64,000 bases of DNA from Janthinobacterium saanense. Lineage in GTDB: Bacteria; Pseudomonadota; Gammaproteobacteria; Burkholderiales; Burkholderiaceae_D. The DNA lies in the NCBI RefSeq assembly GCF_014200675.1, contig NZ_JACHCI010000014.1, forward strand, positions 62,001 through 126,000, given 5' to 3'. Below are positions 1 to 64,000 of the stretch, piece by piece. Position numbers and translations under genes: made by a program. The notes beneath the pieces are model-generated. The model did no database searches. It saw only the letters and a program-made list of their open reading frames with translations, and was not told where the DNA came from. How positions within the stretch are numbered: the stretch's first letter is position 1; every line of letters begins with the position of its first letter.

Positions 1-67
1 CCTGAACTTCCTCGATGACCAGGGCAATGTGACGCAAAGCTTCCCGCAAGAGCCAGCGGCGAAGTAA
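1..67 (+). CDS. C-terminal end of an unidentified protein (5' truncated by window)
   Basis: From base 2 an open frame encodes 21 residues, LNFLDDQGNVTQSFPQEPAA plus a final Lys, and stops at TAA 65-67. Codon use is like the neighbours and the frame is open to the left edge, so this is probably the tail of a gene reading into the window. It faces the GST gene convergently. The tail is too short to name a family. Confidence 0.5.
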   Translation, partial: LNFLDDQGNVTQSFPQEPAAK

Positions 68-104
68 GACTCTCCGCCTGAGCCTGAACGCCCCGAAAAA
101 CCGC

Positions 105-728
105 TTATTTGATGTGAGCGCTGGGGCGCTCTGCTATCCGGTCACGGAAGGCTTGCAAATGCTGCAAGCCTTCCGCTCCTGGCCGGTATTTCATCAATCC
201 CCGCGCAAACTCCAGCGCACAAAACGCCGTGATGTCGGCGATGGTGAAACGCTCGCCGGCAATATACGGCTGGCGCGCCAGCAACTGGTCCAGCCATAAG
301 GCCGTCTCGCGCATCTTCGCCCCCTGGGCCGCGCCGAAATCGGGAAACTGCGGATTTTCCAGCGCCACCAGGGCAGGATGGCTGTGGCGCACACAGTTGG
401 CGATGCCCATGAACAGGTGCAATTCCACCCGGCGGTCGGCCATTTCAATGAAGGCGCGCTCGTCAAAGCCCTCGCCCATCAAATTCGGTTCTGGCTGCAC
501 GCCTTCCAGATAGGTGCAGATGGCGCGCGTCTCGGCCAGCACGCGGCCGTCCGGCAATTCCAGCGCCGGCACCCGGGCCATGGGATTTTTCGCCAGAAAG
601 GCGGTTTCGCGGTGCTGGCCCGCCATCAGGTCCAGCGGCACGTCTTCGATGCCGGTGATGCCTTTTTCAGCGATGAACATGGTCACGCGGCGAGGATTCG
701 GCGTGCGGGGGCTGGTGTACAGTTTCAT
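105..728 (-). CDS. Glutathione S-transferase family protein
   Basis: A 207-residue cytosolic protein, the usual length for a bacterial GST. The N-terminal thioredoxin-like half starts MKLYTSPRTPNPRRVTMFIAEKG. It carries the cis-proline glutathione-binding signature around RVPALELPDG and the ETRAI segment that corresponds to the (E/S)xAI motif of the family. The C-terminal half is the all-helical domain, with the N-capping segment RFTIADITAFCALEFARG typical of GSTs. The active-site position near Ser6/Pro7 suggests a Ser or Cys-less bacterial class. The likely role is glutathione conjugation or peroxide detoxification; the substrate cannot be told. It is divergent from the aminopeptidase gene across about 220 bp. 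Confidence 0.85.
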   Translation of the reverse strand: MKLYTSPRTPNPRRVTMFIAEKGITGIEDVPLDLMAGQHRETAFLAKNPMARVPALELPDGRVLAETRAICTYLEGVQPEPNLMGEGFDERAFIEMADRRVELHLFMGIANCVRHSHPALVALENPQFPDFGAAQGAKMRETALWLDQLLARQPYIAGERFTIADITAFCALEFARGLMKYRPGAEGLQHLQAFRDRIAERPSAHIK

Positions 729-950
729 GGTTTTGTCTCGTTATCAATAATAAAATTTGTTATTTACCTACCATCATAGCAGCCTGACAAGACGGCCAAG
801 GCGCGTTGACTTTGCCCCGTTTACAGCTTAGATTGCTTGGCGGAAGCGCTGACATCGTGTGCCAGCGCCTCCTCACAATAATCCACAATAATCGACGCAG
901 GCGGTCCACGAAACCATTATGCGTTTTACCCCATGACCAACAGGCATTCC

Positions 951-3623
<2,673 letters not shown>

Positions 3624-3642
3624 TGTTTTAAAGTAGTTTGCA

Positions 3643-3677
3643 GGGATATGCTGCCTGATGCCTGGGCAGTATATCCC
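3643..3677 (+). terminator. Hairpin after the aminopeptidase gene, terminator-like
   Basis: A 13-bp stem, GGGATATGCTGCC pairing with GGCAGTATATCCC (one G-T wobble) around a 9-base loop, starts 20 bp after the aminopeptidase stop. There is no clear T-run, so it may be a transcript-stabilising hairpin or an imperfect terminator. Confidence 0.45.
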
Positions 3678-3766
3678 GAACCCCTCCTCAGCGTGGCGTC
3701 AACCAGACGCCCGTCAAATACCCCCTCAAAAAATACCCTTACACTAAAAACTCACAAACCCCAAAA

Positions 3767-3797
3767 AAACCCAATCAGCTTGGGTTTAGACTATAAT
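3767..3797 (+). promoter_or_regulatory. Inverted repeat and -10-like TATAAT in front of the DUF4160/DUF2442 pair
   Basis: A perfect 8-bp inverted repeat, AAACCCAA-TCAGC-TTGGGTTT (3767-3787), lies immediately before a TATAAT (3792-3797) that overlaps the start codon of the DUF4160 gene. A short operator of this kind directly before a toxin-antitoxin-like gene pair suggests autorepression. Since the -10-like sequence touches the ATG, it may not be the real promoter. Read on the minus strand, the repeat is followed by a T-run and could act as a terminator. Confidence 0.35.
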
Positions 3798-4050
3798 GCC
3801 AACAGTGCTGCATATTTTTGGACTGCGCGTTGTCATTTACACCAATGATCATCGCCCTGCGCACGTGCATGTCATGGGCAACGGTGGTGAAGCGGTTTTT
3901 AACTTGCATTGCCAGCAAGGTCCGCCGGAACTCAGGGAGAATTACGGGTTTCCAGAAAGCGTACTGAAGAAAATTGCAGCGGCCCTGGCTGTCAATATGA
4001 TGCATCTTTGTATTAAATGGAAAGAAATTCATGGACATCACTCATACTGA
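3796..4050 (+). CDS. DUF4160 domain-containing protein
   Basis: A small 84-residue protein whose whole length matches the DUF4160 family. The start MPTVLHIFGLRVVIYTNDH and the motif RPAHVHVMG are the family hallmarks (consensus MPTVxR...ff.ndH.PPHVHV). Its 3' end overlaps the following DUF2442 gene by 20 bp, so the two are translated from one message. Genes of these two families are commonly found side by side and have been suggested, without strong experimental support that I know of, to form a toxin-antitoxin-like module. The molecular activity is unknown. Confidence 0.85.
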   Translation: MPTVLHIFGLRVVIYTNDHRPAHVHVMGNGGEAVFNLHCQQGPPELRENYGFPESVLKKIAAALAVNMMHLCIKWKEIHGHHSY

Positions 4051-4471
4051 AATCATTGAGGCGAATCGTCACGGGGAGGCAAAGAAAGCGGCGCATGCTG
4101 GCGTGACGGCTGCGCGCTATGATCGCGGCATTTCCCGTATCGTGCTTTCTTTCGATACCGGCCTGGATCTGTCATTTTCACCGCACAATGCGCAGGGGCT
4201 TGAACATGCGCGCCCCGCTGATCTGGATGTCATTGAAATCAGTCCATCTGGCTTGGGGATACACTTTCCAAAGATCGATGCGGATCTGTATATCCCGGCC
4301 TTGATCGACGGTTTTTTAGGTTCCAGGCGCTGGCTTGCAGCGCAAAATGGCAAAGCCGGCGGCGCCGCTTCGACGCCGGAAAAGCGCAAGGCGGCCCAGG
4401 AGAATGGCAAGTCAGGTGGCCGCCCAAGAAAAACGCCGGCAGCCACCGTCAAAACCGGGGAGCCGGCATAA
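4031..4471 (+). CDS. DUF2442 domain-containing protein
   Basis: A 146-residue protein. Residues about 30-100 match DUF2442: RISRIVLSFDTG-like opening strands, then the conserved ending GLGIHFPKIDADLYIPALIDG. After this comes a low-complexity Lys/Gly/Ala tail (NGKAGG..KRKAAQENGKSGGRPRK) that may bind nucleic acid. The start ATG lies inside the end of the DUF4160 gene and is preceded by GGAAAG. The pair is likely co-regulated and its products may interact. Partner specificity and function are inference only. Confidence 0.85.
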   Translation: MDITHTEIIEANRHGEAKKAAHAGVTAARYDRGISRIVLSFDTGLDLSFSPHNAQGLEHARPADLDVIEISPSGLGIHFPKIDADLYIPALIDGFLGSRRWLAAQNGKAGGAASTPEKRKAAQENGKSGGRPRKTPAATVKTGEPA

Positions 4472-4514
4472 AGCCCTCCCCTGCCTCGAACTACCACCGC
4501 GATAATGCCAGCAC

Positions 4515-4550
4515 AAAAAAAAACCGGCTTCGCCAGTGCGGCAGCCGGTT
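4515..4550 (-). terminator. Rho-independent terminator, minus strand
   Basis: AACCGGCT (4522-4529) pairs with AGCCGGTT (4543-4550), with a further CGC/GCG pairing inside the loop. On the minus strand the stem is followed by a run of about nine T. It ends whatever minus-strand transcript crosses 4551-4884, presumably the OmpA operon or an independent RNA. Confidence 0.75.
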
Positions 4551-4884
4551 GAAACGCTGTATCAGAGCGCAGGGATAAACAGGGTGGTCAACAACAACAC
4601 AATTCGTGCCGGTCAGTGAAGGTGTCCGGCAACCTTGGGAACGGGTATTCCGTCTTCCATGTGTGTACTATGCCAGTCCGAGCTTCTTAAAGGCTTAGGA
4701 CTTCATTAAAGCCGCCTGCTTTTTCCCTCTTCGCATGTCTGGTGCCGATGGTTGAGCTCACCGGCTAAGCTGTTGAGTCATGCCCTGCATCCTAGCGCTC
4801 CCGGAACGTAGTGATCTGCGCAGGGCATGCTGTGTGCCAACAAAAGCATCATAACAGCCTCATATGACGGCCTTATGACCTGGC
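4551..4884 (-). other. Unassigned structured intergenic region, candidate non-coding RNA or long 3' UTR
   Basis: There is no plausible coding frame in these 334 bases. Two strong stem-loops are visible. CATGCCCTGC pairs with GCAGGGCATG across about 30 bases (near 4778-4830). A second hairpin is AGTCC..AGCTT pairing with AAGGCT..GGACT (near 4676-4705). On the minus strand the stretch ends in the intrinsic terminator at 4515-4550. It could be a non-coding RNA of about 300 nt or the 3' UTR of the OmpA gene. I compared it from memory with 6S RNA, tmRNA, RNase P RNA, SRP RNA and c-di-GMP riboswitch patterns and saw no convincing match. Confidence 0.35.
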
Positions 4885-5952
4885 TTAAGGTTTGTCGCCG
4901 GCCAGGGGAACACGCTTAATGCCCGTCAATTCAATCTCTACCCGGCGGTTCGGCTGCAAGCAGGCGATCAGGGCGGTGCGTGGCGCCACTTTGTCGCAGG
5001 CGGCCAGCGGTGCGGATTTACCTTTGCCGTAGGCGCTGATGACGTTGGCGATGCCCTGTTCGCGCAGAAATTGTTTCACCGCCAGTGCGCGCTTTTCAGA
5101 CAGGGCCTGGTTGTAGGCATCCGATCCCAGCCGGTCCGTATGGCCGGTGACGGACAAGGTATCGATCTGCACATAACCCTGCTTCAGGCGGGCCGCCAGC
5201 TCACGTATCTTTGCCGCGCCCTGCGGCAGCAAATCGTGAGCCCCCGCTTTGTCGAAGGGGAACAAGGCGTCCATGTCCAGCGTAATGCGCTCATGCTCCA
5301 TGCGTGGCGGTGGCGGTGCCGGTTCTGGCGGTGGCTTGGGCTGGTCCACTGGGCAAGCCGCGGCAGCGGACTGGGCCGACGCTTGCGCATCTTCGGCCAG
5401 TTGCACATAGGGATTGGCATGGCGCCAGCCTTGTTGCTTGTATTCATTGCCGGCATGCACCAACTCCACTTCCCCGCAAGCCACTTTTTGCGCCGCGCAG
5501 GCAAAGCCGGGCGACTGGTGCAACTGGGCAAAGTTACGCCACAAATCCTCACGCAAGCGCGTGGCGCCATTCACCAGCGGCGTCTCGTCGCCGGGATTGG
5601 GACCGCTGCCGCTTTCCAGCGCGGCAACAATTTTTGCCGATTCCTGCAAGGCTAACAGGGGAAAATCCGAGCGGTCATTGCGCGTGTATTCATGGTAGGA
5701 CACGTCCAGCCAGCATTGCGCCTTGGACAGATAATAGTCCCCTACCCGCACGCCGCCATCGTTGAGTTTTTTGATGCGCTCCTGCAGCAGCCGGTAGGCT
5801 TGCTGGTCGCCGGACACGGCCTGGTCAGAAATACGCGCCTCGGGCAAGGCCAGCGGCCCGGCTGGCGCAGTCGTGGGCGTTGCCGCCTGGGCCAGGCCCA
5901 CGGCCAGCAGATTGGCCATCGATATTAAGGTCAATTTTTGAGTGAATTTCAT
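4885..5952 (-). CDS. OmpA-family periplasmic/outer-membrane protein with C-terminal peptidoglycan-binding domain
   Basis: 355 residues. I chose the start at 5952 because it gives a standard signal peptide (MKFTQKLTLISMANLLAVGL, cleavage after AQA) and is preceded by GGAAAG. An in-frame ATG at 5982 overlaps the upstream stop as ATGA but has no ribosome-binding site. Residues about 25-210 are a helical periplasmic region. A proline-rich linker (KPPPEPAPPPPRMEHE) leads to an OmpA-like domain with ALFPFDKAG, the peptidoglycan-binding core TGHTDRLGSDAYNQALSEKRA and the terminal NRRVEIEL strand. It should anchor to peptidoglycan through the C-terminal domain. As the last gene of a three-gene surface operon, it probably ties the barrel or giant protein to the cell wall. 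Confidence 0.9.
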   Translation of the reverse strand: MKFTQKLTLISMANLLAVGLAQAATPTTAPAGPLALPEARISDQAVSGDQQAYRLLQERIKKLNDGGVRVGDYYLSKAQCWLDVSYHEYTRNDRSDFPLLALQESAKIVAALESGSGPNPGDETPLVNGATRLREDLWRNFAQLHQSPGFACAAQKVACGEVELVHAGNEYKQQGWRHANPYVQLAEDAQASAQSAAAACPVDQPKPPPEPAPPPPRMEHERITLDMDALFPFDKAGAHDLLPQGAAKIRELAARLKQGYVQIDTLSVTGHTDRLGSDAYNQALSEKRALAVKQFLREQGIANVISAYGKGKSAPLAACDKVAPRTALIACLQPNRRVEIELTGIKRVPLAGDKP

Positions 5953-5978
5953 GGTCGATACTTTCCACAGGGTGAGGT

Positions 5979-8900
5979 TCATGGCCGGGCCAGGGTACGA
6001 TTGATGACAGGATCTTTGCCTTTGAACAGCTTTTCATCGAATTTGAAGCGCAGGCGCAAATAGGGGCCGCGTGCCGTGTAATCGGCGCCCGTCAGGTCGC
6101 GGTCGGTAAAACCGGACCAGTTATGCCCCGCCGACAGCCACAGGTTTTGTGCCAGCAAGTAGCCCACTTCCAGGCCGTTGGCCCATTGGCGCGAACCCCC
6201 TTGCGGGCTGCCCATCACGGCCGTCAGCACGCCGATGTCCCAGTTCTTGCTGATGTCATACACGGTGCGGCCCGAGAACAGCCATGCCGTGTATTTTTCC
6301 TGGCCGGCAGGCAAGTTCTTGTCGTTATTGTGCTTGGCGGCCACCCGGCCCGTGAACCACCATGGACGGCTGGGATGGTAATCCAGGTGAGTGGAAACGA
6401 TGTGCGCACGGTAATTGTCGCCATCGAGCTGCGACTTGTCGCGCACCGTCTTGTACTCGTAGCGGGCCAGGCCGTTGTAACGGTTGTTATCCACGGGGCG
6501 CCAGGCAAAACCCAGCTGCGCCCGGTCCTGCAGCACATTGCCGATCGGTGCGCCGCTGGCGTCATCGTTATTGCGCGTGTACAGCAGATAGTTGCGGGCC
6601 AGGAAAGTCCAGTCGCGGCTCAGCTTGCGCGCCCAGGCAATGGTATTGAGCCATTGATCCTGGCTCTGGTCGCCCGGTGCAATCTTGCTGTCGAACAGGC
6701 GGCGGTATTCCAGCTTGACGGAAGCGCGCCACAGCGGATTGGCCGAATAATCGAGCCCCGCCGCCACGGCCACCGCTTGCTGCTGCTGGCCGTTGATGAC
6801 TTTCAGGTATTCGACGTTCGTGCTGGCCGCCAGGCCTTCGCTGAGATTCCAGGTATTGCGCAAGCCGGAAGCGAGCTGCAGATCGCGCTGATTGCTGAGG
6901 CTGTAATCGAGCGCGTCACGCATGCGGTACTCGCCAAACACGGTGCCGCCCGGCATGTAGCCGGTATCCACGCCGGCGATAAAGCTGGTGCTGCGGTCGG
7001 CCGGATTGAGCGAATAGGCAGACGCCAGGCCAGTCTGGTTTTCATAGCGTCCATACAGGCGGCTGCGTTCGGCCAACTGGTATTGCGCACCCAGGGCATA
7101 GCGGTGCTGGTCGGTGTCGGAGACGCTTTTTTCCACTTCGCCGTTCAAAGTCCAGCGGTCCGTCGCCTTGTATTGCGTGCCCAGCCGCACGGTGGTGGCG
7201 TCCAGCGGGCCGCTGGTGCCGCCGCCCACGCCGGGATTAATCGGCGCAAAGGTGGTGATGCTGCTGCCGGTGACGGGGTCGATGGCCGTGTTGGCCGTGC
7301 CATTGCCATAAAAGCCGCCAACAGGATTCAAGCCCGTGCCCAGCGGCGCCGTGTTGGGCGCGATGCCGGCCGTCGATGGCAGGCCGCCGCTTTCCTTGAT
7401 GTGCTGCAAGGATACATCGAGCAGCCAGCGCTCGCTGGCGTTCCAGGCCACGCCCAGCCGGGCTGCATCGCGGTGGGCCTCGGTGCTGCGCTCATCGCTG
7501 CGGATCGCTTCGCCATACACGGTGACGGCCGGATTGATTTTATAGCCGGCCTTCAAGCCCGTCTCGCCGCGCCCGCCCGTGATGCCAGCCGCCGTGTTGT
7601 TGAAATCCGTGTCCGAGCGGCTCCAGTATGCACGCGCCTCCAGCTTGTCATCCTTGTGCTGCAACTCGACCCTGGCCGCATTGCCGCTGACGTCATCGCG
7701 CATTTCTCCTGCCTGGCCCGATGGCGTGGTGTAGATGCCGCCGCCCGCGCTGTAGCTGGTCGAGGTGGTGCGCGCCGCTTCGACCACCAGCAAGGTGTTG
7801 TCGCCCAGGCGCAGGCCAGCATTGACGCTATGCAATTTATACGGCGACAGCGGATTCTTGTCTTCCACGATGGCGCCGCCCAGGGAGACCATCTTGTTCA
7901 GCTGCAGCTGGCCATCGGCGCCCACGGTCCAGAATTTCTCGCCGCCCTGGTCCACCTCGTAGCTGATGCGTATCGATTGCGGATTGCCCGCCGCCGTCAG
8001 CGCGGGAATCGCCTGCTTGAACAGGATGCGCCCGCTGAAGGGCTCGAAGCTGTAATCCTCGAAGCGCTGCAACTGCGTTACTTGCAAGATATTGCCGTTC
8101 TGATTCTTGTCGCGCACCACGATCTCGATCTTTTCAGAGTTCTCGATGCCATTGTTATTGCGCACCGCGAATGGCCCCGAAGTACCGTTGGCCTGGTATT
8201 CCTCGATTACCTGTTTCAGGCTGTCGTTGATGGCAAACACGTTGGCGACGATGCCCTCTTTTTCATAATGGCCGCGTCCGCCCGTGGCCGTGCGGTTGTA
8301 CTGGCCCAGCTTGCGCTGCTGCAAGGTCGCCACATTGCCGCCACCCGTCATCTGGCTAAAACCTTCGCCGGTGGCAAAGTCGCCATACAGCACATAGCTT
8401 TTTTCCTTGTCGATACGCACATACAGGCGGTCGCTGGAACGGGCGTCGAAATTGCGGATGGAACTGTCGCCATACACGGGATAAAACTCTTCGGGATTGA
8501 CGTCGCGCAAAAGGCGCGAGCGCGTATCCTTGTCCGAGTCGTAGGCGGCCGTCAGCAAGGCGTCGCCACGTATCGTGCCTTTCAAGAACATGGCGGCGCG
8601 CCCCGCCACGTTGGCCTTGCCATTATTAAAACTGCGGCTCCAGCGGTCAATATCGCGTTCAAAGCCGTCATTGAAACGCGACGGTGAAATCGAACTGCTC
8701 GACAGGCTGCGCTTGCTGATAATGCCGTCGATCAAGCCCACGGCCAGCATATCGCGCAATTCGGGCAAGAAACTGATCACGCCCTGGGCCGCTGCAGAGC
8801 CAGCCGACACGCGCAGCAGCACGTCTTGCGGCGTGCCAGGCGCAATCAGGCTGAAACTGGCTACGCTATTCTCCACCTTCAACTGCGTGCCTGGCGTGAC

Positions 8901-9341
8901 CTTGTCGGCATCGCGTGCTTCCGGGCCCAGCTCGTCAGTCCGGGCGCCGGGCAGCAAGATGCGCCCGCCGCTCGCCTCCAGCGTCAGCAGGGCTGGCCCC
9001 TTCACCGGCTGGCCCTGCTCATCGAACAGGGTGACCCGCACCGTGACGGCGCTCTGGCCATCGGCCGGCACATCGCTTTGATCCGTATCGACGACGATGC
9101 GCGCGATGCCCCGGTTGATGCTGTAGTCCACCGCGCCGATGCGGTCGTTAAACAAGGTTGGCGGGGCAAGGCTGGGGCCGGCCACACTGTCCGGCAAGGG
9201 CATTTGGGCCTGGCTGACAGCCGGCAGCATCAGCAGCGCCAGCACCATGGCCAGCCGCTTGCGTGCAGGAAGATCGTTCTTCATAGGCGACTTTTCATGA
9301 AATTGGGCATCGAACTTGACGGGGGATGGCTTATTGCGCAT
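5979..9341 (-). CDS. Large outer-membrane beta-barrel protein with N-terminal invasin-like Ig domain
   Basis: 1,120 residues. The ATG at 9341 lies inside the end of the giant gene and has an excellent ribosome-binding site (GGGAGG five bases upstream), so it is preferred. The signal peptide proper begins at the second Met (MKNDLPARKRLAMVLALLML, cleavage after SQA), which leaves a long n-region. Residues about 85-190 resemble a bacterial Ig-like (Big_1/invasin) domain: DVPADGQSAVTVRVTLFDEQGQPV, then LLTLEASGG. From about 240 to the end the protein is made of alternating amphipathic strands with periodic aromatics (e.g. LYVRIDKEKSYVLYGDF), as in large barrels, ending with YLRLRFKF near the C-terminus. 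No TonB box or plug domain was seen. It is probably the outer-membrane exporter or anchor for the giant DUF11 protein; this role is inferred from operon order. Confidence 0.72.
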   Translation of the reverse strand: MRNKPSPVKFDAQFHEKSPMKNDLPARKRLAMVLALLMLPAVSQAQMPLPDSVAGPSLAPPTLFNDRIGAVDYSINRGIARIVVDTDQSDVPADGQSAVTVRVTLFDEQGQPVKGPALLTLEASGGRILLPGARTDELGPEARDADKVTPGTQLKVENSVASFSLIAPGTPQDVLLRVSAGSAAAQGVISFLPELRDMLAVGLIDGIISKRSLSSSSISPSRFNDGFERDIDRWSRSFNNGKANVAGRAAMFLKGTIRGDALLTAAYDSDKDTRSRLLRDVNPEEFYPVYGDSSIRNFDARSSDRLYVRIDKEKSYVLYGDFATGEGFSQMTGGGNVATLQQRKLGQYNRTATGGRGHYEKEGIVANVFAINDSLKQVIEEYQANGTSGPFAVRNNNGIENSEKIEIVVRDKNQNGNILQVTQLQRFEDYSFEPFSGRILFKQAIPALTAAGNPQSIRISYEVDQGGEKFWTVGADGQLQLNKMVSLGGAIVEDKNPLSPYKLHSVNAGLRLGDNTLLVVEAARTTSTSYSAGGGIYTTPSGQAGEMRDDVSGNAARVELQHKDDKLEARAYWSRSDTDFNNTAAGITGGRGETGLKAGYKINPAVTVYGEAIRSDERSTEAHRDAARLGVAWNASERWLLDVSLQHIKESGGLPSTAGIAPNTAPLGTGLNPVGGFYGNGTANTAIDPVTGSSITTFAPINPGVGGGTSGPLDATTVRLGTQYKATDRWTLNGEVEKSVSDTDQHRYALGAQYQLAERSRLYGRYENQTGLASAYSLNPADRSTSFIAGVDTGYMPGGTVFGEYRMRDALDYSLSNQRDLQLASGLRNTWNLSEGLAASTNVEYLKVINGQQQQAVAVAAGLDYSANPLWRASVKLEYRRLFDSKIAPGDQSQDQWLNTIAWARKLSRDWTFLARNYLLYTRNNDDASGAPIGNVLQDRAQLGFAWRPVDNNRYNGLARYEYKTVRDKSQLDGDNYRAHIVSTHLDYHPSRPWWFTGRVAAKHNNDKNLPAGQEKYTAWLFSGRTVYDISKNWDIGVLTAVMGSPQGGSRQWANGLEVGYLLAQNLWLSAGHNWSGFTDRDLTGADYTARGPYLRLRFKFDEKLFKGKDPVINRTLARP

Positions 9342-12300
9342 GATTGCCTCCCGCTGCCGGCGTGGTAGATGGCACGGCGGCAGGCAAAGGCTGGCTGCTA
9401 AAACTCTGTCCCGGCCCTCCCCTTTTCAGCGTTTCCGCGCCGCGCGTCTCACCCTGGGCCCGGCGTGCCTTGACTTGCTCCAGCACCGGGGCCGAGCAGG
9501 AACCTTCGATGAAGTCGGCACGCATCAGCTCGCCGTTCTTGGTATCGAGGAACAGGCTGTGCGCATCGCCCAGGTTGCGGTTCGACGCTTCCATCATGCG
9601 GCTGCCGCGCGGCAAGGTAGCGCCATCGACCTTGATCACATGGCTGTTCGGCGTGATGCCGCAATAGCTGTACTTGCCTTCCACGTCGGTGGTGAAGTTG
9701 GTGCCATCTTCCATGTACAGGCGCACGCCCGGTATGCCCAGTTCCTCGTCATCCTGCACGTGGTTGTGATTGCAATCGACAAACACCTTGCCGGCGATAC
9801 AGGCATCGGTGGTAAATACCCCACCCGTCACTTTCACCCTGGCCCGCGCCTCGTTCGACGCCGGACCGTTGGTGGTCGTCGCCTGGGCCCGGTTGATGCC
9901 GTCACCCTGCAGCGCACCGACACCCACCCGCAGACGGTAGCGGAAGATGATGCTGGCGTTCGGCTCCAGAGATTCGAGCTTGAACGACAGTTGCGGACCA
10001 GGCTTGCCGCCCGGATCGGCCTGCACCACATTGTTGCGCGTGGTGGTGCCGTCGATGTAGCGGAAGCCGGCCGGCAGCTTGTCGAGCACGCTGACGCCAA
10101 ACGCCGTCACCACGCCCGTGTTTTTCACCTCGATGGTGTACTGCAAGCTGTCACCGAGCTCGGCCGTGGTCTTGTTGGCGATCTTGCTGACCAACAGCAT
10201 CGGCTTGTCCTGAGTGTTGAACACCACCGGTGTAAAGCTGGGCGGCGTGGCGCCTGGCGTGGCCGGCAAGACGGCAGTATGGGCCGAGCTCGACTGCGCC
10301 AGCGCACCGGCAGGCGCCACCGGCGTCGCGACACCACCGCTCACCGCAATATAGCTGTGGCCGATATTGAAGCCGCCCGTGCCCGTACCTTGCGAGGTAC
10401 TCGCATACACCTGGTTCAGTTGCGGCACGGTCGGGATCGCCGCCACGCTGCCGAAGTCCACCACCACCGTAAAGGCGATGCTGCAACTTTCCTGCGGCAA
10501 CAAGTCACCCTTGCCAGTCAGCAAGCCAAACACCGTCACGCCATTAAAATCGGGATTGGCGCTACAGGCGCTGGCGCCGGCAGGCTGCGCCGTCACCAGC
10601 AGGCTGCCCGGCTTGAGAAGCACGCTGGTGGCCGTCGGGAAGACCGCCCTCAGGTTTTCCGTCACCTGCACCATGGTCGAGGCAGGCGAGCCGGCCGGAT
10701 AGCGGTTGGCCGCCTGCACCAGGTAGCCGATCTCGAACTTGCTGGCATCAAGCTGCTGTTGCGACGAAACAGACTTGATCACGTCCACCACCTGCGCCTG
10801 CAGGATCACCGGGGTCGGCGTATCTTCGCCCGTGAACGGCACGCCATCCACGGTTTCCGATGCATTGCCGTTACGGTTGGGGTCCACCTTGTCTATCATC
10901 GCCGCCACCTCGGCCGCCGTCGCCACCGTGCCCGCGTAAGCACCGGCATTGTTCGACGCATCGACCACGGCGTTGCCCACTGGCGGTGTGTAGACGGGAT
11001 TGGGCGCATTGGCCGCCACAGCGCGCGCCGCAAACGCCCGTGCCAGGCTGATGGCACCACCGGCATTGGCGCTCGCACCGCTGACGGAGCTGGCAAACAC
11101 GCTGTTGTTGTATTGCGGCAATGGCGTGCCCTGCACGGTCACTTGCACCGTGAAGGTCACCACGGTCAGCTCGCCTTCCGCCAGCGCCGCATCGCCGGTC
11201 AGCAGACGCAGGTCGCTGCCGCTGCAGCCGCCATTGAAAGCCGGGTTGACCGGCAACTGCTTGCTGCCGGCAATCGCTGGCGCCGATGGCGGCGTCACGA
11301 TGCTGCAGGTGGCCGGTGCAGGGAAGGTGGCGGCCAGGCTGTCCAATGCCTGAACATTGCCCGTCGCCCCCTTGCCTACGTTCTTGACCACCACTGTATA
11401 AGGCACGTTATAAACCTGTGCCGACAGCTGCGTCACCTTGCCCACGGCCAGCGAAGCGCCGATGGCGGGCTGCGCCACGTCGGTGACAGCCGTGCAATCG
11501 CTGGCCTGGGCGCAGCGCGGTCCATCAGGGCCGGACGGCACCACCGTGTTGTTCAGCGCACCACCACTGCTGAGCTGCGCGCTGACAGTCACTGCCGCGA
11601 CCGCGTTTGGCGCCAAGCCGGCCGGCACCGTGCAGACCAGCTTGTTGCCCACCAGCGCAGCGCAGGTGGCCGGCGCTACCGGCGTGACCGTGATATTGGC
11701 GAGGTTAGCCGGCAAATCATCGCTCAGGGTCACGGCGGATGTCGTCGCGCCACTGCCGTTATTGGCGGCAGTCATCGTCCAGCTGACCGTGTCGCCCACC
11801 GTCGCCGTGGCTTTGTCAGCCACCTTTTTCACCAGCACGCTGGAGCTGCTGACCGTGGTGCTGGTCTGGCAATCGGCAGGCTGCAAGCACTGCGGCCCGT
11901 CGGGACCGGACGGCACTACCGTGTTGACCACCACGCCAGCCTGCGTCACCTTGGCCGTGACCACGATGCTGGCCACGCCGCCATTGCCATTCAAACCAGC
12001 CGCAACGCTGCAATTGAGCACATTGCCAGCCACCGGACTGCAGCTGGCGCCCGTCGCATTGACCACCACGCTGGCCAGGCTGGCCGGCAAGGTGTCGGCC
12101 AGCGCAATCGCCGCGCGGGTGACGCCGCCGCCCGTATTGGTGGCCGTGATGGTCCAGCTCACGGTATCGCCCACATTGGCCGTAGTGTGGCTGGCGACCT
12201 TTTTGATGGCCACTTTCGGCCCTGTCAGCACCACGCTGGACTGGCAATCGCCCGCCTGTGCGCATGCTGCATGGTCGGGACCGCCAGGCACCACGCGGTT

Positions 12301-15300
12301 GGACAAGGTACCTTCCGCGCTGCCGCTGGCCGTGATGCGGATGCTGCGCGTGCCATTCACGGCCGCCAATTGACCGGCGGCGATGCTGCAAGTCTGTACG
12401 CTGCTGGCCAGCCAGCTGGCCAATGGCGGACAAGTCACGCCCGCATCGGCCGCCACATTCGAGACCGTCAGATTGGCCGGCAAGATGTCAGCCAGGCTCA
12501 CCACACCCAGGTTGGCCGCGCCACCGCTGTTGATGGCCGTGATGGTCCACACAATGCTGTCGCCCAGCTTGCCCGTCGCCACGCTGGCCGTCTTGCTCAC
12601 GCGGATCACCGCGCCCGGCATGGTGACGACAGCCGTGTTGGGCAAGTCATTCTGCACTTCGGTGGAACTGGTGGCGATGGTGCTGACGATGGTCGAGACA
12701 TTGCTGGCCGGCTGGATATACGCCAGGGTAAAACTGTGCGTCTCGTTGGCCGCCAGGCTGGCTGGCAAGCCCGTCACGGTGAGGATGCCGCTGGCCGCAT
12801 CGTAGCTGCCGGCCGCGCCGATCAGGTTCACGCCCACCAGGCCCTGCGCCAGTTTCAGGCTGTAGCTAACATTGTCGGCCGTGCCCGGACCCACGTTGCT
12901 GAAACTTACCGTGCCCGAAATCTGGTCGCCCGCACTGGTGCTGCCGGGGAAGCCGTTCAGGCTGGTGGTCACATCGACCAGCAGCCTGGCGACCGTGCTG
13001 CTGGTCTGGCAATCGCTGGCCTGCACGCAAACGGCGTTGTCGGTGCCGCTCGGCAAGACACTATTTTGCAAGGCGCCCGCCGCCGTCGCCGTCGCGCTGA
13101 CGACCACTTGCGCCACCGCGCCCGGCGCCAGGCCGGCCGTCACGTTGCAACTGAGGATGGCGCCCGCTGCCGGCAAACAAGTGGCCAGTTGCGTGGACAA
13201 TACTTGCACATTGCTCACGCCGGCCGGCAGCTTGTCCGTCAGGAGGATGGCTGCGCGGGTGGGACCCGTGCCGTTGTTGCTGGCCGTAATCGTCCAGGTC
13301 ACAGTATCGCCCACGTTCAGGCTGGTTTTATCGACGCTCTTGCGCACAGCCACATTCGGCGCGGCCAACGTCGTCGTCGCCTGGCAGGCGCTGGCCTGTT
13401 CGCAGGCCGGATTATCCGTGCCGCCCGGCATGACCCGGTTCGACAGCGGACCTGCCGCGCTGCCACGGCCCGTGATGCGCACGCTGCGGCTGCCATTCAA
13501 TGCCGCCAGCTGGCCGACGGCCACGCTGCAGCTTTGCACGCTGCCGGCCGTCCAGCTGGCCAGCGCGGGGCAGCTCACGCCCGCATCGGCCGTCACACTG
13601 AGCACGACGATATTGGCTGGCAACACATCGCCCAGGGTCACCACACCCTGGTTGGCCAGGTTGCCGGTGTTGCTGGCGGTAATCGTCCAAGTTAAGGTAT
13701 CGCCCACGGCGGCCGTGGCCTTGTCAACCGTCTTGCTGACGCGCACCAGAGGACCGGGCAAGCTGGTGGTGGCCGTCTTCGGCAAGCCGACCGGCACAGC
13801 CGGCGAGGTGGTGGAAATCACGCTGGTAATGCGCGAACTGTTCGTGCCAGGCTGCACATAGAACAGGCGGAAGCTGACGCTCTGGCCGCTGACCAGGGTC
13901 GCCGGCAAGCCGCTCAGCACATACAAGCCGGTGCTGCTGTTATACACGCCGCTCACGCCAGGCGCACCGTTGACCGCACTCAGGGATACGCCGGTCAGGC
14001 CTTTTTCCAGTTGCAAACTGTACATGACATTCTCGGCCACGCCAGCGCCTTCGTTGCTGAAGGTCACCACGCCGTTGATGGCGTCACCCGCATTGCTGCT
14101 GGGCGGGAAACCGTTCAAGGTAGTGGTCACGTCCACCAGCAAGGCCGACACCACCGTGCTGGTGCTGCAATCGCTGGCCTGCAGGCAGACAGGATTGTCC
14201 GGGCCGCCAGGCAGCACGGTATTGTTCAGACTACCGGCCAGGGTAGCCGTGGCGCTCAGCCTGACACTGGCGCTGGCGCCCGCAGCCAGGCCGGCCGGCA
14301 CGCTGCAGGTGACGACATTGCCCACCGGCGCGGCGCAAGTGGCCGGCGCGGTCGGCGCCAGCATGATATTGCTCAAGCCAGCTGGCAAGGTATCGGTCAA
14401 GGTGACTATGCCGGTGCTGGCGCCCGTGCCGCTATTGCGCACACTCAAAGTCCAGGTCAGGGTGTCGCCGACGGTGGCGGCTTGCTTGTCCACGCTTTTG
14501 ATCACGTTCAGGTTCGGACTATTGACCACACTGCTGGTCGTACAATCGCTCGCCTGCAGGCAAACGGGATTGTCTGGACCGTTAGCCGTGACGCTATTGC
14601 CGAGCGCCCCGGCCACGGTGGCGCGGGCACTGATCTGCACGCTGGCAGTGGCGCCCGCACTCAAACCAGCCGGTACGCTGCAAGTGAGCACATTGCCGGC
14701 GACTGGCGCGCACGTGGTGGGCGCCACAGGCGTGACGACCATATTGGCCAGGCCAGCGGGCAAGGTGTCGGTCACGGTGGCAACGGCCGTGCTGGCGCCG
14801 GTGCCGCTATTGGCCAGCGTAATCGTCCAGGTGAGAGTGTCGCCGAGATTGAGCGCCGCCTTGTCGACGGTTTTTCTCAAAGCCAGCACCGGGCTGGTGA
14901 CGTTGACCGTGCTGAGGCAGGCGCTGGCCTGGCTACAGGCTGGGTTATCGGGACCGCTGGGCACGACCTGATTGGCCATGCTGCCGCCGGCACTGGCATG
15001 GCCGGTCAGCACGATCTTGCGCAAGCCATTGTTGGGCGCCAGTTGGCCAGCGGCAACGCTGCAGCTCTGGCTGCTATTGGCCAGCCAGCTGGCCAGCGGC
15101 GGACACGTCACGCCGCTGTCGGGCGTGACGCTGGTGACGATGATATTCGGTGGCAAGATATCCGTCAGGGTCACGACGCCCTGGTTGGCCAGGCTGCCCG
15201 AATTGCTGGCGGTAATCGTCCAGCTGATGTCTACCCCCAGATTGGCCACGCTCTTGTTGGCCGTCTTGCTAACACGCACGATGGAACCTGGCGTGGTGGC

Positions 15301-18300
15301 CGTCGCCACGTTCGGCTGGTCGTTCGGCACTTCGGTCGAACTGGTGGCGATACGGCTGACCACGGTCGACAGATTGCTGGCCGGCTGGGTATAGCGCAGC
15401 TGGAAGCTGAGCCCCTGCCCCGCCGTCAAGGTGGTGGGCAAGCCGCTCAAGGTCAGCAGGCCGGTAGCGGCATCGTAACTACCGGACACGCCGGTGACGC
15501 TGACACCGGCCAGGCCCGTGGCCAGTTGCAAACTGTACGTCACGCCTTCGGCAGCGCCAGGGCCAATATTGCTGTAGCTCACAGTGCCCGTGATGGTATC
15601 GCCCGCGTTGCTGCTGCCGGGGAAACCATTGAGCGTGGTGGTCACGTCCACCAGCAATTTCACGGCCGTGCTGCTGGTCGTGCAATCGGCGGCCTGGGTG
15701 CACACTGGATTGTCGGGGCCGCTCGGCAGCACCGTGTTGACGTAGGCACCGGCGGCCGTGGCCACGCCCTTGACGACGATATTGAGCGAGGCGCCTGCCA
15801 CGAAACCGGCCGGTATCGTGCACACCAGCTGGTTACCGTTGACGGCGCCGCAGGTGGCTGGCGATGCGGGCAGCACCTGGCCCACGGTCAGGTTGGCCGG
15901 CAAGGTATCGCTCAAGGTGATCGCGCCGGTGGTGGCGCCGGTGCCGTTGTTGGCCACCGCGATGGTCCAGGTCAGCGCATCGCCGACATTGAGATTGCTC
16001 TTGTCGACGCTCTTGCGCACCGTCACTTGCGGACTCAATATAGTCGTGGTGCTCTGGCAGGAAGATGCTTGCGCGCAAGCGGGGTTATCCGGGCCGCTCG
16101 GCAATACCTTGTTGCCCAGGTTGCCGGCCACAGTGCCGCGCGCGGCGATCGTGATGCTGCGGCTGCCATTGCCTGCCGCCAATTGGCCGGGGGCGATGGT
16201 ACACGCTTGCGCGCTGTTGGCTTGCCAGCTGGCCAGTGGCGGACAGCTGACGCCGGCGCCCGGCGTCACGGCGGTGACCGCCACGTTCGCTGGCAAGATA
16301 TCAGTCAGGGTCACCACGCCCAGGTTGGCCAGGCTGCCCGTATTGATGGCCGTGATGGTCCACGTCACCGTATCGCCCACGTTGGCCACCTGCTTGTCGG
16401 CCAGTTTGCTAACGCGGATGATGGGACCGGGCACCGACACACTGGCCGTGTTCGGCAAGTCATTCGCCACTTCCTGCGTGGTGGTGGCGATGCTTGACGT
16501 CACCAGCGACAGATTGTTGGCCGGCTGCGTATAGCTGATATTGAAGCTGGTGCTCTGGCCGCTGGCCAGGCCAGTTGGCAAGCCCGTCAAAGTCAGCACG
16601 CCGGTGGCGCTGTTGTACGTTCCGCTTGCGCCCGTCACCGTCACGCCGGACAAGCCGGCCGTCAGTTTCAGGCTGTAGGTCACGCCGTCGGCCGGGCCGG
16701 GGCCCACGTTGGCGTAGGTGACGATGCCGCTAATCAAGTCGCCGGGCTGGGTATTGGGCGGGAAATTGTTCAGGGTGGTGGTCACGTCCACCAGCAGCCT
16801 GACCACATTGGTGCTGGTGCCGCAATCGCCAGCCTGCACGCAGACGGGGTTGTCGGGACCGGATGGCAGCACGCTATTGACGGCAGATCCGGCCAGGGTG
16901 ACCGTGGCTTTCACCACCACCTTGGCCGATGCGCCAGCGCCCAGCCCTGCCGGCACGCTGCAAGTGAGGGTAGTCCCGGCCAGCACGGCGCAGGTGGTGG
17001 GCGCTTGCGGCGTGACCTGGATATTCGTCAGGCCGGCAGGCAAGGTATCGACCAGGTTGATCACCGCCGTGGTCGGGCCCGTGCCGCTATTGCTGGCTGT
17101 CACAGTCCAGGTAATCGCATCGCCCACATTGACCGTGGCCTTGTCGGCCGTTTTCGTCACTGCCACCTTGGGACTGGTCACTGTGCTGCTGGTGCTGCAG
17201 TTGGCTGGCGTCAGGCAAAGCGGGCTGTCGGGACCGGATGGCACGACGCTATTGGCAAACGTGCCGCCGATAGTCGGCTGCGCCGTCACGTTGACGCTGG
17301 CCGCCGCGCCACCGGCCAGGCCGGCCGGCACCGTGCAAGTAAGGATATTGCCGACCGGCGCAGCGCAGGTGGCGGGCGCAGCAGGTGTTACCACCAGGCC
17401 CGTCAAATTGGCCGGCAAGGTATCGACCAGCAGCACCGGCGCGGTGGTCGCGCCACTGCCGCTATTGCTGACGTTCAAGGTCCAGCTCAGGGTGCCGCCA
17501 AGATTCACGCTATTTTTATCGACGGTTTTAGTCACTGCCACTTTCGGGCTGGTGACAGTCGACGTCGTCTGGCAATCGCTGGCCTGGCTACAGACAGGAT
17601 TGTCGGGGCCGGACGGCAGCACGCTATTGGCAAACGTACCGGCGATGGCTGGCTGCGCCGTCACGGTCACGCTGGCCATGGCATTCGCAGCCAGGCCGGC
17701 TGGCACCGTGCAAGTGAGCACATTGCCGACCGGCGCCGCGCAGGTGGTGGGTGCAGCAGGTGTTACCACCAGGCCCGTCAAATTGGCCGGCAAGGTATCG
17801 ACCAGCAGCACCGGCGCCGTGGTCGCGCCGCTGCCGCTATTGTTCACCGTCAAGGTCCAGCTCAGGCTGGCGCCGAGATTCACCGTATTCTTGTCGACCG
17901 TTTTAGTCACCGCCACCCTCGGACTGGTGACAGTAGAGCTGGTGTGGCAATCGCTCGCTTGCAGGCACAGCGGATTATCGGGGCCGGATGGCAGCACGCT
18001 ATTGACAAACGTGCCCGCGATGGCCGCTTGCGCCGTCACATTGATGCTGGCCGAAGCGCCGCCGCCAGCCAGGCCGGCCGGCACCGTACACGTCAGGATA
18101 TTGCCCACGACTGGCGTGCAAGTGGCGGGCGCCACCGGCGTTACCACCAGGCCCGTCAAATTGGCCGGCAAGGTATCGACCAGCACCACCGGCGCGGTGG
18201 TGGGACCATTGCCGGTATTACTCACCGTCAAGGTCCAGTCCAGGCTTCCCCCGAGATTCACGCTGCTCTTGTCGACCATTTTGTTCACCACCACTTTCGG

Positions 18301-21300
18301 GCTGGTGACGAGCGAGGTCGTCTGGCAATCGCTGGCCTGCAGACAGACTGGATTGTCAGGACCGGATGGCAGCAGATTGTTGGTGAGGCTGCCGGCGATG
18401 GTCGGCCGCGCCGTCACGCTGACGCTGGCACTCGCCCCGGCCGCCAGGCCGGCCGGCACCGTGCAGGTCACCACGTTGCCCACAGGTAGCGCACAGATGG
18501 TGGGCGCCACCGGCGCCACCAGCAAATCGGCCAGGCCGGCTGGCAAGGTATCGCTCAGGACCATGGGCGCCTTGGTGGCGCCATTGCCGGAATTGCTGGC
18601 CGTCAGGATCCAGTTCAGGGTGCCGCCCAGATTCACGCTGTTCTTGTCGACCGTCTTGCTCACTGCCACTTTCGGGCTGGTGACGGTCGTCGCCGTCTGG
18701 CAATCGGCAGCCACGTTGCAGGCTGGATTGTCCGTGCCGGATGGCAGCACGCGGTTGGCCAGGTTGCCGCCCTGCGTGGCATACGCTGTAATGGTCACCG
18801 TGCGCAGGCCCGTGGTCGCCGCCAACTGCCCGGCAGCGATGGTACAGCTCTGCGTGCTCGATGCCTGCCAACTGGCCAGCGGCGGGCAGGTCATGCCGGG
18901 TGCGGTGACCGACGTCACGACCAGATTGGCCGGCAGGATATCGGCCAGGGTCACCACGCCCTGGTTGGCAACGCTGCCCGTGTTGCGGGCCGTGATGGTC
19001 CAGGTGATCAGATCGCCCACGTTGGCCGTGGCCTTGTCGGCGCTCTTGCTGACGCGGATATTCGGACCCGGCACCGTCACCATGGCCGTGTTCGGCAAGT
19101 CATTCACCACCTCCACCGACGTGGTGGCGATGATGCTGTTCACCGTGGAAACGTTCGTCACTGGCTGCGTGTAGCTCAATGTAAAGCTGAGGCTTTGTCC
19201 CGCCGCCAGGGTCACCGGCAAGCCGGATAGCGCGATGACACCCGTGACCGGGTTATAGCTCCCGCTCACGCCATTCACGCTGACATTGGCCACACCGAGC
19301 GGCAACTTCAGCGTGTAGCTGACGCCTTCGGCCGTGCCCGGTCCCAGATTGGTATACGTGACGGTGCCGCCGATGGTGTCGCCGGCATTCGTTACGCTGG
19401 GAAAGCCGTTAAGTGTGGTGGTCACGTCGACCAGCGGCTTTTGCACGGTGGTGCTGGTCTGGCAATCGGCCGGCAACAGGCAGACCGCGCCATTGCCGCC
19501 TGATGGCAACACGCTATTGATAAAACTGCCATTGAGCGTGGCCACGGCCGACACTTTCACCTGGGCGGCCGCGCCCGGCGCCAGGCCGGCCGGCACGCTA
19601 CACGTGAGGGTATTGCCCACCGGCGCGGCGCAGGTGGTCGGCGCCGTGGGCGTGACGACGATATTGCTCAAGTTGCCGGGCAAGCTGTCGCTCAATATCA
19701 ATGGCGCCGTGGTCGTGCCCGTACCGCCATTGCTGGCGGCCAAGGTCCATGTCAGGGTGTCACCCACGTAGGCCGTGGTCTTGTCGACGGTTTTCTTCAC
19801 GCTCACGAGGGCAGCGACGACACCCAGCGATTTGGTGTCGACATTATTGGCGGGGGTCGGGTCCAGCGTGGCCGAGGCGGCCGTGGTGGTGATCGCCAGG
19901 TTGCCGCTGGCAGGCAAATTAAAGGTGGCACTGCAATTGATACGTGAATTGACGCCAAACGGCACGCCAGGCGCGCTGCAGGTTGCCGTCGCGCCCACCG
20001 GCAAGCCGCTCATCACGCAGGTCGGCGTGACGGCGGGATCGGGACCGTTATTGGTGCAGACACCCGTCACGGTGATGCTCTGACCCGCATTGTAGGGCCC
20101 GCTTGGTATCGTGGTGACGGCTTGCATGTCTGCCTGCAGGCGGCGGTTGCTGATGGTGCAGGTGACGGGCGCATCGGGCATGATCAAGCTACCCGATGCC
20201 GTTGCGCCGGTGGCGACAATGGCGGCCGTATCGGTGCGCGCGCAACTATAGCTGCTCTGGTATTGCAGCAAATTGGTCGCCGCGCCCGCCGTTTCGGCCA
20301 GGCTCACGGACGCCCCCACCCGCACGCTGGCATTCGCCGTCGCGCCATTGCCGGCCGCCGTGCCCAGCGTGCCATTCGCGTTCATGATGAACAGGCCGGG
20401 GTCGGCCGCCGGCGTGAGCGCCTTGATCACTGTCAAAAGATTGGTCTTCGCCGTGGCGGTAGTGGTGCTGTTGTTGTTGCTCAGGTCAGGGTCGGTCTCG
20501 TTGGGCGAGACGGTCACGCTGGCCGTGTTGGCGATGCTGGCGACATTGCCGGGCGTGGCCGTAATGCTGATGGTCAGGTAAGCGCCGCTGGCGGGAGTGG
20601 CCGTGGCCGTATTGACGGGCAAGGCGCCCATGGTAAGGTTGACGTTATTGCTGCCCGAACCCGAGCTGGTGGTGCCGCAGGAAGCACCGCCGCTGGCCAC
20701 GCAAGTCCAGCTGACACTGCTCAAGCTGGCAGGCAGCACATCGGAAAAGGTGGCGCCGTTGCTGCTGGCCGGTCCCCGGTTCCACACCTTGACGGTATAG
20801 CTCAGCGGCGTGCCGACCGAAAATTGGGCCGGTCCCACCTTGTTGACGGCCAGGTCGGTCCGGCTATTGGTGCAACTGGCATACGAACTGGCCAGGCCAG
20901 GATCGCGCAGCTGGGCAGCGGGAATGATTTCCGTGACACCGTCAGGGCGCTTCCAGCGCATATGCATGTAATTAATGCCGCCCACGTTATTCCACAGCAC
21001 GCGGGCCAGATAACAGCCGCCCGGCGTGGCGCTATTGAAATTGCCGGGCAGATTCTGGAAATCCGTTTCATTCGCGGAATAATCGGAAACACTCCCCACC
21101 GGCACGTTATACACGGCGCTGCGGTAATTGGTGGAATATTGCGTAGAGAAATCCACTTTCACGTCATCGTCGTGCGCCACGCTAAACTGGTAATTACCGG
21201 CCTGCGGAAATACCACCAGGGTGTACATCACGCGGCCCTGTATCCAGTTGCGACAAGCCGTGAGGGTGCTCTGGGAATCCGTATTGCATAACTGTGCGCC

Positions 21301-21666
21301 GTCGCCGGTTCCCGCATTGCTCCAGTCCATCTGGGGCGAACTGCCCGTGCGCGCGGCGTTCAGGCCAGGGTTTGCGTCGAGCGCCAGCAAACTGGCCACC
21401 CGTGCGCCAGTGCCCGCGTTAAAACTGTTGTCGTAATTCGGCGTAGCCGGATTGGCTGGCACGCGCGAGGTGCCCCGGTAATCGGACCACAGCACTTGCG
21501 CGCCGGCTGGTGCAGCGGCGCCCAGCAGCAAGCCGGCCAGCACCAGCACAGGCACACGGCGGCGGCGGTCGGACAAGGCGGCAATGGCAGTGCCAAAGCA
21601 AGAGGCAACTGAAGTGAGGCGCTGGCGGCTGCGAAGATCAACCGCTCCGTGGAAGAATGTTGTCAT
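9331..21666 (-). CDS. Giant secreted DUF11-repeat surface protein with PA14-like N-terminal and SdrD_B-like C-terminal domains
   Basis: About 4,110 residues, with no frame break over 12.3 kb. I start at ATG 21666 (preceded by AGCGGAAAAT); an in-frame GTG at 21690 would add 8 residues. The N-terminus has an arginine-rich region, then a hydrophobic core (VPVLVLAGLLLGAAAPAGA) consistent with a long signal peptide. Residues about 60-250 look like a PA14-type ligand-binding domain (VLWSDYRGTS..., FPQAGNYQFSVAHDDDVKV). Two DUF11-like units and a prealbumin-like segment follow. Next is an unbroken array of 22 modules of about 125 residues (roughly 19815 down to 11475), then further DUF11-like units including KPMLLVSKIANKTTAELGDS. 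Near the C-terminus is an SdrD_B-like domain (CIAGKVFVDCNHNHVQDDEE, GVRLYMEDGTNF). There is no LPxTG or autotransporter barrel, so export and anchoring probably depend on the two downstream genes. It is probably an adhesin or surface filament. Confidence 0.88.
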   Translation of the reverse strand: MTTFFHGAVDLRSRQRLTSVASCFGTAIAALSDRRRRVPVLVLAGLLLGAAAPAGAQVLWSDYRGTSRVPANPATPNYDNSFNAGTGARVASLLALDANPGLNAARTGSSPQMDWSNAGTGDGAQLCNTDSQSTLTACRNWIQGRVMYTLVVFPQAGNYQFSVAHDDDVKVDFSTQYSTNYRSAVYNVPVGSVSDYSANETDFQNLPGNFNSATPGGCYLARVLWNNVGGINYMHMRWKRPDGVTEIIPAAQLRDPGLASSYASCTNSRTDLAVNKVGPAQFSVGTPLSYTVKVWNRGPASSNGATFSDVLPASLSSVSWTCVASGGASCGTTSSGSGSNNVNLTMGALPVNTATATPASGAYLTISITATPGNVASIANTASVTVSPNETDPDLSNNNSTTTATAKTNLLTVIKALTPAADPGLFIMNANGTLGTAAGNGATANASVRVGASVSLAETAGAATNLLQYQSSYSCARTDTAAIVATGATASGSLIMPDAPVTCTISNRRLQADMQAVTTIPSGPYNAGQSITVTGVCTNNGPDPAVTPTCVMSGLPVGATATCSAPGVPFGVNSRINCSATFNLPASGNLAITTTAASATLDPTPANNVDTKSLGVVAALVSVKKTVDKTTAYVGDTLTWTLAASNGGTGTTTAPLILSDSLPGNLSNIVVTPTAPTTCAAPVGNTLTCSVPAGLAPGAAAQVKVSAVATLNGSFINSVLPSGGNGAVCLLPADCQTSTTVQKPLVDVTTTLNGFPSVTNAGDTIGGTVTYTNLGPGTAEGVSYTLKLPLGVANVSVNGVSGSYNPVTGVIALSGLPVTLAAGQSLSFTLSYTQPVTNVSTVNSIIATTSVEVVNDLPNTAMVTVPGPNIRVSKSADKATANVGDLITWTITARNTGSVANQGVVTLADILPANLVVTSVTAPGMTCPPLASWQASSTQSCTIAAGQLAATTGLRTVTITAYATQGGNLANRVLPSGTDNPACNVAADCQTATTVTSPKVAVSKTVDKNSVNLGGTLNWILTASNSGNGATKAPMVLSDTLPAGLADLLVAPVAPTICALPVGNVVTCTVPAGLAAGASASVSVTARPTIAGSLTNNLLPSGPDNPVCLQASDCQTTSLVTSPKVVVNKMVDKSSVNLGGSLDWTLTVSNTGNGPTTAPVVLVDTLPANLTGLVVTPVAPATCTPVVGNILTCTVPAGLAGGGASASINVTAQAAIAGTFVNSVLPSGPDNPLCLQASDCHTSSTVTSPRVAVTKTVDKNTVNLGASLSWTLTVNNSGSGATTAPVLLVDTLPANLTGLVVTPAAPTTCAAPVGNVLTCTVPAGLAANAMASVTVTAQPAIAGTFANSVLPSGPDNPVCSQASDCQTTSTVTSPKVAVTKTVDKNSVNLGGTLSWTLNVSNSGSGATTAPVLLVDTLPANLTGLVVTPAAPATCAAPVGNILTCTVPAGLAGGAAASVNVTAQPTIGGTFANSVVPSGPDSPLCLTPANCSTSSTVTSPKVAVTKTADKATVNVGDAITWTVTASNSGTGPTTAVINLVDTLPAGLTNIQVTPQAPTTCAVLAGTTLTCSVPAGLGAGASAKVVVKATVTLAGSAVNSVLPSGPDNPVCVQAGDCGTSTNVVRLLVDVTTTLNNFPPNTQPGDLISGIVTYANVGPGPADGVTYSLKLTAGLSGVTVTGASGTYNSATGVLTLTGLPTGLASGQSTSFNISYTQPANNLSLVTSSIATTTQEVANDLPNTASVSVPGPIIRVSKLADKQVANVGDTVTWTITAINTGSLANLGVVTLTDILPANVAVTAVTPGAGVSCPPLASWQANSAQACTIAPGQLAAGNGSRSITIAARGTVAGNLGNKVLPSGPDNPACAQASSCQSTTTILSPQVTVRKSVDKSNLNVGDALTWTIAVANNGTGATTGAITLSDTLPANLTVGQVLPASPATCGAVNGNQLVCTIPAGFVAGASLNIVVKGVATAAGAYVNTVLPSGPDNPVCTQAADCTTSSTAVKLLVDVTTTLNGFPGSSNAGDTITGTVSYSNIGPGAAEGVTYSLQLATGLAGVSVTGVSGSYDAATGLLTLSGLPTTLTAGQGLSFQLRYTQPASNLSTVVSRIATSSTEVPNDQPNVATATTPGSIVRVSKTANKSVANLGVDISWTITASNSGSLANQGVVTLTDILPPNIIVTSVTPDSGVTCPPLASWLANSSQSCSVAAGQLAPNNGLRKIVLTGHASAGGSMANQVVPSGPDNPACSQASACLSTVNVTSPVLALRKTVDKAALNLGDTLTWTITLANSGTGASTAVATVTDTLPAGLANMVVTPVAPTTCAPVAGNVLTCSVPAGLSAGATASVQISARATVAGALGNSVTANGPDNPVCLQASDCTTSSVVNSPNLNVIKSVDKQAATVGDTLTWTLSVRNSGTGASTGIVTLTDTLPAGLSNIMLAPTAPATCAAPVGNVVTCSVPAGLAAGASASVRLSATATLAGSLNNTVLPGGPDNPVCLQASDCSTSTVVSALLVDVTTTLNGFPPSSNAGDAINGVVTFSNEGAGVAENVMYSLQLEKGLTGVSLSAVNGAPGVSGVYNSSTGLYVLSGLPATLVSGQSVSFRLFYVQPGTNSSRITSVISTTSPAVPVGLPKTATTSLPGPLVRVSKTVDKATAAVGDTLTWTITASNTGNLANQGVVTLGDVLPANIVVLSVTADAGVSCPALASWTAGSVQSCSVAVGQLAALNGSRSVRITGRGSAAGPLSNRVMPGGTDNPACEQASACQATTTLAAPNVAVRKSVDKTSLNVGDTVTWTITASNNGTGPTRAAILLTDKLPAGVSNVQVLSTQLATCLPAAGAILSCNVTAGLAPGAVAQVVVSATATAAGALQNSVLPSGTDNAVCVQASDCQTSSTVARLLVDVTTSLNGFPGSTSAGDQISGTVSFSNVGPGTADNVSYSLKLAQGLVGVNLIGAAGSYDAASGILTVTGLPASLAANETHSFTLAYIQPASNVSTIVSTIATSSTEVQNDLPNTAVVTMPGAVIRVSKTASVATGKLGDSIVWTITAINSGGAANLGVVSLADILPANLTVSNVAADAGVTCPPLASWLASSVQTCSIAAGQLAAVNGTRSIRITASGSAEGTLSNRVVPGGPDHAACAQAGDCQSSVVLTGPKVAIKKVASHTTANVGDTVSWTITATNTGGGVTRAAIALADTLPASLASVVVNATGASCSPVAGNVLNCSVAAGLNGNGGVASIVVTAKVTQAGVVVNTVVPSGPDGPQCLQPADCQTSTTVSSSSVLVKKVADKATATVGDTVSWTMTAANNGSGATTSAVTLSDDLPANLANITVTPVAPATCAALVGNKLVCTVPAGLAPNAVAAVTVSAQLSSGGALNNTVVPSGPDGPRCAQASDCTAVTDVAQPAIGASLAVGKVTQLSAQVYNVPYTVVVKNVGKGATGNVQALDSLAATFPAPATCSIVTPPSAPAIAGSKQLPVNPAFNGGCSGSDLRLLTGDAALAEGELTVVTFTVQVTVQGTPLPQYNNSVFASSVSGASANAGGAISLARAFAARAVAANAPNPVYTPPVGNAVVDASNNAGAYAGTVATAAEVAAMIDKVDPNRNGNASETVDGVPFTGEDTPTPVILQAQVVDVIKSVSSQQQLDASKFEIGYLVQAANRYPAGSPASTMVQVTENLRAVFPTATSVLLKPGSLLVTAQPAGASACSANPDFNGVTVFGLLTGKGDLLPQESCSIAFTVVVDFGSVAAIPTVPQLNQVYASTSQGTGTGGFNIGHSYIAVSGGVATPVAPAGALAQSSSAHTAVLPATPGATPPSFTPVVFNTQDKPMLLVSKIANKTTAELGDSLQYTIEVKNTGVVTAFGVSVLDKLPAGFRYIDGTTTRNNVVQADPGGKPGPQLSFKLESLEPNASIIFRYRLRVGVGALQGDGINRAQATTTNGPASNEARARVKVTGGVFTTDACIAGKVFVDCNHNHVQDDEELGIPGVRLYMEDGTNFTTDVEGKYSYCGITPNSHVIKVDGATLPRGSRMMEASNRNLGDAHSLFLDTKNGELMRADFIEGSCSAPVLEQVKARRAQGETRGAETLKRGGPGQSFSSQPLPAAVPSTTPAAGGNHAQ
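11475..19815 (-). repeat. Tandem array of 22 DUF11-type modules in three classes (A, B, C)
   Basis: Going from N to C terminus the order read from the translation is C, A-B-C-C-C-C-C, A-B-C, A-B-C-C, A-B-C, A-B-C-C. Class A begins LLVDVTTTLNGFP and has no cysteine. Class B begins (I/V)RVSK and contains VTLxDILPAN and CPPLASW. Class C begins SPxVxVxKxVDK and contains DTLPA and LTCxVPAGL. Each module is about 375-390 bp. Class A units start near 19446, 16806, 15665, 14150 and 12990. Confidence 0.85.
16806..18685 (-). repeat. Five near-identical consecutive class-C modules (about 375 bp each)
   Basis: Boundaries fall near 18685, 18308, 17931, 17555 and 17180, ending at 16806. Long stretches are nearly identical at DNA level, for example the block beginning ACCACCAGGCCCGTCAAATT at about 17393, 17766 and 18151. 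This is the youngest-looking part of the array and the place most likely to vary in copy number between strains. Confidence 0.8.
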
Positions 21667-22219
21667 ATTTTCCGCTATGAAATGCTGCACTGTGGTGAAC
21701 AGATATGCATATCAACCTGTCATCTTGTGACATGGCGATATGAACACTTAACAGTTCAAGCGTACGACAGTTGAGTCCGGTTTCTTTCGTGCAACACAAC
21801 TTTCATGATTCGTTGACATTCCACAACAAATTTCATGCATTACTAGCAGAACAAATAAGTTATTTTATTTTTTGGATATACTGGCCGATCCGCAAAATCA
21901 AAAAGATATTATTTTAATAATCATCAGGAACTATCGAATGAATAGCTTTTCATCTCCAAAACAAAATAAAACATGAATTATCACCAATTAACACAAATAA
22001 AAACAATATAAGTCCTTTGTTTCTCCCCGCCGGAAACTATTCTTAATTCCATCCTCTCCCTGCTTTATCGGCCGCTTGTCCTGGCATAAGGCCGCCGCCA
22101 GATTCAGACGCGCGGCGGCACAGCAGAGCTGGCTGAAACGGCGCCGTATCGTTTACTATCGGGCCATTGCGCACCGCGCCCTCACCCTTTGCTACACGCC
22201 ACGCCAGGAGTTGTCATCG
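21667..22219. promoter_or_regulatory. AT-rich regulatory region upstream of the giant surface-protein operon
   Basis: About 550 bp without a gene. The part from about 21840 to 22030 is much more AT-rich than anything around it (poly-A/T tracts such as TTATTTTATTTTTTGG), as seen at loci silenced by H-NS/MvaT/Bv3F-like proteins. Close to the giant gene are two palindromes: GATATGCATATC (21702-21713) and TGTCA-N5-TGACA (21718-21732). No convincing -35/-10 pair was found. The right part also holds the leader of the YceI-like lipoprotein gene. Confidence 0.4.
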
Positions 22220-22960
22220 ATGTCCACTATCCGCCGCCACGCGCTGCTCGCCTGCGCCTGCGCCCTGCTTGCCGCCTGCACCCCGCTCACGCCGCCGCCC
22301 GCATTGAGCACGCCGGTCCCGGCCCCGGTCCCGGTCCCGGCGCAGCCAGCGCTGCCGCAAGACGCACGCGTGCTGCAGATCGCCCCACAGGAATCTCTGC
22401 TGACCATTACCGTGCGCCGCAGCGGGCCGCTGGCGCGCCTGGGCCATGACCACGTGATCGCCAGCCACACCCTGCAAGGCACGGTGGCGCCCGCCCTGGG
22501 ACGGACCGAGTTCCAGTTCCGTCTCGATGAATTAAGCGTGGATGAAGAAGGGCTGCGGCAAAAGGCCGGGTTGACGACGACGCCGTCCGCCGACGCGATT
22601 GCCGGCACGCGCCACAATATGCTGGTGCGCGTGCTCGATGCCGAGCGCTATCCGTGGGTGCACATCGCGGCGCGCCGCACGGGCGATAGCAAGGTGCTGG
22701 AAGCAGACATCACCCTGCATGGCGTGACGCGCACGGTGCCGGTGTCTGCCGAAATGGTCGAATCGGCCGATGGCAGCAGGCTGCAGGCCAGCGGCAAGCT
22801 GCTGTTGAAACAAAGCGATTTCGGCATTACGCCGTTCGCCATCCTGGGCGGCGCGATGGCCGTGCAAGACCAGATGGAACTGGCCTTCCGCATCACGGCC
22901 ATCGCCGATGGCAAGCAGCAGCTTAGCGCGCCAGGATCAGGCGCAAGCCCAGGCCGATGA
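22220..22960 (+). CDS. YceI-like domain lipoprotein
   Basis: 246 residues from ATG 22220, chosen for the AGGAG eight bases upstream and the lipoprotein signal MSTIRRHALLACACALLAAC, in which LAAC is a lipobox. An open frame extends further upstream but lacks a ribosome-binding site. A proline-rich spacer (PVPAPVPVPAQPALP) is followed by a YceI-type lipocalin-like barrel with LDELSVDEEGLRQKAGL, RYPWVHIAARRTG and the ITLHGVTRTVPVSAEM strand typical of YceI proteins. These bind isoprenoid or other amphiphilic molecules in the periplasm. Its last 38 bp overlap the convergent LysE gene. A second YceI protein is encoded at 56027-56593. Confidence 0.8.
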   Translation: MSTIRRHALLACACALLAACTPLTPPPALSTPVPAPVPVPAQPALPQDARVLQIAPQESLLTITVRRSGPLARLGHDHVIASHTLQGTVAPALGRTEFQFRLDELSVDEEGLRQKAGLTTTPSADAIAGTRHNMLVRVLDAERYPWVHIAARRTGDSKVLEADITLHGVTRTVPVSAEMVESADGSRLQASGKLLLKQSDFGITPFAILGGAMAVQDQMELAFRITAIADGKQQLSAPGSGASPGR

Positions 22961-23552
22961 AGATGGTGCCAGCCACGCGGTCCAGCCACAGGCCCACGCC
23001 AGGATGGCGGTTGACCCACAGACCGATGGCGCCGGAAAAATAGCCCAGCAAGCCGAACAACAGGCAAGCCTGGGCGGTAAACACCAGGCCCAGCTGCGCC
23101 GTCTGCCAGGCCACGCTGCCGTGGCCGGCAATCACGAACTGCGGCAGAAAGGACAGGAAAAACAGCACGACTTTCGGATTGATACTGTTGGCGAACAATC
23201 CCTTGGCAAACAAACGCCGCAGCGATTCATCGGGCAAGGCTTTGCTGCCATCGACGCGCGCGCCGCCACGGCTGCGTATAGCGCCTATACCCAGCCACAC
23301 CAGATACAGCCCGCCCGCCACTTTCAAGGCAGTAAAGGCGATCGGCGAGGCGGCCAGCAGGGCCGACACGCCGATGGTCGCCAGCAGGGTGTGCGTGAGG
23401 CAACCGAGGGCGCAGCCCAGGCCGAACGCCATGCCCTGGCGCCGGCCGCGCGACATGCCCACGCCCAGCACCATCAGGTTATCAGGGCCGGGACTGGCGG
23501 TAATCATCAGGGCCACGCCCAGGAAAGCTAGTAATTGTTCGGGACTCAGCAT
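22923..23552 (-). CDS. LysE-family amino-acid/metabolite exporter (RhtB-like)
   Basis: 209 residues from MLSPEQLLAFLGVALMITAS; the start at 23552 gives the standard family N-terminus, where GVALMITASPGPDNLMVLG is the conserved LysE/RhtB signature in TM1. About six hydrophobic segments are visible, with FANSINPKVVLFFLSFLPQF marking the fourth-helix region common to the family. It is an inner-membrane exporter of amino acids or homoserine-lactone-like compounds; the substrate cannot be read from sequence. It converges on, and overlaps, the YceI lipoprotein gene by 38 bp. Confidence 0.9.
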   Translation of the reverse strand: MLSPEQLLAFLGVALMITASPGPDNLMVLGVGMSRGRRQGMAFGLGCALGCLTHTLLATIGVSALLAASPIAFTALKVAGGLYLVWLGIGAIRSRGGARVDGSKALPDESLRRLFAKGLFANSINPKVVLFFLSFLPQFVIAGHGSVAWQTAQLGLVFTAQACLLFGLLGYFSGAIGLWVNRHPGVGLWLDRVAGTIFIGLGLRLILAR

Positions 23553-23735
23553 GGTGCGCGCTCGCAAATAAAAAGCGCCATGATACTGGATGCGCTGCGC
23601 ACGGCGCGAGGCCGATAGAGAATAGATGTGTTTATGATATCGACTTGCGCGCAGCAGGCACTTGTCGATTAAAATGGCGTATCTCATGCACAGGGCTTGC
23701 CGCTTGCATTCCGAGCGCCACTACCGACCTGACCG

Positions 23736-26711
23736 ATGCCAGTCCAACCATCCCCACGCCAGCATGACAGACCTGCCCCGCTCCGGCAGGCGAGGTGGTT
23801 AACGATATGGCTGGCGATGGTATTGTGCTCGCTGGTATTGCCATGCCTGGCAGGCGCCGCCCGCGCGCAAGCGCTACCGCAGCCACTTCCACTGACAGTA
23901 CAAGGCATCCACAATCTGGGCGATAGCGGCCAGCTGTTTTATGCCGACAATTATGCCGACGATGTGCCCCCGGCAGGCGAAACCGGCACGCCGCCTACGA
24001 CGGCCGCCTTGCCGGCCTGGCTGGCCAGCTTGCGCCCGGCCAGGGAAGTCAATCTGTTCGGCGGCGCTTACTGGCTGTATGCGCAAGTGCGCAACGACAG
24101 CGGCGAACAGCACTGGGTCATCGATCCTAACGACACCCTGATCGACCAGGTGGCGATACACGTGTATGAACCCGACGAACCCGGCGCCCCGCTGACCCTG
24201 CTGTCGGGCTACCAGCAGCAGCACGATTATCTGCTGCATTACGGCAAGAACGTGCTGCTGGAACCGGGCGTGACCTACCGCGTGCTGATCCGTTTTTCCA
24301 GTCCCTATTATGCGCGGGCGCCGCTGTTCGCCGTGACGCCGCAACAGACTTACCGCAAGCTGGTCGGCCGCGAAAACTTTCTGATGGTGGCCTCGATCGG
24401 CGCCCTGCTGGCGCTGGGACTGTTCAACTTCTTCATCTTTTCCATCACCCTGGAAAAAGCCTCTTTCTATTACGCGCTCTACGTGCTGACCTATGGCCTG
24501 GCCTGGGCCATGACCTTCCACGTCTTCGCCGACCTGTTCGACTGGCACATGCTGTCACTGCACTATGTGCCCTTCTTCCTGCTGCCGGTCTTGAGCACTC
24601 TGTTCTATACGCACTTCCTGCGCCTGCGCGACTATTCGCCGCGCCTGGCCCGCATCAGCAAAATCAATCTGATACTGCCGCTGCTGCTCTTGCCCAGCTG
24701 CTTTTTCGCGCTGCAATACGCACACGCGCTGGCCACCATCGCCATTACCATCTGGATGGTGCTGGCGCTGACCTGCGGCATCGTCGTCTGGCGGCGCGGT
24801 TACCAGCCGGCGCGCTTCTTCGTGCTGGCCTTCATCGCGCTGATATTGCCCGGCTTCATCATCCTGCCGGCCAACCTGGGCCTGATCCCCGCCGTGGTCG
24901 GCAATGCCCAGCTGTGGACACTGCTGGGCGGCACCCTCGACGGCCTGCTGCTGGCCTTTGCGCTGGCCGACCAGATCCGCGTGCTGCGCAACAACCTGGA
25001 ACAGCGGGTGCAGGAGCGTACGCTGGCCCTCACCCTCAGCAATGAAGCGCTGCTGGTCGCCAAGGAACACGCGGAAGTGGTCAGCCGCCACCGCATCGAT
25101 TTTCTGTCGGCCATGAGCCACGATATCCGCACGCCGCTCGCTGGCGTGATCGGCATGCTCAAGTTCGCCCTGCGCGACCAGTCGGTACGCGGCCGCACGC
25201 AGGAATACCTGCGCATCGGCTTGCATAACGGCGTATCGCTGCTGACCATCCTCAACGACATCCTCGACTTTTCCAAGATCGACGCGGGCAAGCTGACCCT
25301 GGAAACGGTGGACTTCGACTTGCTGGCGCTGATAGGCGACGCGGCCGGCATCGTGCAGGGCCAGGCCGACGCCAAGAGCCTGCTGCTGCGCCGCGAACTG
25401 GCGCTGGACCTGCCCCGCTATGTGCGCGCCGACCCCACGCGCTTGCGCCAGATCCTGATCAACCTGCTGGGCAACGCGATCAAATTCACGGCCAATGGCG
25501 AAGTGCTGCTGGAAGTACGGCGCAGCCGCGACAGCCAGCAAGCAGATGTACACCATATCGAATTCGTCATCAGCGACACGGGCGCCGGCATCGACGCCGA
25601 CACCCTGCCCCGCTTGTTCCAGAAATTCGAGCAGGCCGACCATTCCACCACGCGCCGCTATGGCGGCACGGGGCTGGGCCTGGCCATCTGCAAGGAACTG
25701 GTCGAACTGATGCAGGGCACGATAGGCGTGGAAAGCCGGGTCGGCATTGGTTCGCGCTTCCATTTCAGCCTGCCGCTGGCCGAAGGCAGTGCGCCGCCGC
25801 CGGACGCCCGCCAGGCGCCGCGCCAGGCGCACCATGCCTGCCGTTTGCACATCCTGTGCGCGGAAGACGTACGCACCAACCAGATCATCATCGGCACGCT
25901 GCTGGAAAGCATGGGCCACGACGTCACCATCGTGGAAAATGGCGACGAAGCGCTGCGCGCACTGGCCAGCGGCAGCTACGATTGCGTGCTGATGGATGGC
26001 CGCATGCCACTGATGGATGGCGAACAGGCCGCGCGCCTGATACGCGCAGGCGGCAACGCCAGCTACCCCATCCCTGATGCGCGCATCCCCATCATTGCAC
26101 TGACGGCCAACGCCAGCGAACATGACCGCCAGCGCTACCTCGATGCGGGCATGGACGACTTCCTCAGCAAACCGGTCGACGAAGCGCTGCTGTTCCAGAA
26201 AATCGACGCGGTGATCGACCTGCTGCTGGCGCGCGGCCATGCGCTGCCGCCAGCCACCCCAGCGCCAGCATCCGAGCCGGCGCTGGAAGACGATGCGCTG
26301 GCGCGCCAGTTTGGCTTAGCCGAGACAGAAGACGGCGCTGCCGACGACGACGGGTTGCCGCTAGACCTGCTGACGCAGCCGGTGCACATCCTGCCGCTGG
26401 CCGGCCTGTCGCCGCAGCATTTGCAGCGCATCGCGCAAGCGTTCCTAGATGAAGCCCCGCGCCGCTTCGACCTGGCGCGCCATGCGGTCCATGATGGCAA
26501 CGCCAGCGCGGCAGCGGCCGCCTTTCACGCGCTGAAAGGCAGCGCCGGTTATCTGAGCCACCCTACCCTGCACAGCCTGTGCCACCAGATGGAAACCCTG
26601 GCTGCGGATGGACAGCTCGATGAGGTGGAAGAGCGCCTGCCGCAAGTACAGGCGGCGCTGGCCGCGGCGCGCCGCGATTTGAGCCAGCCAGACCCCTCGA
26701 ACTTCAATTAA
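23736..26711 (+). CDS. Hybrid sensor histidine kinase: 7TMR-DISM sensor, HisKA, HATPase, receiver and Hpt domains
   Basis: 991 residues. A signal peptide precedes a periplasmic 7TMR-DISMED2-like sensor (about residues 50-205, with FGGAYWLYAQVRNDSGEQHWVIDP). Seven membrane helices follow (about 210-410). After a short coiled coil come the HisKA domain with SHDIRTPLAG (phospho-His 462) and the HATPase with DPTRLRQILINLLGNAIKF and GGTGLGLAICKELV. The receiver is at about 705-830 (ILCAEDVRTN, phospho-Asp 754 in LMDGRMPLMDG, Lys in LSKPVD). A C-terminal Hpt carries His 931 in AFHALKGSAGYL. All catalytic residues appear intact, so a complete intramolecular phosphorelay is expected. DISMED2 domains often bind carbohydrate-like ligands. 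No cognate response regulator is adjacent. It ends 4 bp into the convergent hydrolase gene. Confidence 0.93.
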   Translation: MPVQPSPRQHDRPAPLRQARWLTIWLAMVLCSLVLPCLAGAARAQALPQPLPLTVQGIHNLGDSGQLFYADNYADDVPPAGETGTPPTTAALPAWLASLRPAREVNLFGGAYWLYAQVRNDSGEQHWVIDPNDTLIDQVAIHVYEPDEPGAPLTLLSGYQQQHDYLLHYGKNVLLEPGVTYRVLIRFSSPYYARAPLFAVTPQQTYRKLVGRENFLMVASIGALLALGLFNFFIFSITLEKASFYYALYVLTYGLAWAMTFHVFADLFDWHMLSLHYVPFFLLPVLSTLFYTHFLRLRDYSPRLARISKINLILPLLLLPSCFFALQYAHALATIAITIWMVLALTCGIVVWRRGYQPARFFVLAFIALILPGFIILPANLGLIPAVVGNAQLWTLLGGTLDGLLLAFALADQIRVLRNNLEQRVQERTLALTLSNEALLVAKEHAEVVSRHRIDFLSAMSHDIRTPLAGVIGMLKFALRDQSVRGRTQEYLRIGLHNGVSLLTILNDILDFSKIDAGKLTLETVDFDLLALIGDAAGIVQGQADAKSLLLRRELALDLPRYVRADPTRLRQILINLLGNAIKFTANGEVLLEVRRSRDSQQADVHHIEFVISDTGAGIDADTLPRLFQKFEQADHSTTRRYGGTGLGLAICKELVELMQGTIGVESRVGIGSRFHFSLPLAEGSAPPPDARQAPRQAHHACRLHILCAEDVRTNQIIIGTLLESMGHDVTIVENGDEALRALASGSYDCVLMDGRMPLMDGEQAARLIRAGGNASYPIPDARIPIIALTANASEHDRQRYLDAGMDDFLSKPVDEALLFQKIDAVIDLLLARGHALPPATPAPASEPALEDDALARQFGLAETEDGAADDDGLPLDLLTQPVHILPLAGLSPQHLQRIAQAFLDEAPRRFDLARHAVHDGNASAAAAAFHALKGSAGYLSHPTLHSLCHQMETLAADGQLDEVEERLPQVQAALAAARRDLSQPDPSNFN

Positions 26712-27610
26712 CGCAAAAATCCTACACCGCGCACCCATTCCAGGAACAGTTGCGGCCAGACGGCCGGCTCGCTGCCTGGCTTGCCCAGGCCCCAGCCATG
26801 GCCGCCCTGCTGGAACATCTGCAGCTTGACGGGCACGCCTGCCTTGCGCAAGGCTTCGTGCATCAGCCGGCTATTTTCAGGCGGCGAAATCGGATCATCC
26901 TCGGCTTGCGCCAAAAACACCGGCGGCATCTGCGCCGCCACTTGCAGCTCCACCGACATGGCGTCGCGCTCGGTCCGCGTAGGGTGGGCGCCCAGCAGCT
27001 CTTTCTTGGCATGCGTGGTGTCGTACGGCTTTTGCATGGTCAGCACGGGGTACAGCAGCACGGCGAAATCGGGCCGCGCCGAGAGCGTGTCGACAGCATC
27101 GACCGGCGCATACAAGGGCGCCGCCGGCCGGGCCGCCGTCATGCCCGCCAGATGGCCGCCAGCGGAAAAGCCCAGTATGCCGATGCGCGCAGGGTCGATA
27201 TGCCACTCGCCGGCGTGCGCGCGGATCAGCCGCATAGCGCGCTGGCCATCCTGGAACGGCGCCGCCACGCCGCCGCCTTCTTGCGGCAAGCGGTACACCA
27301 GCTCAAAGGCGCTGATGCCCTGCGACTGCAGCCAGGCCGCCGTCGGCCCACTTTCCTTGCCCGCTTCGATATGCGCATAACCGCCGCCGCTGATCAGCAG
27401 CACGGCCGTGCCATTCGGTTGCGCGGGGCGGTGCACGATCAGATAAGGCTGCGCCACCTGGGTGATCGAACCTTTGCCGGTTTCACGCTGCGGCCCCGGC
27501 GCCGCGCCGCCCGGAGGCGAGCCTGGCCACAGGGGAATGGTGGCCGTTTGCTGCGCGGCGGCGCTACCGAGAGCGGTGGCAAATAGAACAAACAGGGACA
27601 GACTTTTCAT
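26708..27610 (-). CDS. Secreted alpha/beta hydrolase (esterase/acetyl-xylan-esterase-like)
   Basis: 300 residues from ATG 27610, giving the signal peptide MKSLSLFVLFATALGSAAA. The fold shows an oxyanion-hole region (LLISGGGYAHIEAGKESGPT), the nucleophile elbow GFSAGGHLAG, an acid-bearing loop AQAEDDPISPPENS, and the catalytic histidine in GGHGWGLG. This arrangement is that of BD-FAE/Axe-type carbohydrate esterases and related lipases. It probably acts in the periplasm or outside on an ester-linked sugar or short acyl ester. The natural substrate is unknown. Confidence 0.87.
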   Translation of the reverse strand: MKSLSLFVLFATALGSAAAQQTATIPLWPGSPPGGAAPGPQRETGKGSITQVAQPYLIVHRPAQPNGTAVLLISGGGYAHIEAGKESGPTAAWLQSQGISAFELVYRLPQEGGGVAAPFQDGQRAMRLIRAHAGEWHIDPARIGILGFSAGGHLAGMTAARPAAPLYAPVDAVDTLSARPDFAVLLYPVLTMQKPYDTTHAKKELLGAHPTRTERDAMSVELQVAAQMPPVFLAQAEDDPISPPENSRLMHEALRKAGVPVKLQMFQQGGHGWGLGKPGSEPAVWPQLFLEWVRGVGFLR

Positions 27611-27712
27611 GCGTGCTCCAACAAGGCAGGGACAGGGAAACGCCATCATAGCAAGCTGGCGCCCGGGCGGGCGCCGGCACACTGTCACGGCATCCGTCTT
27701 TTCCAGTTGGGT

Positions 27713-30700
27713 TTAAAAATCCTTCTCGCCCTGGATCACCGCTGGATACCCCGTCATGGCGCGCGAAGTTTGCATGCCCGCCATCACGGCCGCTTCCACG
27801 CAGCCCGCATTCAAGCCCGTCCTGATCCAGTCGCCCGTCAGGAACAGGTTGGCAAAGCCTGACTGCTCCGTCGTCAGCCGGTATTGCGTGCTGCCCACCA
27901 CCGACATCACGTAGCGCTCGGAGGGATCGACGTTGGCGCGCCAGTACTGGCTGTCGAAACGCGCCGGGCCGCTGCCCTCTTTGGCGTCGATCAGCCATTG
28001 CCAAGGGAAGGCAGCGCCCGCCCCCGCTTCCGGCCACAGGGCGCCGATCTGCGTACTTAACTGGTGCACGGCGCCCTGCTTCGCGCGTTCCGCGCAGCGG
28101 GCCGGAAAACCCGTGTCCGTCACGGGCGGGTAACTGTCGACCGGGAAGGCGCTGCAAAAATAAGACACGTTCTTCGGTTCCAGGCCGGCCGGCCAGTCTT
28201 CGTGCACCAGCAACTGGTCCATCGGCGCCCACGTATCATACGGCTCCGTGAAGGCCGACAGTACTGGTTGTTGCCCCTTGGGCTGATAGGTCCAGCCCAT
28301 CTGCCTTAAATCCTTGTTCAGCCAGACCTGGTAAGCCTGCGTGGCCACCGTTTTTACCTTGTCGGCCGCCAGTTGCAGGGCCGGGCTTTGCGCCAGCAAT
28401 TGCGGGCACAGGGCCGGCAGCGAGCCGATCGAAATACCGAACACCACCTTGTCGAAATCGACGCCCTTCTGCAAGACCGTGACGGGCAGCGGCTGGCCGA
28501 ACGCCTGCTGGTATTGCTGCGGCCAGTCGCTCCAGTACGATTCCAGGTTGATGTCTTGTGCTTGCAGCAGAGCCGCCTGCGCCGGGTCGATCTGTGCGTA
28601 ATCGGGTGCGCTGGGCCAGCAGGCCAGGCCTTTCACATCGACCAGCGGCGCATAGCCGGCAGCCGTATCCTTCAACTGTACCTGTTCGGTGATGCGGATG
28701 CTGTCGATCTCACCATGCAGCGGCACCAGTTCTTCCACGCGCTGGAAGAACTTGAACTTGACGCCGCGTTTTTGCAGCACCTCGTACAGCGGCGTGAAAA
28801 TGGTGTCGCCCATGCCGGCCTGCATCTTGAACATGATGCCGCCCTTGTAGGCCAGGCCGATGCGCGCCATCGACCGCAATAGCGTGCCAGCCTCGATATT
28901 GGGCTTGCCAAAGTCGCCGCCCTCGTAGGCAAACACCAGGTCGTAAAAGCCGCGCACGGGCGCCGAATTGACGCTGAACTGCTCGTCGCCGCCATGCTTG
29001 CGCAGCCAGGCACGGAAATCGATATCGTTGATGACATCGAAACCGTGCTTGAACACGCCGTCTTCAAACATGCCCTTCATGACCGTGATGCCCAGGTCCA
29101 GGCAGGTAAACAGCCGGCGCAAGCGATCGTCGCCATCGATTTTGCTGCGGTAGCGCAAACGCAGCCAGGCACGGATGCCGCTCAAGCTACTGGCCAGCAG
29201 CTGGTGGCGCGCCGCGTCGTGCTTGCGCGAGTCGGGCGCCAGGTCGGCCACCAGCGCCACCAGCGCGCCCACCGACAGGCCCACGTCCAGCCCCAGTTCA
29301 TCGACCTTGCCCACTGCCTCGTCGGCCAGGCGCCGCAGCCAGCCGGGCCAAGGATCACCACTACCCGCGCCACTGGCGGCTGCCGTGGCGATGCGCGCAT
29401 CGGCCGCCGCCACCTTGCGGATATCGCCTATCCACTGTTCGATCCAGCCCACCATCGCCACCGCCATCTGCCACAGGGTGATGTCTTCGCCGCCGACACC
29501 CGGCTCGCCCGGCAAGGTGGGGAATACGATGGACCAGTTGCGCCAGCCGCCCTTGACGTCTTCGGACAAGGCCACGTAATCGTGCTGCTTGAAGGCGTCG
29601 CGCCAGGTGGCCAGGGGCGAGCCGGCCGGCCGCTCCAGGCTGGCGTAGGCTTCCTTGATCATCCTGAAGGCATTCGCGTAGAAACCGAACCAGATATGCA
29701 GGCCGTGTTCCTCGATGCGCTGGCCGATGGCGGCATTGCGCCCGCTGGCGCCCTTGCCTCCCAAACGCCAGCCCAGCTGGTACAGCGTGATCTCGCGCTC
29801 GTTTTGCCAGCCCGGCTGATTGGTCAAATAATACGCCGCCGTCATCGATGCCACGCCACCGCCCAGGATGGCGATTTTTTCCGGTGCAATGCGGGAATTG
29901 TCGACCAGCTCTTCGCCCGGCATGGCTGTAAAGTCAAAATTCACATTGAAGGGCAAGATAGCCTGCTGCGGTCCCAGCTTCAGGCCCAGGGTCTCATTAA
30001 GCGGAAAACTGTCGAAGGCATGCAAGGTACATTCGTACTCAAACCCCAGCAGGCGGGCGCTGTGCAGGCGGTTGATGGTGGCCGGCGCCGCCACCAGCGC
30101 CTGATACACGGCTTTCACGCCTGCGCTGTCGGGAAACTGCTTGAGGAAGATCTGGTCGATGCGGGGATTGCGCAGCAGCGACAGGATATCTTGCCAGCCT
30201 GCCGCATCGAGATCGAAAAAGTCGGGAATCGACAGGAAGATCTTGAACGCCTGCTCGATCAATTCCAGGAAACTGTTGACGGGCTTGTGCGGCCCCTTCC
30301 GCACGGTGGCGTTGACTTCCAGCAGCGGGTGCAGCGCCAGCTTTGTTTCCGGCGAAAAATGCTGGAAACCCTTGGCCGCCACGGAACAGCGCAGCGGCTC
30401 GCTGCCGGCAGCGGGAATCTCGTACTCGCACAGGTATTTCGGGTAACCGAACAGCTCGCGCCCATTGATCAGGGCCATCGCATCGTCGACAAAAATATGG
30501 CAGGGATACCAATAAATATGCGCCAGCTTGTCCTTGGCGTCCATCTGGCCCACCATGATCCAGGTCACGATATCGACTTCCGTGATCCAGCCCTTGGCCT
30601 GGTCGACCGGGTTGGCGGAATCGGCGTGATTGACGCGCGTAAAGGTCAGCATCACATACGGCGACAAGGCCTTCAGGCGCATGCGCTTGCCTGCCACCTG

Positions 30701-30844
30701 GTTCAAGGTCGTGTTGACCGTCGCTTGCAGCTTCGCCAGCTCGCCCTTGACGAAATAGCCAAACATTTCAGACTGTTTCAATTGCAGCGGCGAGTGCATC
30801 ATCACCGAACCGCCCTGGTAAATATAAGAAGGTCTTGCCGTCAT
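27713..30844 (-). CDS. Fusion of an acetoacetate-decarboxylase-like domain with an FAD-dependent oxidoreductase
   Basis: 1,043 residues; the start has AGGGTG before it. Residues about 25-290 resemble the acetoacetate decarboxylase (ADC) family, with the hallmark GRELFGYPK at 128-136. In classical ADC the Schiff-base lysine is in this motif and is followed by a second lysine that tunes its pKa. Here the next residue is Tyr, so ordinary decarboxylation is doubtful. From 322 a Rossmann FAD-binding domain begins (KIAILGGGVASMTAAYYLT), followed by LGGKGASGRN and EHGLHIWFGFYANAF, as in phytoene-desaturase/hydroxysqualene-dehydroxylase-like flavoenzymes. The FAD-closing motif is near the C-terminus (NLFLTGDWIRTGLNAGCVEAAVMAG). 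It is probably a desaturase or oxidase of an isoprenoid or other hydrophobic substrate. No pathway genes are adjacent. Confidence 0.82.
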   Translation of the reverse strand: MTARPSYIYQGGSVMMHSPLQLKQSEMFGYFVKGELAKLQATVNTTLNQVAGKRMRLKALSPYVMLTFTRVNHADSANPVDQAKGWITEVDIVTWIMVGQMDAKDKLAHIYWYPCHIFVDDAMALINGRELFGYPKYLCEYEIPAAGSEPLRCSVAAKGFQHFSPETKLALHPLLEVNATVRKGPHKPVNSFLELIEQAFKIFLSIPDFFDLDAAGWQDILSLLRNPRIDQIFLKQFPDSAGVKAVYQALVAAPATINRLHSARLLGFEYECTLHAFDSFPLNETLGLKLGPQQAILPFNVNFDFTAMPGEELVDNSRIAPEKIAILGGGVASMTAAYYLTNQPGWQNEREITLYQLGWRLGGKGASGRNAAIGQRIEEHGLHIWFGFYANAFRMIKEAYASLERPAGSPLATWRDAFKQHDYVALSEDVKGGWRNWSIVFPTLPGEPGVGGEDITLWQMAVAMVGWIEQWIGDIRKVAAADARIATAAASGAGSGDPWPGWLRRLADEAVGKVDELGLDVGLSVGALVALVADLAPDSRKHDAARHQLLASSLSGIRAWLRLRYRSKIDGDDRLRRLFTCLDLGITVMKGMFEDGVFKHGFDVINDIDFRAWLRKHGGDEQFSVNSAPVRGFYDLVFAYEGGDFGKPNIEAGTLLRSMARIGLAYKGGIMFKMQAGMGDTIFTPLYEVLQKRGVKFKFFQRVEELVPLHGEIDSIRITEQVQLKDTAAGYAPLVDVKGLACWPSAPDYAQIDPAQAALLQAQDINLESYWSDWPQQYQQAFGQPLPVTVLQKGVDFDKVVFGISIGSLPALCPQLLAQSPALQLAADKVKTVATQAYQVWLNKDLRQMGWTYQPKGQQPVLSAFTEPYDTWAPMDQLLVHEDWPAGLEPKNVSYFCSAFPVDSYPPVTDTGFPARCAERAKQGAVHQLSTQIGALWPEAGAGAAFPWQWLIDAKEGSGPARFDSQYWRANVDPSERYVMSVVGSTQYRLTTEQSGFANLFLTGDWIRTGLNAGCVEAAVMAGMQTSRAMTGYPAVIQGEKDF

Positions 30845-31025
30845 CGTTGCACCCTGGATTTGATTTCAATCAAACAATATTCTCTTAGTGTGCCAGAGAA
30901 TGAAAGATTAATGATATGAAATAAATTAAACAATTTGCCAATATGCATAGGCTCAGCGGTAGGAGGGAGACAGCAGCTTGAGCGCGTCCGGTGTAGCATG
31001 AAGACCTGACTACTTTCACTGTGGA

Positions 31026-31595
31026 ATGAAGATGACGATGGAGATGATCACGACCGACTATGTATCCACGTATTCGGGCAACCGTTTTTATCCGCTGCGG
31101 CCCCATATCGACAAGGTAGCCATCGAAGATATCGCGCACGGGCTCGCTTATCAGTGCCGCTTCAATGGCCAGACGCAAGTGTTTTATTCCGTCGCCCAGC
31201 ACAGCCTGATCGTGGCCGAACTGGTGCCGCCACGGCTCAAGCTGGCCGCCTTGCTGCACGATGCGGCCGAAGCCTATCTGGGCGACATGGTGAAACCGTT
31301 GAAAGTACTGTTGCCACAATTTTCCGTACTGGAAGACAAGGTCAGCGCCATCATCGCCGCCACCTATGGCCTCGACTTTTCCGATTACGCCCCCATCAAG
31401 CGCGCCGACCTGATTGCGCTGGCGACAGAAAAACGCGACCTGATGCCGCATTCCGTCGAGCGCTGGGCTTACCTTGACGGCATCGCCCCCTTGCCCGCTA
31501 TAATTGTGGCCATGGATCCCAGTGTCGCAAAGCAACGTTTTTTGCAATGCTTTGCGCAATTGCAGGCTCATCGCATCGATAGTGGGCTAGTGTAA
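31026..31595 (+). CDS. HD-domain metal-dependent phosphohydrolase (YfbR-like)
   Basis: 189 residues. The HD signature is seen as QTQVFYSVAQHSLIVAEL followed by LAALLHDAAEAYLGDM, with the later Asp supplied around IKRADLIALATEKRDL; this spacing is typical of YfbR/nucleotidase-type HD proteins. The opening ITTDYVSTYSGNRFYPLRPH is also commonly seen in this subfamily. It probably removes a phosphate from a nucleotide in the cytosol. Several in-frame ATGs lie within the first 24 bases, so the exact start is uncertain by a few residues. It is divergent from the ADC/FAD fusion gene. Confidence 0.87.
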   Translation: MKMTMEMITTDYVSTYSGNRFYPLRPHIDKVAIEDIAHGLAYQCRFNGQTQVFYSVAQHSLIVAELVPPRLKLAALLHDAAEAYLGDMVKPLKVLLPQFSVLEDKVSAIIAATYGLDFSDYAPIKRADLIALATEKRDLMPHSVERWAYLDGIAPLPAIIVAMDPSVAKQRFLQCFAQLQAHRIDSGLV

Positions 31596-31980
31596 GCCCC
31601 ATGGCGCCACGTCCCACTCATCAGCCTCCAAAGCTAAGTCCACGTTTTTACAGGACTTTTTCAGATATCCACAGCAACTGTGGATAAAGTTGTTGATAAG
31701 CCCCTCTTGACAAGCCGCAAAGCCAGCACTGATGCGGGCTTCAACAATTTGCCGTTTTCACAGGCAATATTTTTACTGAATAAAATCAATGACTTGCAAG
31801 GTGGATATTGCCCAACAACAAAGTTGCCTGGGCTCATGAAAAATATATTTTGCTGTGCATAAGCAATCGATCTGCAGACGTTCATCCGGCGTGCCCGTAC
31901 GCTTGAATGCAGCCTTTTGACAAAGCGTGCACACTAGTATGGTGTGGCTCTCGCGCCGCACGATCACCGCAGGGGAAAGC
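31596..31980. promoter_or_regulatory. Intergenic region upstream of the receiver gene
   Basis: A 385-bp gap. It holds DnaA-box-like array copy 1 and, nearer the gene, a TTGACA (31917-31922) with a TATGGT 15 bp downstream that could be a weak promoter. The ribosome-binding site GGGGAAAGC precedes the ATG at 31981. Confidence 0.4.
31664..31862. repeat. DnaA-box-like array, copy 1 (upstream of the receiver gene)
   Basis: A perfect inverted repeat TATCCACAG-N3-CTGTGGATA (31666-31686) contains the DnaA-box match TGTGGATAA (31679-31687). TGTTGATAA follows 12 bp later (31691-31699) and TGTGCATAA lies at 31854-31862. The DNA between is partly AT-rich. The same elements recur with the same spacing at 32714-32912. 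These are perfect or one-off matches to the TTWTNCACA consensus on the minus strand. Confidence 0.65.
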
Positions 31981-32565
31981 ATGAACTCCAATACAGCAAG
32001 CGACAGCGCCGCCACGGCGGCTGACGATCCCGACTGGCTGGTGGACGACCCGCAAGCTGACGGCCAGGCAGCATCCGACGCCGCACAGGCAGCGGCGCCA
32101 TGGCGCGTCTTGATCGTCGACGACGATGTCGACGTGCACGTAGTCACCAAGTTCGCTCTCAGCCAGGCCAGTTTCCAGGGCCGGCGCCTGAGCTTTCTGC
32201 ACGCCTATTCAGGCGCCGAGGCGCTTGCCGTGCTGCGCAACACACCCGACGTCGCCGTTGTGTTGCTCGATGTGATCATGGAAAGCCAGGATGCAGGCCT
32301 GCAAGTGGCGCGCCAGATCCGTGAAGACTTGCACAACCGCGCCGTGCGCATCATCCTGCGTACCGGCCAGCCGGGGCAAGCGCTGGAACACCGCATCATC
32401 GTCGACTACGACATCAACGATTTCTGGTGCAAGACAGACTTGACCACGCGCAAACTATTTACGACCGTCATCTCGTCGCTGCGCACTTATGCCAGCCTGT
32501 GTGAAGCACAGCAGCAAGTGGCTGATCTGACGGCAGCACTGGAACATCAGTGCAGCAGGCACTGA
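31981..32565 (+). CDS. Stand-alone response-regulator receiver protein
   Basis: 194 residues. An acidic, alanine-rich N-terminal extension of about 40 residues precedes a receiver domain: VLIVDDDVDVHVVTKFAL (acidic pair), LLDVIMESQDAG with the phospho-Asp, TGQPGQALE, and a lysine in WCKTDLTTRKLF. The sequence around IIVDYDINDFW resembles receivers that are normally followed by a DUF3369 or HD-GYP output domain, but here the protein stops about 25 residues after the receiver. It may act through protein contacts or be the remnant of a longer regulator. It lies exactly between two copies of a DnaA-box-like array. The ATG at 31981 was chosen for the GGGGAAAGC upstream. Confidence 0.85.
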   Translation: MNSNTASDSAATAADDPDWLVDDPQADGQAASDAAQAAAPWRVLIVDDDVDVHVVTKFALSQASFQGRRLSFLHAYSGAEALAVLRNTPDVAVVLLDVIMESQDAGLQVARQIREDLHNRAVRIILRTGQPGQALEHRIIVDYDINDFWCKTDLTTRKLFTTVISSLRTYASLCEAQQQVADLTAALEHQCSRH

Positions 32566-32970
32566 GCGCAACAGAACGACTTCTGGTTAAAAACATGCAC
32601 ACTGGATGGGCATACAGTCCTGCTGCGCAGGCCATCTGCGCGTGGCGCATAAGCGGCAGAGCGCGCCGTTTTGATCAAAATCATCTAAGTAGCGGATTGT
32701 TAAGCCATTTTTCAGATATCCACACGGACTGTGGATATCTTTGTGGATAAGGACCTATTGACAGCCCTCAAAGCCACAGCCAGTGCGGGTTTCAATAAAC
32801 TGCTCAATCAAACAGCAAAAATAAATCCATTAAAAATCAAACACTTACAAAATCACACATAATCACAGGAAAATTATTTCACGAATTTCGCTAACCCATC
32901 ATTTGTGCATAACTGAGCCACCATGAACAATTCGACAACGCCAGATTATGCTCTACAGCAACATCTGTTG
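32566..32970. other. AT-rich intergenic region downstream of the receiver gene
   Basis: 405 bp with no convincing gene; a 39-codon frame from 32923 runs antisense into the small hypothetical gene and was not accepted. It contains DnaA-box-like array copy 2 and a pronounced AT-rich stretch at about 32800-32900. Confidence 0.5.
32714..32912. repeat. DnaA-box-like array, copy 2 (downstream of the receiver gene)
   Basis: A perfect 11-bp inverted repeat AGATATCCACA-N5-TGTGGATATCT (32714-32740) is followed by TGTGGATAA (32742-32750, 12 bp after the TGTGGATAT at 32730) and TGTGCATAA (32904-32912). In copy 1 the offsets from the first box are 12 and 175 bp; here they are 12 and 174. Both copies also share TTGACA then CAAAGCCA and TGCGGG(C/T)TTCAA. 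Confidence 0.65.
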
Positions 32971-33192
32971 TCAGTGCAGCGAGGGGCGCCGGCGCTCCGG
33001 CTGCAACAGCACCCGTTCGATCAAGTCAGGGTCGATATTGTATGACTTCAGGTATTCCAAGGCGCACAAGGTGCTGAACGCCGCCTGCACGGCAATGCCC
33101 ATATTGACGATGTCGCACATCGTTTGATCGGTGCGCGCATGCGGTATCAACTTGCTGACCGGCATATGCAATGTTTGAGAAGAACTAGGCAT
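32971..33192 (-). CDS. Small conserved-looking hypothetical protein
   Basis: 73 residues from ATG 33192, preceded by GGAG about ten bases upstream. The core TDQTMCDIVNMGIAVQAAFS followed by TLCALEYLKSYNIDPDLIERVLL looks like a short helical protein with well-formed amphipathic helices, ending in a basic tail. I do not recognise a named family. A frame that is open further upstream (to 33237) lacks a ribosome-binding site. It lies divergent from the chromate transporter genes. Confidence 0.55.
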   Translation of the reverse strand: MPSSSQTLHMPVSKLIPHARTDQTMCDIVNMGIAVQAAFSTLCALEYLKSYNIDPDLIERVLLQPERRRPSLH

Positions 33193-33399
33193 GATGGGCT
33201 TGCTCCTGCAGAAGGGAAAGGCGGAAGGAGTGCGCATGAAGGGACCAGCGCGTGGGAAGACAGCGAAAGTATTGCCGATAAATTCTCGATGTCAATGACA
33301 GGCAAACATGAAGCCAGACTTTTTCCACCCGGACTTGTCAAGTCGCCCCGCGCTGGAAAAATCGTGGACAAGCAAGCGCTGGCGCAGCGATAATCGGGC

Positions 33400-34014
33400 A
33401 TGCCCCCTCCCCTGCCATCGCCCCCACCCAGCGCGGCCGCCAGCGACGCTGTGCCTGCTCCACGTCCCCGGCCCGCCTCGCTTGCCGACCTGTTTTTCTC
33501 TTTTACCTGGCTGGCCCTGCAAGGCTTTGGCGGCGTGCTGGCAGTAGTCCAGCGCGAACTGGTCGAGCGCAAGCGCTGGCTGACCCAGGAGGAATTCCTG
33601 GAAGACTGGGCCGTGGCGCAAATCATGCCCGGACCCAACGTTGCCAATCTGTCACTGATGGTCGGTGGCCGTTATTTCGGACTGAAAGGCGCACTGACGG
33701 CGCTGGCCGGCATGCTGGCCGCGCCGCTCGTCGTCGTGCTGATACTGGGCGTGCTGTACACGCGCTTCGGCGCCCATCCGCAAGTCATCGGCGCGCTGCG
33801 CGGCATGGCCGCCGTCTCGGCCGGCATGATAGGGGCCACCGGCTTGAAGCTGGCCGCCGCACTGAACAAGCATCCGCTGCCGCTGTGGCTGACCCTGCCC
33901 TTCGCCGCGCTGGGCGTGCTGATGGTGGCCATCCTGCACTGGCCTTTGTTCTACATCCTGCTGGGCCTGGGCGGCATCGGCTGCGTGCTGACCTACCGGA
34001 AGCTGGCGCCATGA
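33400..34014 (+). CDS. Chromate transporter, N-terminal-type half (CHR family subunit 1)
   Basis: 204 residues with about six membrane helices. After a proline-rich cytosolic start, the CHR signature appears: FFSFTWLALQGFGGVLAVVQ, then RKRWLTQEEFLEDWAVAQIM followed by PGPNVANLSLMVGGRY. It is a half-length CHR protein, and the next gene, overlapping as ATGA, encodes the second half. Short-chain CHR pairs are thought to form a heterodimeric inner-membrane chromate exporter. Resistance to chromate is the expected phenotype. The start is not certain because another Met-free stretch precedes it, but the TM core is unambiguous. Confidence 0.88.
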   Translation: MPPPLPSPPPSAAASDAVPAPRPRPASLADLFFSFTWLALQGFGGVLAVVQRELVERKRWLTQEEFLEDWAVAQIMPGPNVANLSLMVGGRYFGLKGALTALAGMLAAPLVVVLILGVLYTRFGAHPQVIGALRGMAAVSAGMIGATGLKLAAALNKHPLPLWLTLPFAALGVLMVAILHWPLFYILLGLGGIGCVLTYRKLAP

Positions 34015-34595
34015 ACCCGCCCATTCATTTGGTACTGAGCGCGGCAGACTGGCTGAACCTGTTCGGCCACTATCTGCTGCTGTCCCTGATGTCGATCGGC
34101 GGCGCCATCTCCACCACCTCCGAAATGCACCGTTTCCTGGTGGAACAGCAAGGCTGGCTGACGCAAGCCCAGTTCAACGAGTCCGTCGCCATTGCCCAGG
34201 CGGCACCCGGCCCCAACGTGCTGTTTGTCGCCCTGATGGGCTGGAACGTGGGTTTGAATGCGGGCAGCTACACGGCGGCCTACCTGGGCGTCTTCGTCAC
34301 TATGGTCGGCATCATGCTGCCCAGCACCACCCTGACCTATGTCGCAGCCCAGTGGGGCTACCGCAACCGCGACCTGCGCGCCGTGCGTGCTTTCAAGCAA
34401 GGCATGGTGCCCATCGTCATCGCCCTCTTGATTTCCACCGGCATGATTTTAGGCGGCGCCAACCACAATCTCAGCACCGACTGGCCGCTGTGGACGCTGT
34501 CCATCGTGGCTGGCCTGATCATCTGGCGCACGAAAATCCACCTGCTGTGGCTGCTGGCAGCAGGCGCCGTGCTGGGCTGGTACCAGCTGGTGTAA
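34011..34595 (+). CDS. Chromate transporter, second half (CHR family subunit 2)
   Basis: 194 residues starting at ATG 34011, which overlaps the previous stop (ATGA), so translation is probably coupled. The CHR motifs recur: LLLSLMSIGGAISTTSEMHR, EQQGWLTQAQFNESVAIAQA followed by APGPNVLFVALMGW. About five to six membrane helices are present. It is the partner of the preceding half-transporter. It ends 2 bp before the convergent end of urtE. Confidence 0.88.
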   Translation: MNPPIHLVLSAADWLNLFGHYLLLSLMSIGGAISTTSEMHRFLVEQQGWLTQAQFNESVAIAQAAPGPNVLFVALMGWNVGLNAGSYTAAYLGVFVTMVGIMLPSTTLTYVAAQWGYRNRDLRAVRAFKQGMVPIVIALLISTGMILGGANHNLSTDWPLWTLSIVAGLIIWRTKIHLLWLLAAGAVLGWYQLV

Positions 34596-34597
34596 TC

Positions 34598-35296
34598 CTA
34601 CACCGCCAGATGGCGCTTGACGTCTTCTCCATCCATCTGCACGGCATTTCCACTGGCCACCACATTGCCGCGCGAGAGCACGATAAAGTCGTCGGCCAGT
34701 TCGCGGGCGAAATCGAAATACTGTTCGCACAGCACGATGGCCATGTCGCCGCGCTGTTTCAGCAAGGAAATGACCCTGCCGATATCCTTGATCACGGACG
34801 GCTGTATGCCTTCTGTCGGCTCATCGAAAATGATCAGTTGCGGTTCAGCCAGCAAGGCGCGGGCAATCGCCAGTTGCTGCTGCTGGCCGCCCGACAGGTC
34901 GCCGCCACGCCGCCGCAGCATTTCCTTGAGCACCGGAAACAGCTCGTACACCTGGCCATCGATGCGCGACGCCTGCCGTCCGCTCTTGACGGCCATGCCC
35001 ATCAAGAGGTTTTCCTCGACCGTCAGGCGGGCAAAGATGTCTCGCCCCTGCGGCACATAGGCAATGCCCAGCCTGGCGCGCGCGTGCGGCGACAGTTTCG
35101 TGATGTCGCGCCCGTTTAGCACCACCGAACCGGTCGCTACCGGCAGCACGCCCATCAGGCATTTGAGCAAGGTCGTCTTGCCGACACCATTGCGTCCCAG
35201 CAAGGCCAGGCATTCACCTTTCCTGGCCGCCAGCGAAATACCGCGCAAGGTATGCGAGGAACCATAGTATTGATGCAACTGTTCGACTTCCAGCAT
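34598..35296 (-). CDS. urtE: Urea ABC transporter ATP-binding subunit UrtE
   Basis: 232 residues from MLEVEQLHQYYGSSHTLRGI. ABC ATPase with Walker A GRNGVGKTT, signature LSGGQQQQLAIARAL, Walker B LIIFDEPTEGIQPS and a downstream H-loop region in which the usual His is replaced (VLCEQYFDFA), as is normal for the LivF/UrtE branch. The QQQQ and EGIQPS spellings are typical of UrtE rather than LivF. It is the last gene of the urtABCDE operon, 11 bp after urtD, and with UrtD powers urea import. Confidence 0.93.
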   Translation of the reverse strand: MLEVEQLHQYYGSSHTLRGISLAARKGECLALLGRNGVGKTTLLKCLMGVLPVATGSVVLNGRDITKLSPHARARLGIAYVPQGRDIFARLTVEENLLMGMAVKSGRQASRIDGQVYELFPVLKEMLRRRGGDLSGGQQQQLAIARALLAEPQLIIFDEPTEGIQPSVIKDIGRVISLLKQRGDMAIVLCEQYFDFARELADDFIVLSRGNVVASGNAVQMDGEDVKRHLAV

Positions 35297-35307
35297 CGCA
35301 GCTTCCT

Positions 35308-36138
35308 TTACCTTCCTAAATAAACTTCGATCACGCGTTCGTCGGCCTGCACCTCGCTCATGCGGCCCTGGGCCAGCACGGCGCCCTCGTGCAGCACGGT
35401 CACGATGCCCTGCCCGGCAATCTCCGTGACAAAACCCATGTCGTGCTCGACTACCATGATGGAATGCTTGCCGCGCAACTCGCCCAGCAATTCGGCCGTA
35501 CGCGCCGTTTCCGCGTCCGACATGCCAGCCACGGGTTCGTCGAGCAGGATCAGTTGCGGCTCCTGCATCAAGAGCATGCCGATTTCCAGCCATTGCTTTT
35601 GTCCATGCGACAACAAGCCAGCCAGGCGCCCCTGCTGGCCATGCAGGCGTATCAGCTGCAAGATGGCCTCGATCTTGCCTTCCTGCTCGGAACTCAGGCG
35701 GGCAAACAGGGTGGCCGCCACGCGCTTGTCCATCTTCATCGCCAGCTCCAGGTTGTCGAACACCGTATGCTGTTCGAACACGGTGGGACGCTGGAACTTG
35801 CGGCCTATGCCGGCGTGGGCAATCTCGGCTTCCGTCATGCTGGCCAGGTTCATGGTTTGCCCGAACCAGGCCGTACCGGAACTGGGACGGGTCTTGCCGG
35901 TGATCACGTCCATCATGGTGGTCTTGCCTGCGCCATTCGGCCCGATGATGCAGCGCAGCTCACCGACCGAAATATCCAGGCTCAGCTTGTTGAGCGCCCT
36001 GAAACCGTCAAACGAGACGGTAATATCTTCCAGGTAAAGAATCGCGCCATGCGTGGTGTCAAGCCCCTCGCCCTTGACCCGTGCATACGATGGACCTGCC
36101 TCGGCACTGGCCATGCCGGCTAGCATGCGGATACTCAT
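35308..36138 (-). CDS. urtD: Urea ABC transporter ATP-binding subunit UrtD
   Basis: 276 residues from MSIRMLAGMASAEAG; AAGGAGG precedes the ATG, which overlaps the urtC stop (ATGA). ABC ATPase with Walker A GPNGAGKTT, signature LSHGQKQWLEIGMLL (the HGQKQWLEI form is characteristic of UrtD), Walker B LILLDEPVAGMS and H-loop VVEHDMGFV. The N-terminal 30 residues are an extension compared with LivG. It energises urea uptake together with UrtE. Confidence 0.94.
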   Translation of the reverse strand: MSIRMLAGMASAEAGPSYARVKGEGLDTTHGAILYLEDITVSFDGFRALNKLSLDISVGELRCIIGPNGAGKTTMMDVITGKTRPSSGTAWFGQTMNLASMTEAEIAHAGIGRKFQRPTVFEQHTVFDNLELAMKMDKRVAATLFARLSSEQEGKIEAILQLIRLHGQQGRLAGLLSHGQKQWLEIGMLLMQEPQLILLDEPVAGMSDAETARTAELLGELRGKHSIMVVEHDMGFVTEIAGQGIVTVLHEGAVLAQGRMSEVQADERVIEVYLGR

Positions 36139-37256
36139 GCGGCCTCCTTGTCCACGCCGGCGGCCTTGCCACGCCGCCATTGTTTCAACACGCCCAGCAT
36201 GCCTTGCTGCATGAATAGCGTAACCACGATGAATAACAATCCCAGCGCAAACAGCCACAATTCAGGCAAGGCCGCCGTAAACCAGCTCTTCAGGCCATTC
36301 ACGGTGAAAGCGCCCAGGATGGGGCCGATCAGGGTGCCGCGCCCGCCGACTGCCACCCAGACCACCATCTCGATCGAGTTGGCCGGCGACATTTCCGACG
36401 GGTTGATGATGCCCACCTGCGGCACGTACAGGGCGCCGGCTATGCCGCACAGCACGGCCGACAAGGTCCACACGAACAGCTTGAACCACAGCGGGTTGTA
36501 GCCGAGAAACATCAGCCTTGCCTCGCTGTCGCGCACGCCCTGCAGGACGCGGCCCAGCTTGGAGCGCACGATGGCGCGCGCACCCACCAGTGCGGCCAGC
36601 AAGAAGGCCAGGGTCAGCAGGAACAGCACGGCCTTGGTGGCGGGCGCCGTCACGCTGTAGCCGAGGATGGTCTTGAAGTCCGTAAAACCGTTATTGCCGC
36701 CAAAGCCGGTGTCATTGCGGAAGAACAAAAGCATGAAGGCATACGTCATGGCCTGCGTGATGATGGAAAAATACACGCCCTTGATACGCGATCGGAAGGC
36801 AAAATAGCCGAACACAAAGGCCAGCACACCGGGCACCAGCAGCACCAGCGCCATGCAATACCAGAAATGTTCCGTGAAAGCCCAGTACCAGGGATAGGTT
36901 TTCCAGTCCAGGAACACCATGAAATCGGGCAAGCTGCTGTGATACTGGCCTTGCGCACCGATGGCGCGCATCAGATACATGCCGTGCGCATAGGCGCCCA
37001 GCGCAAAAAATACGCCATGGCCCAGCGACAAGATGCCCGTATAGCCCCAGACCAGGTCCAGCGCCAGCGCGGCCAGCGCATAGCACATGAACTTGCCCAC
37101 CAGCGCCACCGTATAAGCGGACACATGCAGCATATGCCCGTCAGGAAACATCAGATTACAGACTGGCAGCAAGGCCGCCAGCACGCTGAAGGCGGCAATG
37201 ACCGCCCACATGAGCCGCGAAAACAGGCCCTGATAGCCCCTGAGTGAGTTCATCAT
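36135..37256 (-). CDS. urtC: Urea ABC transporter permease UrtC
   Basis: 373 residues with about nine to ten membrane helices, homologous to the LivM branch of branched-chain amino-acid permeases. Characteristic stretches are LALDLVWGYTGILSLGHGVF, YGYFAFRSRIKGVYFSIITQA-like, GGNNGFTDFKTILG and GVRDSEARLMFLGYN. The first Met overlaps the urtB stop. It forms the transmembrane channel with UrtB. Confidence 0.94.
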   Translation of the reverse strand: MMNSLRGYQGLFSRLMWAVIAAFSVLAALLPVCNLMFPDGHMLHVSAYTVALVGKFMCYALAALALDLVWGYTGILSLGHGVFFALGAYAHGMYLMRAIGAQGQYHSSLPDFMVFLDWKTYPWYWAFTEHFWYCMALVLLVPGVLAFVFGYFAFRSRIKGVYFSIITQAMTYAFMLLFFRNDTGFGGNNGFTDFKTILGYSVTAPATKAVLFLLTLAFLLAALVGARAIVRSKLGRVLQGVRDSEARLMFLGYNPLWFKLFVWTLSAVLCGIAGALYVPQVGIINPSEMSPANSIEMVVWVAVGGRGTLIGPILGAFTVNGLKSWFTAALPELWLFALGLLFIVVTLFMQQGMLGVLKQWRRGKAAGVDKEAA

Positions 37257-38854
37257 TCGACGCTGCGTCCTTTCATGGCAAACAGGCCTTGCGGGCGGCG
37301 CTGGATGAAAATAATGATGAACACCAGGATGGCGATCTTGGCCAGCACGGCGCCCGCCACCGGCTCCAGGAATTTATTGACTTCGCCCAGGCCCAGTGCG
37401 GCGATCACCGTGCCTGCCAATTGCCCCACGCCGCCCAGCACCACCACCATGAAAGAGTCGACGATATAGCTTTGCCCCAGGTCCGGCCCCACATTGCCCA
37501 GCTGCGACAAGGCCACGCCGCCCAGGCCGGCAATGCCGGAACCGAGGCCGAAGGTCAGCATGTCGATCTTGCCGGTGGCCACGCCCACGCAATCGGCCAT
37601 GCGGCGGTTTTGCGTGACGGCCCGCAAGAACAGGCCCAGCCGCGTTTTATTGAGAATCAGCCACACCGCGATCACCACCAAGGCCGCGAACACGATGATG
37701 GCCAGGCGGTTGTACGGCAGCACCAGGCCGCCCAGTACCGTCACACCACCCGACATCCAAGCCGGGTTGGCCACTTCCACGTTTTGCGCGCCGAAAATCG
37801 TGCGCACTGCCTGCATCAAGATCAGGCTGATGCCCCAGGTGGCCAGCAAGGTTTCTAGCGGCCGTCCATACAGCCAGCGGATGACAGTGCGTTCAAGCAC
37901 GATGCCGACCAGGCCCGCCACCAGGAAGGCGGCAGGCAGGGCGGCAAACAGATAAGCATCCTGCATGCCGGGCAAGAACTTGCGAAAAAACAGCTGGCAC
38001 AGATAGGTGGTGTAAGCGCCTATCATCAGCAGCTCGCCATGCGCCATATTGATGATGCCCATCAAGCCAAAGGTGATGGCCAGGCCCAGCGCCGCCAGCA
38101 GCAGCACGCTGCCCAGCGAGATGCCGTAGAACACATTGCCTGCCACTTCCATGCGCCACACGCGCCCCTTGATCTGGTGCATGGTTTCAATCGCGGCCAG
38201 TTGCACGCCTTGATCGGGTTCGCCGGGCTTGCCATCGGCGCCCTTGTCCAGCATGGCTTGCAAGGTAGTCAGCAAACGCGCGTCGCTGCTGCCGGCTAGC
38301 GCCTGCACGGCTAATTTGCGCGTGGCCGCATCGGGCGCGTGCAGATTGGCGCTGGCGATCAGCACTTGCAATATCTGCCGGATTTCGGCATCGCTCTCCT
38401 GCACCAGCGCCTTGCGTATCAAGGGAATTTGCGCGGGGTCGACAGCTTGTTGCAACTCTTGCGCCGCAGCCAGGCGCTGGGCACGGTCTGGCGCCAGCAG
38501 CTTCAGGCCCGACAAGGCGCCCTCCACTGCCGCCCGCAAACGGTTGTTGACCATCAGACCATCGATGCCATCGGGTATGGCCACCTTTTGCCCCGTGGCA
38601 GCATCTTCGGCTTGCTCGCCGTCAACGATAAACAGCTTGCCATCGGGCGTGGCATACAAGGTCTCCGCCTGCAAGGCCTGCAGCAGACGCATGGCTTCCG
38701 GTGTGGCCAGGGCCGCGATACCGGACACGGCGGCGATCCGTGCGTCGGGATCGTCGCCGGTCAAAGGTTTGAGCAAGCCGGGATCGATGGCCGCCTGGGC
38801 CAGCGACGACAGGCACAGGCAGGCGAGCGCCAGCAATGGTGAAAAGAGCCGCAT
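37253..38854 (-). CDS. urtB: Urea ABC transporter permease UrtB, with secreted N-terminal extension
   Basis: 533 residues from ATG 38854. Unlike LivH it begins with a signal peptide (MRLFSPLLALACLCLSSLAQ) and about 200 residues of periplasmic helical, HEAT-like repeats (DARIAAVSGIAALATPEAMRL and similar). This extension is usual for UrtB. The C-terminal 300 residues are a LivH-type permease: GSVLLLAALGLAITFGLMG, IINMAHGELLMIGAYTTY, GLGSGIAGLGGVALSQLGNV. It lies 53 bp downstream of urtA and overlaps urtC by 4 bp. Confidence 0.94.
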   Translation of the reverse strand: MRLFSPLLALACLCLSSLAQAAIDPGLLKPLTGDDPDARIAAVSGIAALATPEAMRLLQALQAETLYATPDGKLFIVDGEQAEDAATGQKVAIPDGIDGLMVNNRLRAAVEGALSGLKLLAPDRAQRLAAAQELQQAVDPAQIPLIRKALVQESDAEIRQILQVLIASANLHAPDAATRKLAVQALAGSSDARLLTTLQAMLDKGADGKPGEPDQGVQLAAIETMHQIKGRVWRMEVAGNVFYGISLGSVLLLAALGLAITFGLMGIINMAHGELLMIGAYTTYLCQLFFRKFLPGMQDAYLFAALPAAFLVAGLVGIVLERTVIRWLYGRPLETLLATWGISLILMQAVRTIFGAQNVEVANPAWMSGGVTVLGGLVLPYNRLAIIVFAALVVIAVWLILNKTRLGLFLRAVTQNRRMADCVGVATGKIDMLTFGLGSGIAGLGGVALSQLGNVGPDLGQSYIVDSFMVVVLGGVGQLAGTVIAALGLGEVNKFLEPVAGAVLAKIAILVFIIIFIQRRPQGLFAMKGRSVE

Positions 38855-38907
38855 GTAAATTCCCAAGAAAGATGGCGCACGGCGACGCTTGGCAAGACTA
38901 AAAAATC

Positions 38908-40161
38908 TTACAAACCCTGCTTGCCCTCGTTGCCCTTGATATACGGACTCCAGGGCTGGGCGCGTATAGTCTCCTTGGTTTTCCACACGACATTGAACTG
39001 CCCATCGGCCTTGATCTCGCCTATCATCACGGGCTTGTGCAGATGGTGGTTGGTGGCGTCCATGCTCAAGGTAAAGCCGGACGGCGCCTTGAAGCTCTGG
39101 CCAGCCATGGCCGCAATCACCTTGTCGGTATCGGTCGACTTGGCTTTCTCGACGGCCTGCGCCCACATGTGGATGCCGACATAGGTCGCTTCCATCGGGT
39201 CGTTGGTGACGACCGAGCCTGCATTGGGCAGCTTTTGCGCCACCGCATACGCCTTCCACTGCTTGATGAAGGCCGCATTCACGGGATTCTTGAGCGACTC
39301 GAAATAATTCCAGGCCGCCAGGTGGCCCAATAAAGGCTTGGTATCGATGCCGCGCAGCTCTTCCTCGCCCACCGAAAACGCCACCACCGGCACATCGGTG
39401 GCCTTCAAGCCTGCATTGCCCAGTTCCTTGTAGAACGGCACATTCGAATCGCCATTGATGGTGGAAATGACGGCCGTCTTGCCGCCGGCGGCAAACTTCT
39501 TGATATTGGCGACGATGGTTTGATAGTCAGCATGGCCGAATGGCGTGTAGACCTCGCTGATATCGCTATCCTTGACTCCCTTGCTTTTCAAATAGGCGCG
39601 CAAAATCTTGTTGGTGGTGCGCGGGTACACATAATCCGTTCCCAGCAGCACAAAGCGCTTGGCGCCGCCGCCATCCTTGCTCATCAGGTATTCCACCGCC
39701 GGGATCGCCTGCTGATTCGGTGCGGCGCCCGTATAAAACACATTCTTTTCCAGCTCTTCGCCCTCATATTGCACCGGGTAAAACAGCAGGCTATTGAGTT
39801 CCTTGAACACAGGCAAGACGGATTTGCGCGACACCGAAGTCCAGCAGCCAAACACCACGGCCACCTTGTCTTGCGCCACCAGCTGGCGCGCCTTTTCCGC
39901 AAACAGCGGCCAGTTGGACGCAGGATCGACCACCACCGGCTCCAGCTTCCTGCCCAGCACGCCACCCTTGGCATTGATCTCCGCAATCGTCATCAAGGCC
40001 ACGTCTTTCAGCGAGGTTTCGGAAATCGCCATGGTGCCCGACAAGGAGTGCAAGATGCCCACCTTGATCGTATCGGCAGCCCAGGCCGGTTGCGTCAATA
40101 AGGACGCGGTCAGTGCCAATGCGCCTGCTGCTGCCGCTTTCAAGATGATGCGTCGTGACAT
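38908..40161 (-). CDS. urtA: Urea ABC transporter substrate-binding protein UrtA
   Basis: 417 residues, normal length. The N-terminus MSRRIILKAAAAGALALTAS carries SRRxxLK, which is close to a twin-arginine motif, so Tat export is possible. The mature part begins DTIKVGILHSLSGTMAISETS, the hallmark of UrtA, with further conserved stretches VVFGCWTSVSRKSVLPVFKE, LLFYPVQYEGEE and GAAPNQQAIPAVEYL. It captures urea (or short-chain amides) in the periplasm. It is the first gene of urtABCDE and lies 57 bp downstream of a sigma-54 promoter motif. Confidence 0.95.
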   Translation of the reverse strand: MSRRIILKAAAAGALALTASLLTQPAWAADTIKVGILHSLSGTMAISETSLKDVALMTIAEINAKGGVLGRKLEPVVVDPASNWPLFAEKARQLVAQDKVAVVFGCWTSVSRKSVLPVFKELNSLLFYPVQYEGEELEKNVFYTGAAPNQQAIPAVEYLMSKDGGGAKRFVLLGTDYVYPRTTNKILRAYLKSKGVKDSDISEVYTPFGHADYQTIVANIKKFAAGGKTAVISTINGDSNVPFYKELGNAGLKATDVPVVAFSVGEEELRGIDTKPLLGHLAAWNYFESLKNPVNAAFIKQWKAYAVAQKLPNAGSVVTNDPMEATYVGIHMWAQAVEKAKSTDTDKVIAAMAGQSFKAPSGFTLSMDATNHHLHKPVMIGEIKADGQFNVVWKTKETIRAQPWSPYIKGNEGKQGL

Positions 40162-40217
40162 ATGAACCCCTTTTTATTGGAACCGCGAGTGTCGATGAAG
40201 GCATACACGGTTGCTAA

Positions 40218-40233
40218 AGCAGAATGCATGCCA
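40218..40233 (-). promoter_or_regulatory. Sigma-54 (RpoN) promoter motif before urtA
   Basis: On the minus strand TGGCATGCATTCTGCT matches the consensus TGGCACGNNNNTTGCW at all but two positions, with the diagnostic GG and GC exactly ten bases apart. It lies 57 bp upstream of the urtA ATG. A partial NtrC-like half-site (GCACC) lies at 40263-40279. This fits nitrogen-limitation control of urea uptake. Confidence 0.65.
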
Positions 40234-40297
40234 GCCCTTTGGCTATAGGGCAAGCTCAGCAACGCCACTGTTTGGTGCGGCAAGCAGTAGCCCGCAC

Positions 40298-40337
40298 GAA
40301 AAAAAACCCGGCTGCACAAGGACTGTGCAGCCGGGTT
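40298..40337 (-). terminator. Rho-independent terminator after the DUF4349 gene
   Basis: AACCCGGCTGCAC (40305-40317) pairs with GTGCAGCCGGGTT (40325-40337), a 13-bp stem with a 7-base loop. On the minus strand it is followed by a T-run (A-run 40298-40304 on plus). It separates the DUF4349 gene from the urt promoter. Confidence 0.85.
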
Positions 40338-40359
40338 GATTTTCTATAAAGAACGGGCT

Positions 40360-41139
40360 TTATGGTTTGCGCGGCCCCCGCAAACGGCGCCAGCCCTTGC
40401 GTCCCAGCGGAAACAGCAGCACAAAGGCCAGCAGCCACGGCAGCATATACGCCAGCGCCGTGATGGCGCTGGCCATGCCTTCCGACAAGTTGTCCGTGAA
40501 ATTGCCCAGCGAGCGCTTGACCGGTGTCCAGAACGATTGCTTGCCTTCCGCGCTGATGGCCACGTTCAGCAAATCCGTATTGATGCGCTGCATCAGCAAG
40601 GCCTCGGCCGCCGTCGCCTGTTCCAGTTCCGCCTGCACCGTGGCCAGTTCTTTCGTCACCTTGATCAGGGCGTCCACATCCTTGCCCGAGCGCTTTTCCA
40701 GTTCCTGCAGCTGTGCCTGGTACTGGCGCAGCATCTCCAGGCGCTTGCGGCTGTCGAGCACGGGGCGGCCCAGGTCTTCCACCTTGGTGCCCTGGCTGGT
40801 CACTTGACCTTCCTTGCCGACCAGCGCCATCATCTTTTTGATGCCGGCCGGCTTGCTCCGCATGCTGATGCGCGCCTGCATATAGCGCCCGCTGGCGATA
40901 CTCGAATCGAGCAGCAGACAGCTGTTTTCCGTATCGGCCTTGCAGGCAGCGATGACTTTTTCATACAGGGGCTGCATCTGCGCCTCGCTTGTTGCCACGT
41001 CGATGCTGTGCTCATAAGCAAGCAATTCATTGCCCTTGCGCTCATCGATCACGCGTGTTTCCACGGCTTGATACGGGCCAGACTTGCCGCAGGCAGCCAA
41101 TAACAAGGTGACGGCAACAGCCAAAACAATTTTCCGCAT
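40360..41139 (-). CDS. DUF4349-like lipoprotein with coiled coil and C-terminal membrane anchor
   Basis: 259 residues from ATG 41139; a GTG 6 bp upstream is an alternative. The lipoprotein signal MRKIVLAVAVTLLLAACGKS has lipobox LAAC. Residues about 50-130 form an alpha/beta region, followed by a coiled coil (LEMLRQYQAQLQELEKRSGK, then ALIKVTKELATVQAELEQA) and a C-terminal transmembrane helix (LPWLLAFVLLFPLGRKGWRRL). This order, lipobox, DUF4349-type coiled coil and single C-terminal helix, matches DUF4349 proteins, whose role is unknown. It appears monocistronic. Confidence 0.75.
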   Translation of the reverse strand: MRKIVLAVAVTLLLAACGKSGPYQAVETRVIDERKGNELLAYEHSIDVATSEAQMQPLYEKVIAACKADTENSCLLLDSSIASGRYMQARISMRSKPAGIKKMMALVGKEGQVTSQGTKVEDLGRPVLDSRKRLEMLRQYQAQLQELEKRSGKDVDALIKVTKELATVQAELEQATAAEALLMQRINTDLLNVAISAEGKQSFWTPVKRSLGNFTDNLSEGMASAITALAYMLPWLLAFVLLFPLGRKGWRRLRGPRKP

Positions 41140-41438
41140 TTCCACTCTCTTTGATTTCTATAAAGGCAACTCGTGTATCGCAAGCATGTAAAAAAGACTA
41201 GCCGCGATTCTAGTCGAAACTCCTGGAAATCCGCCGTTTCCTTGCGAAAAAACAAAAAGAATGCGCGTCTTGCGCGCTGGCTGCGGGGGCCGGCGGCTTT
41301 GGCGACGGCGCGGTAGCTGGTATCATGCGGGCAACGCCAGCCGGCCATTGTGGTCCGGCCCATGCAAGACCTTGCGAAGCGGCCCCGCCCCTGGCCCGCC
41401 GCCGACGCCTCCCTACAGATCAGAGAAACGAGTATCCC
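41140..41438. other. Divergent intergenic region between the DUF4349 and DUF2760 genes
   Basis: About 300 bp without a gene. It should hold the two divergent promoters. I see no motif strong enough to name; only a weak AGAGAAACGAG ribosome-binding site precedes the DUF2760 ATG. Confidence 0.4.
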
Positions 41439-42026
41439 ATGAACGCATCATCGTCCCATCCGTCATTCTGGCGCAGAGTCCCGCTGGCTTTCGGCGCCTT
41501 CTTCAGCACCCTGTCCGACGCCGCCTATGCAGCCCGCGTGGAAAAACTGTCGCTGCCTGAAGTTGCACCAGTGGCGCCAGTAGCACCCGCTCCGGCGCCA
41601 GCGCCCGTGCACGTTCCGGCACCGGCTCCCATCATATTAAAAGAAGCCACGCCAGACGCCGCCCTGCAATTGCTGGCACTGCTGCAACGCGAAGCACGTC
41701 TGATCGACTTTACGCAGGAAAACCTGGCCAGCCATGCCGACGCCGACATCGGCGCGGCGGCCCGCGTGGTGCACGAAGGCTGCGCCAAGGTCATGCGCGA
41801 ATACTTCACCATCGAAGCCGTGCGCCAGGAAGCCGAGGGCAGCCGCATCGTCCTGAACGAAGGTTTTGACAGCGCCCAGGTGCGCCTGACAGGCAACGTG
41901 GTCGGTTCGGCCCCCTTCAAGGGCACCTTGAGCCATCGCGGCTGGCGCGCGTCCAGCGTGCGCCTGCCCAAGCTGAGCGAACAGCACGACGCAGCCATTC
42001 TGGCGCCAGCCGAGGTGGAACTGTGA
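41439..42026 (+). CDS. DUF2760 domain-containing protein
   Basis: 195 residues. An N-terminal stretch FWRRVPLAFGAFFSTLSDAA is followed by an Ala/Pro/Val-rich linker (about residues 45-75) and then the DUF2760 domain (ALQLLALLQREARLIDFTQE, ARVVHEGCAKVMREYFTIEA, ending GTLSHRGWRASSVRLP). The function of the domain is unknown. The stop overlaps the GTG start of the first Hsp70 gene (GTGA), so the three genes are surely one operon. DUF2760 proteins are repeatedly seen next to this pair of Hsp70 genes in related bacteria, which suggests a co-chaperone or adaptor role (inference). Confidence 0.85.
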   Translation: MNASSSHPSFWRRVPLAFGAFFSTLSDAAYAARVEKLSLPEVAPVAPVAPAPAPAPVHVPAPAPIILKEATPDAALQLLALLQREARLIDFTQENLASHADADIGAAARVVHEGCAKVMREYFTIEAVRQEAEGSRIVLNEGFDSAQVRLTGNVVGSAPFKGTLSHRGWRASSVRLPKLSEQHDAAILAPAEVEL

Positions 42027-43903
42027 GCGAGTCCGTAAACACCAGCAACGCCCGTTATGCCATCGGCATCGACCTGGGCACCACCCACAGCGCCCTGTCG
42101 TATGTCAACCTGAGCGAGAGCGATGGCGAAAAGTCCAGCCATGGCGTGCTGAAAGTGCCGCAATTGTCGGCCCCCGGCATGGTGGAAGATTTACCGCTCT
42201 TGCCATCGTTTGTCTACCTGCCGCACGCCGATGAAGTGGCGGCCGGCGACCTGGCCCTGCCCTGGCCCCGGGCCGTGCAAGAAGCCGACGCGCCATTCGT
42301 GGTCGGCGAAATGGCCCGCAGCCGCGGCGCCACCACGCCTATCCGCCTGGTATCGAGCGCCAAGAGCTGGCTGTGCCACCCTGGCGTGGACCGCCGCGCC
42401 GCCATTTTGCCCAGCGATGCGCCGGCTGAAGTGGCCCGCATTTCGCCGATCACGGCCGCCACGCGCTACCTGACGCATTTGCGCCAGGCCTGGGATAACG
42501 CCCATCCGACCGCACCGTTTGCGGAGCAGGAAATCACCGTCACGATACCCGCCTCGTTCGACCCGGCTGCGCGCGAGCTGACCATGGAAGCGGCGCAAGC
42601 GGCCGGCTACACTGCATTGACTTTGCTGGAAGAGCCGCAAGCGGCCTTGTACAGCTGGATACAGACCAGCGAAGGGCGCTGGCGCAAGGACGTCAAGCCG
42701 GGCGACATCATTTTAGTGGTCGACGTGGGCGGCGGCACCAGCGACTTTTCGCTGATCGCCGTACTCGAACGCGACGGCGTGCTGGAGCCGCACCGCGTGG
42801 CCGTGGGCGAACATATCCTGCTGGGCGGCGACAATATGGACCTGGCGCTGGCCCATCTGGTGGCGCGCAAACTGGCGGCCAACGGCACCCAGCTCGACGC
42901 CTGGCAAATGCGCGCGCTCACCTATGGCTGCCGCAGCGCCAAGGAAAGCCTGCTGGCCGACAGCGGCCTCGATACGGCGCCCATCGTCGTGCCTAGCCGT
43001 GGCTCCAAACTGATAGGCGGCTCGATCCGCACCGAGCTGACGCGCGCCGAAGTATCGACCTTTATCCTCGAAGGCTTCTTCCCGCAGGTGGAGGCGGCCA
43101 GCCGCCCTGCCGTGCGCACCCGCGCCGGCCTGACGCAACTGGGCTTGCCATATGCGCAAGACGCCGCCATCACGCGCCACCTGGCCGCATTCCTGGGCCG
43201 GCAAGTGGCGGCGACCAGTGAGCTGCAAGGCTTTGCGGGACGCCAGGCGCAAGACGCCACCTTCTTGCATCCGACGGCCGTACTGTTCAACGGCGGCGTC
43301 TTCAAGTCCGAGCTGCTGGCCCAGCGCATCATGGCCACCGTCAATGACTGGCTATACCTGGAAGGCGCGGAACCGGCGCGCATGCTGGCCGGCGCCGACC
43401 TGGACCTGGCGGTGGCGCGCGGCGCTGCCTACTACAGTTATGTACGGCGCGGCCATGGCGTGCGCATCCGCGGCGGCACGGCCAGCGCGTTCTACGTCGC
43501 CATCGAATCGGCCATGCCCGCCATACCCGGCATGGAACCACCGATCCAGGCCCTGTGCGTGGCGCCGTTCGGCATGGAAGAAGGCAGCGAACTGGAACTG
43601 CCGGGCCAGCAATTCGGCCTGGTGGTCGGCGAACCAGTGCACTTCCGCTTCTTCGCCTCGTCCACGCGCCGCAACGACCAGATCGGCGACCTGCTGGACT
43701 TCTGGGGACCAGACGAGCTGCAGGAATTGAACGAAATCCAGGCGACCTTGTCTGCCGAAGGCCGCCAGGCCGGCGACGTGGTGCAAGTCAGGCTGCACGC
43801 CCGCGTCACCGAAGCGGGCACCCTGGAACTGCTGGCCGTATCCATCGATGGCGCCGAGCGCTGGAAAGTGGAATTCGACGTGCGCGGCACGCCGCAGCAA
43901 TAA
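42023..43903 (+). CDS. Hsp70-family (DnaK-like) protein, first of a tandem pair
   Basis: 626 residues with a GTG start that overlaps the DUF2760 stop. The actin-like ATPase core is intact: phosphate-1 loop AIGIDLGTTHSALSYVN, phosphate-2 region ILVVDVGGGTSDFSLIAV, and the adenosine region around VLFNGGVFKSELLAQRI. Compared with DnaK, long insertions occur after the first loop (SYVNLSESDGEKSSHGVLKV). The C-terminal part is short and lacks a recognisable helical lid or EEVD-type tail, so it is closer to the YegD/HscC-type divergent Hsp70s. It is probably a specialised ATP-driven chaperone acting with its neighbour. Confidence 0.9.
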   Translation: MSESVNTSNARYAIGIDLGTTHSALSYVNLSESDGEKSSHGVLKVPQLSAPGMVEDLPLLPSFVYLPHADEVAAGDLALPWPRAVQEADAPFVVGEMARSRGATTPIRLVSSAKSWLCHPGVDRRAAILPSDAPAEVARISPITAATRYLTHLRQAWDNAHPTAPFAEQEITVTIPASFDPAARELTMEAAQAAGYTALTLLEEPQAALYSWIQTSEGRWRKDVKPGDIILVVDVGGGTSDFSLIAVLERDGVLEPHRVAVGEHILLGGDNMDLALAHLVARKLAANGTQLDAWQMRALTYGCRSAKESLLADSGLDTAPIVVPSRGSKLIGGSIRTELTRAEVSTFILEGFFPQVEAASRPAVRTRAGLTQLGLPYAQDAAITRHLAAFLGRQVAATSELQGFAGRQAQDATFLHPTAVLFNGGVFKSELLAQRIMATVNDWLYLEGAEPARMLAGADLDLAVARGAAYYSYVRRGHGVRIRGGTASAFYVAIESAMPAIPGMEPPIQALCVAPFGMEEGSELELPGQQFGLVVGEPVHFRFFASSTRRNDQIGDLLDFWGPDELQELNEIQATLSAEGRQAGDVVQVRLHARVTEAGTLELLAVSIDGAERWKVEFDVRGTPQQ

Positions 43904-43905
43904 GC

Positions 43906-46677
43906 ATGGCTAGCGCAAAGGGGCAGCCGGACTATCTGGTCGGCATCGACCTGGGCACCACCAATACGGTGGTGGCCTATGCCGATGTCAACGATGCCGC
44001 TGCAGGCATCCGCCTGTTCGAGATCGAACAGCTGGTGGCGCCCGGCGAAGTGGCGCCACGCGCCCTGCTGCCCTCCTTGCGTTTTCACCCTGCCGCCGGC
44101 GAACTGGCGGCGGGCGACGTACCCTTGCCATGGCCGCAGCAAGATTTGACGGGTGTCGAACAAGCGGTGCTGGGCACCCTGGCCAGGCAGCTGGGCGCGC
44201 AAGTGCCCGGCCGCCTGGTAGCCAGCGCCAAGAGCTGGCTGTCGCATGCGAATGTAGACCGCCAGGCGCCTATTTTGCCCTGGGGCGCCGAAACCGATGT
44301 GCAAAAAGTGTCGCCCGTGGCGGCCAGCGCCAGTTATCTGGCCCATGTGCGCGCTGCATGGAATCACCGCCACCCCGCCGCGCCGCTGGAAGCCCAGGAA
44401 CTGGTGCTGACCATCCCCGCATCGTTCGATGAAGGCGCCCGCGCGCTGACCCTGGTCGCGGCGCGCATGGCCGGCCTGCCCACCCTGCGGCTGGTGGAAG
44501 AACCGCAGGCTGCGTTTTATGATTTCCTGCACCGCCAGCGCGCTACCCTGCGCGCAGACCTGGAACACACGCGCCGCATTCTGGTCTGCGACGTGGGCGG
44601 CGGCACTACCGATTTCAGCCTGATCGACGTCAACTTCGAGGATGGCGAACCACAGCTGGCCCGCACCGGCGTGGGCAACCATTTGATACTCGGTGGCGAC
44701 AATATGGACCTGGCGCTGGCCCACCTGGTCGAAACACGCATGGCGGCAGGCCAGGAAGGCGGCATGCGTTTGTCGGCCGCGCGTCTGTCGCAGCTGATGG
44801 AACGCTGCCGCGCCGCCAAGGAGTTGCTGCTGTCCCAGGACGCGCCCGAAAAAACCACCGTCACCCTGCTGGGCGCCGGCTCGCGCCTGATAGGCGGCAG
44901 CCGCTCCGTCGACCTTACACGCGACGAAGTGGCGGCGATGGTGGTCGATGGCTTTTTCCCGCTGGTGGACGCTGGCGACACGGCAAAGAAGGGGCGCGTC
45001 GGCATCGTCGAATTCGGCCTGCCCTACGCACAGGATGCCGCCATCACGCGCCACCTGGCCAGCTTCTTACAACAGCATCAAGGCGAACTGCCGGACACTG
45101 TGCTGCTCAATGGCGGCGTGTTCCGCGCCGATGCGCTGGCCCGCCGCCTGGCCGATACCCTGGCGCGCTGGCGCGGTGCACCACTGACCATACTGCACAA
45201 TGACAATCCCGACGTGGCCGTGGCGCGTGGGGCCGTCGCCTATGCGCTGGCCCGCCGTGGCCAGGCGCCGCGCATCGCCGGCGGCTCGGCGCGCAGCTAC
45301 TTTCTGGTGCTGGGCGAGGCAGGCAAAGATCATCGCGCCGTCTGCATCCTGCCGCGCGGCAGCGCCAGCGGCGAAGAGCTCCGTTTGATTGAACGTGTCT
45401 TTGCACTGCGCCTGGGCCGGCCCGTGCGCTTCCACCTGGCGTCCTCAAACTCCGCAGCACATAAACTGGGCGACATCGTCGACCTGAGCGCCGGCGACTA
45501 TGTGCGCCTGCCACCGATGGCCAGCGTGCTGCATGGCCAAAGTGGAGACAAAGACAAACAGCGCGAAATCGCCGTGCAACTGGCTACCGTGATGACGGAG
45601 GTAGGCACCCTGGAAGTGCATTGCGTGGCGCAGGACAATAGCAAGCAGCGCTGGCTGCTGGAGTTTCAGCTACGCGCAGAGCAGGACGATGCTGACGGTG
45701 AGACGGAAGCACCACCTCCCCGTCTGGCGCAGGCGCTGGAAAAGATAGACCGCATCTTTGGCGGCAAGGCGCAAAAAGTCGAAGCCAAGGAAGTGCGCCA
45801 GCTGCGCCAGCACCTGGAACAGGGACTGGGCGCACGCGAACAATGGCCAGCCCCGCTGCTGCGCCAGCTGTTCGACGCCTTGATGTCACGGGCCAAGGGC
45901 CGGCGCCGTTCGGTGGACCATGAAAAAGTCTGGCTGAACCTGGCCGGCTACTGCCTGCGCCCCGGTTATGGCGAGCCGCTAGACGACTGGCGCATGGAAC
46001 AATTGTGGGCGCTGTTCGAGACGGGAGTGCAGCAGCACCAGGATCACCAGGTCTGCAGCGAATGGTGGACCCTGTGGCGCCGCGTGGCCGGTGGCCTCGC
46101 CACGGAACAGCAACTGCGCCTGCTGGACGATTTCGCCTTTAACCTGCAAGCCGATGCGGCGCAGCGCAACAGCCGCCCCGTCACGCTGGTCAACGGCAGC
46201 GACGACGACATGCTGCGCCTGGGCGCCTCGCTCGAACGCATCCCCGGCGCTTACAAGGCTGAAGTGGGCGCCTGGTTATTGCAGCGGCTGGAGAAATCCG
46301 CCAGCAAGACGGAAGCAGCCGATGCGCACACCCTGTGGGCACTGGCCAGGGTCGGCACGCGCCAGCCCTTCCACGGCAGCGCGCACGAAGTGGTAGACGC
46401 CGAGACCGTGGCCGAGTGGCTGGACGTGCTGCTGGCGCTGGACTGGAAAAAGGTCGAACCGGCCGCCTTCGCCGCCGCCCACCTGGCCCGCATGACCGGC
46501 GACCGCTCGCGCGATATCGGCGACGCACTGCGCGCCACCGTCATCACCCGCTTGACAGCCGTGGGCGCGCCAGCCGCCTGGGTCACCATGGTGCAGGAAG
46601 TAGCGCAACTGGACGAAGCCAACACAAAACGCATGCTGGGCGAAGCGCTGCCGCCGGGGTTGAAGCTGATTAGCTGA
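43906..46677 (+). CDS. Large Hsp70-family protein with C-terminal DUF3731-like extension, second of the tandem pair
   Basis: 923 residues from ATG 43906, 2 bp after the first Hsp70 gene. The ATPase domain (about 1-450) shows VGIDLGTTNTVVAYADV, LTIPASFDEGARALTLVAAR, VCDVGGGTTDFSLIDV and LLNGGVFRADALARRL. A short beta-rich segment follows, then an extra helical domain of about 300 residues (from about 590, KIDRIFGGKAQKVEAKEVRQ to the end) absent from DnaK; it resembles the DUF3731 region of such proteins. The protein shares clear motif-by-motif similarity with the preceding gene, so the pair arose by duplication. Client and partners are unknown. Confidence 0.9.
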   Translation: MASAKGQPDYLVGIDLGTTNTVVAYADVNDAAAGIRLFEIEQLVAPGEVAPRALLPSLRFHPAAGELAAGDVPLPWPQQDLTGVEQAVLGTLARQLGAQVPGRLVASAKSWLSHANVDRQAPILPWGAETDVQKVSPVAASASYLAHVRAAWNHRHPAAPLEAQELVLTIPASFDEGARALTLVAARMAGLPTLRLVEEPQAAFYDFLHRQRATLRADLEHTRRILVCDVGGGTTDFSLIDVNFEDGEPQLARTGVGNHLILGGDNMDLALAHLVETRMAAGQEGGMRLSAARLSQLMERCRAAKELLLSQDAPEKTTVTLLGAGSRLIGGSRSVDLTRDEVAAMVVDGFFPLVDAGDTAKKGRVGIVEFGLPYAQDAAITRHLASFLQQHQGELPDTVLLNGGVFRADALARRLADTLARWRGAPLTILHNDNPDVAVARGAVAYALARRGQAPRIAGGSARSYFLVLGEAGKDHRAVCILPRGSASGEELRLIERVFALRLGRPVRFHLASSNSAAHKLGDIVDLSAGDYVRLPPMASVLHGQSGDKDKQREIAVQLATVMTEVGTLEVHCVAQDNSKQRWLLEFQLRAEQDDADGETEAPPPRLAQALEKIDRIFGGKAQKVEAKEVRQLRQHLEQGLGAREQWPAPLLRQLFDALMSRAKGRRRSVDHEKVWLNLAGYCLRPGYGEPLDDWRMEQLWALFETGVQQHQDHQVCSEWWTLWRRVAGGLATEQQLRLLDDFAFNLQADAAQRNSRPVTLVNGSDDDMLRLGASLERIPGAYKAEVGAWLLQRLEKSASKTEAADAHTLWALARVGTRQPFHGSAHEVVDAETVAEWLDVLLALDWKKVEPAAFAAAHLARMTGDRSRDIGDALRATVITRLTAVGAPAAWVTMVQEVAQLDEANTKRMLGEALPPGLKLIS

Positions 46678-46679
46678 CA

Positions 46680-46707
46680 TTGGGAGCTTGAATGACACAG
46701 CTCCCAA
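46680..46707. terminator. Hairpin after the Hsp70 operon
   Basis: TTGGGAGCT (46680-46688) pairs perfectly with AGCTCCCAA (46699-46707) around a 10-base loop, 2 bp after the stop of the second Hsp70 gene. No T-run is seen on either side, so it may be a stabilising or weak bidirectional terminator structure between convergent genes. Confidence 0.5.
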
Positions 46708-46722
46708 AGCCCGCTTCGATTA

Positions 46723-46917
46723 CTATTGATCGCTGGGGCGGCGATATGCGGCACACAGCTCATAGACGATATTAAACGTCACAAGAAATGCCAGCCGCCT
46801 CACGATACTCACCGTATCCGCAGCACCACTAAAGAAAAACCAATCCACGCCAGTGCAGATAACACCCAAAGCAGCGGTCCTTAAAACAATGGCCTGAAGC
46901 CGGCTCAGCACACTCAT
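46723..46917 (-). CDS. Small predicted membrane protein
   Basis: 64 residues from ATG 46917, preceded by GAGG five bases upstream. Two hydrophobic segments are visible, AIVLRTAALGVICTGVDWFF and IVRRLAFLVTFNIVYELCAA, separated by a short polar loop (SGAADTVS), with a polar tail RRPSDQ. No family was recognised. The ribosome-binding site and the membrane-protein character support it as real, but it is short. Confidence 0.5.
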   Translation of the reverse strand: MSVLSRLQAIVLRTAALGVICTGVDWFFFSGAADTVSIVRRLAFLVTFNIVYELCAAYRRPSDQ

Positions 46918-47037
46918 GATTACCTCGGACAGGGTCAAATACGGTATCCGGGCACTGTTGAATGAACCCAGATAGCGTCAGTCTGTCCAGCATACAGGTT
47001 TAGATAAATTTAAAATATTACGATTTTGCAATCTCAT

Positions 47038-47068
47038 AAAACTTGTGACTACGCAGATCACAAGTTTT
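47038..47068 (-). terminator. Hairpin at the end of the citrate-synthase-like gene
   Basis: AAAACTTGTGA (47038-47048) pairs perfectly with TCACAAGTTTT (47058-47068) around a 9-base loop. The hairpin overlaps the stop codon of the minus-strand gene and is followed on that strand by an AT-rich stretch. It is a plausible terminator, though the stem is AT-rich. Confidence 0.5.
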
Positions 47069-48278
47069 AAATGGGCGCTGTAAAAGATCCCACATAGCGC
47101 GCACGCGGCCGTATCAAACTGCCCGATGCCGCCTGCTCCATCGCGTGCGCGATCCAGCCGGCGCTGCGGCCCAGCACGAAGAGCGTCTGCGCCGCGCCGC
47201 GCGGTAAATCAAACGCATACTCGATGGCCGCCAGGCCAAAGTCCACATTCGCAGACTGGCCTGTCAAAACCCTGCCCGTAGCGGCTATCGATAGCAATGC
47301 TTCCAGTTTTTCGAGCTCTGGCGCATGCTGCTGCAGCAGATCGAGCATCAGCCGCCCCCGTGGATCGCCGGCCGGCTCCGGGTACAAAGGATGGCCAAAG
47401 CCGGGCAGGATATCGGCAAAGCCCAGGTGGTCGGCTTGCGCGATACGTACACTCAAGCCGCTGGCGATATCGCCGCTGGCCATGGCGGCATCGATCAGCT
47501 CGCGCACGCGCAAGGTGTCGCCGCTGTGGCGCGGGCCGCTGACGGCCGCCAGCCCTGCGGTCAGGGCGCCGGACAAGCCCACGCCCGCCGAAGTGACGCA
47601 GCGTACCGTAAAGGCCGATACATTCAATTCATGGTCGGCGCAGGCAACCAGCGCGGCGCGCAGCACAGTGTCAAAGCTGGCCGCCACTCCCCAGGCCGTG
47701 CGGCATTGCACGTGCAACGGTGCCTTGTTGATCTCCGTATCGAGCAGCGCGGCGGCCAGGATGCGCATCCACTGCGCTCCCGCCAGGTCGCGCATTGGCG
47801 GCCAGGCGGCCAGCAGCGCCATCGCCCGCTCCAGCGGCAAGCGATCCCGCAAGGCTTCCCGCAAGACGGGCCAGTGCGCTGGTGCGGCGATATCGGCAGC
47901 GTGGGCAAAGGGATCAGCATCTGCGGTTTCCCACAGTACGCAAGCCGTTTCTTCCAGCGTGGCGTAGCGCGCCAGCGCCATCGCGTCGCGTCCCCGGTAA
48001 CGCATCACGCCGTCTTCGATTTGGGTGATGCGCGACTCAAGCACCGGCGTGCCCCAGTCTATCGCCTGCTGCGCCACATGGCCGGCCCGGCGGCCATCCT
48101 TGCGCCTTGCGGCCAGGCGCAAGACTTCATCGCGTGCATAATGCTTGCTGCGCTCGCCGTCCCTGGCGTGCGACATCAGCAAGCCCCGGCTGACATAGGA
48201 GTACAGGGTGGCCGGGGTCACGCCCAGCAACTGGCAAGCCTCGCTCGCGTTCAGTGTCTGCTCACTCAAATCGCTCAT
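47067..48278 (-). CDS. Citrate synthase-family protein with N-terminal MerR-like helix-turn-helix
   Basis: 403 residues from MSDLSEQTLNASEACQLLGV. Residues 8-60 are a helix-turn-helix of MerR/excisionase type (ACQLLGVTPATLYSYVSRGL). From about residue 75 the protein follows citrate synthase: EDGVMRYRGRDAMALARYAT, AGVGLSGALTAGLAAVSGPR, and the catalytic-site stretch GFGHPLYPEPAGDPRGRLM. The catalytic Asp region near the C-terminus reads QSANVDFGLAAIEYAFDLPRG. The family fusion suggests a sensor or enzyme that handles acyl-CoA and oxaloacetate-like substrates, possibly also binding DNA. It is divergent from a CaiB/BaiF CoA transferase, so the two may share a small pathway. Confidence 0.87.
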   Translation of the reverse strand: MSDLSEQTLNASEACQLLGVTPATLYSYVSRGLLMSHARDGERSKHYARDEVLRLAARRKDGRRAGHVAQQAIDWGTPVLESRITQIEDGVMRYRGRDAMALARYATLEETACVLWETADADPFAHAADIAAPAHWPVLREALRDRLPLERAMALLAAWPPMRDLAGAQWMRILAAALLDTEINKAPLHVQCRTAWGVAASFDTVLRAALVACADHELNVSAFTVRCVTSAGVGLSGALTAGLAAVSGPRHSGDTLRVRELIDAAMASGDIASGLSVRIAQADHLGFADILPGFGHPLYPEPAGDPRGRLMLDLLQQHAPELEKLEALLSIAATGRVLTGQSANVDFGLAAIEYAFDLPRGAAQTLFVLGRSAGWIAHAMEQAASGSLIRPRARYVGSFTAPI

Positions 48279-48365
48279 GGATTTTTCTTTATATCGATTG
48301 CGGCAATCAAGATTGACGCCCCGCTTGCGCAATTTTAGACTGAATCATCACTTAAGGAGCCCATC

Positions 48366-49757
48366 ATGACATTGAACACCATGCTGCACACGCTGTGGAC
48401 ACTGGCCGAGAACGACACAACGCCATTGCGCCGCCTGCGCTTTTCCAACACGGGTCTGTCCCTGCCATCCATCTTCCATGTCGGCCCGATCGCCTGCGCC
48501 ACCATAGGCGCACAGGCGCTGATGGCGGCTGAAATCTGGCGTTTGCGCACCGGCCGCGAGCAGGATGTGCGGGTCGACCAGCGCCACGCACTGGCCCAGT
48601 TCCGTAGCGAGCGTTACCTGCTGGTCGATGGCAAGCCGGCGCCTGATCCGTGGAGCCCGATCGCCGGCTACTACCAGGCTGGCGATGGCCGCTGGATACA
48701 GTTGCACACCAATTTCGCCCATCACCACAATGGCGTGCTGAAGGTCTTGCAGTGCGCCGACAGCCGCGTAGCCGTGGCAGCGGCCATCAAGGACTGGAAG
48801 GCGGAAGAACTCGATGCACGCCTGGCACAGGAAGGCTTGTGCGCGGCGATGATACGCAGCCCGCAGGAATGGCAAGCCCACCCGCAGGCAGCAGCCATCG
48901 CCAGCTTGCCCCTGTTTGACATTGAACGCGTCAGCGACACGGCGCCGCTGCCCTTGCCTGCCGATCACCAGGGCCGGCCTCTGGGGGGCTTGCGTGTACT
49001 CGATCTGTCACGCGTGATCGCTGCCCCCGTTGGCGCACGCACCCTGGCGCAGCACGGCGCCGATGTGCTGGCGATCAGCGCCGCCCATTTGCCGAATATT
49101 CCCGCGCTGGTGATCGATACGGGACGCGGCAAGCGCCCGGCCCAGCTGGACCTGCGCCAGGAATCGGAACGCGAGCGCCTGCGTGCACTGATACGTGGCG
49201 CCGATATCTTCATCCACGCCTACCGGCCAGGCTCACTGGAAGCGCGCGGCTTTTCGACTGCCGAATTGCAGGCATTAAAACCGGGCTTGATAGAAGTCTG
49301 CCTGTCCGCCTACAGCCATGCCGGACCATGGGCGCAGCGGCGCGGTTTTGACAGCCTGGTGCAATCGGCCAGCGGCATCGCCTGGGCCGAAGGCCAGGCC
49401 CAAAATCTGGCGCAGCCGGGCAAACTGCCATGCCAGGCGCTCGATCACGCCAGCGGCTATATCGCCGCGCTAGGCGCGATGGCCGCCTTGAAACGGCGCG
49501 CTGTGGCAGGCGGCGGCTGGCGGGTCAGGCTGTCGCTGGCACAGACGGGCGCCTGGCTGCAAGCGATGGGCACGGTGGATGGCGGCCTGGCGCAGCCCGA
49601 ACTCGGCGCGGAGGAAGTCGCCGCGTGGAGAAGCGAGACGGACTCGCCATTCGGCCGCATCAACGCGATCAGCCCGGCAGAGGAAATGACCGACACACCG
49701 CCCTACTTTGCCCTGCCGCCATCGCCACTGGACGCTTACCAGGCAAGCTGGCTCTGA
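48366..49757 (+). CDS. CaiB/BaiF (family III) CoA-transferase
   Basis: 463 residues; AAGGAG lies seven bases before the ATG. The central part shows the family III signature: GGLRVLDLSRVIAAPVGART, ISAAHLPNIPALVIDTGRGK, then LLRGADIFIHAYRPGSLEARG-like and GFDSLVQSASGIAWAEG. The N-terminal half (residues 1-190) is a second, degenerate CoA-transferase-like region, as in two-domain relatives. In the LSRV..APVGART region the catalytic Asp of classical members is not clearly placed, so the reaction is uncertain. It would move CoA between carboxylic acids. It is divergent from the HTH-citrate synthase gene with only 87 bp between them, which suggests joint control. Confidence 0.87.
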   Translation: MTLNTMLHTLWTLAENDTTPLRRLRFSNTGLSLPSIFHVGPIACATIGAQALMAAEIWRLRTGREQDVRVDQRHALAQFRSERYLLVDGKPAPDPWSPIAGYYQAGDGRWIQLHTNFAHHHNGVLKVLQCADSRVAVAAAIKDWKAEELDARLAQEGLCAAMIRSPQEWQAHPQAAAIASLPLFDIERVSDTAPLPLPADHQGRPLGGLRVLDLSRVIAAPVGARTLAQHGADVLAISAAHLPNIPALVIDTGRGKRPAQLDLRQESERERLRALIRGADIFIHAYRPGSLEARGFSTAELQALKPGLIEVCLSAYSHAGPWAQRRGFDSLVQSASGIAWAEGQAQNLAQPGKLPCQALDHASGYIAALGAMAALKRRAVAGGGWRVRLSLAQTGAWLQAMGTVDGGLAQPELGAEEVAAWRSETDSPFGRINAISPAEEMTDTPPYFALPPSPLDAYQASWL

Positions 49758-49759
49758 CT

Positions 49760-51088
49760 TTACTTCGGCTGGGCCAGCAGCAAGCGGCCCAGCGCCTCGA
49801 ACGCGGGGATGGTGACCGGATCGTTGGCCGCATTGGCTGCCGCCGGCGTGGAAGCGTAGCGCACGATGACCATTTCCGCTGTCGGATCGATGTAGATACG
49901 CTGGCCATACACGCCACGCGCCATATAGGCGCCGTGGTCGTTATGCGTGACCCACCACATGTCGCGGTAGCTCCATCCCTGCAGCAAATCGTAGCCTCCC
50001 TTGGCGAATAACTGCTTGTCGCCACCACGGCGGATATCGTCGACGGCCGCTTTCGGCACGATCTGCCGGCCCTGGTAGCGGCCATCGTTGCGCAGCATCT
50101 CGCCCAAGCGCGCCAGGTCGCGCAAGCCCGTGTTCAAGCCGCCGCCGGAAAATGGCGTGCCGGTCGAATCGACGGTCATATAAGCATCCTGCTCGGCGCC
50201 CAGGCGGCTCCAGATACGCTCGGAGAGGTAATCATTGACGCTCTTGCCCGTCACCCGGGCGATGATCCAGCCCAGCACATCGGAATTGACGGTTTTATAG
50301 CCGAAGGCCTCGCCATGCCGGCCCTGGTGGGCCACCGTTTGCAAATACTCAAAATAACTGCGCGGGCCCGTGTAATCCGCAGGTTTTGGCAGCGCACTGC
50401 CAGCCGCCGCATGCTGCCACACCTCGGCCTGCGGGTCGGCATAGTCTTCGCTGAATTTCAGACCGGTGGTCATGTCCAGCACCTGGCGCACGGTGGCGTC
50501 GCCGAAGGCCGACTGCGCCAGTTCAGGCACATACTCGGCCACCTTGCGGTTCGCATCGAGCTTGCCTTCAGCCACCAGGGTCGCCCCCAAGACCCCGATC
50601 ACGGATTTCGTCACCGACATGGCGCCATGCTGTCCACTCTCGTTCAAGACGCCGAAATAGCGCTCGTAGACGATACGGCCACGGTGCAGCACCAGGATGC
50701 CATCCGTGTAACTGGCGGCCAGCGACTGCTCCCAGGTCATCGCGTCTTTCGCGCCCAGCGGCGTAAAGCGCAGGCTGTCGATATCGCTGCGCAGCGCGCG
50801 CGGCAGGGACACCGGCGCGCCCAGGCCGCGCGACACATTCACCGTCGGCATCAGTTGGCGAAAGTGCGACACGCTCCAGCGCAGCTGCGGGAAATGAAAA
50901 TAACTGCCATCGTCGAAGCGGATGATTTTATCGGCTGGCGGCGGTGCACCCACCATCCAGCGCAAACTGGCAGGATCGCTGGCGGCGGCCGACAACGGCG
51001 CTGGCGGGGTTTCAACCGCCTGCACACTACAGACCGAAAATAGCAGCAAACCGGCTGCAAAGCCTTGCAGGCCAGGAAAATGCGTCAT
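49760..51088 (-). CDS. Serine hydrolase of the beta-lactamase/class C penicillin-binding family
   Basis: 442 residues from ATG 51088, giving a signal peptide (MTHFPGLQGFAAGLLLFSVC, cleavage near VQA). The SxxK catalytic motif is SVTKS in GAMSVTKSVIGVLGATLV. The second motif is the Tyr in GYKTVNSDVLGWIIARVTG, and a third-motif-like segment is in GAYMARGVYGQRIYID. The insert DMTTGLKFSEDYADPQAEVW is typical of esterase or 6-aminohexanoate-hydrolase-like (EstB/NylB) members. It is probably a secreted esterase or amidase rather than an antibiotic-destroying enzyme. It converges on the CoA-transferase gene with 2 bp between. Confidence 0.87.
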   Translation of the reverse strand: MTHFPGLQGFAAGLLLFSVCSVQAVETPPAPLSAAASDPASLRWMVGAPPPADKIIRFDDGSYFHFPQLRWSVSHFRQLMPTVNVSRGLGAPVSLPRALRSDIDSLRFTPLGAKDAMTWEQSLAASYTDGILVLHRGRIVYERYFGVLNESGQHGAMSVTKSVIGVLGATLVAEGKLDANRKVAEYVPELAQSAFGDATVRQVLDMTTGLKFSEDYADPQAEVWQHAAAGSALPKPADYTGPRSYFEYLQTVAHQGRHGEAFGYKTVNSDVLGWIIARVTGKSVNDYLSERIWSRLGAEQDAYMTVDSTGTPFSGGGLNTGLRDLARLGEMLRNDGRYQGRQIVPKAAVDDIRRGGDKQLFAKGGYDLLQGWSYRDMWWVTHNDHGAYMARGVYGQRIYIDPTAEMVIVRYASTPAAANAANDPVTIPAFEALGRLLLAQPK

Positions 51089-51136
51089 GCCATGCCCTCC
51101 TTGGTTATACATCGATGTAACCGAGCCATCGCCGTG

Positions 51137-52684
51137 CTACACCAGCGCCACGATCAACAGGACCAACGCCAGCGGCGCCTGCACCAGCACGATGCCGGGA
51201 TGCGTGCGGCGCAGCTGCTGCCACACATTCAGGCCAGGCGCTTGCTCGTGCGGGTGGTGGGCTTCGTCGCGCAGCGACATCGCGTGCAGGAACATGCCCG
51301 CGATCAGGGGGCCGGGATTGACCCACCAGCCCTGTTCCAGCAAACCGCGCGAAGCGTACATCGCCAGCGCGGCGATGAGGAAAGGCGAAGCCCAGACGAT
51401 CACCAGCATCACGCGGATACCATAAAATTCAGCCAGGGTCGCCATGCGCTGCGAACGGCTCGCATCGTGTTCCGCCATGCGTTTATCGATGGCCAGTTCT
51501 GCCCTGCCATACAAGGTCCACAAGCCGCCGAACAGGCAGCCTAGCAGCACGCCGATGACGATATCGGCCACGAACACCAGGTATTTATTCAGGTCGGCCG
51601 TGCCGATGCCCAGTGAAGTGTAGGCGGCGGCGTGCAGGTGCAAGCCCGCCTGTTCACCCTCGGCAGTCGTGTAGCGGTCGCGCACGTCATGGGTGGCACC
51701 GATGAAAACCACCTGCTTGCGCGGCGCATCTGCCGCCACGCTGGCACGGCCATCCATCAAGTGCACCCTGGCCCGCGTGGGGTCCAGGAAGGCGATCGCC
51801 ATGGCCGCTGGATGAAATGGCGCCGTGACGGCATTCTGTTCGGCCGCATCCCTGGCGTCGCCATGGATCACGGGCTCGAAAGCCCAGCGCGCCAATTCTT
51901 TTTCGCTGCCCGTACGGCCAGCCAGCTGGCAGACGCGATTGGCGAGGCCAGCCACTTCCTTTTGCTCGGACAGCGCGGCCGGCATCGGCTGCTTCTGCTC
52001 CTGCCCTTGCTGACCGTGCGCCAGTTCAAACGCCACGGCCGCCAGCACCGGGCTTTTTACTTCAATGCGCGTGACGGCGCCCATGCGTTCGCGGATCTGC
52101 GGGCTGGCAAAGTGCAGGCCGGCCGCGCAGCGCGCGCGTATCCAGCGTAAATTCGTATTCTGGTCTGACTGCTCTGGCAAGACCAACACCAGTTTCTGTC
52201 CGCTGCTGGCCAGGGAATCGAGCACGCGGTCCAGCGGTCGCCCGCCTGACAAGCGCTGTTCATAGACTGCTGGCGCCAGGTCCAGGTCGATGGCCAGCAC
52301 CTTGCTGCCGCGCTGCGCCACGCTGGCCAGTAATTGTTCGAGACGCGTGCGTTCCAGCGGTTCGCGCTCCTCGAACACCTGTTCAAACGCAGGCTGGTCG
52401 ATTTCGATGATGCCGGGCCGGTAAGCGCGCCCCGGATCGACGCCCTTGCGCAGCATTCCCTGTTCGGCACTGGCACGCAGCATGGCGGCGTCCAGCCATT
52501 CAAGGACATGAAAGCCTTCCAGCGCCAGCATCAGCGCGGCGATCAGGCTCGCACCGATCACATGGTGCAGCAAGTGCGTGCCGGTCAGCTTGAATGCCGC
52601 CCCTAGCTGGGTAACAGGCCATAGCAAACGCCGTGCCAATGTAGGCTGCGCAGGATCTCGCTGATCAGGATAGTCTGGACTCAC
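51137..52684 (-). CDS. CHASE2-domain membrane sensor protein without an output domain
   Basis: 515 residues, probably with a GTG start (AGGGGAAT upstream). One N-terminal helix (HHVIGASLIAALMLALEGFHV) leads into a periplasmic CHASE2 domain (about 65-365) with IIEIDQPAFEQVFEEREPLER, VLAIDLDLAP and VVFIGATHDVRDRYTTAEGE. The C-terminal part has three or four membrane helices (YLVFVADIVIGVLLGCLFGG, IRVMLVIVWASPFLIAALAM, GIVLVQAPLALVLLIVALV) and then stops. CHASE2 sensors normally continue into a kinase, cyclase or GGDEF domain; none is present. It may signal through a partner protein. The neighbour upstream, divergent, is a GAF-type regulator. Confidence 0.85.
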   Translation of the reverse strand: MSPDYPDQRDPAQPTLARRLLWPVTQLGAAFKLTGTHLLHHVIGASLIAALMLALEGFHVLEWLDAAMLRASAEQGMLRKGVDPGRAYRPGIIEIDQPAFEQVFEEREPLERTRLEQLLASVAQRGSKVLAIDLDLAPAVYEQRLSGGRPLDRVLDSLASSGQKLVLVLPEQSDQNTNLRWIRARCAAGLHFASPQIRERMGAVTRIEVKSPVLAAVAFELAHGQQGQEQKQPMPAALSEQKEVAGLANRVCQLAGRTGSEKELARWAFEPVIHGDARDAAEQNAVTAPFHPAAMAIAFLDPTRARVHLMDGRASVAADAPRKQVVFIGATHDVRDRYTTAEGEQAGLHLHAAAYTSLGIGTADLNKYLVFVADIVIGVLLGCLFGGLWTLYGRAELAIDKRMAEHDASRSQRMATLAEFYGIRVMLVIVWASPFLIAALAMYASRGLLEQGWWVNPGPLIAGMFLHAMSLRDEAHHPHEQAPGLNVWQQLRRTHPGIVLVQAPLALVLLIVALV

Positions 52685-52771
52685 TCTGCATTCCCCTGCC
52701 TTCTCGCCTTGGTCTGGCCGATGTTATCAGAGAAACCAGGCAGGGCCGGGCACGCTAGACGCAGACCAGCC

Positions 52772-52787
52772 TGAGACGATCGTCTCA
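52772..52787. promoter_or_regulatory. Palindromic operator TGAGAC-N4-GTCTCA, copy 1
   Basis: The perfect 16-bp palindrome TGAGACGATCGTCTCA lies 94 bp before the GAF-HTH regulator gene. It is followed by TCGCC and then ATGCTGCAACGCAG. The same palindrome and trailing block occur before the monooxygenase gene at 54037-54052. It is probably the binding site of the regulator encoded at 52882, so the gene would be autoregulated. Confidence 0.65.
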
Positions 52788-52881
52788 TCGCCGACTTATG
52801 CTGCAACGCAGAATGCGCCATCCGGCCCTTCGTGCTACAAACACGGGACGATAAAAGAGATATGAGACCAAGGAGAGGAGC

Positions 52882-54021
52882 ATGCCCTACGTCCGCCAGA
52901 CCAGCCATATCGACCGGGTGCGCGACCTGATCGCCGGCCGCGTCGTCAACCCCGGCGCCGATGCGTCCAGGCTGGCCTCGTCCTACCGCCGTTCGCTGAA
53001 CGACTACCGGCTCGATCCCGCCTGCACCACCGGGCCGCGCATCCTCAGCGGCGCCGAACTGCGGGCCATCCAGCAAGCGGAAGAAGTCTTTTTACGTTCG
53101 ACGGGGGACTGTCTGCCGCGCCTGCACGCCATGGTGCGCGAGGCGGGTTATTGCGTCATCCTGGCCAATGCGCATGGCGTGACCATCGATTACGCGGTCG
53201 ACCAGGACCAGCGCAAGCAGTTCAGGAAGGCCGGCCTGTACCTGGGTTCCTGCTGGTCCGAAGACGAGGAAGGTACGTGCGGCGTCGCGTCCGTGCTGCT
53301 GGACCAGGTAGCGATCACCGTGCACAAGACCGACCATTTCCGGGCCGCGTTCACGGGCCTGACCTGCAGCGCCGCCCCCATCTTTTCACCGCATGGCGAC
53401 TTGATCGGCGTGCTCGACGCCTCGGCGCTGGCCTCGCCCGACGCGCGCGACAGCCAGCGCCTGGTGAAGCAGCTGGTGCGCCAAAGCGCCACCTTGATCG
53501 AAGACGGTTATTTTCTCCAGTCCTACAGCCATTGCAGCATCCTGCTGGCGCACCGCAACCGCCACTTCGTCGAAGTGCAGCCTGAAATGCTGGTCGCCGT
53601 CGATGAACATGGCAGCATCGTGGCGGCCAACCGCTGCGCGCGTCTGGCCATCGAAGGCCTGGCGACCCTGCCCCGCCCGGTCGCCGAAGTGTTCGACGTG
53701 CGCGCAGAACGCCTGTTCGATGCGCGTGCCAGCCACCATCTGCTGTCCTTGCGCCTCGTCGCCAGCGGCGCCTGGCTGCATGCGCGCGTGCGCGCGCCGA
53801 TCCGCCACACACAAGACAGAAGCAGTGCGCGGCCGGTGAGCGCAGCCGCTGTGGCCGAAAACTACAGTGAACAGGAGCTGGCCGAACGCACGCGCATCGT
53901 CAACGCCATGACTGCCGCCAAGTGGCGCCCTTTGCAGGCAGCCGCCATGCTGGGCATTTCGCGCGCGACCTTGTACCGCCGCATGAAACAGCTGCGCATC
54001 GTGCCGCCGCACAGGCTGTAG
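52882..54021 (+). CDS. GAF-domain transcriptional regulator with Fis-type HTH (AcoR-like, lacking the AAA+ domain)
   Basis: 379 residues; ribosome-binding site AAGGAGAGGAG. Residues about 20-60 are the helical start seen in AcoR-type activators (SRLASSYRRSLNDYRLDPAC). A GAF-type sensor follows (GYCVILANAHGVTIDYAVDQ, GLYLGSCWSEDEEGTCGVAS, with TCGV and TDHF resembling AcoR). A PAS-like part (EMLVAVDEHGSIVAANRCAR) and a C-terminal Fis-type helix-turn-helix (MTAAKWRPLQAAAMLGISRA then TLYRRMKQL) complete it. The sigma-54-activating AAA+ domain with GAFTGA, expected between PAS and HTH, is absent, so it should control ordinary sigma-70-type promoters. It probably binds the two TGAGAC-N4-GTCTCA palindromes and controls the following monooxygenase gene. 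Confidence 0.85.
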   Translation: MPYVRQTSHIDRVRDLIAGRVVNPGADASRLASSYRRSLNDYRLDPACTTGPRILSGAELRAIQQAEEVFLRSTGDCLPRLHAMVREAGYCVILANAHGVTIDYAVDQDQRKQFRKAGLYLGSCWSEDEEGTCGVASVLLDQVAITVHKTDHFRAAFTGLTCSAAPIFSPHGDLIGVLDASALASPDARDSQRLVKQLVRQSATLIEDGYFLQSYSHCSILLAHRNRHFVEVQPEMLVAVDEHGSIVAANRCARLAIEGLATLPRPVAEVFDVRAERLFDARASHHLLSLRLVASGAWLHARVRAPIRHTQDRSSARPVSAAAVAENYSEQELAERTRIVNAMTAAKWRPLQAAAMLGISRATLYRRMKQLRIVPPHRL

Positions 54022-54036
54022 GCAGCCGACACGGGC

Positions 54037-54052
54037 TGAGACTTCCGTCTCA
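54037..54052. promoter_or_regulatory. Palindromic operator TGAGAC-N4-GTCTCA, copy 2
   Basis: TGAGACTTCCGTCTCA lies 106 bp before the flavin monooxygenase gene and is followed by TCGCC and ATGCTGCAACGCAG, exactly as in copy 1 at 52772-52787. The matching half-sites with a different central tetranucleotide point to a real protein-binding site rather than chance duplication. Confidence 0.65.
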
Positions 54053-54158
54053 TCGCCAGCCATGCTGCAACGCAGGATGCGGCGCCAGAACAGCGGTGAT
54101 ACAACATCGTCAGCGGTGACAAAACCGCATCCCGACAGACATACTTGGAGGAGACACG

Positions 54159-55955
54159 ATGAGCAAGTATCAACACACAGTGGCCGGCGTACTGGAACAG
54201 CTCGAGGGTGCATTGCGCGCCAGCGACAGCACGGGCGCCGCGCAACTATTCGAAGAAAACGGCTTCTGGCGCGACCTGGTGCTATTTACCTGGAACCTGA
54301 AAACCCTGGAAGGCCGCGCACAGATCGCCGACATGCTGAGCGCGCAGCTGGGCGCCGTGCAGCCGGTCAGCCTGCGCATCGCCGATGGCGAACAGGCCAG
54401 CGAGGCCGGCGGCGTCACGCAATGCTGGATCACGGTAGAAACCAGGGTCGGGCGCGGCACCGGTTTTATCCGTATCCGCGATGGCAAGATCTGGACCCTG
54501 CTCACCACCATGGGCGAATTGAAGGGCCACGAAGAACCCAGGGGCGGACGGCGGCCCATGGGCGCCGAACACGGGGCGCGCACCAATCGCAGCAGCTGGC
54601 TGGAACACCGCGAGCAGGAAGCGCGCGAACTCGGTTATGCGCGCCAGCCCTATTGCGTCATCATCGGCGGCGGCCAGGGCGGCATCGCGCTCGGTGCGCG
54701 CCTGCGCCAGCTGAACGTCCCCACCATCATCATTGAGAAAAACGCCCGCCCCGGCGACAGCTGGCGCAAGCGCTATAAATCGCTGTGCCTGCACGACCCG
54801 GTCTGGTACGACCACATGCCGTATATCCCATTTCCCGACAACTGGCCCGTCTTCACGCCCAAGGACAAGGTGGGCGACTGGCTGGAAATGTACACCAAGG
54901 TGATGGAACTGAATTACTGGGGCTCGACCAGCTGCGAGTCGGCCAGCTTTGACGAAGCGTCCGGCGAATGGACGGTCAAGGTGCTGCGTGACGGCCAGCC
55001 CGTGACCCTGAAGCCGAAACAGCTGGTGCTGGCCACCGGCATGTCGGGCAAGCCCAATTGGCCGAAGTTCAAGGGCATGGACGTGTTCCAGGGCGAGCAG
55101 CAGCACTCGTCCCAGCATCCGGGGCCGGACGCTTACGTGGGCAAGAAGGTGGTGGTGGTTGGCGCGAACAACTCGGCGCACGATATCTGCGCCGCGCTGT
55201 GGGAGGCAGGCGTGGACGTGACCATGGTGCAGCGCTCGTCGACGCATATCGTCAAGTCCGATTCGCTGATGGACCTGGCGCTGGGCGAGCTGTATTCGGA
55301 ACGCGCACTGGCGGCCGGCATGACGACGACCAAGGCTGATCTGACCTTCGCATCGATCCCGTACAAGATACTGCCGGACTTCCAGAAACCCATCTTCAAG
55401 GCGATACGCGAGCGCGACGCCGACTTTTATGCACGCCTGGAAGAACGCGGTTTCATGCTGGACTTTGGCGATGACGACTCTGGCCTGTTCATGAAATATC
55501 TACGGCGCGGCTCCGGCTATTACATCGACGTGGGCGCTTCCGAACTGGTCGCCGAGGGCAAGATCAAGCTGAAAAGCGGGGTCGGCGTGCAGGAGCTGAA
55601 AGCCCATTCCATCGTGCTCTCGGACGGCACGGAACTGCCGGCCGACCTGGTGGTGTACGCCACCGGCTACGGCTCCATGAATGGCTGGGCCGCCGACCTG
55701 ATCTCGCAGGAAGTAGCGAACAAGGTGGGCAAGGTCTGGGGACTCGGATCAGCCACCACCAAGGATCCGGGACCATGGGAAGGCGAGCAGCGCAATATGT
55801 GGAAACCCACGCAGCAGCAAGCGCTGTGGCTACACGGAGGTAATCTGCACCAGTCGCGCCATTACTCGCAATACCTGTCGCTGCAGCTGAAAGCGCGCAT
55901 GGAAGGCATCGCCACGCCCGTGTATGGACAGCAGGAGGTGCATCATTTGTCGTGA
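54159..55955 (+). CDS. Flavin-containing monooxygenase with N-terminal SnoaL-like domain
   Basis: 598 residues; GGAGGAG precedes the ATG. Residues about 5-140 resemble a SnoaL/NTF2-like fold (VLEQLEGALRASDSTGAAQL, FLIRIRDGKIW-type strands). From 165 an FAD-binding Rossmann motif appears (VIIGGGQGGIALGARLRQLN), then GDSWRKRYKSLCLHDPVWYD with the conserved active-site region of YUCCA-like FMOs. The FMO fingerprint FxGxxxHxxx reads FQGEQQHSSQ, ending in His rather than the usual aromatic residue. A second, NADPH-binding Rossmann motif is VVVVGANNSAHDI, and ATGYGS is the terminal ATG motif. It should hydroxylate or oxidise a soft nucleophile or ketone using NADPH and oxygen. It shares an operator with the upstream regulator. 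Confidence 0.9.
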   Translation: MSKYQHTVAGVLEQLEGALRASDSTGAAQLFEENGFWRDLVLFTWNLKTLEGRAQIADMLSAQLGAVQPVSLRIADGEQASEAGGVTQCWITVETRVGRGTGFIRIRDGKIWTLLTTMGELKGHEEPRGGRRPMGAEHGARTNRSSWLEHREQEARELGYARQPYCVIIGGGQGGIALGARLRQLNVPTIIIEKNARPGDSWRKRYKSLCLHDPVWYDHMPYIPFPDNWPVFTPKDKVGDWLEMYTKVMELNYWGSTSCESASFDEASGEWTVKVLRDGQPVTLKPKQLVLATGMSGKPNWPKFKGMDVFQGEQQHSSQHPGPDAYVGKKVVVVGANNSAHDICAALWEAGVDVTMVQRSSTHIVKSDSLMDLALGELYSERALAAGMTTTKADLTFASIPYKILPDFQKPIFKAIRERDADFYARLEERGFMLDFGDDDSGLFMKYLRRGSGYYIDVGASELVAEGKIKLKSGVGVQELKAHSIVLSDGTELPADLVVYATGYGSMNGWAADLISQEVANKVGKVWGLGSATTKDPGPWEGEQRNMWKPTQQQALWLHGGNLHQSRHYSQYLSLQLKARMEGIATPVYGQQEVHHLS

Positions 55956-55974
55956 ACTTCGGGGGTAGGCAGAT

Positions 55975-56008
55975 AAAAAAACGGCAGACCAAAGTCTGCC
56001 GTTTTTTC
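55975..56008. terminator. Bidirectional rho-independent terminator
   Basis: ACGGCAGAC (55981-55989) pairs with GTCTGCCGT (55994-56002) around CAAA, flanked by an A-run on the left and a T-run on the right. It serves both the monooxygenase gene (plus) and the YceI gene (minus), which converge here. Confidence 0.9.
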
Positions 56009-56026
56009 ATCCTGCACCAAACAATA

Positions 56027-56593
56027 TTACTGTTTGATGGCTTCGATAGCGAACGTCAAAGTCACGTCATCGCTGACGGCAGGCGCATATTTACCGGCGT
56101 TGAATTCCGAACGCTTGATGTGGGCCGTGGCGTTGGCGCCGCAAGCGTCTTTTTTCAGCATAGGGTGTGGCGCGCAGGTGAACGAGGTGACGGTCAGGGT
56201 TACTGGCTTGGTCACGCCCTTCAGGGTCAGCGTGCCATCGACGCTGGCCAGCTTGTCGCCGTCAAAGTTGAACTTGGTCGACTTGTAGGTCGCGACAGGG
56301 AATTTGGCGGTGTCCAGGAAGTCTTCGCCCTGGATGTGGGTGTTGAACACGGTCGAACCGGTGTCTACCGATTTGGTGTCGATCAGCACTTCAACGGAGC
56401 CGGTCTTGGCAGCGCGGTCCAGGGTGATTTTACCGGTGGTGTTATTGAAACGGCTTTGCTGCGTCGAGAAACCCATGTGGGTGTATTCGAAACGCGGGAA
56501 GGTGTGGCTACCATCGATGACATAGACTTCAGGAGCGGCAACGGCGGACAGCGAGAGACCAGCGGCGGCGATAAAGGCGAGCAGTTTTTTCAT
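56027..56593 (-). CDS. YceI-family periplasmic protein
   Basis: 188 residues, standard length. Signal peptide MKKLLAFIAAAGLSLSAVAA. The mature part begins PEVYVIDGSHTFPRFEYTHM and shows the family pattern: NNTTGKITLDRAAKTGSVEV, TSVDTG, FLDTAKFPVATYKSTKF, DGTLTLKGVTKPVTLTVTSF and a terminal TLTFAIEAIKQ strand. It forms a lipocalin-like barrel that binds polyisoprenoids or similar lipids, and is secreted to the periplasm. Two Cys in the TCAPHPMLKKDACG loop may form a disulfide. It converges on the monooxygenase gene. Confidence 0.93.
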   Translation of the reverse strand: MKKLLAFIAAAGLSLSAVAAPEVYVIDGSHTFPRFEYTHMGFSTQQSRFNNTTGKITLDRAAKTGSVEVLIDTKSVDTGSTVFNTHIQGEDFLDTAKFPVATYKSTKFNFDGDKLASVDGTLTLKGVTKPVTLTVTSFTCAPHPMLKKDACGANATAHIKRSEFNAGKYAPAVSDDVTLTFAIEAIKQ

Positions 56594-57067
56594 TGTAGAT
56601 TCCCTGATTCAAATGTGAAGGTTTAAAAACCGCGGCCAGCACGCCCTTGGGCGGATGACAATGGTTCGGTTGCAACGATTATGCATGGCATGAAGATCGA
56701 TGTAAAATGGAAAATATACCTAGTTAGCATCGAAAAAATCGATAATAAACGCATCACTCTCCACTACAACGCCTCCTGTTGCCGATTATTCAGCACACGA
56801 TTGAAAATATCCAGCAATTTAAATGAGAATGATTCTTGTTATTCATCTCATGGATTGTTATCATGCCTGCCTTTCGCATGGCCGTCATCAAGAACGTGTT
56901 CCAAGACCGGCCTAGCCAACCATACGCCAGCCCGCCGGCCATCGCGCCTACGCCAGCCATCAAGCCATATCGCCACGCCGATCCAGCCCAGCCATCACTG
57001 CGCGCCCTGCTCTCCACACCAGGCCCGCAGGTGCGACTTGATCATCCTTGATAGAGTAGGAAAACAC
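56594..57067. promoter_or_regulatory. Intergenic region with a Fur-box-like site before the heme oxygenase gene
   Basis: 474 bp between the divergent YceI and heme oxygenase genes. TGAGAATGATTCTTG (56824-56838) is a near-palindromic 7-1-7 match to the Fur consensus (TGATAATNATTATCA), with AGAATGATTCT fully symmetric. Iron-repressed expression of the downstream heme oxygenase is therefore likely. A short frame at 56863-57051 lies between this site and the gene. Confidence 0.55.
56863..57051 (+). CDS. Doubtful small open frame with a HemP-like ending
   Basis: A 62-codon frame between the Fur-box-like site and the heme oxygenase gene. It is Pro/Ala-rich, and its last residues (SLRALLSTPGPQVRLDH) resemble the start of the HemP motif (S..LL....V.I.H.G..Y.LR), but the frame stops before the diagnostic Y.LR part. 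There is no clear ribosome-binding site. It could be a decayed hemP, or non-coding leader. An antisense frame (56790-57017, minus) with a Gly/Ala-rich hydrophobic stretch exists over the same bases. Confidence 0.25.
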   Translation: MPAFRMAVIKNVFQDRPSQPYASPPAIAPTPAIKPYRHADPAQPSLRALLSTPGPQVRLDHP

Positions 57068-57673
57068 ATGAATGCAAACACCTTGAACACCAGCACAGAC
57101 ACTCGCCTGCCACGCAGCCAGCGCCTGAAAGCCGACACCATGGAAACGCACGACGTGCTCGACAAGCGCATCATGGCCAGCAAGCCCTTCGAGACCACGC
57201 AAAACTACACGCGCTTCCTGCAAGCGCAATACGCCTTTTTGCGCGACGTCGATGCACTGTATGAGCATGCGGGCCTGGCCGCCCTGTTGCCCGACCTGGA
57301 ACAGCGCCGCCGCTACGACAGCATCGCCGCCGACCTGCGCGACCTGGGCGCACCGGTGCCGGCCGATGCCGCCGTAGCGCCATTCGGCCCACAGCTGGAC
57401 CTGGCCACCGCGCTGGGCTGGCTGTATGTCAGCGAAGGCTCGAAGCTGGGCGCCGCCATCCTCTACAAACTGGCGGGCAAGATCGGCCTCGACGAACACC
57501 ATGGCGCGCGCCACCTGGCTGGCCACCCCGATGGCCGCGCACGCCACTGGCGCGATTTCACGGCCGTACTCGATACGGCGCCGCTGGACCTTGACGGCGA
57601 AGCGCGCGTGATCGAAGGCGCACGCGCCGCCTTCATGCGCATGCACGGCCACGTCGAGGCTTACGTTGAATGA
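57068..57673 (+). CDS. Biliverdin-producing heme oxygenase
   Basis: 201 residues from MNANTLNTSTDTRLPRSQRL, start 57068 preceded by TAGGAAAAC; a longer frame upstream has no good start. The helical HO fold shows the proximal-His motif LKADTMETHDVLDKRIM (His28), FLQAQYAFLRDVDALYEHAG and the heme-pocket helix ATALGWLYVSEGSKLGAAIL, similar to BphO/PigA-type enzymes. It should cleave heme to biliverdin, iron and CO in the cytosol. The upstream Fur-box-like site suggests a role in iron recovery from heme. No bacteriophytochrome lies next to it. Its stop overlaps the DUF454 gene (ATGA). Confidence 0.9.
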   Translation: MNANTLNTSTDTRLPRSQRLKADTMETHDVLDKRIMASKPFETTQNYTRFLQAQYAFLRDVDALYEHAGLAALLPDLEQRRRYDSIAADLRDLGAPVPADAAVAPFGPQLDLATALGWLYVSEGSKLGAAILYKLAGKIGLDEHHGARHLAGHPDGRARHWRDFTAVLDTAPLDLDGEARVIEGARAAFMRMHGHVEAYVE

Positions 57674-58143
57674 AGGAAGAGCACGCCAGCGCACCACTGC
57701 CGGAGACCCACGGTGCACGCTTGCGCCGTTGGGCCTGGACGGCCGCTGGCGCGCTGATGGTTTTACTGGGCATCATCGGCGCCATGCTGCCCGTGATGCC
57801 AACCACGATTTTCCTGATCATGGCGCTGGCCTGCTTCAGCCGCGCTTCGCCGCGCCTGGAACACTGGCTGCTGCACCACCCGCGTTTCGGGCCATCGCTG
57901 CGGCAGTGGCGCGAACACCGCGCTGTGTCGCGGCGCGGCAAGGCCATGGCCTGCCTGGGCATGGCCATCGGCTTCGTCGCCATGTGCCTCGGCCATCCGC
58001 CAGCGTGGGTGATCATTCTGGTGGGCGTGATGGAAATCGCCGTCATCATTTATTTGCTGCGCCGCCCAAACGGCCCGCCGCCATCCCACACAGGCAGCAT
58101 TAAGGCAGAATCCTCTCAGGATCGCGGAAATAACGAGAAATAA
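57670..58143 (+). CDS. DUF454 (YbaN-family) membrane protein
   Basis: 157 residues, overlapping the heme oxygenase stop by 4 bp, so co-translated. The family core is clear: two helices ALMVLLGIIGAMLPVMPTTI with FLIMALACFSRASPRLEHWL, then HPRFGPSLRQWREHRAVSRR and a second hairpin (GMAIGFVAMCLGHPPAWVII then LVGVMEIAVIIYLLRRP). The long hydrophilic tail after residue 130 is variable. DUF454 genes are often found near heme- or iron-related genes; the function is unknown. Confidence 0.9.
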   Translation: MKEEHASAPLPETHGARLRRWAWTAAGALMVLLGIIGAMLPVMPTTIFLIMALACFSRASPRLEHWLLHHPRFGPSLRQWREHRAVSRRGKAMACLGMAIGFVAMCLGHPPAWVIILVGVMEIAVIIYLLRRPNGPPPSHTGSIKAESSQDRGNNEK

Positions 58144-58497
58144 TCTCCTTGTTCTTTTACTGAAAAACCTCCCGACACGTGCATCCCGCAAAAAACCGTC
58201 TTGCGTGGATGCCGTGCTTGTCGAATTTTCCACCGCCCCACCGCTCCCCAGCTTCATCCCGCACGATTTAATTCGGCCTTACCGCATGTTTTCAGTTTTT
58301 TTCACTTGAAAACAGCTGCATAGACATTATTCGCATATTCAAAGCAAGATTCTATCGTAGGGAGTATATGGCGTTCGGAGGTATACTACGCAGCCGATGT
58401 CCCAGGCCGGCCCGTCCGGCCGCCGCTGAAAGTTCTTCATGTTGACGATAATTGTCAACATGACAGCAAGGGACGCGAATAATAAAAGGAATAATGC
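58144..58497. promoter_or_regulatory. metNIQ leader region with two inverted repeats
   Basis: 354 bp with no gene. AGTATA-N13-TATACT (58363-58387) and CATGTTGAC-N7-GTCAACATG (58438-58462) are perfect inverted repeats; the second ends 36 bp before the metN ATG. TATACT (58382-58387) could be a -10 element. I saw no MetJ-box or recognisable SAM riboswitch. A weak hairpin (GCATCC..GGATGC, about 58180-58213) follows the DUF454 gene. Confidence 0.45.
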
Positions 58498-59304
58498 ATG
58501 ACCATAAACCGTACACCGGTGATACGCATAGCTGGCGCGAACAAGACCTTCGCGCTGCCCAAGGGCGAACAATTTCACGCGGTCAAATCGGTCTCGCTGG
58601 ACGTTTATCCCGGCGATATTTTCGGCCTGATCGGCAAGAGCGGCGCCGGCAAATCGACCCTGCTGCGCCTGATTAACCTGCTCGAACGCCCCGATAGCGG
58701 CAGCATCACCGTCGCCGGCCGCGAATTGACCAGCCTGGGCAAGAGCGAGTTGCGCGATGCGCGCCAGAATATCGGCATGATTTTCCAGCAGTTCAACCTG
58801 CTGCAAAACGCCAGCGTCTACGACAACGTGGCCTTCCCCCTGAAAATCCATGGCACCACCAAGGGCGAGCAGATCACTGCCCGCGTCGAGGAATGCCTGG
58901 CGCTGGTGGGCCTGTCGGACAAGCTGCACAGCTATCCGGCGCAGCTGTCGGGCGGCCAGAAACAGCGCGTGGCGATTGCCCGCGCACTGGCCAGCCATCC
59001 CGACGTGCTGCTGTGCGACGAACCGACTTCCGCGCTGGATGCGGAAACCACGCGCGCCCTGCTCGACACCCTGCGCGACATCAATGCGCGCCTTGGCGTG
59101 ACCATCGTCATCGTCAGCCATGAGCTGTCGGTGCTGGGCGCCATTTGCAACCGCGTGGCCGTGGTGGAAAACGGCGCCATCGCCGAACAATTCGACCTGA
59201 GCGACACCACCACCCCGCGCAAGACCGCGCTGGGACGCGAACTGGCTTATTACGGCACCGAAGCGTTCGAAGCCACCGCATGGAAGGATGCCAAACATGT
59301 TTGA
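58498..59304 (+). CDS. metN: Methionine ABC transporter ATP-binding protein MetN, short form
   Basis: 268 residues. ABC ATPase with Walker A GKSGAGKSTLLRLINLLERP (the LINLLERP continuation is typical of MetN), Q-loop NIGMIFQQFNLL, signature [15 protein letters not shown], Walker B VLLCDEPTSALD and H-loop VIVSHELSVL. The usual MetN is about 340 residues, with a C-terminal ACT-like NIL domain that binds methionine and inhibits transport. Here the protein ends soon after the ATPase (ELAYYGTEAFEATAWKDAKH), so that feedback site is missing. It overlaps metI by 8 bp. Confidence 0.93.
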   Translation: MTINRTPVIRIAGANKTFALPKGEQFHAVKSVSLDVYPGDIFGLIGKSGAGKSTLLRLINLLERPDSGSITVAGRELTSLGKSELRDARQNIGMIFQQFNLLQNASVYDNVAFPLKIHGTTKGEQITARVEECLALVGLSDKLHSYPAQLSGGQKQRVAIARALASHPDVLLCDEPTSALDAETTRALLDTLRDINARLGVTIVIVSHELSVLGAICNRVAVVENGAIAEQFDLSDTTTPRKTALGRELAYYGTEAFEATAWKDAKHV

Positions 59305-59971
59305 AGAATCATTCAATAACGTCGTCGCCCTGCTGCCGGAAATCTGGGTGGCGCTAGGCCAGACCATGACCATGCTGGGCATCGGCCTGACGGCCGCCAT
59401 TTTGATCGGCGGCCCGATGGGCATCTTGCTGTTCCTGGTCTCGGAAGGCCAGTCGCTGCAAAACCGTCCGCTGTCGATGATATTGGGCTGGCTGGTCAAT
59501 ACTGTGCGCAGCTTCCCCTTCATCATCTTGCTGGTCGCGCTGACGCCATTTACCCGCATCATCGCCGGCACCTCGATCGGCCCGCTGGCCGCTGCCGTGC
59601 CACTGTCGTTTGCAGCGATCCCCTACCTGGCGCGCCTGGTGGAGCAAAACCTGCGCGAAGTGCCGCGCGGCGTGATCGAGGCGGCGCATGCCATGGGCGC
59701 CTCGGAAATGCAGATCATTTTCCGCGTGCTGCTGGTCGAAGCGCGCTCCGGCCTGGTGCTGGCACTGACCGTGCTGTCGATCAGCTTCCTGTCCTATTCG
59801 GCCGTGGCCGGCGTGGTGGGGGGCGGCGGCATCGGCGACCTGGCCATCCGCTACGGCTACTACCGCTTCGAGACGGACATCATGGTCGTCACCGTCGCCA
59901 TCCTGATCGTGCTGGTGCAAATCATCCAGTTCGCAGGCACGCGCATCGCCAAGCGTCTCGACAAACGTTAA
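59297..59971 (+). CDS. metI: Methionine ABC transporter permease MetI
   Basis: 224 residues from ATG 59297 (GGAAGG upstream; an ATG 9 bp earlier is an alternative). Five membrane helices and the typical MetI stretches: LGWLVNTVRSFPFIILLVAL, PLSFAAIPYLARLVEQNLRE, the EAA loop EAAHAMGASEMQIIFRVLLV, and SAVAGVVGGGGIGDLAIRYG followed by YYRFETDIM. It forms the membrane channel of the MetNIQ importer, overlapping metN and 22 bp before metQ. Confidence 0.94.
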   Translation: MFEESFNNVVALLPEIWVALGQTMTMLGIGLTAAILIGGPMGILLFLVSEGQSLQNRPLSMILGWLVNTVRSFPFIILLVALTPFTRIIAGTSIGPLAAAVPLSFAAIPYLARLVEQNLREVPRGVIEAAHAMGASEMQIIFRVLLVEARSGLVLALTVLSISFLSYSAVAGVVGGGGIGDLAIRYGYYRFETDIMVVTVAILIVLVQIIQFAGTRIAKRLDKR

Positions 59972-59993
59972 TCTTCGAATCAAGGAAAACATC

Positions 59994-60821
59994 ATGAATA
60001 CATTCCGCCGCAATCTGCTGCTGGCCGCCGTCAGCCTGACTTTGTCCGTCGCTGCCCACGCCAAGGACCCGAAAGAACTGGTGATCGGCACCAGCGCCGG
60101 CCCTTACGCCGACCAGCTGAAACTGGGCATCAAGCCTATCCTGGAAAAGCAGGGCTACAAGGTCAAGATCGTCGAATTCAACGACTACGTGCAGCCGAAC
60201 TACGCGCTGGCCGAAGGCTCGCTGGACGCCAACGTGTTCCAGCACATCGTCTACCTGAACAAATTCGCCACCGATAACAAGCTGGCCCTGAGCCCCTTGA
60301 TCACGGTGCCGACCACGCCGATCGCCCTGTACAGCACCAAGCACAAGTCACTCGCTGAAATCAAGCCGGGCGCCACCATCGCCATGCCGAACGACCCGAC
60401 CAACCAGGCGCGCGCGCTGGTGGTGCTCGACAAAATGGGCTGGATCAAGCTGAAACCGCATGTCGACCCGCTGCGCGCTTCCGAGCGCGATGTGGCCGAC
60501 AATCCGAAGAAGCTGAAACTGGTGCCACTGGAAGCGGCGCAACTGCCACGTTCGCTGGCCGACACCGATTACTCCTTCATCAACGGCAACTACGCACAAG
60601 CGGCCGGCATCAAACTGACCAGCGCCCTGGTCGCCGAAAAAATTTCGGACAGCTATGTCAACCTGGTGGCCATCCGCACGGCCGACAAGGGCAAGCCATG
60701 GGTGAAAGACATCGAAGCGGCCTACCGTTCGCGCGCCTTCCTCGACATCACCAATAAATACTTCGCCGGCTACGAAAAAACCGATTACCAGCTGGCGATG
60801 GAAAAGGCTGACAAGAAATAA
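59994..60821 (+). CDS. metQ: MetQ/NlpA-family methionine-binding protein
   Basis: 275 residues. The signal peptide MNTFRRNLLLAAVSLTLSVA AHA lacks a lipobox cysteine, so unlike E. coli MetQ this one should be a free periplasmic protein. The mature part begins LVIGTSAGPYADQLKLGIKP and shows VEFNDYVQPNYALAEGSLDA, NVFQHIVYLNKFATDNK and AMPNDPTNQARALVVLDKMG, all diagnostic of MetQ. It supplies D/L-methionine to MetNI. Confidence 0.94.
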   Translation: MNTFRRNLLLAAVSLTLSVAAHAKDPKELVIGTSAGPYADQLKLGIKPILEKQGYKVKIVEFNDYVQPNYALAEGSLDANVFQHIVYLNKFATDNKLALSPLITVPTTPIALYSTKHKSLAEIKPGATIAMPNDPTNQARALVVLDKMGWIKLKPHVDPLRASERDVADNPKKLKLVPLEAAQLPRSLADTDYSFINGNYAQAAGIKLTSALVAEKISDSYVNLVAIRTADKGKPWVKDIEAAYRSRAFLDITNKYFAGYEKTDYQLAMEKADKK

Positions 60822-60886
60822 GCTAGCCTGAAATAAATCCACTCTGCCGTTACAATGGCTTCCAGCCCATCTTTTGCAAGGAAGCC

Positions 60887-61606
60887 ATGTCCGCCCTGCC
60901 CTCGTCCCCGCCTTCCTCCAGCATCGTTTCCGTCACGAAGCAGCATGGCCGCTACCGCGCTTTCCTGTTCGACATGGATGGCACCATCATCAATTCCATC
61001 GCCGCCGCCGAGCGTATCTGGGGCTCTTGGGCCAAGCGCCAGGGCCTCGATGTGGCGGCCTTTTTACCTACCATCCACGGCGCGCGCGCACTCGACACCA
61101 TCGCCAGGCTGGACTTGCCCGGCGTAGACCCGCACCATGAGTCGCGCGGCATCACGGCGGCGGAAATCATCGACGTCGATGGCATCGTCGAAATCGCCGG
61201 CGCGCGGCACTTTTTGCAAACGCTGCCAGCGGCGCAATGGGCCATCGTGACGTCGGCGCCGCGCGCGCTGGCGATAGCGCGCCTGAAGGCGGCGGGCATG
61301 CCGCTGCCAGAGGTGATGGTGACGGCGGAAGATGTGAAGGCAGGCAAACCACGGCCTGAATGCTATCTGCTGGCGGCGCAAAAGCTGGGCGTGCCTGCCA
61401 GTGACTGCCTGGTATTTGAAGATGCGGCGGTGGGTATCGAGGCGGGAGAAGCGGCGGGCGCCGAGGTGATGGTGATCACGGCCACGCATCACCACGCCAT
61501 GGCCACGCGCCACGCCAGCATCGCCAACTATGTAGCGATGACGGCCACGCCGGACGGTGATGGCTTTATCAGCTTGAGCGAGGCTGCAGCACGCGCGCAA
61601 GAATAG
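60887..61606 (+). CDS. HAD-superfamily sugar-phosphatase-like hydrolase
   Basis: 239 residues. The HAD motifs are all present: motif [13 protein letters not shown], motif [13 protein letters not shown], motif III Lys in [14 protein letters not shown] and motif [21 protein letters not shown]. The helical cap between I and II ([20 protein letters not shown]) is the small C1 cap of beta-phosphoglucomutase/glycerol-phosphatase-like enzymes. Cytosolic phosphatase or mutase for a sugar phosphate; substrate unknown. Its last 38 bp overlap the convergent ssuB gene. Confidence 0.9.
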
Positions 61607-62399
61607 TCTGTTCCAGCGCCGCGAAAGCCGCGCTGCCCCGTTGACGGGGGCGCGGCAAATCAATCTCCTGGTCCAGTGTGATCTGCCCATCTTCGATCAG
61701 CAGCACGCGGTCGGCCAGCGCTACCGCTTCGGCCACATCATGCGTCACCAGCACGGCCGTGAAACCGCGCGCCAGCCAGAGCGACTCGATCAGCTGCTGC
61801 ATTTCGATGCGGGTCAAGGCGTCCAGCGCACCCAGGGGTTCATCGAGCAGCAGCAATTGCGGTTCATGCACCAGCGCCCGCGCCAGCGCCACCCGCTGCT
61901 TCTGCCCGCCCGACAAGGCAGCAGGCCATTCGTCGGCGCGGTCGGCCAGGCCCACCGTCCACAGGGAAGCGGCGGCCGCCCCCACCGAACGGGGCAAACC
62001 CAGGGCGACGTTTTCCAGCACGGTTTTCCAGGGCAGCAGCCGCGCTTCCTGGAACATGATGCGGATATCGGGGGACCCGAATTCCTTGCCTGAGCCTACC
62101 GTGACCTGGCCTTCGTCGACGCTTTCCAGGCCGGCGATGGAACGCAGCAAAGTACTCTTGCCGCAGCCGCTGCGCCCCACGATGGCGACGAATTCACCGG
62201 CACGCAATGCCAGATCGATATTGTTGAGTACTTGGCGCTCGGCGTAAGCCTTGCTCAAGTTGGTCAATGCCAGCGGCACGCCGCGCCGTTCAAACCTGTC
62301 GCGTGGCCCAGCCTTGGCCCTGGGCTGTTCGGCAACGGGATCGTACTGCACGAAGTGCGACAAAAAGTCCGATTCTATCTGTATGGGCGCGAGCAGCAT
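61569..62399 (-). CDS. ssuB: Alkanesulfonate ABC transporter ATP-binding protein SsuB
   Basis: 276 residues from ATG 62399; an ATG 48 bp upstream lies inside ssuC. ABC ATPase with Walker [22 protein letters not shown]-loop [20 protein letters not shown] (the LLPW form is typical of SsuB/TauB), signature [15 protein letters not shown], Walker [13 protein letters not shown] and H-loop VTHDVAEAV. The first 40 residues are an extension. It lies 17 bp after ssuC in an ssuDCB order. Confidence 0.9.
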
Positions 62400-62416
62400 G
62401 GTGTGTTCTTTCGTGA

Positions 62417-63199
62417 TTAACGGTAAGCGGGGTTCCAGCGCAGGCAATGGCGTTCCAGCCGGCGCGAGAACAGGTCGGCCAGCTTGCCCAGCAAGGCGTA
62501 TAGCAAAATACCCACCAACACCACGTCCGTTTGCAAAAATTCGCGCGCATTCATGGTCATATAGCCGATGCCGGCCTGCGCAGAAATGGTTTCAGCGACG
62601 ATCAGCAGCACCCACACCAGGCCCAGCGAAAAACGCACGCCGACCAATATTGACGGCATGGCGGCGGGCAGTATCACGTCGCGGTACAAGGGCCAGCCAG
62701 ACAAGCCATAACTCTTTGCCATTTCAATCAAGCCCTGGTCGGCCGAGCGGATGCCGTGGAAGGTATTCAGGTAGACGGGGAAAAAGACCCCGACCGCCAG
62801 CAAAAACAGCTTGGCCGTCTCGTCGATGCCGAACCACAGGATCACCAGCGGGATCAGCGCTAGCGCAGGGATGTTGCGCACCATTTGCAAGGTCGTGTCG
62901 AGCAGGGTTTCCGCATGGCGGAAGCTGCCCGTCAACAGGCCGAGCAGCAAGCCCAGTCCACCGCCAATGGCAAAGCCCAGGGTGGCCCTCCACAAGCTCG
63001 TTTTCAGGTGCAGCCACAACTCACCCGATACCGTCAGGCTCCAGAAGGCTTTCGCCACGGCCCACGGTTCAGGCAAGATACGGCTCGACAGCCAGCCCCA
63101 TTGCGACGCCAGTTGCCAGGCCAGCAGCAAGGCAAACGGCAAGGCCCATGGCGCTGCTGCTCCCCATATTCGACTGCGCTTGACGACACTAGCCGCCAT
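62417..63199 (-). CDS. ssuC: Alkanesulfonate ABC transporter permease SsuC
   Basis: 260 residues from ATG 63199, 1 bp after the ssuD stop. About six membrane helices with the SsuC/TauC pattern: [40 protein letters not shown], the EAA-like loop [20 protein letters not shown] and [20 protein letters not shown]. It forms the channel for sulfonate import with SsuB. Confidence 0.92.
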
Positions 63200-63200
63200 C

Positions 63201-64000
63201 TCAGGCCGCTTTCTTCTGTGAGGCCGCCGGCACGATATTGCTGGCCATGACTTCGCCAAAAGGCCCTGTCAGCGATTGCTCACCCACCGCCTTGCCCTTG
63301 CCCAGCAGCGGAAATACCAGCTCGGCGAAGCGGTAGGATTCTTCCAGGTGCGGATAACCGGAGAAGATAAAGGTATCGATGCCCAGGTCGGCGTATTCCT
63401 GGATGCGCGCCACCACCGTGGGGGCGTCGCCAACCAGGGCCGTGCCCGCGCCACCGCGCACCAGACCGACGCCCGCCCACAGATTGGGCGACACTTCAAG
63501 CTTGTCGCGCTTGCCGCCATGCAGGGCCGCCATGCGCTGCTGGCCGACCGAATCCATCTTGCCAAACGCGGCCTGCGCCTTGGCGATGATGTCGTCGTCC
63601 AGGTGGCTGATCAATTCATCGGCCGCGCGCCAGGCCGCTTCATTCGTTTCGCGCACGATCACGTGCAAACGGATGCCAAACCGGACTGTGCGCCCCCGCT
63701 TGGCGGCGCGCGCGCGGATATCGGCGATCTTTTCGGCCACGGCGGCTGGCGGCTCGCCCCAGGTCAGGTAGACGTCCATCTGTTCGGCCGCCAGTTCGTG
63801 GGCAGGCTCGGACGAGCCGCCAAAATACAGCGGCGGATACGGTTTTTGCACCGGTGGATACAGGGTCTTGGAACCCTTCACCTGGATATGCTTGCCCTCG
63901 AAATCATAGCCTGCCGCACCGCCCTCGCCTGCCAGGGTAGCGCGCCAGACGCGAATGAATTCATCGGAAATCTCATAGCGCTTGGCATGGTCGGCAAACA
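63201..64000 (-). CDS. ssuD: FMNH2-dependent alkanesulfonate monooxygenase SsuD (5' end beyond the window)
   Basis: 266 visible residues of an LLM-class flavin-dependent monooxygenase; the frame stays open to the right edge, so the N-terminal third is missing. Recognisable SsuD stretches are [87 protein letters not shown] and [20 protein letters not shown]. It releases sulfite from C2-C10 alkanesulfonates with FMNH2 and oxygen. It leads the visible ssuDCB operon; sulfate-starvation control is likely, but the promoter is outside the window. Confidence 0.93.

Follow-up and report, generated by a model that had tools for sequence, protein, structure and literature searches.

A putative three-gene surface-display system for a giant DUF11 fibrillar adhesin in Janthinobacterium saanense and related bacteria

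The DUF11 domain was renamed CLIPPER in PMC12617251, the available part of which reports a crystal structure with an isopeptide bond and describes an adhesin of Acinetobacter silvestris (B9T28_05395) that consists of a CshA_NR2-like tip, a CLIPPER stalk and an OmpA-like anchor. In another described system, AtaA-TpgA, the partner protein binds both the membrane anchor of the adhesin and peptidoglycan, as stated in the available portions of PMC8151025 and PMC13082670. Here we describe a locus of Janthinobacterium saanense in which a giant DUF11 protein is encoded together with a large predicted outer-membrane barrel and an OmpA-like protein, a three-gene set of which we found no description in the open-licence literature. 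We put at about 70% the probability that, as comparison with related sequences suggests, this set displays a giant fibrillar adhesin on the cell surface by means of a dedicated unit that would comprise a stalk, a C-terminal docking module, a barrel that serves as exit and seat, and an OmpA-like staple. To our knowledge, the means by which long DUF11 fibers of Pseudomonadota cross the outer membrane and stay in it have not been assigned.

The analyzed window is a 64,000-nucleotide stretch of the J. saanense genome, in which the three genes occupy positions 21690 to 4885 of the minus strand. They were noticed in a preliminary description of this DNA as three overlapping genes, an arrangement that is borne out by the open reading frames (ORFs) at 21690-9331, 9341-5979 and 5982-4885. 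The giant fibrillar-adhesin gene (P0001; 9331..21690) encodes 4,119 amino acids if read from the GTG at 21690, which gives the longer ORF, or 4,111 from the ATG at 21666, the start chosen earlier. The outer-membrane barrel gene (P0002; 5979..9341, 1,120 amino acids) starts inside the giant gene, as had been proposed: its ATG lies at 9341-9339, the overlap is 11 bp, and a Shine-Dalgarno sequence, GGGAGG (9347..9352, minus strand), is located within the giant gene 5 nt before this ATG, so that the final codons of the giant gene double as the ribosome-binding site of the barrel gene. The ATGA reported at the junction between the barrel gene and that of the OmpA-like peptidoglycan-binding partner (P0003; 4885..5982, 365 amino acids) is present at 5982-5979, although a second, in-frame ATG at 5952 is an alternative start of P0003 and begins a more usual signal peptide than the 5982 start.

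The probable end of the operon is a terminator-like hairpin with a T run (4523..4537, minus strand), which is a pattern match only, the number of such matches in the window not exceeding that in shuffled sequences; scans for promoters and for terminators both gave counts close to those in shuffled sequences. Rfam gave no match within positions 1-30000 of the window. Upstream of the giant gene, an AT-rich gap of about 500 bases (21690-22240) contains one weak promoter-like match on the minus strand. On the other side of the set, the plus strand carries, within 3825-4471, a DUF2442 gene (4031-4471) preceded by a short ORF that by eye resembles DUF4160; gene pairs of the DUF2442/DUF4160-like kind are often termed toxin-antitoxin-like.

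The conservation of this arrangement was assessed in a scan of GTDB genome contigs with the barrel protein, from which the best 80 of 553 relatives were taken as named loci. These 80 come from Janthinobacterium, Massilia, Undibacterium, Collimonas, Rhodoferax, Stenotrophomonas, Xanthomonas, Lysobacter, Pseudoxanthomonas, Candidatus Glomeribacter and others. With the OmpA-like partner counted by a match to its helical N-terminal domain (hereafter P3N), the order giant-barrel-OmpA was found in 67 of the 80 loci and the order barrel-OmpA-giant in three; the remainder are giant-barrel (5), barrel-OmpA (3), barrel alone (1), and a fused giant-barrel gene with an OmpA gene (1, L143). In five loci (L110, L113, L117, L118 and L150) a contig edge lies on the side of the missing gene, L118 having 600 bases there with no match. 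A DUF11 ORF lies downstream in L175 and L112, an ORF with an OmpA domain but without P3N is present in L172, and no missing partner was detected at L170. A possible start codon of the barrel gene at an overlap of exactly 4 bp (38 cases) or 11 bp (25 cases) was found at 63 of 72 giant/barrel junctions, which are not independent events since the named loci are related to each other. Even the most widespread family of flanking ORFs, as called, is found at no more than 26 of the 75 loci that have flanks, and hence no fourth constant partner is seen.

We also examined how the three families are distributed over 145 genomes of the same family, 29 of which contain a barrel match at E <=0.001. In 12 of these 29, the barrel is split, that is, a separate ORF with a best E value of 2.4e-166 or lower (a class that was set after the hits had been seen); the other 17 have only fused, distant or weak forms, and none of them encodes P3N. 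The genomes with a split barrel, those with a giant tail of at least 57% identity and those with an intact P3N are the identical 12 of 145, with weaker matches to the giant tail in 26 further genomes. The association of intact P3N with the split-barrel class has a Fisher p of 9e-18 over the 145 genomes, a value that ignores kinship and depends on a post hoc class, and that with any barrel match (12/29 vs 0/116) has a p of 5e-10, again with kinship ignored. In one genome (G061), a broken fragment of P3N occurs without a barrel match, and in a draft of 790 contigs (G009) P3N lies on a contig other than that of the barrel. The distribution of the system is patchy: among the eight Janthinobacterium genomes of the family sample, only that of the window has the split form and one other (G092) has a distant form, and the split form was further found in five other Janthinobacterium records (L099-L103). 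The search of related genomes for co-occurrence and fixed order of the three genes that the preliminary description had suggested found the same order in 67 of 80 loci and the same 12 of 145 genomes.

In many relatives, the giant tail and the barrel are a single protein. Among 40 loci examined as stretches of 9-20 kb, a selection from the barrel matches in the family and phylum samples, 13 are split like that in the window and all of these have the giant, the barrel and the OmpA partner (in two of them the contig ends within the giant gene). In 21 of the 40, the giant tail and the barrel form one ORF of about 1,600-2,530 amino acids, in which DUF11 repeats (where detected) are followed by the SdrD_B-like tail, the Ig region and the barrel. 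One of these fused proteins (L074) ends in a clear OmpA domain, two (L088, L090) have a weak OmpA match (26-28 bits) within the chain, and two others (L086, L087) adjoin a P3N-OmpA gene; in the remaining 16 of 21, profile searches of the fetched stretch found no OmpA domain in or beside the gene. The last six loci have two genes, with a giant gene before a more distant barrel; the barrel protein has an OmpA match in five of the six, and in the sixth (L092), owing to a broken frame, this match falls on an upstream ORF.

Several features of these relatives are recorded here as separate observations. In seven fused loci (L076-L080, L083, L084), a second ORF of about 550-930 amino acids with one or two DUF11 matches lies 3' of the fused gene, and so in 7 of the 21 a DUF11 ORF occupies the place where split systems carry the OmpA gene. 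Some loci are on plasmids: a fused form with an OmpA gene in Acinetobacter haemolyticus, and giant and barrel in Phyllobacterium, Eleftheria and Sulfitobacter; relatives were seen on both alphaproteobacterial and cyanobacterial plasmids.

Together, the conserved order, the shared genomes and the fusions in 21 of 40 loci (one of which also includes a clear OmpA domain) lend good support to the single machine envisaged in the preliminary description. The three could in principle be mere neighbors, an adhesin, a porin and a housekeeping OmpA protein with independent functions, in keeping with the P3N-OmpA genes that occur without a barrel in 5 of the 15 genomes of the order with a P3N match and with the lack of an adjacent OmpA gene in most fused loci; given the fixed order, the gene overlaps, the identical set of 12 genomes and the fusions, we regard such independence as very improbable.

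Turning to the individual proteins, P0001 appears to be a CLIPPER-stalk adhesin: it has tandem DUF11 matches in 24 stretches (Pfam, E up to 0.1), to which NCBIfam adds matches to isopeptide-forming domains, and the Lys-Asp-Asn isopeptide triad is found in 18 of 25 repeats aligned to the positions of the DUF11 crystal structure. The stalk spans 10021..20853 (minus strand). In mature P0001, 78 of the 88 cysteines have another cysteine within 17 residues and 10 do not; over the 57 giants compared (see below) the corresponding numbers are 1,400 and 681 of 2,081, with 38% in close proximity expected under random placement. The triad and the close cysteine pairs, both shared with the CLIPPER adhesins in the available part of PMC12617251, suggest that isopeptide bonds and disulfides form in the stalk. 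Type V passengers, by contrast, have few, closely spaced cysteines according to the portion of the review PMC8151025 at hand, whereas those of the window giant are many and mostly closely spaced. The likeness to CLIPPER adhesins, again as far as that source goes, extends to the general plan of a DUF11 stalk with an OmpA-like anchor and, in L104 (see below), a CshA_NR2-like adhesive domain at the N-terminus; in the A. silvestris adhesin, however, a single chain includes the OmpA-like domain as well and the available text describes no separate barrel, whereas here the barrel and the OmpA-like protein are encoded by separate genes of an operon-like set.

The N-terminal extension with the signal peptide (...RRRRVPVLVLAGLLLGAAAPAGAQ; 21496..21666, minus strand) was delineated by eye, without a predictor. 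It is followed by a PA14-like domain that may be an adhesive tip (20920..21216, minus strand; PF07691, E=0.003, with 17.8 bits where the gathering score is 24), for which no match among solved structures was found. No adhesive domain was recognized in 8 of 10 scanned giant N-termini, which are DUF11-type or unrecognized; the exceptions are this sub-threshold PA14 match and the CshA_NR2 domain of L104 (E 9e-14, above the cut-off). L104 is the locus of Candidatus Glomeribacter gigasporarum, a fungal endobacterium with a small genome, where the three-gene set has 61% barrel identity and a short giant of 1,218 amino acids that includes the CshA_NR2 tip.

At the other end of P0001, we found no autotransporter-barrel, TPS, YadA, RTX, Por_secre_tail/CHU_C or LPXTG model (Pfam, E up to 0.1), so the absence of a C-terminal barrel or sorting motif noted previously holds at the level of Pfam models, but the C-terminus is not featureless: it carries a recognizable anchor module (9334..9825, minus strand) that was defined by Pfam and conservation in relatives and consists of an SdrD_B-like domain (about residues 3956-4085; Pfam match at 3967-4023, just under the cut-off) and a VLEQVKARR segment. 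To compare regions, we used 57 giant ORFs that are closed at both ends and were chosen by a tail match above 150 bits; L170 and L172, with weaker tails, were dropped, and the set probably includes at least one part of a frame-broken gene (L102). Across 250 random pairs, 150-residue stretches share 25% identity in both the N-terminal and the middle region and 74% in the C-terminal module, the last figure being favored by the choice of giants through their tails.

A short ATDSANQ-type peptide was considered as a docking signal that would replace the covalent link of the fused chains, being present in 52 of the 57 split giants vs 1 of 22 fused chains, this one (L143) a recent-looking fusion; a narrower pattern gave 62 of 88 split giants (duplicates included) vs 1 of 18. 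The candidate was rejected: the peptide is missing in the window's giant and in L099, its nearest relative, and therefore cannot be essential, which leaves only the SdrD_B-helix module as the anchor.

The variable N-terminus and the stalk, with about 25-33 Ig-like domains that would extend over some 130 nm (at an assumed 4 nm per domain), also bear on whether the giant reaches the cell surface. Conceivably, it could remain a periplasmic chain that is attached to the barrel and, via the OmpA protein, to peptidoglycan and acts as an envelope spacer: the family of the OmpA partner points to a periplasmic location, the termini of barrels normally are periplasmic as well, and in fused chains the giant lies on the N-terminal side of the barrel. 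A periplasmic location fits poorly with such a length, with the variability of N-terminus and stalk and with N-terminal domains of the tip type, PA14-like in the window and CshA_NR2 in L104, and we consider it quite improbable.

The barrel protein has no barrel match at the curated cut-off in Pfam or NCBIfam. In its AlphaFold2 model (66 sequences; mean pLDDT 69.7, pTM 0.65, medium confidence), an Ig-like domain (residues 81-210; 8712..9101, minus strand) and a helix (226-241) precede a very large predicted transmembrane barrel (residues 243-1101; 6039..8615, minus strand) with about 41 strands of at least 7 residues, 32 of which are in a regular run from residue 454; the strands were counted by hand from the DSSP list, and both the closed wall and its strands are predictions only. 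The Ig-like domain, mentioned already in the preliminary description, is consistent with a weak Big_1 match at 83-139, under the gathering score. An ideal barrel of 36-42 strands would have a radius of 32-42 Å, so that the predicted barrel would in principle be wide enough for an Ig domain, a point of geometry and not evidence of passage.

Comparisons with solved structures gave no match at E up to 1 for the single P0002 sequence; the profile matched invasin (1cwv, E 0.0026) along with two chance-level matches. In Foldseek, the model retrieved MtrB, SlpA/SDBC, LptD, TonB receptors and SprA, with TM-scores <=0.29 among the best 50 of 964 matches; given these low scores to generic large barrels, assignment to any of these families was dropped. 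The resemblance to SprA, the type IX translocon (PDB 8gl8, 8gl6), is that of a very large outer-membrane barrel matched at a distance; it is offset by TM-scores of 0.09-0.14, 7% identity and the length of P0002, about half that of SprA, and no type IX C-terminal domain (Por_secre_tail, CHU_C) was matched on the giant in Pfam or NCBIfam. Inverse autotransporters (type Ve, intimin/invasin) likewise combine an invasin-like Ig domain and a barrel in one chain, but in P0002 the Ig domain comes before the strands and the barrel is far larger; Pfam gave no intimin-barrel match on P0002. Two-partner secretion (type Vb, TpsA/TpsB) similarly has a giant passenger and a barrel encoded in adjacent genes, but the conserved region of the window giant is C-terminal, not N-terminal, and no POTRA/Omp85 or TPS-domain match was found in the set (Pfam, NCBIfam, E up to 0.1). 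Nor was the 12-strand type Va barrel PF03797 or a YadA-type anchor matched on P0001 or P0002 (Pfam, E up to 0.1). Thus, the earlier suggestion that the arrangement differs from the type V and two-partner routes is upheld at the level of family models, with no such matches in Pfam or NCBIfam.

The same lack of a match to classical translocator families (Pfam, NCBIfam) would agree with a barrel that is an anchor only, holding the C-terminus of a giant exported by another route, such as a type I or a type II system. The OmpA-like anchoring domain of the A. silvestris adhesin, with no barrel described in the available part of PMC12617251, would be in line with this as well. We nevertheless find this reading unlikely: P0001 has no match to RTX or other type I models (Pfam, NCBIfam; such signals are not always modelled), the fused forms follow the order of type V proteins, with the barrel C-terminal to the passenger, and among the locus flanks no additional gene family accompanies the set at more than 26 of 75 loci. 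Of the two roles, export of the giant by the barrel appears likelier than holding alone, given the type V order of the fused forms and the absence of a fourth gene that stays with the set.

The identification of the third gene product as an OmpA-type protein is confirmed by a PF00691 match (residues 247-330, 50.6 bits, Pfam). Its predicted model (pLDDT 86.5) consists of an all-helical domain (45-210) and the OmpA domain, the latter closest to Salmonella OmpA, with 45% identity to 4rha among the Foldseek matches listed; the best 50 matches listed include OmpA-domain structures. The helical domain, P3N (5308..5865, minus strand), has neither a solved relative by sequence nor a Pfam match. For P0003, PADLOC gave only MotB-like matches to the OmpA domain, which we read as fold similarity and not as a sign of a role in defense. 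D283 and R298, which we take to be the DAP ligands of OmpA domains, are invariant in all 55 rows of an alignment of P0003 with 54 of the 71 partners from the named loci, chosen for having both domains. In two of the named split loci, the partner is a closed ORF with P3N but without the OmpA domain (L124:13148-13816, 222 amino acids; L174:12976-13602, 208 amino acids), and in another (L141) the contig ends within the partner gene; a partner gene with P3N and no OmpA domain was likewise seen at L200:18126-18806.

To place P3N in a broader context, we searched 300 genomes of the order with its profile, which matched 17 genes in 15 genomes. Ten of the 17 adjoin the barrel system, two follow trimeric autotransporters, one follows an AsmA/DUF748 gene, three (in three genomes) follow a galactose-oxidase-like gene, and one is at a contig end. 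Among 398 genomes of the phylum, ten were matched: four with a split barrel, three with P3N beside a fused barrel, two without a barrel match (G392, G463) and one weak. Thus, of the possibility raised in the preliminary description that the three families might be found mostly apart, nothing applies to the giant and the barrel, which occur together, whereas the OmpA partner is partly apart, both in the 16 of 21 fused loci where no OmpA domain was found and in the 6 of 17 order genes that lie beside other genes. As side observations, the three genes next to galactose-oxidase-like genes (L189, L190, L191) belong to a single Burkholderiales genus and represent a further use of the anchor family, and the P3N-OmpA gene directly 3' of the AsmA/DUF748 gene (L184:8682-13877) has a second copy in the same genome that adjoins a trimeric autotransporter.

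These contexts point to an OmpA partner family that would be common to two unrelated types of giant adhesins. As in AtaA-TpgA (in the available text of the articles cited above), a giant adhesin gene adjoins that of an OmpA-like protein with a separate N-domain, and P3N is found beside YadA-type adhesins in two genomes; unlike in AtaA-TpgA, the window set lacks a YadA anchor and has its barrel as a protein of its own, which is far larger. P0003 scored 80.4 bits against the NCBIfam TpgA model, below the cut-off of 350 and over the OmpA domain only. The invariant D283 and R298 and the occurrence of P3N beside trimeric autotransporters favor the proposal of the preliminary description that the OmpA protein ties the complex to the cell wall, and a staple of this kind is, for the split systems, part of our best account.

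Under the surface-display reading, the giant would be exported by Sec, with its variable N-terminus acting as the adhesive tip (PA14-like in the window) and the DUF11/CLIPPER middle as a stiff stalk in which isopeptide bonds within domains and disulfides of short loops would act as locks. The C-terminal module, comprising the SdrD_B-like domain and a helix, would dock on the Ig region at the N-terminus of the barrel protein, and this protein would be both the outer-membrane exit and the seat of the fiber; since the fiber and the barrel are one polypeptide in many relatives, the docked split pair would do non-covalently the job of the fused chain. The OmpA-like protein would bind the assembly via its helical N-domain and staple it to peptidoglycan, presumably keeping a pulled fiber from extracting the barrel, as is thought for TpgA with AtaA. 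The surface location, the C-terminal docking, the passage through the barrel and the load-bearing role are thus all predictions of this scheme.

A more far-reaching version, possible yet doubtful in our judgment, is that of a distinct outer-membrane route with a barrel of about 38-42 strands (estimated radius 33-42 Å), in which folded, locked Ig domains would pass through or sit in the lumen and the SdrD_B-like C-terminal module would be recognized; such a route would exist in separate and fused forms across Pseudomonadota, would have relatives of its barrel on plasmids of cyanobacteria, and would draw its OmpA partner from a family that also serves trimeric autotransporters. A count of about 38-42 strands, if true, exceeds the 36 strands of SprA, and the barrel, which has no Pfam or NCBIfam model of its own, may thus exceed solved barrels in size. 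The natural fusions make the partnership of giant and barrel testable, and the three-gene set provides named candidates for the exit, the seat and the cell-wall tie of DUF11 fibers.
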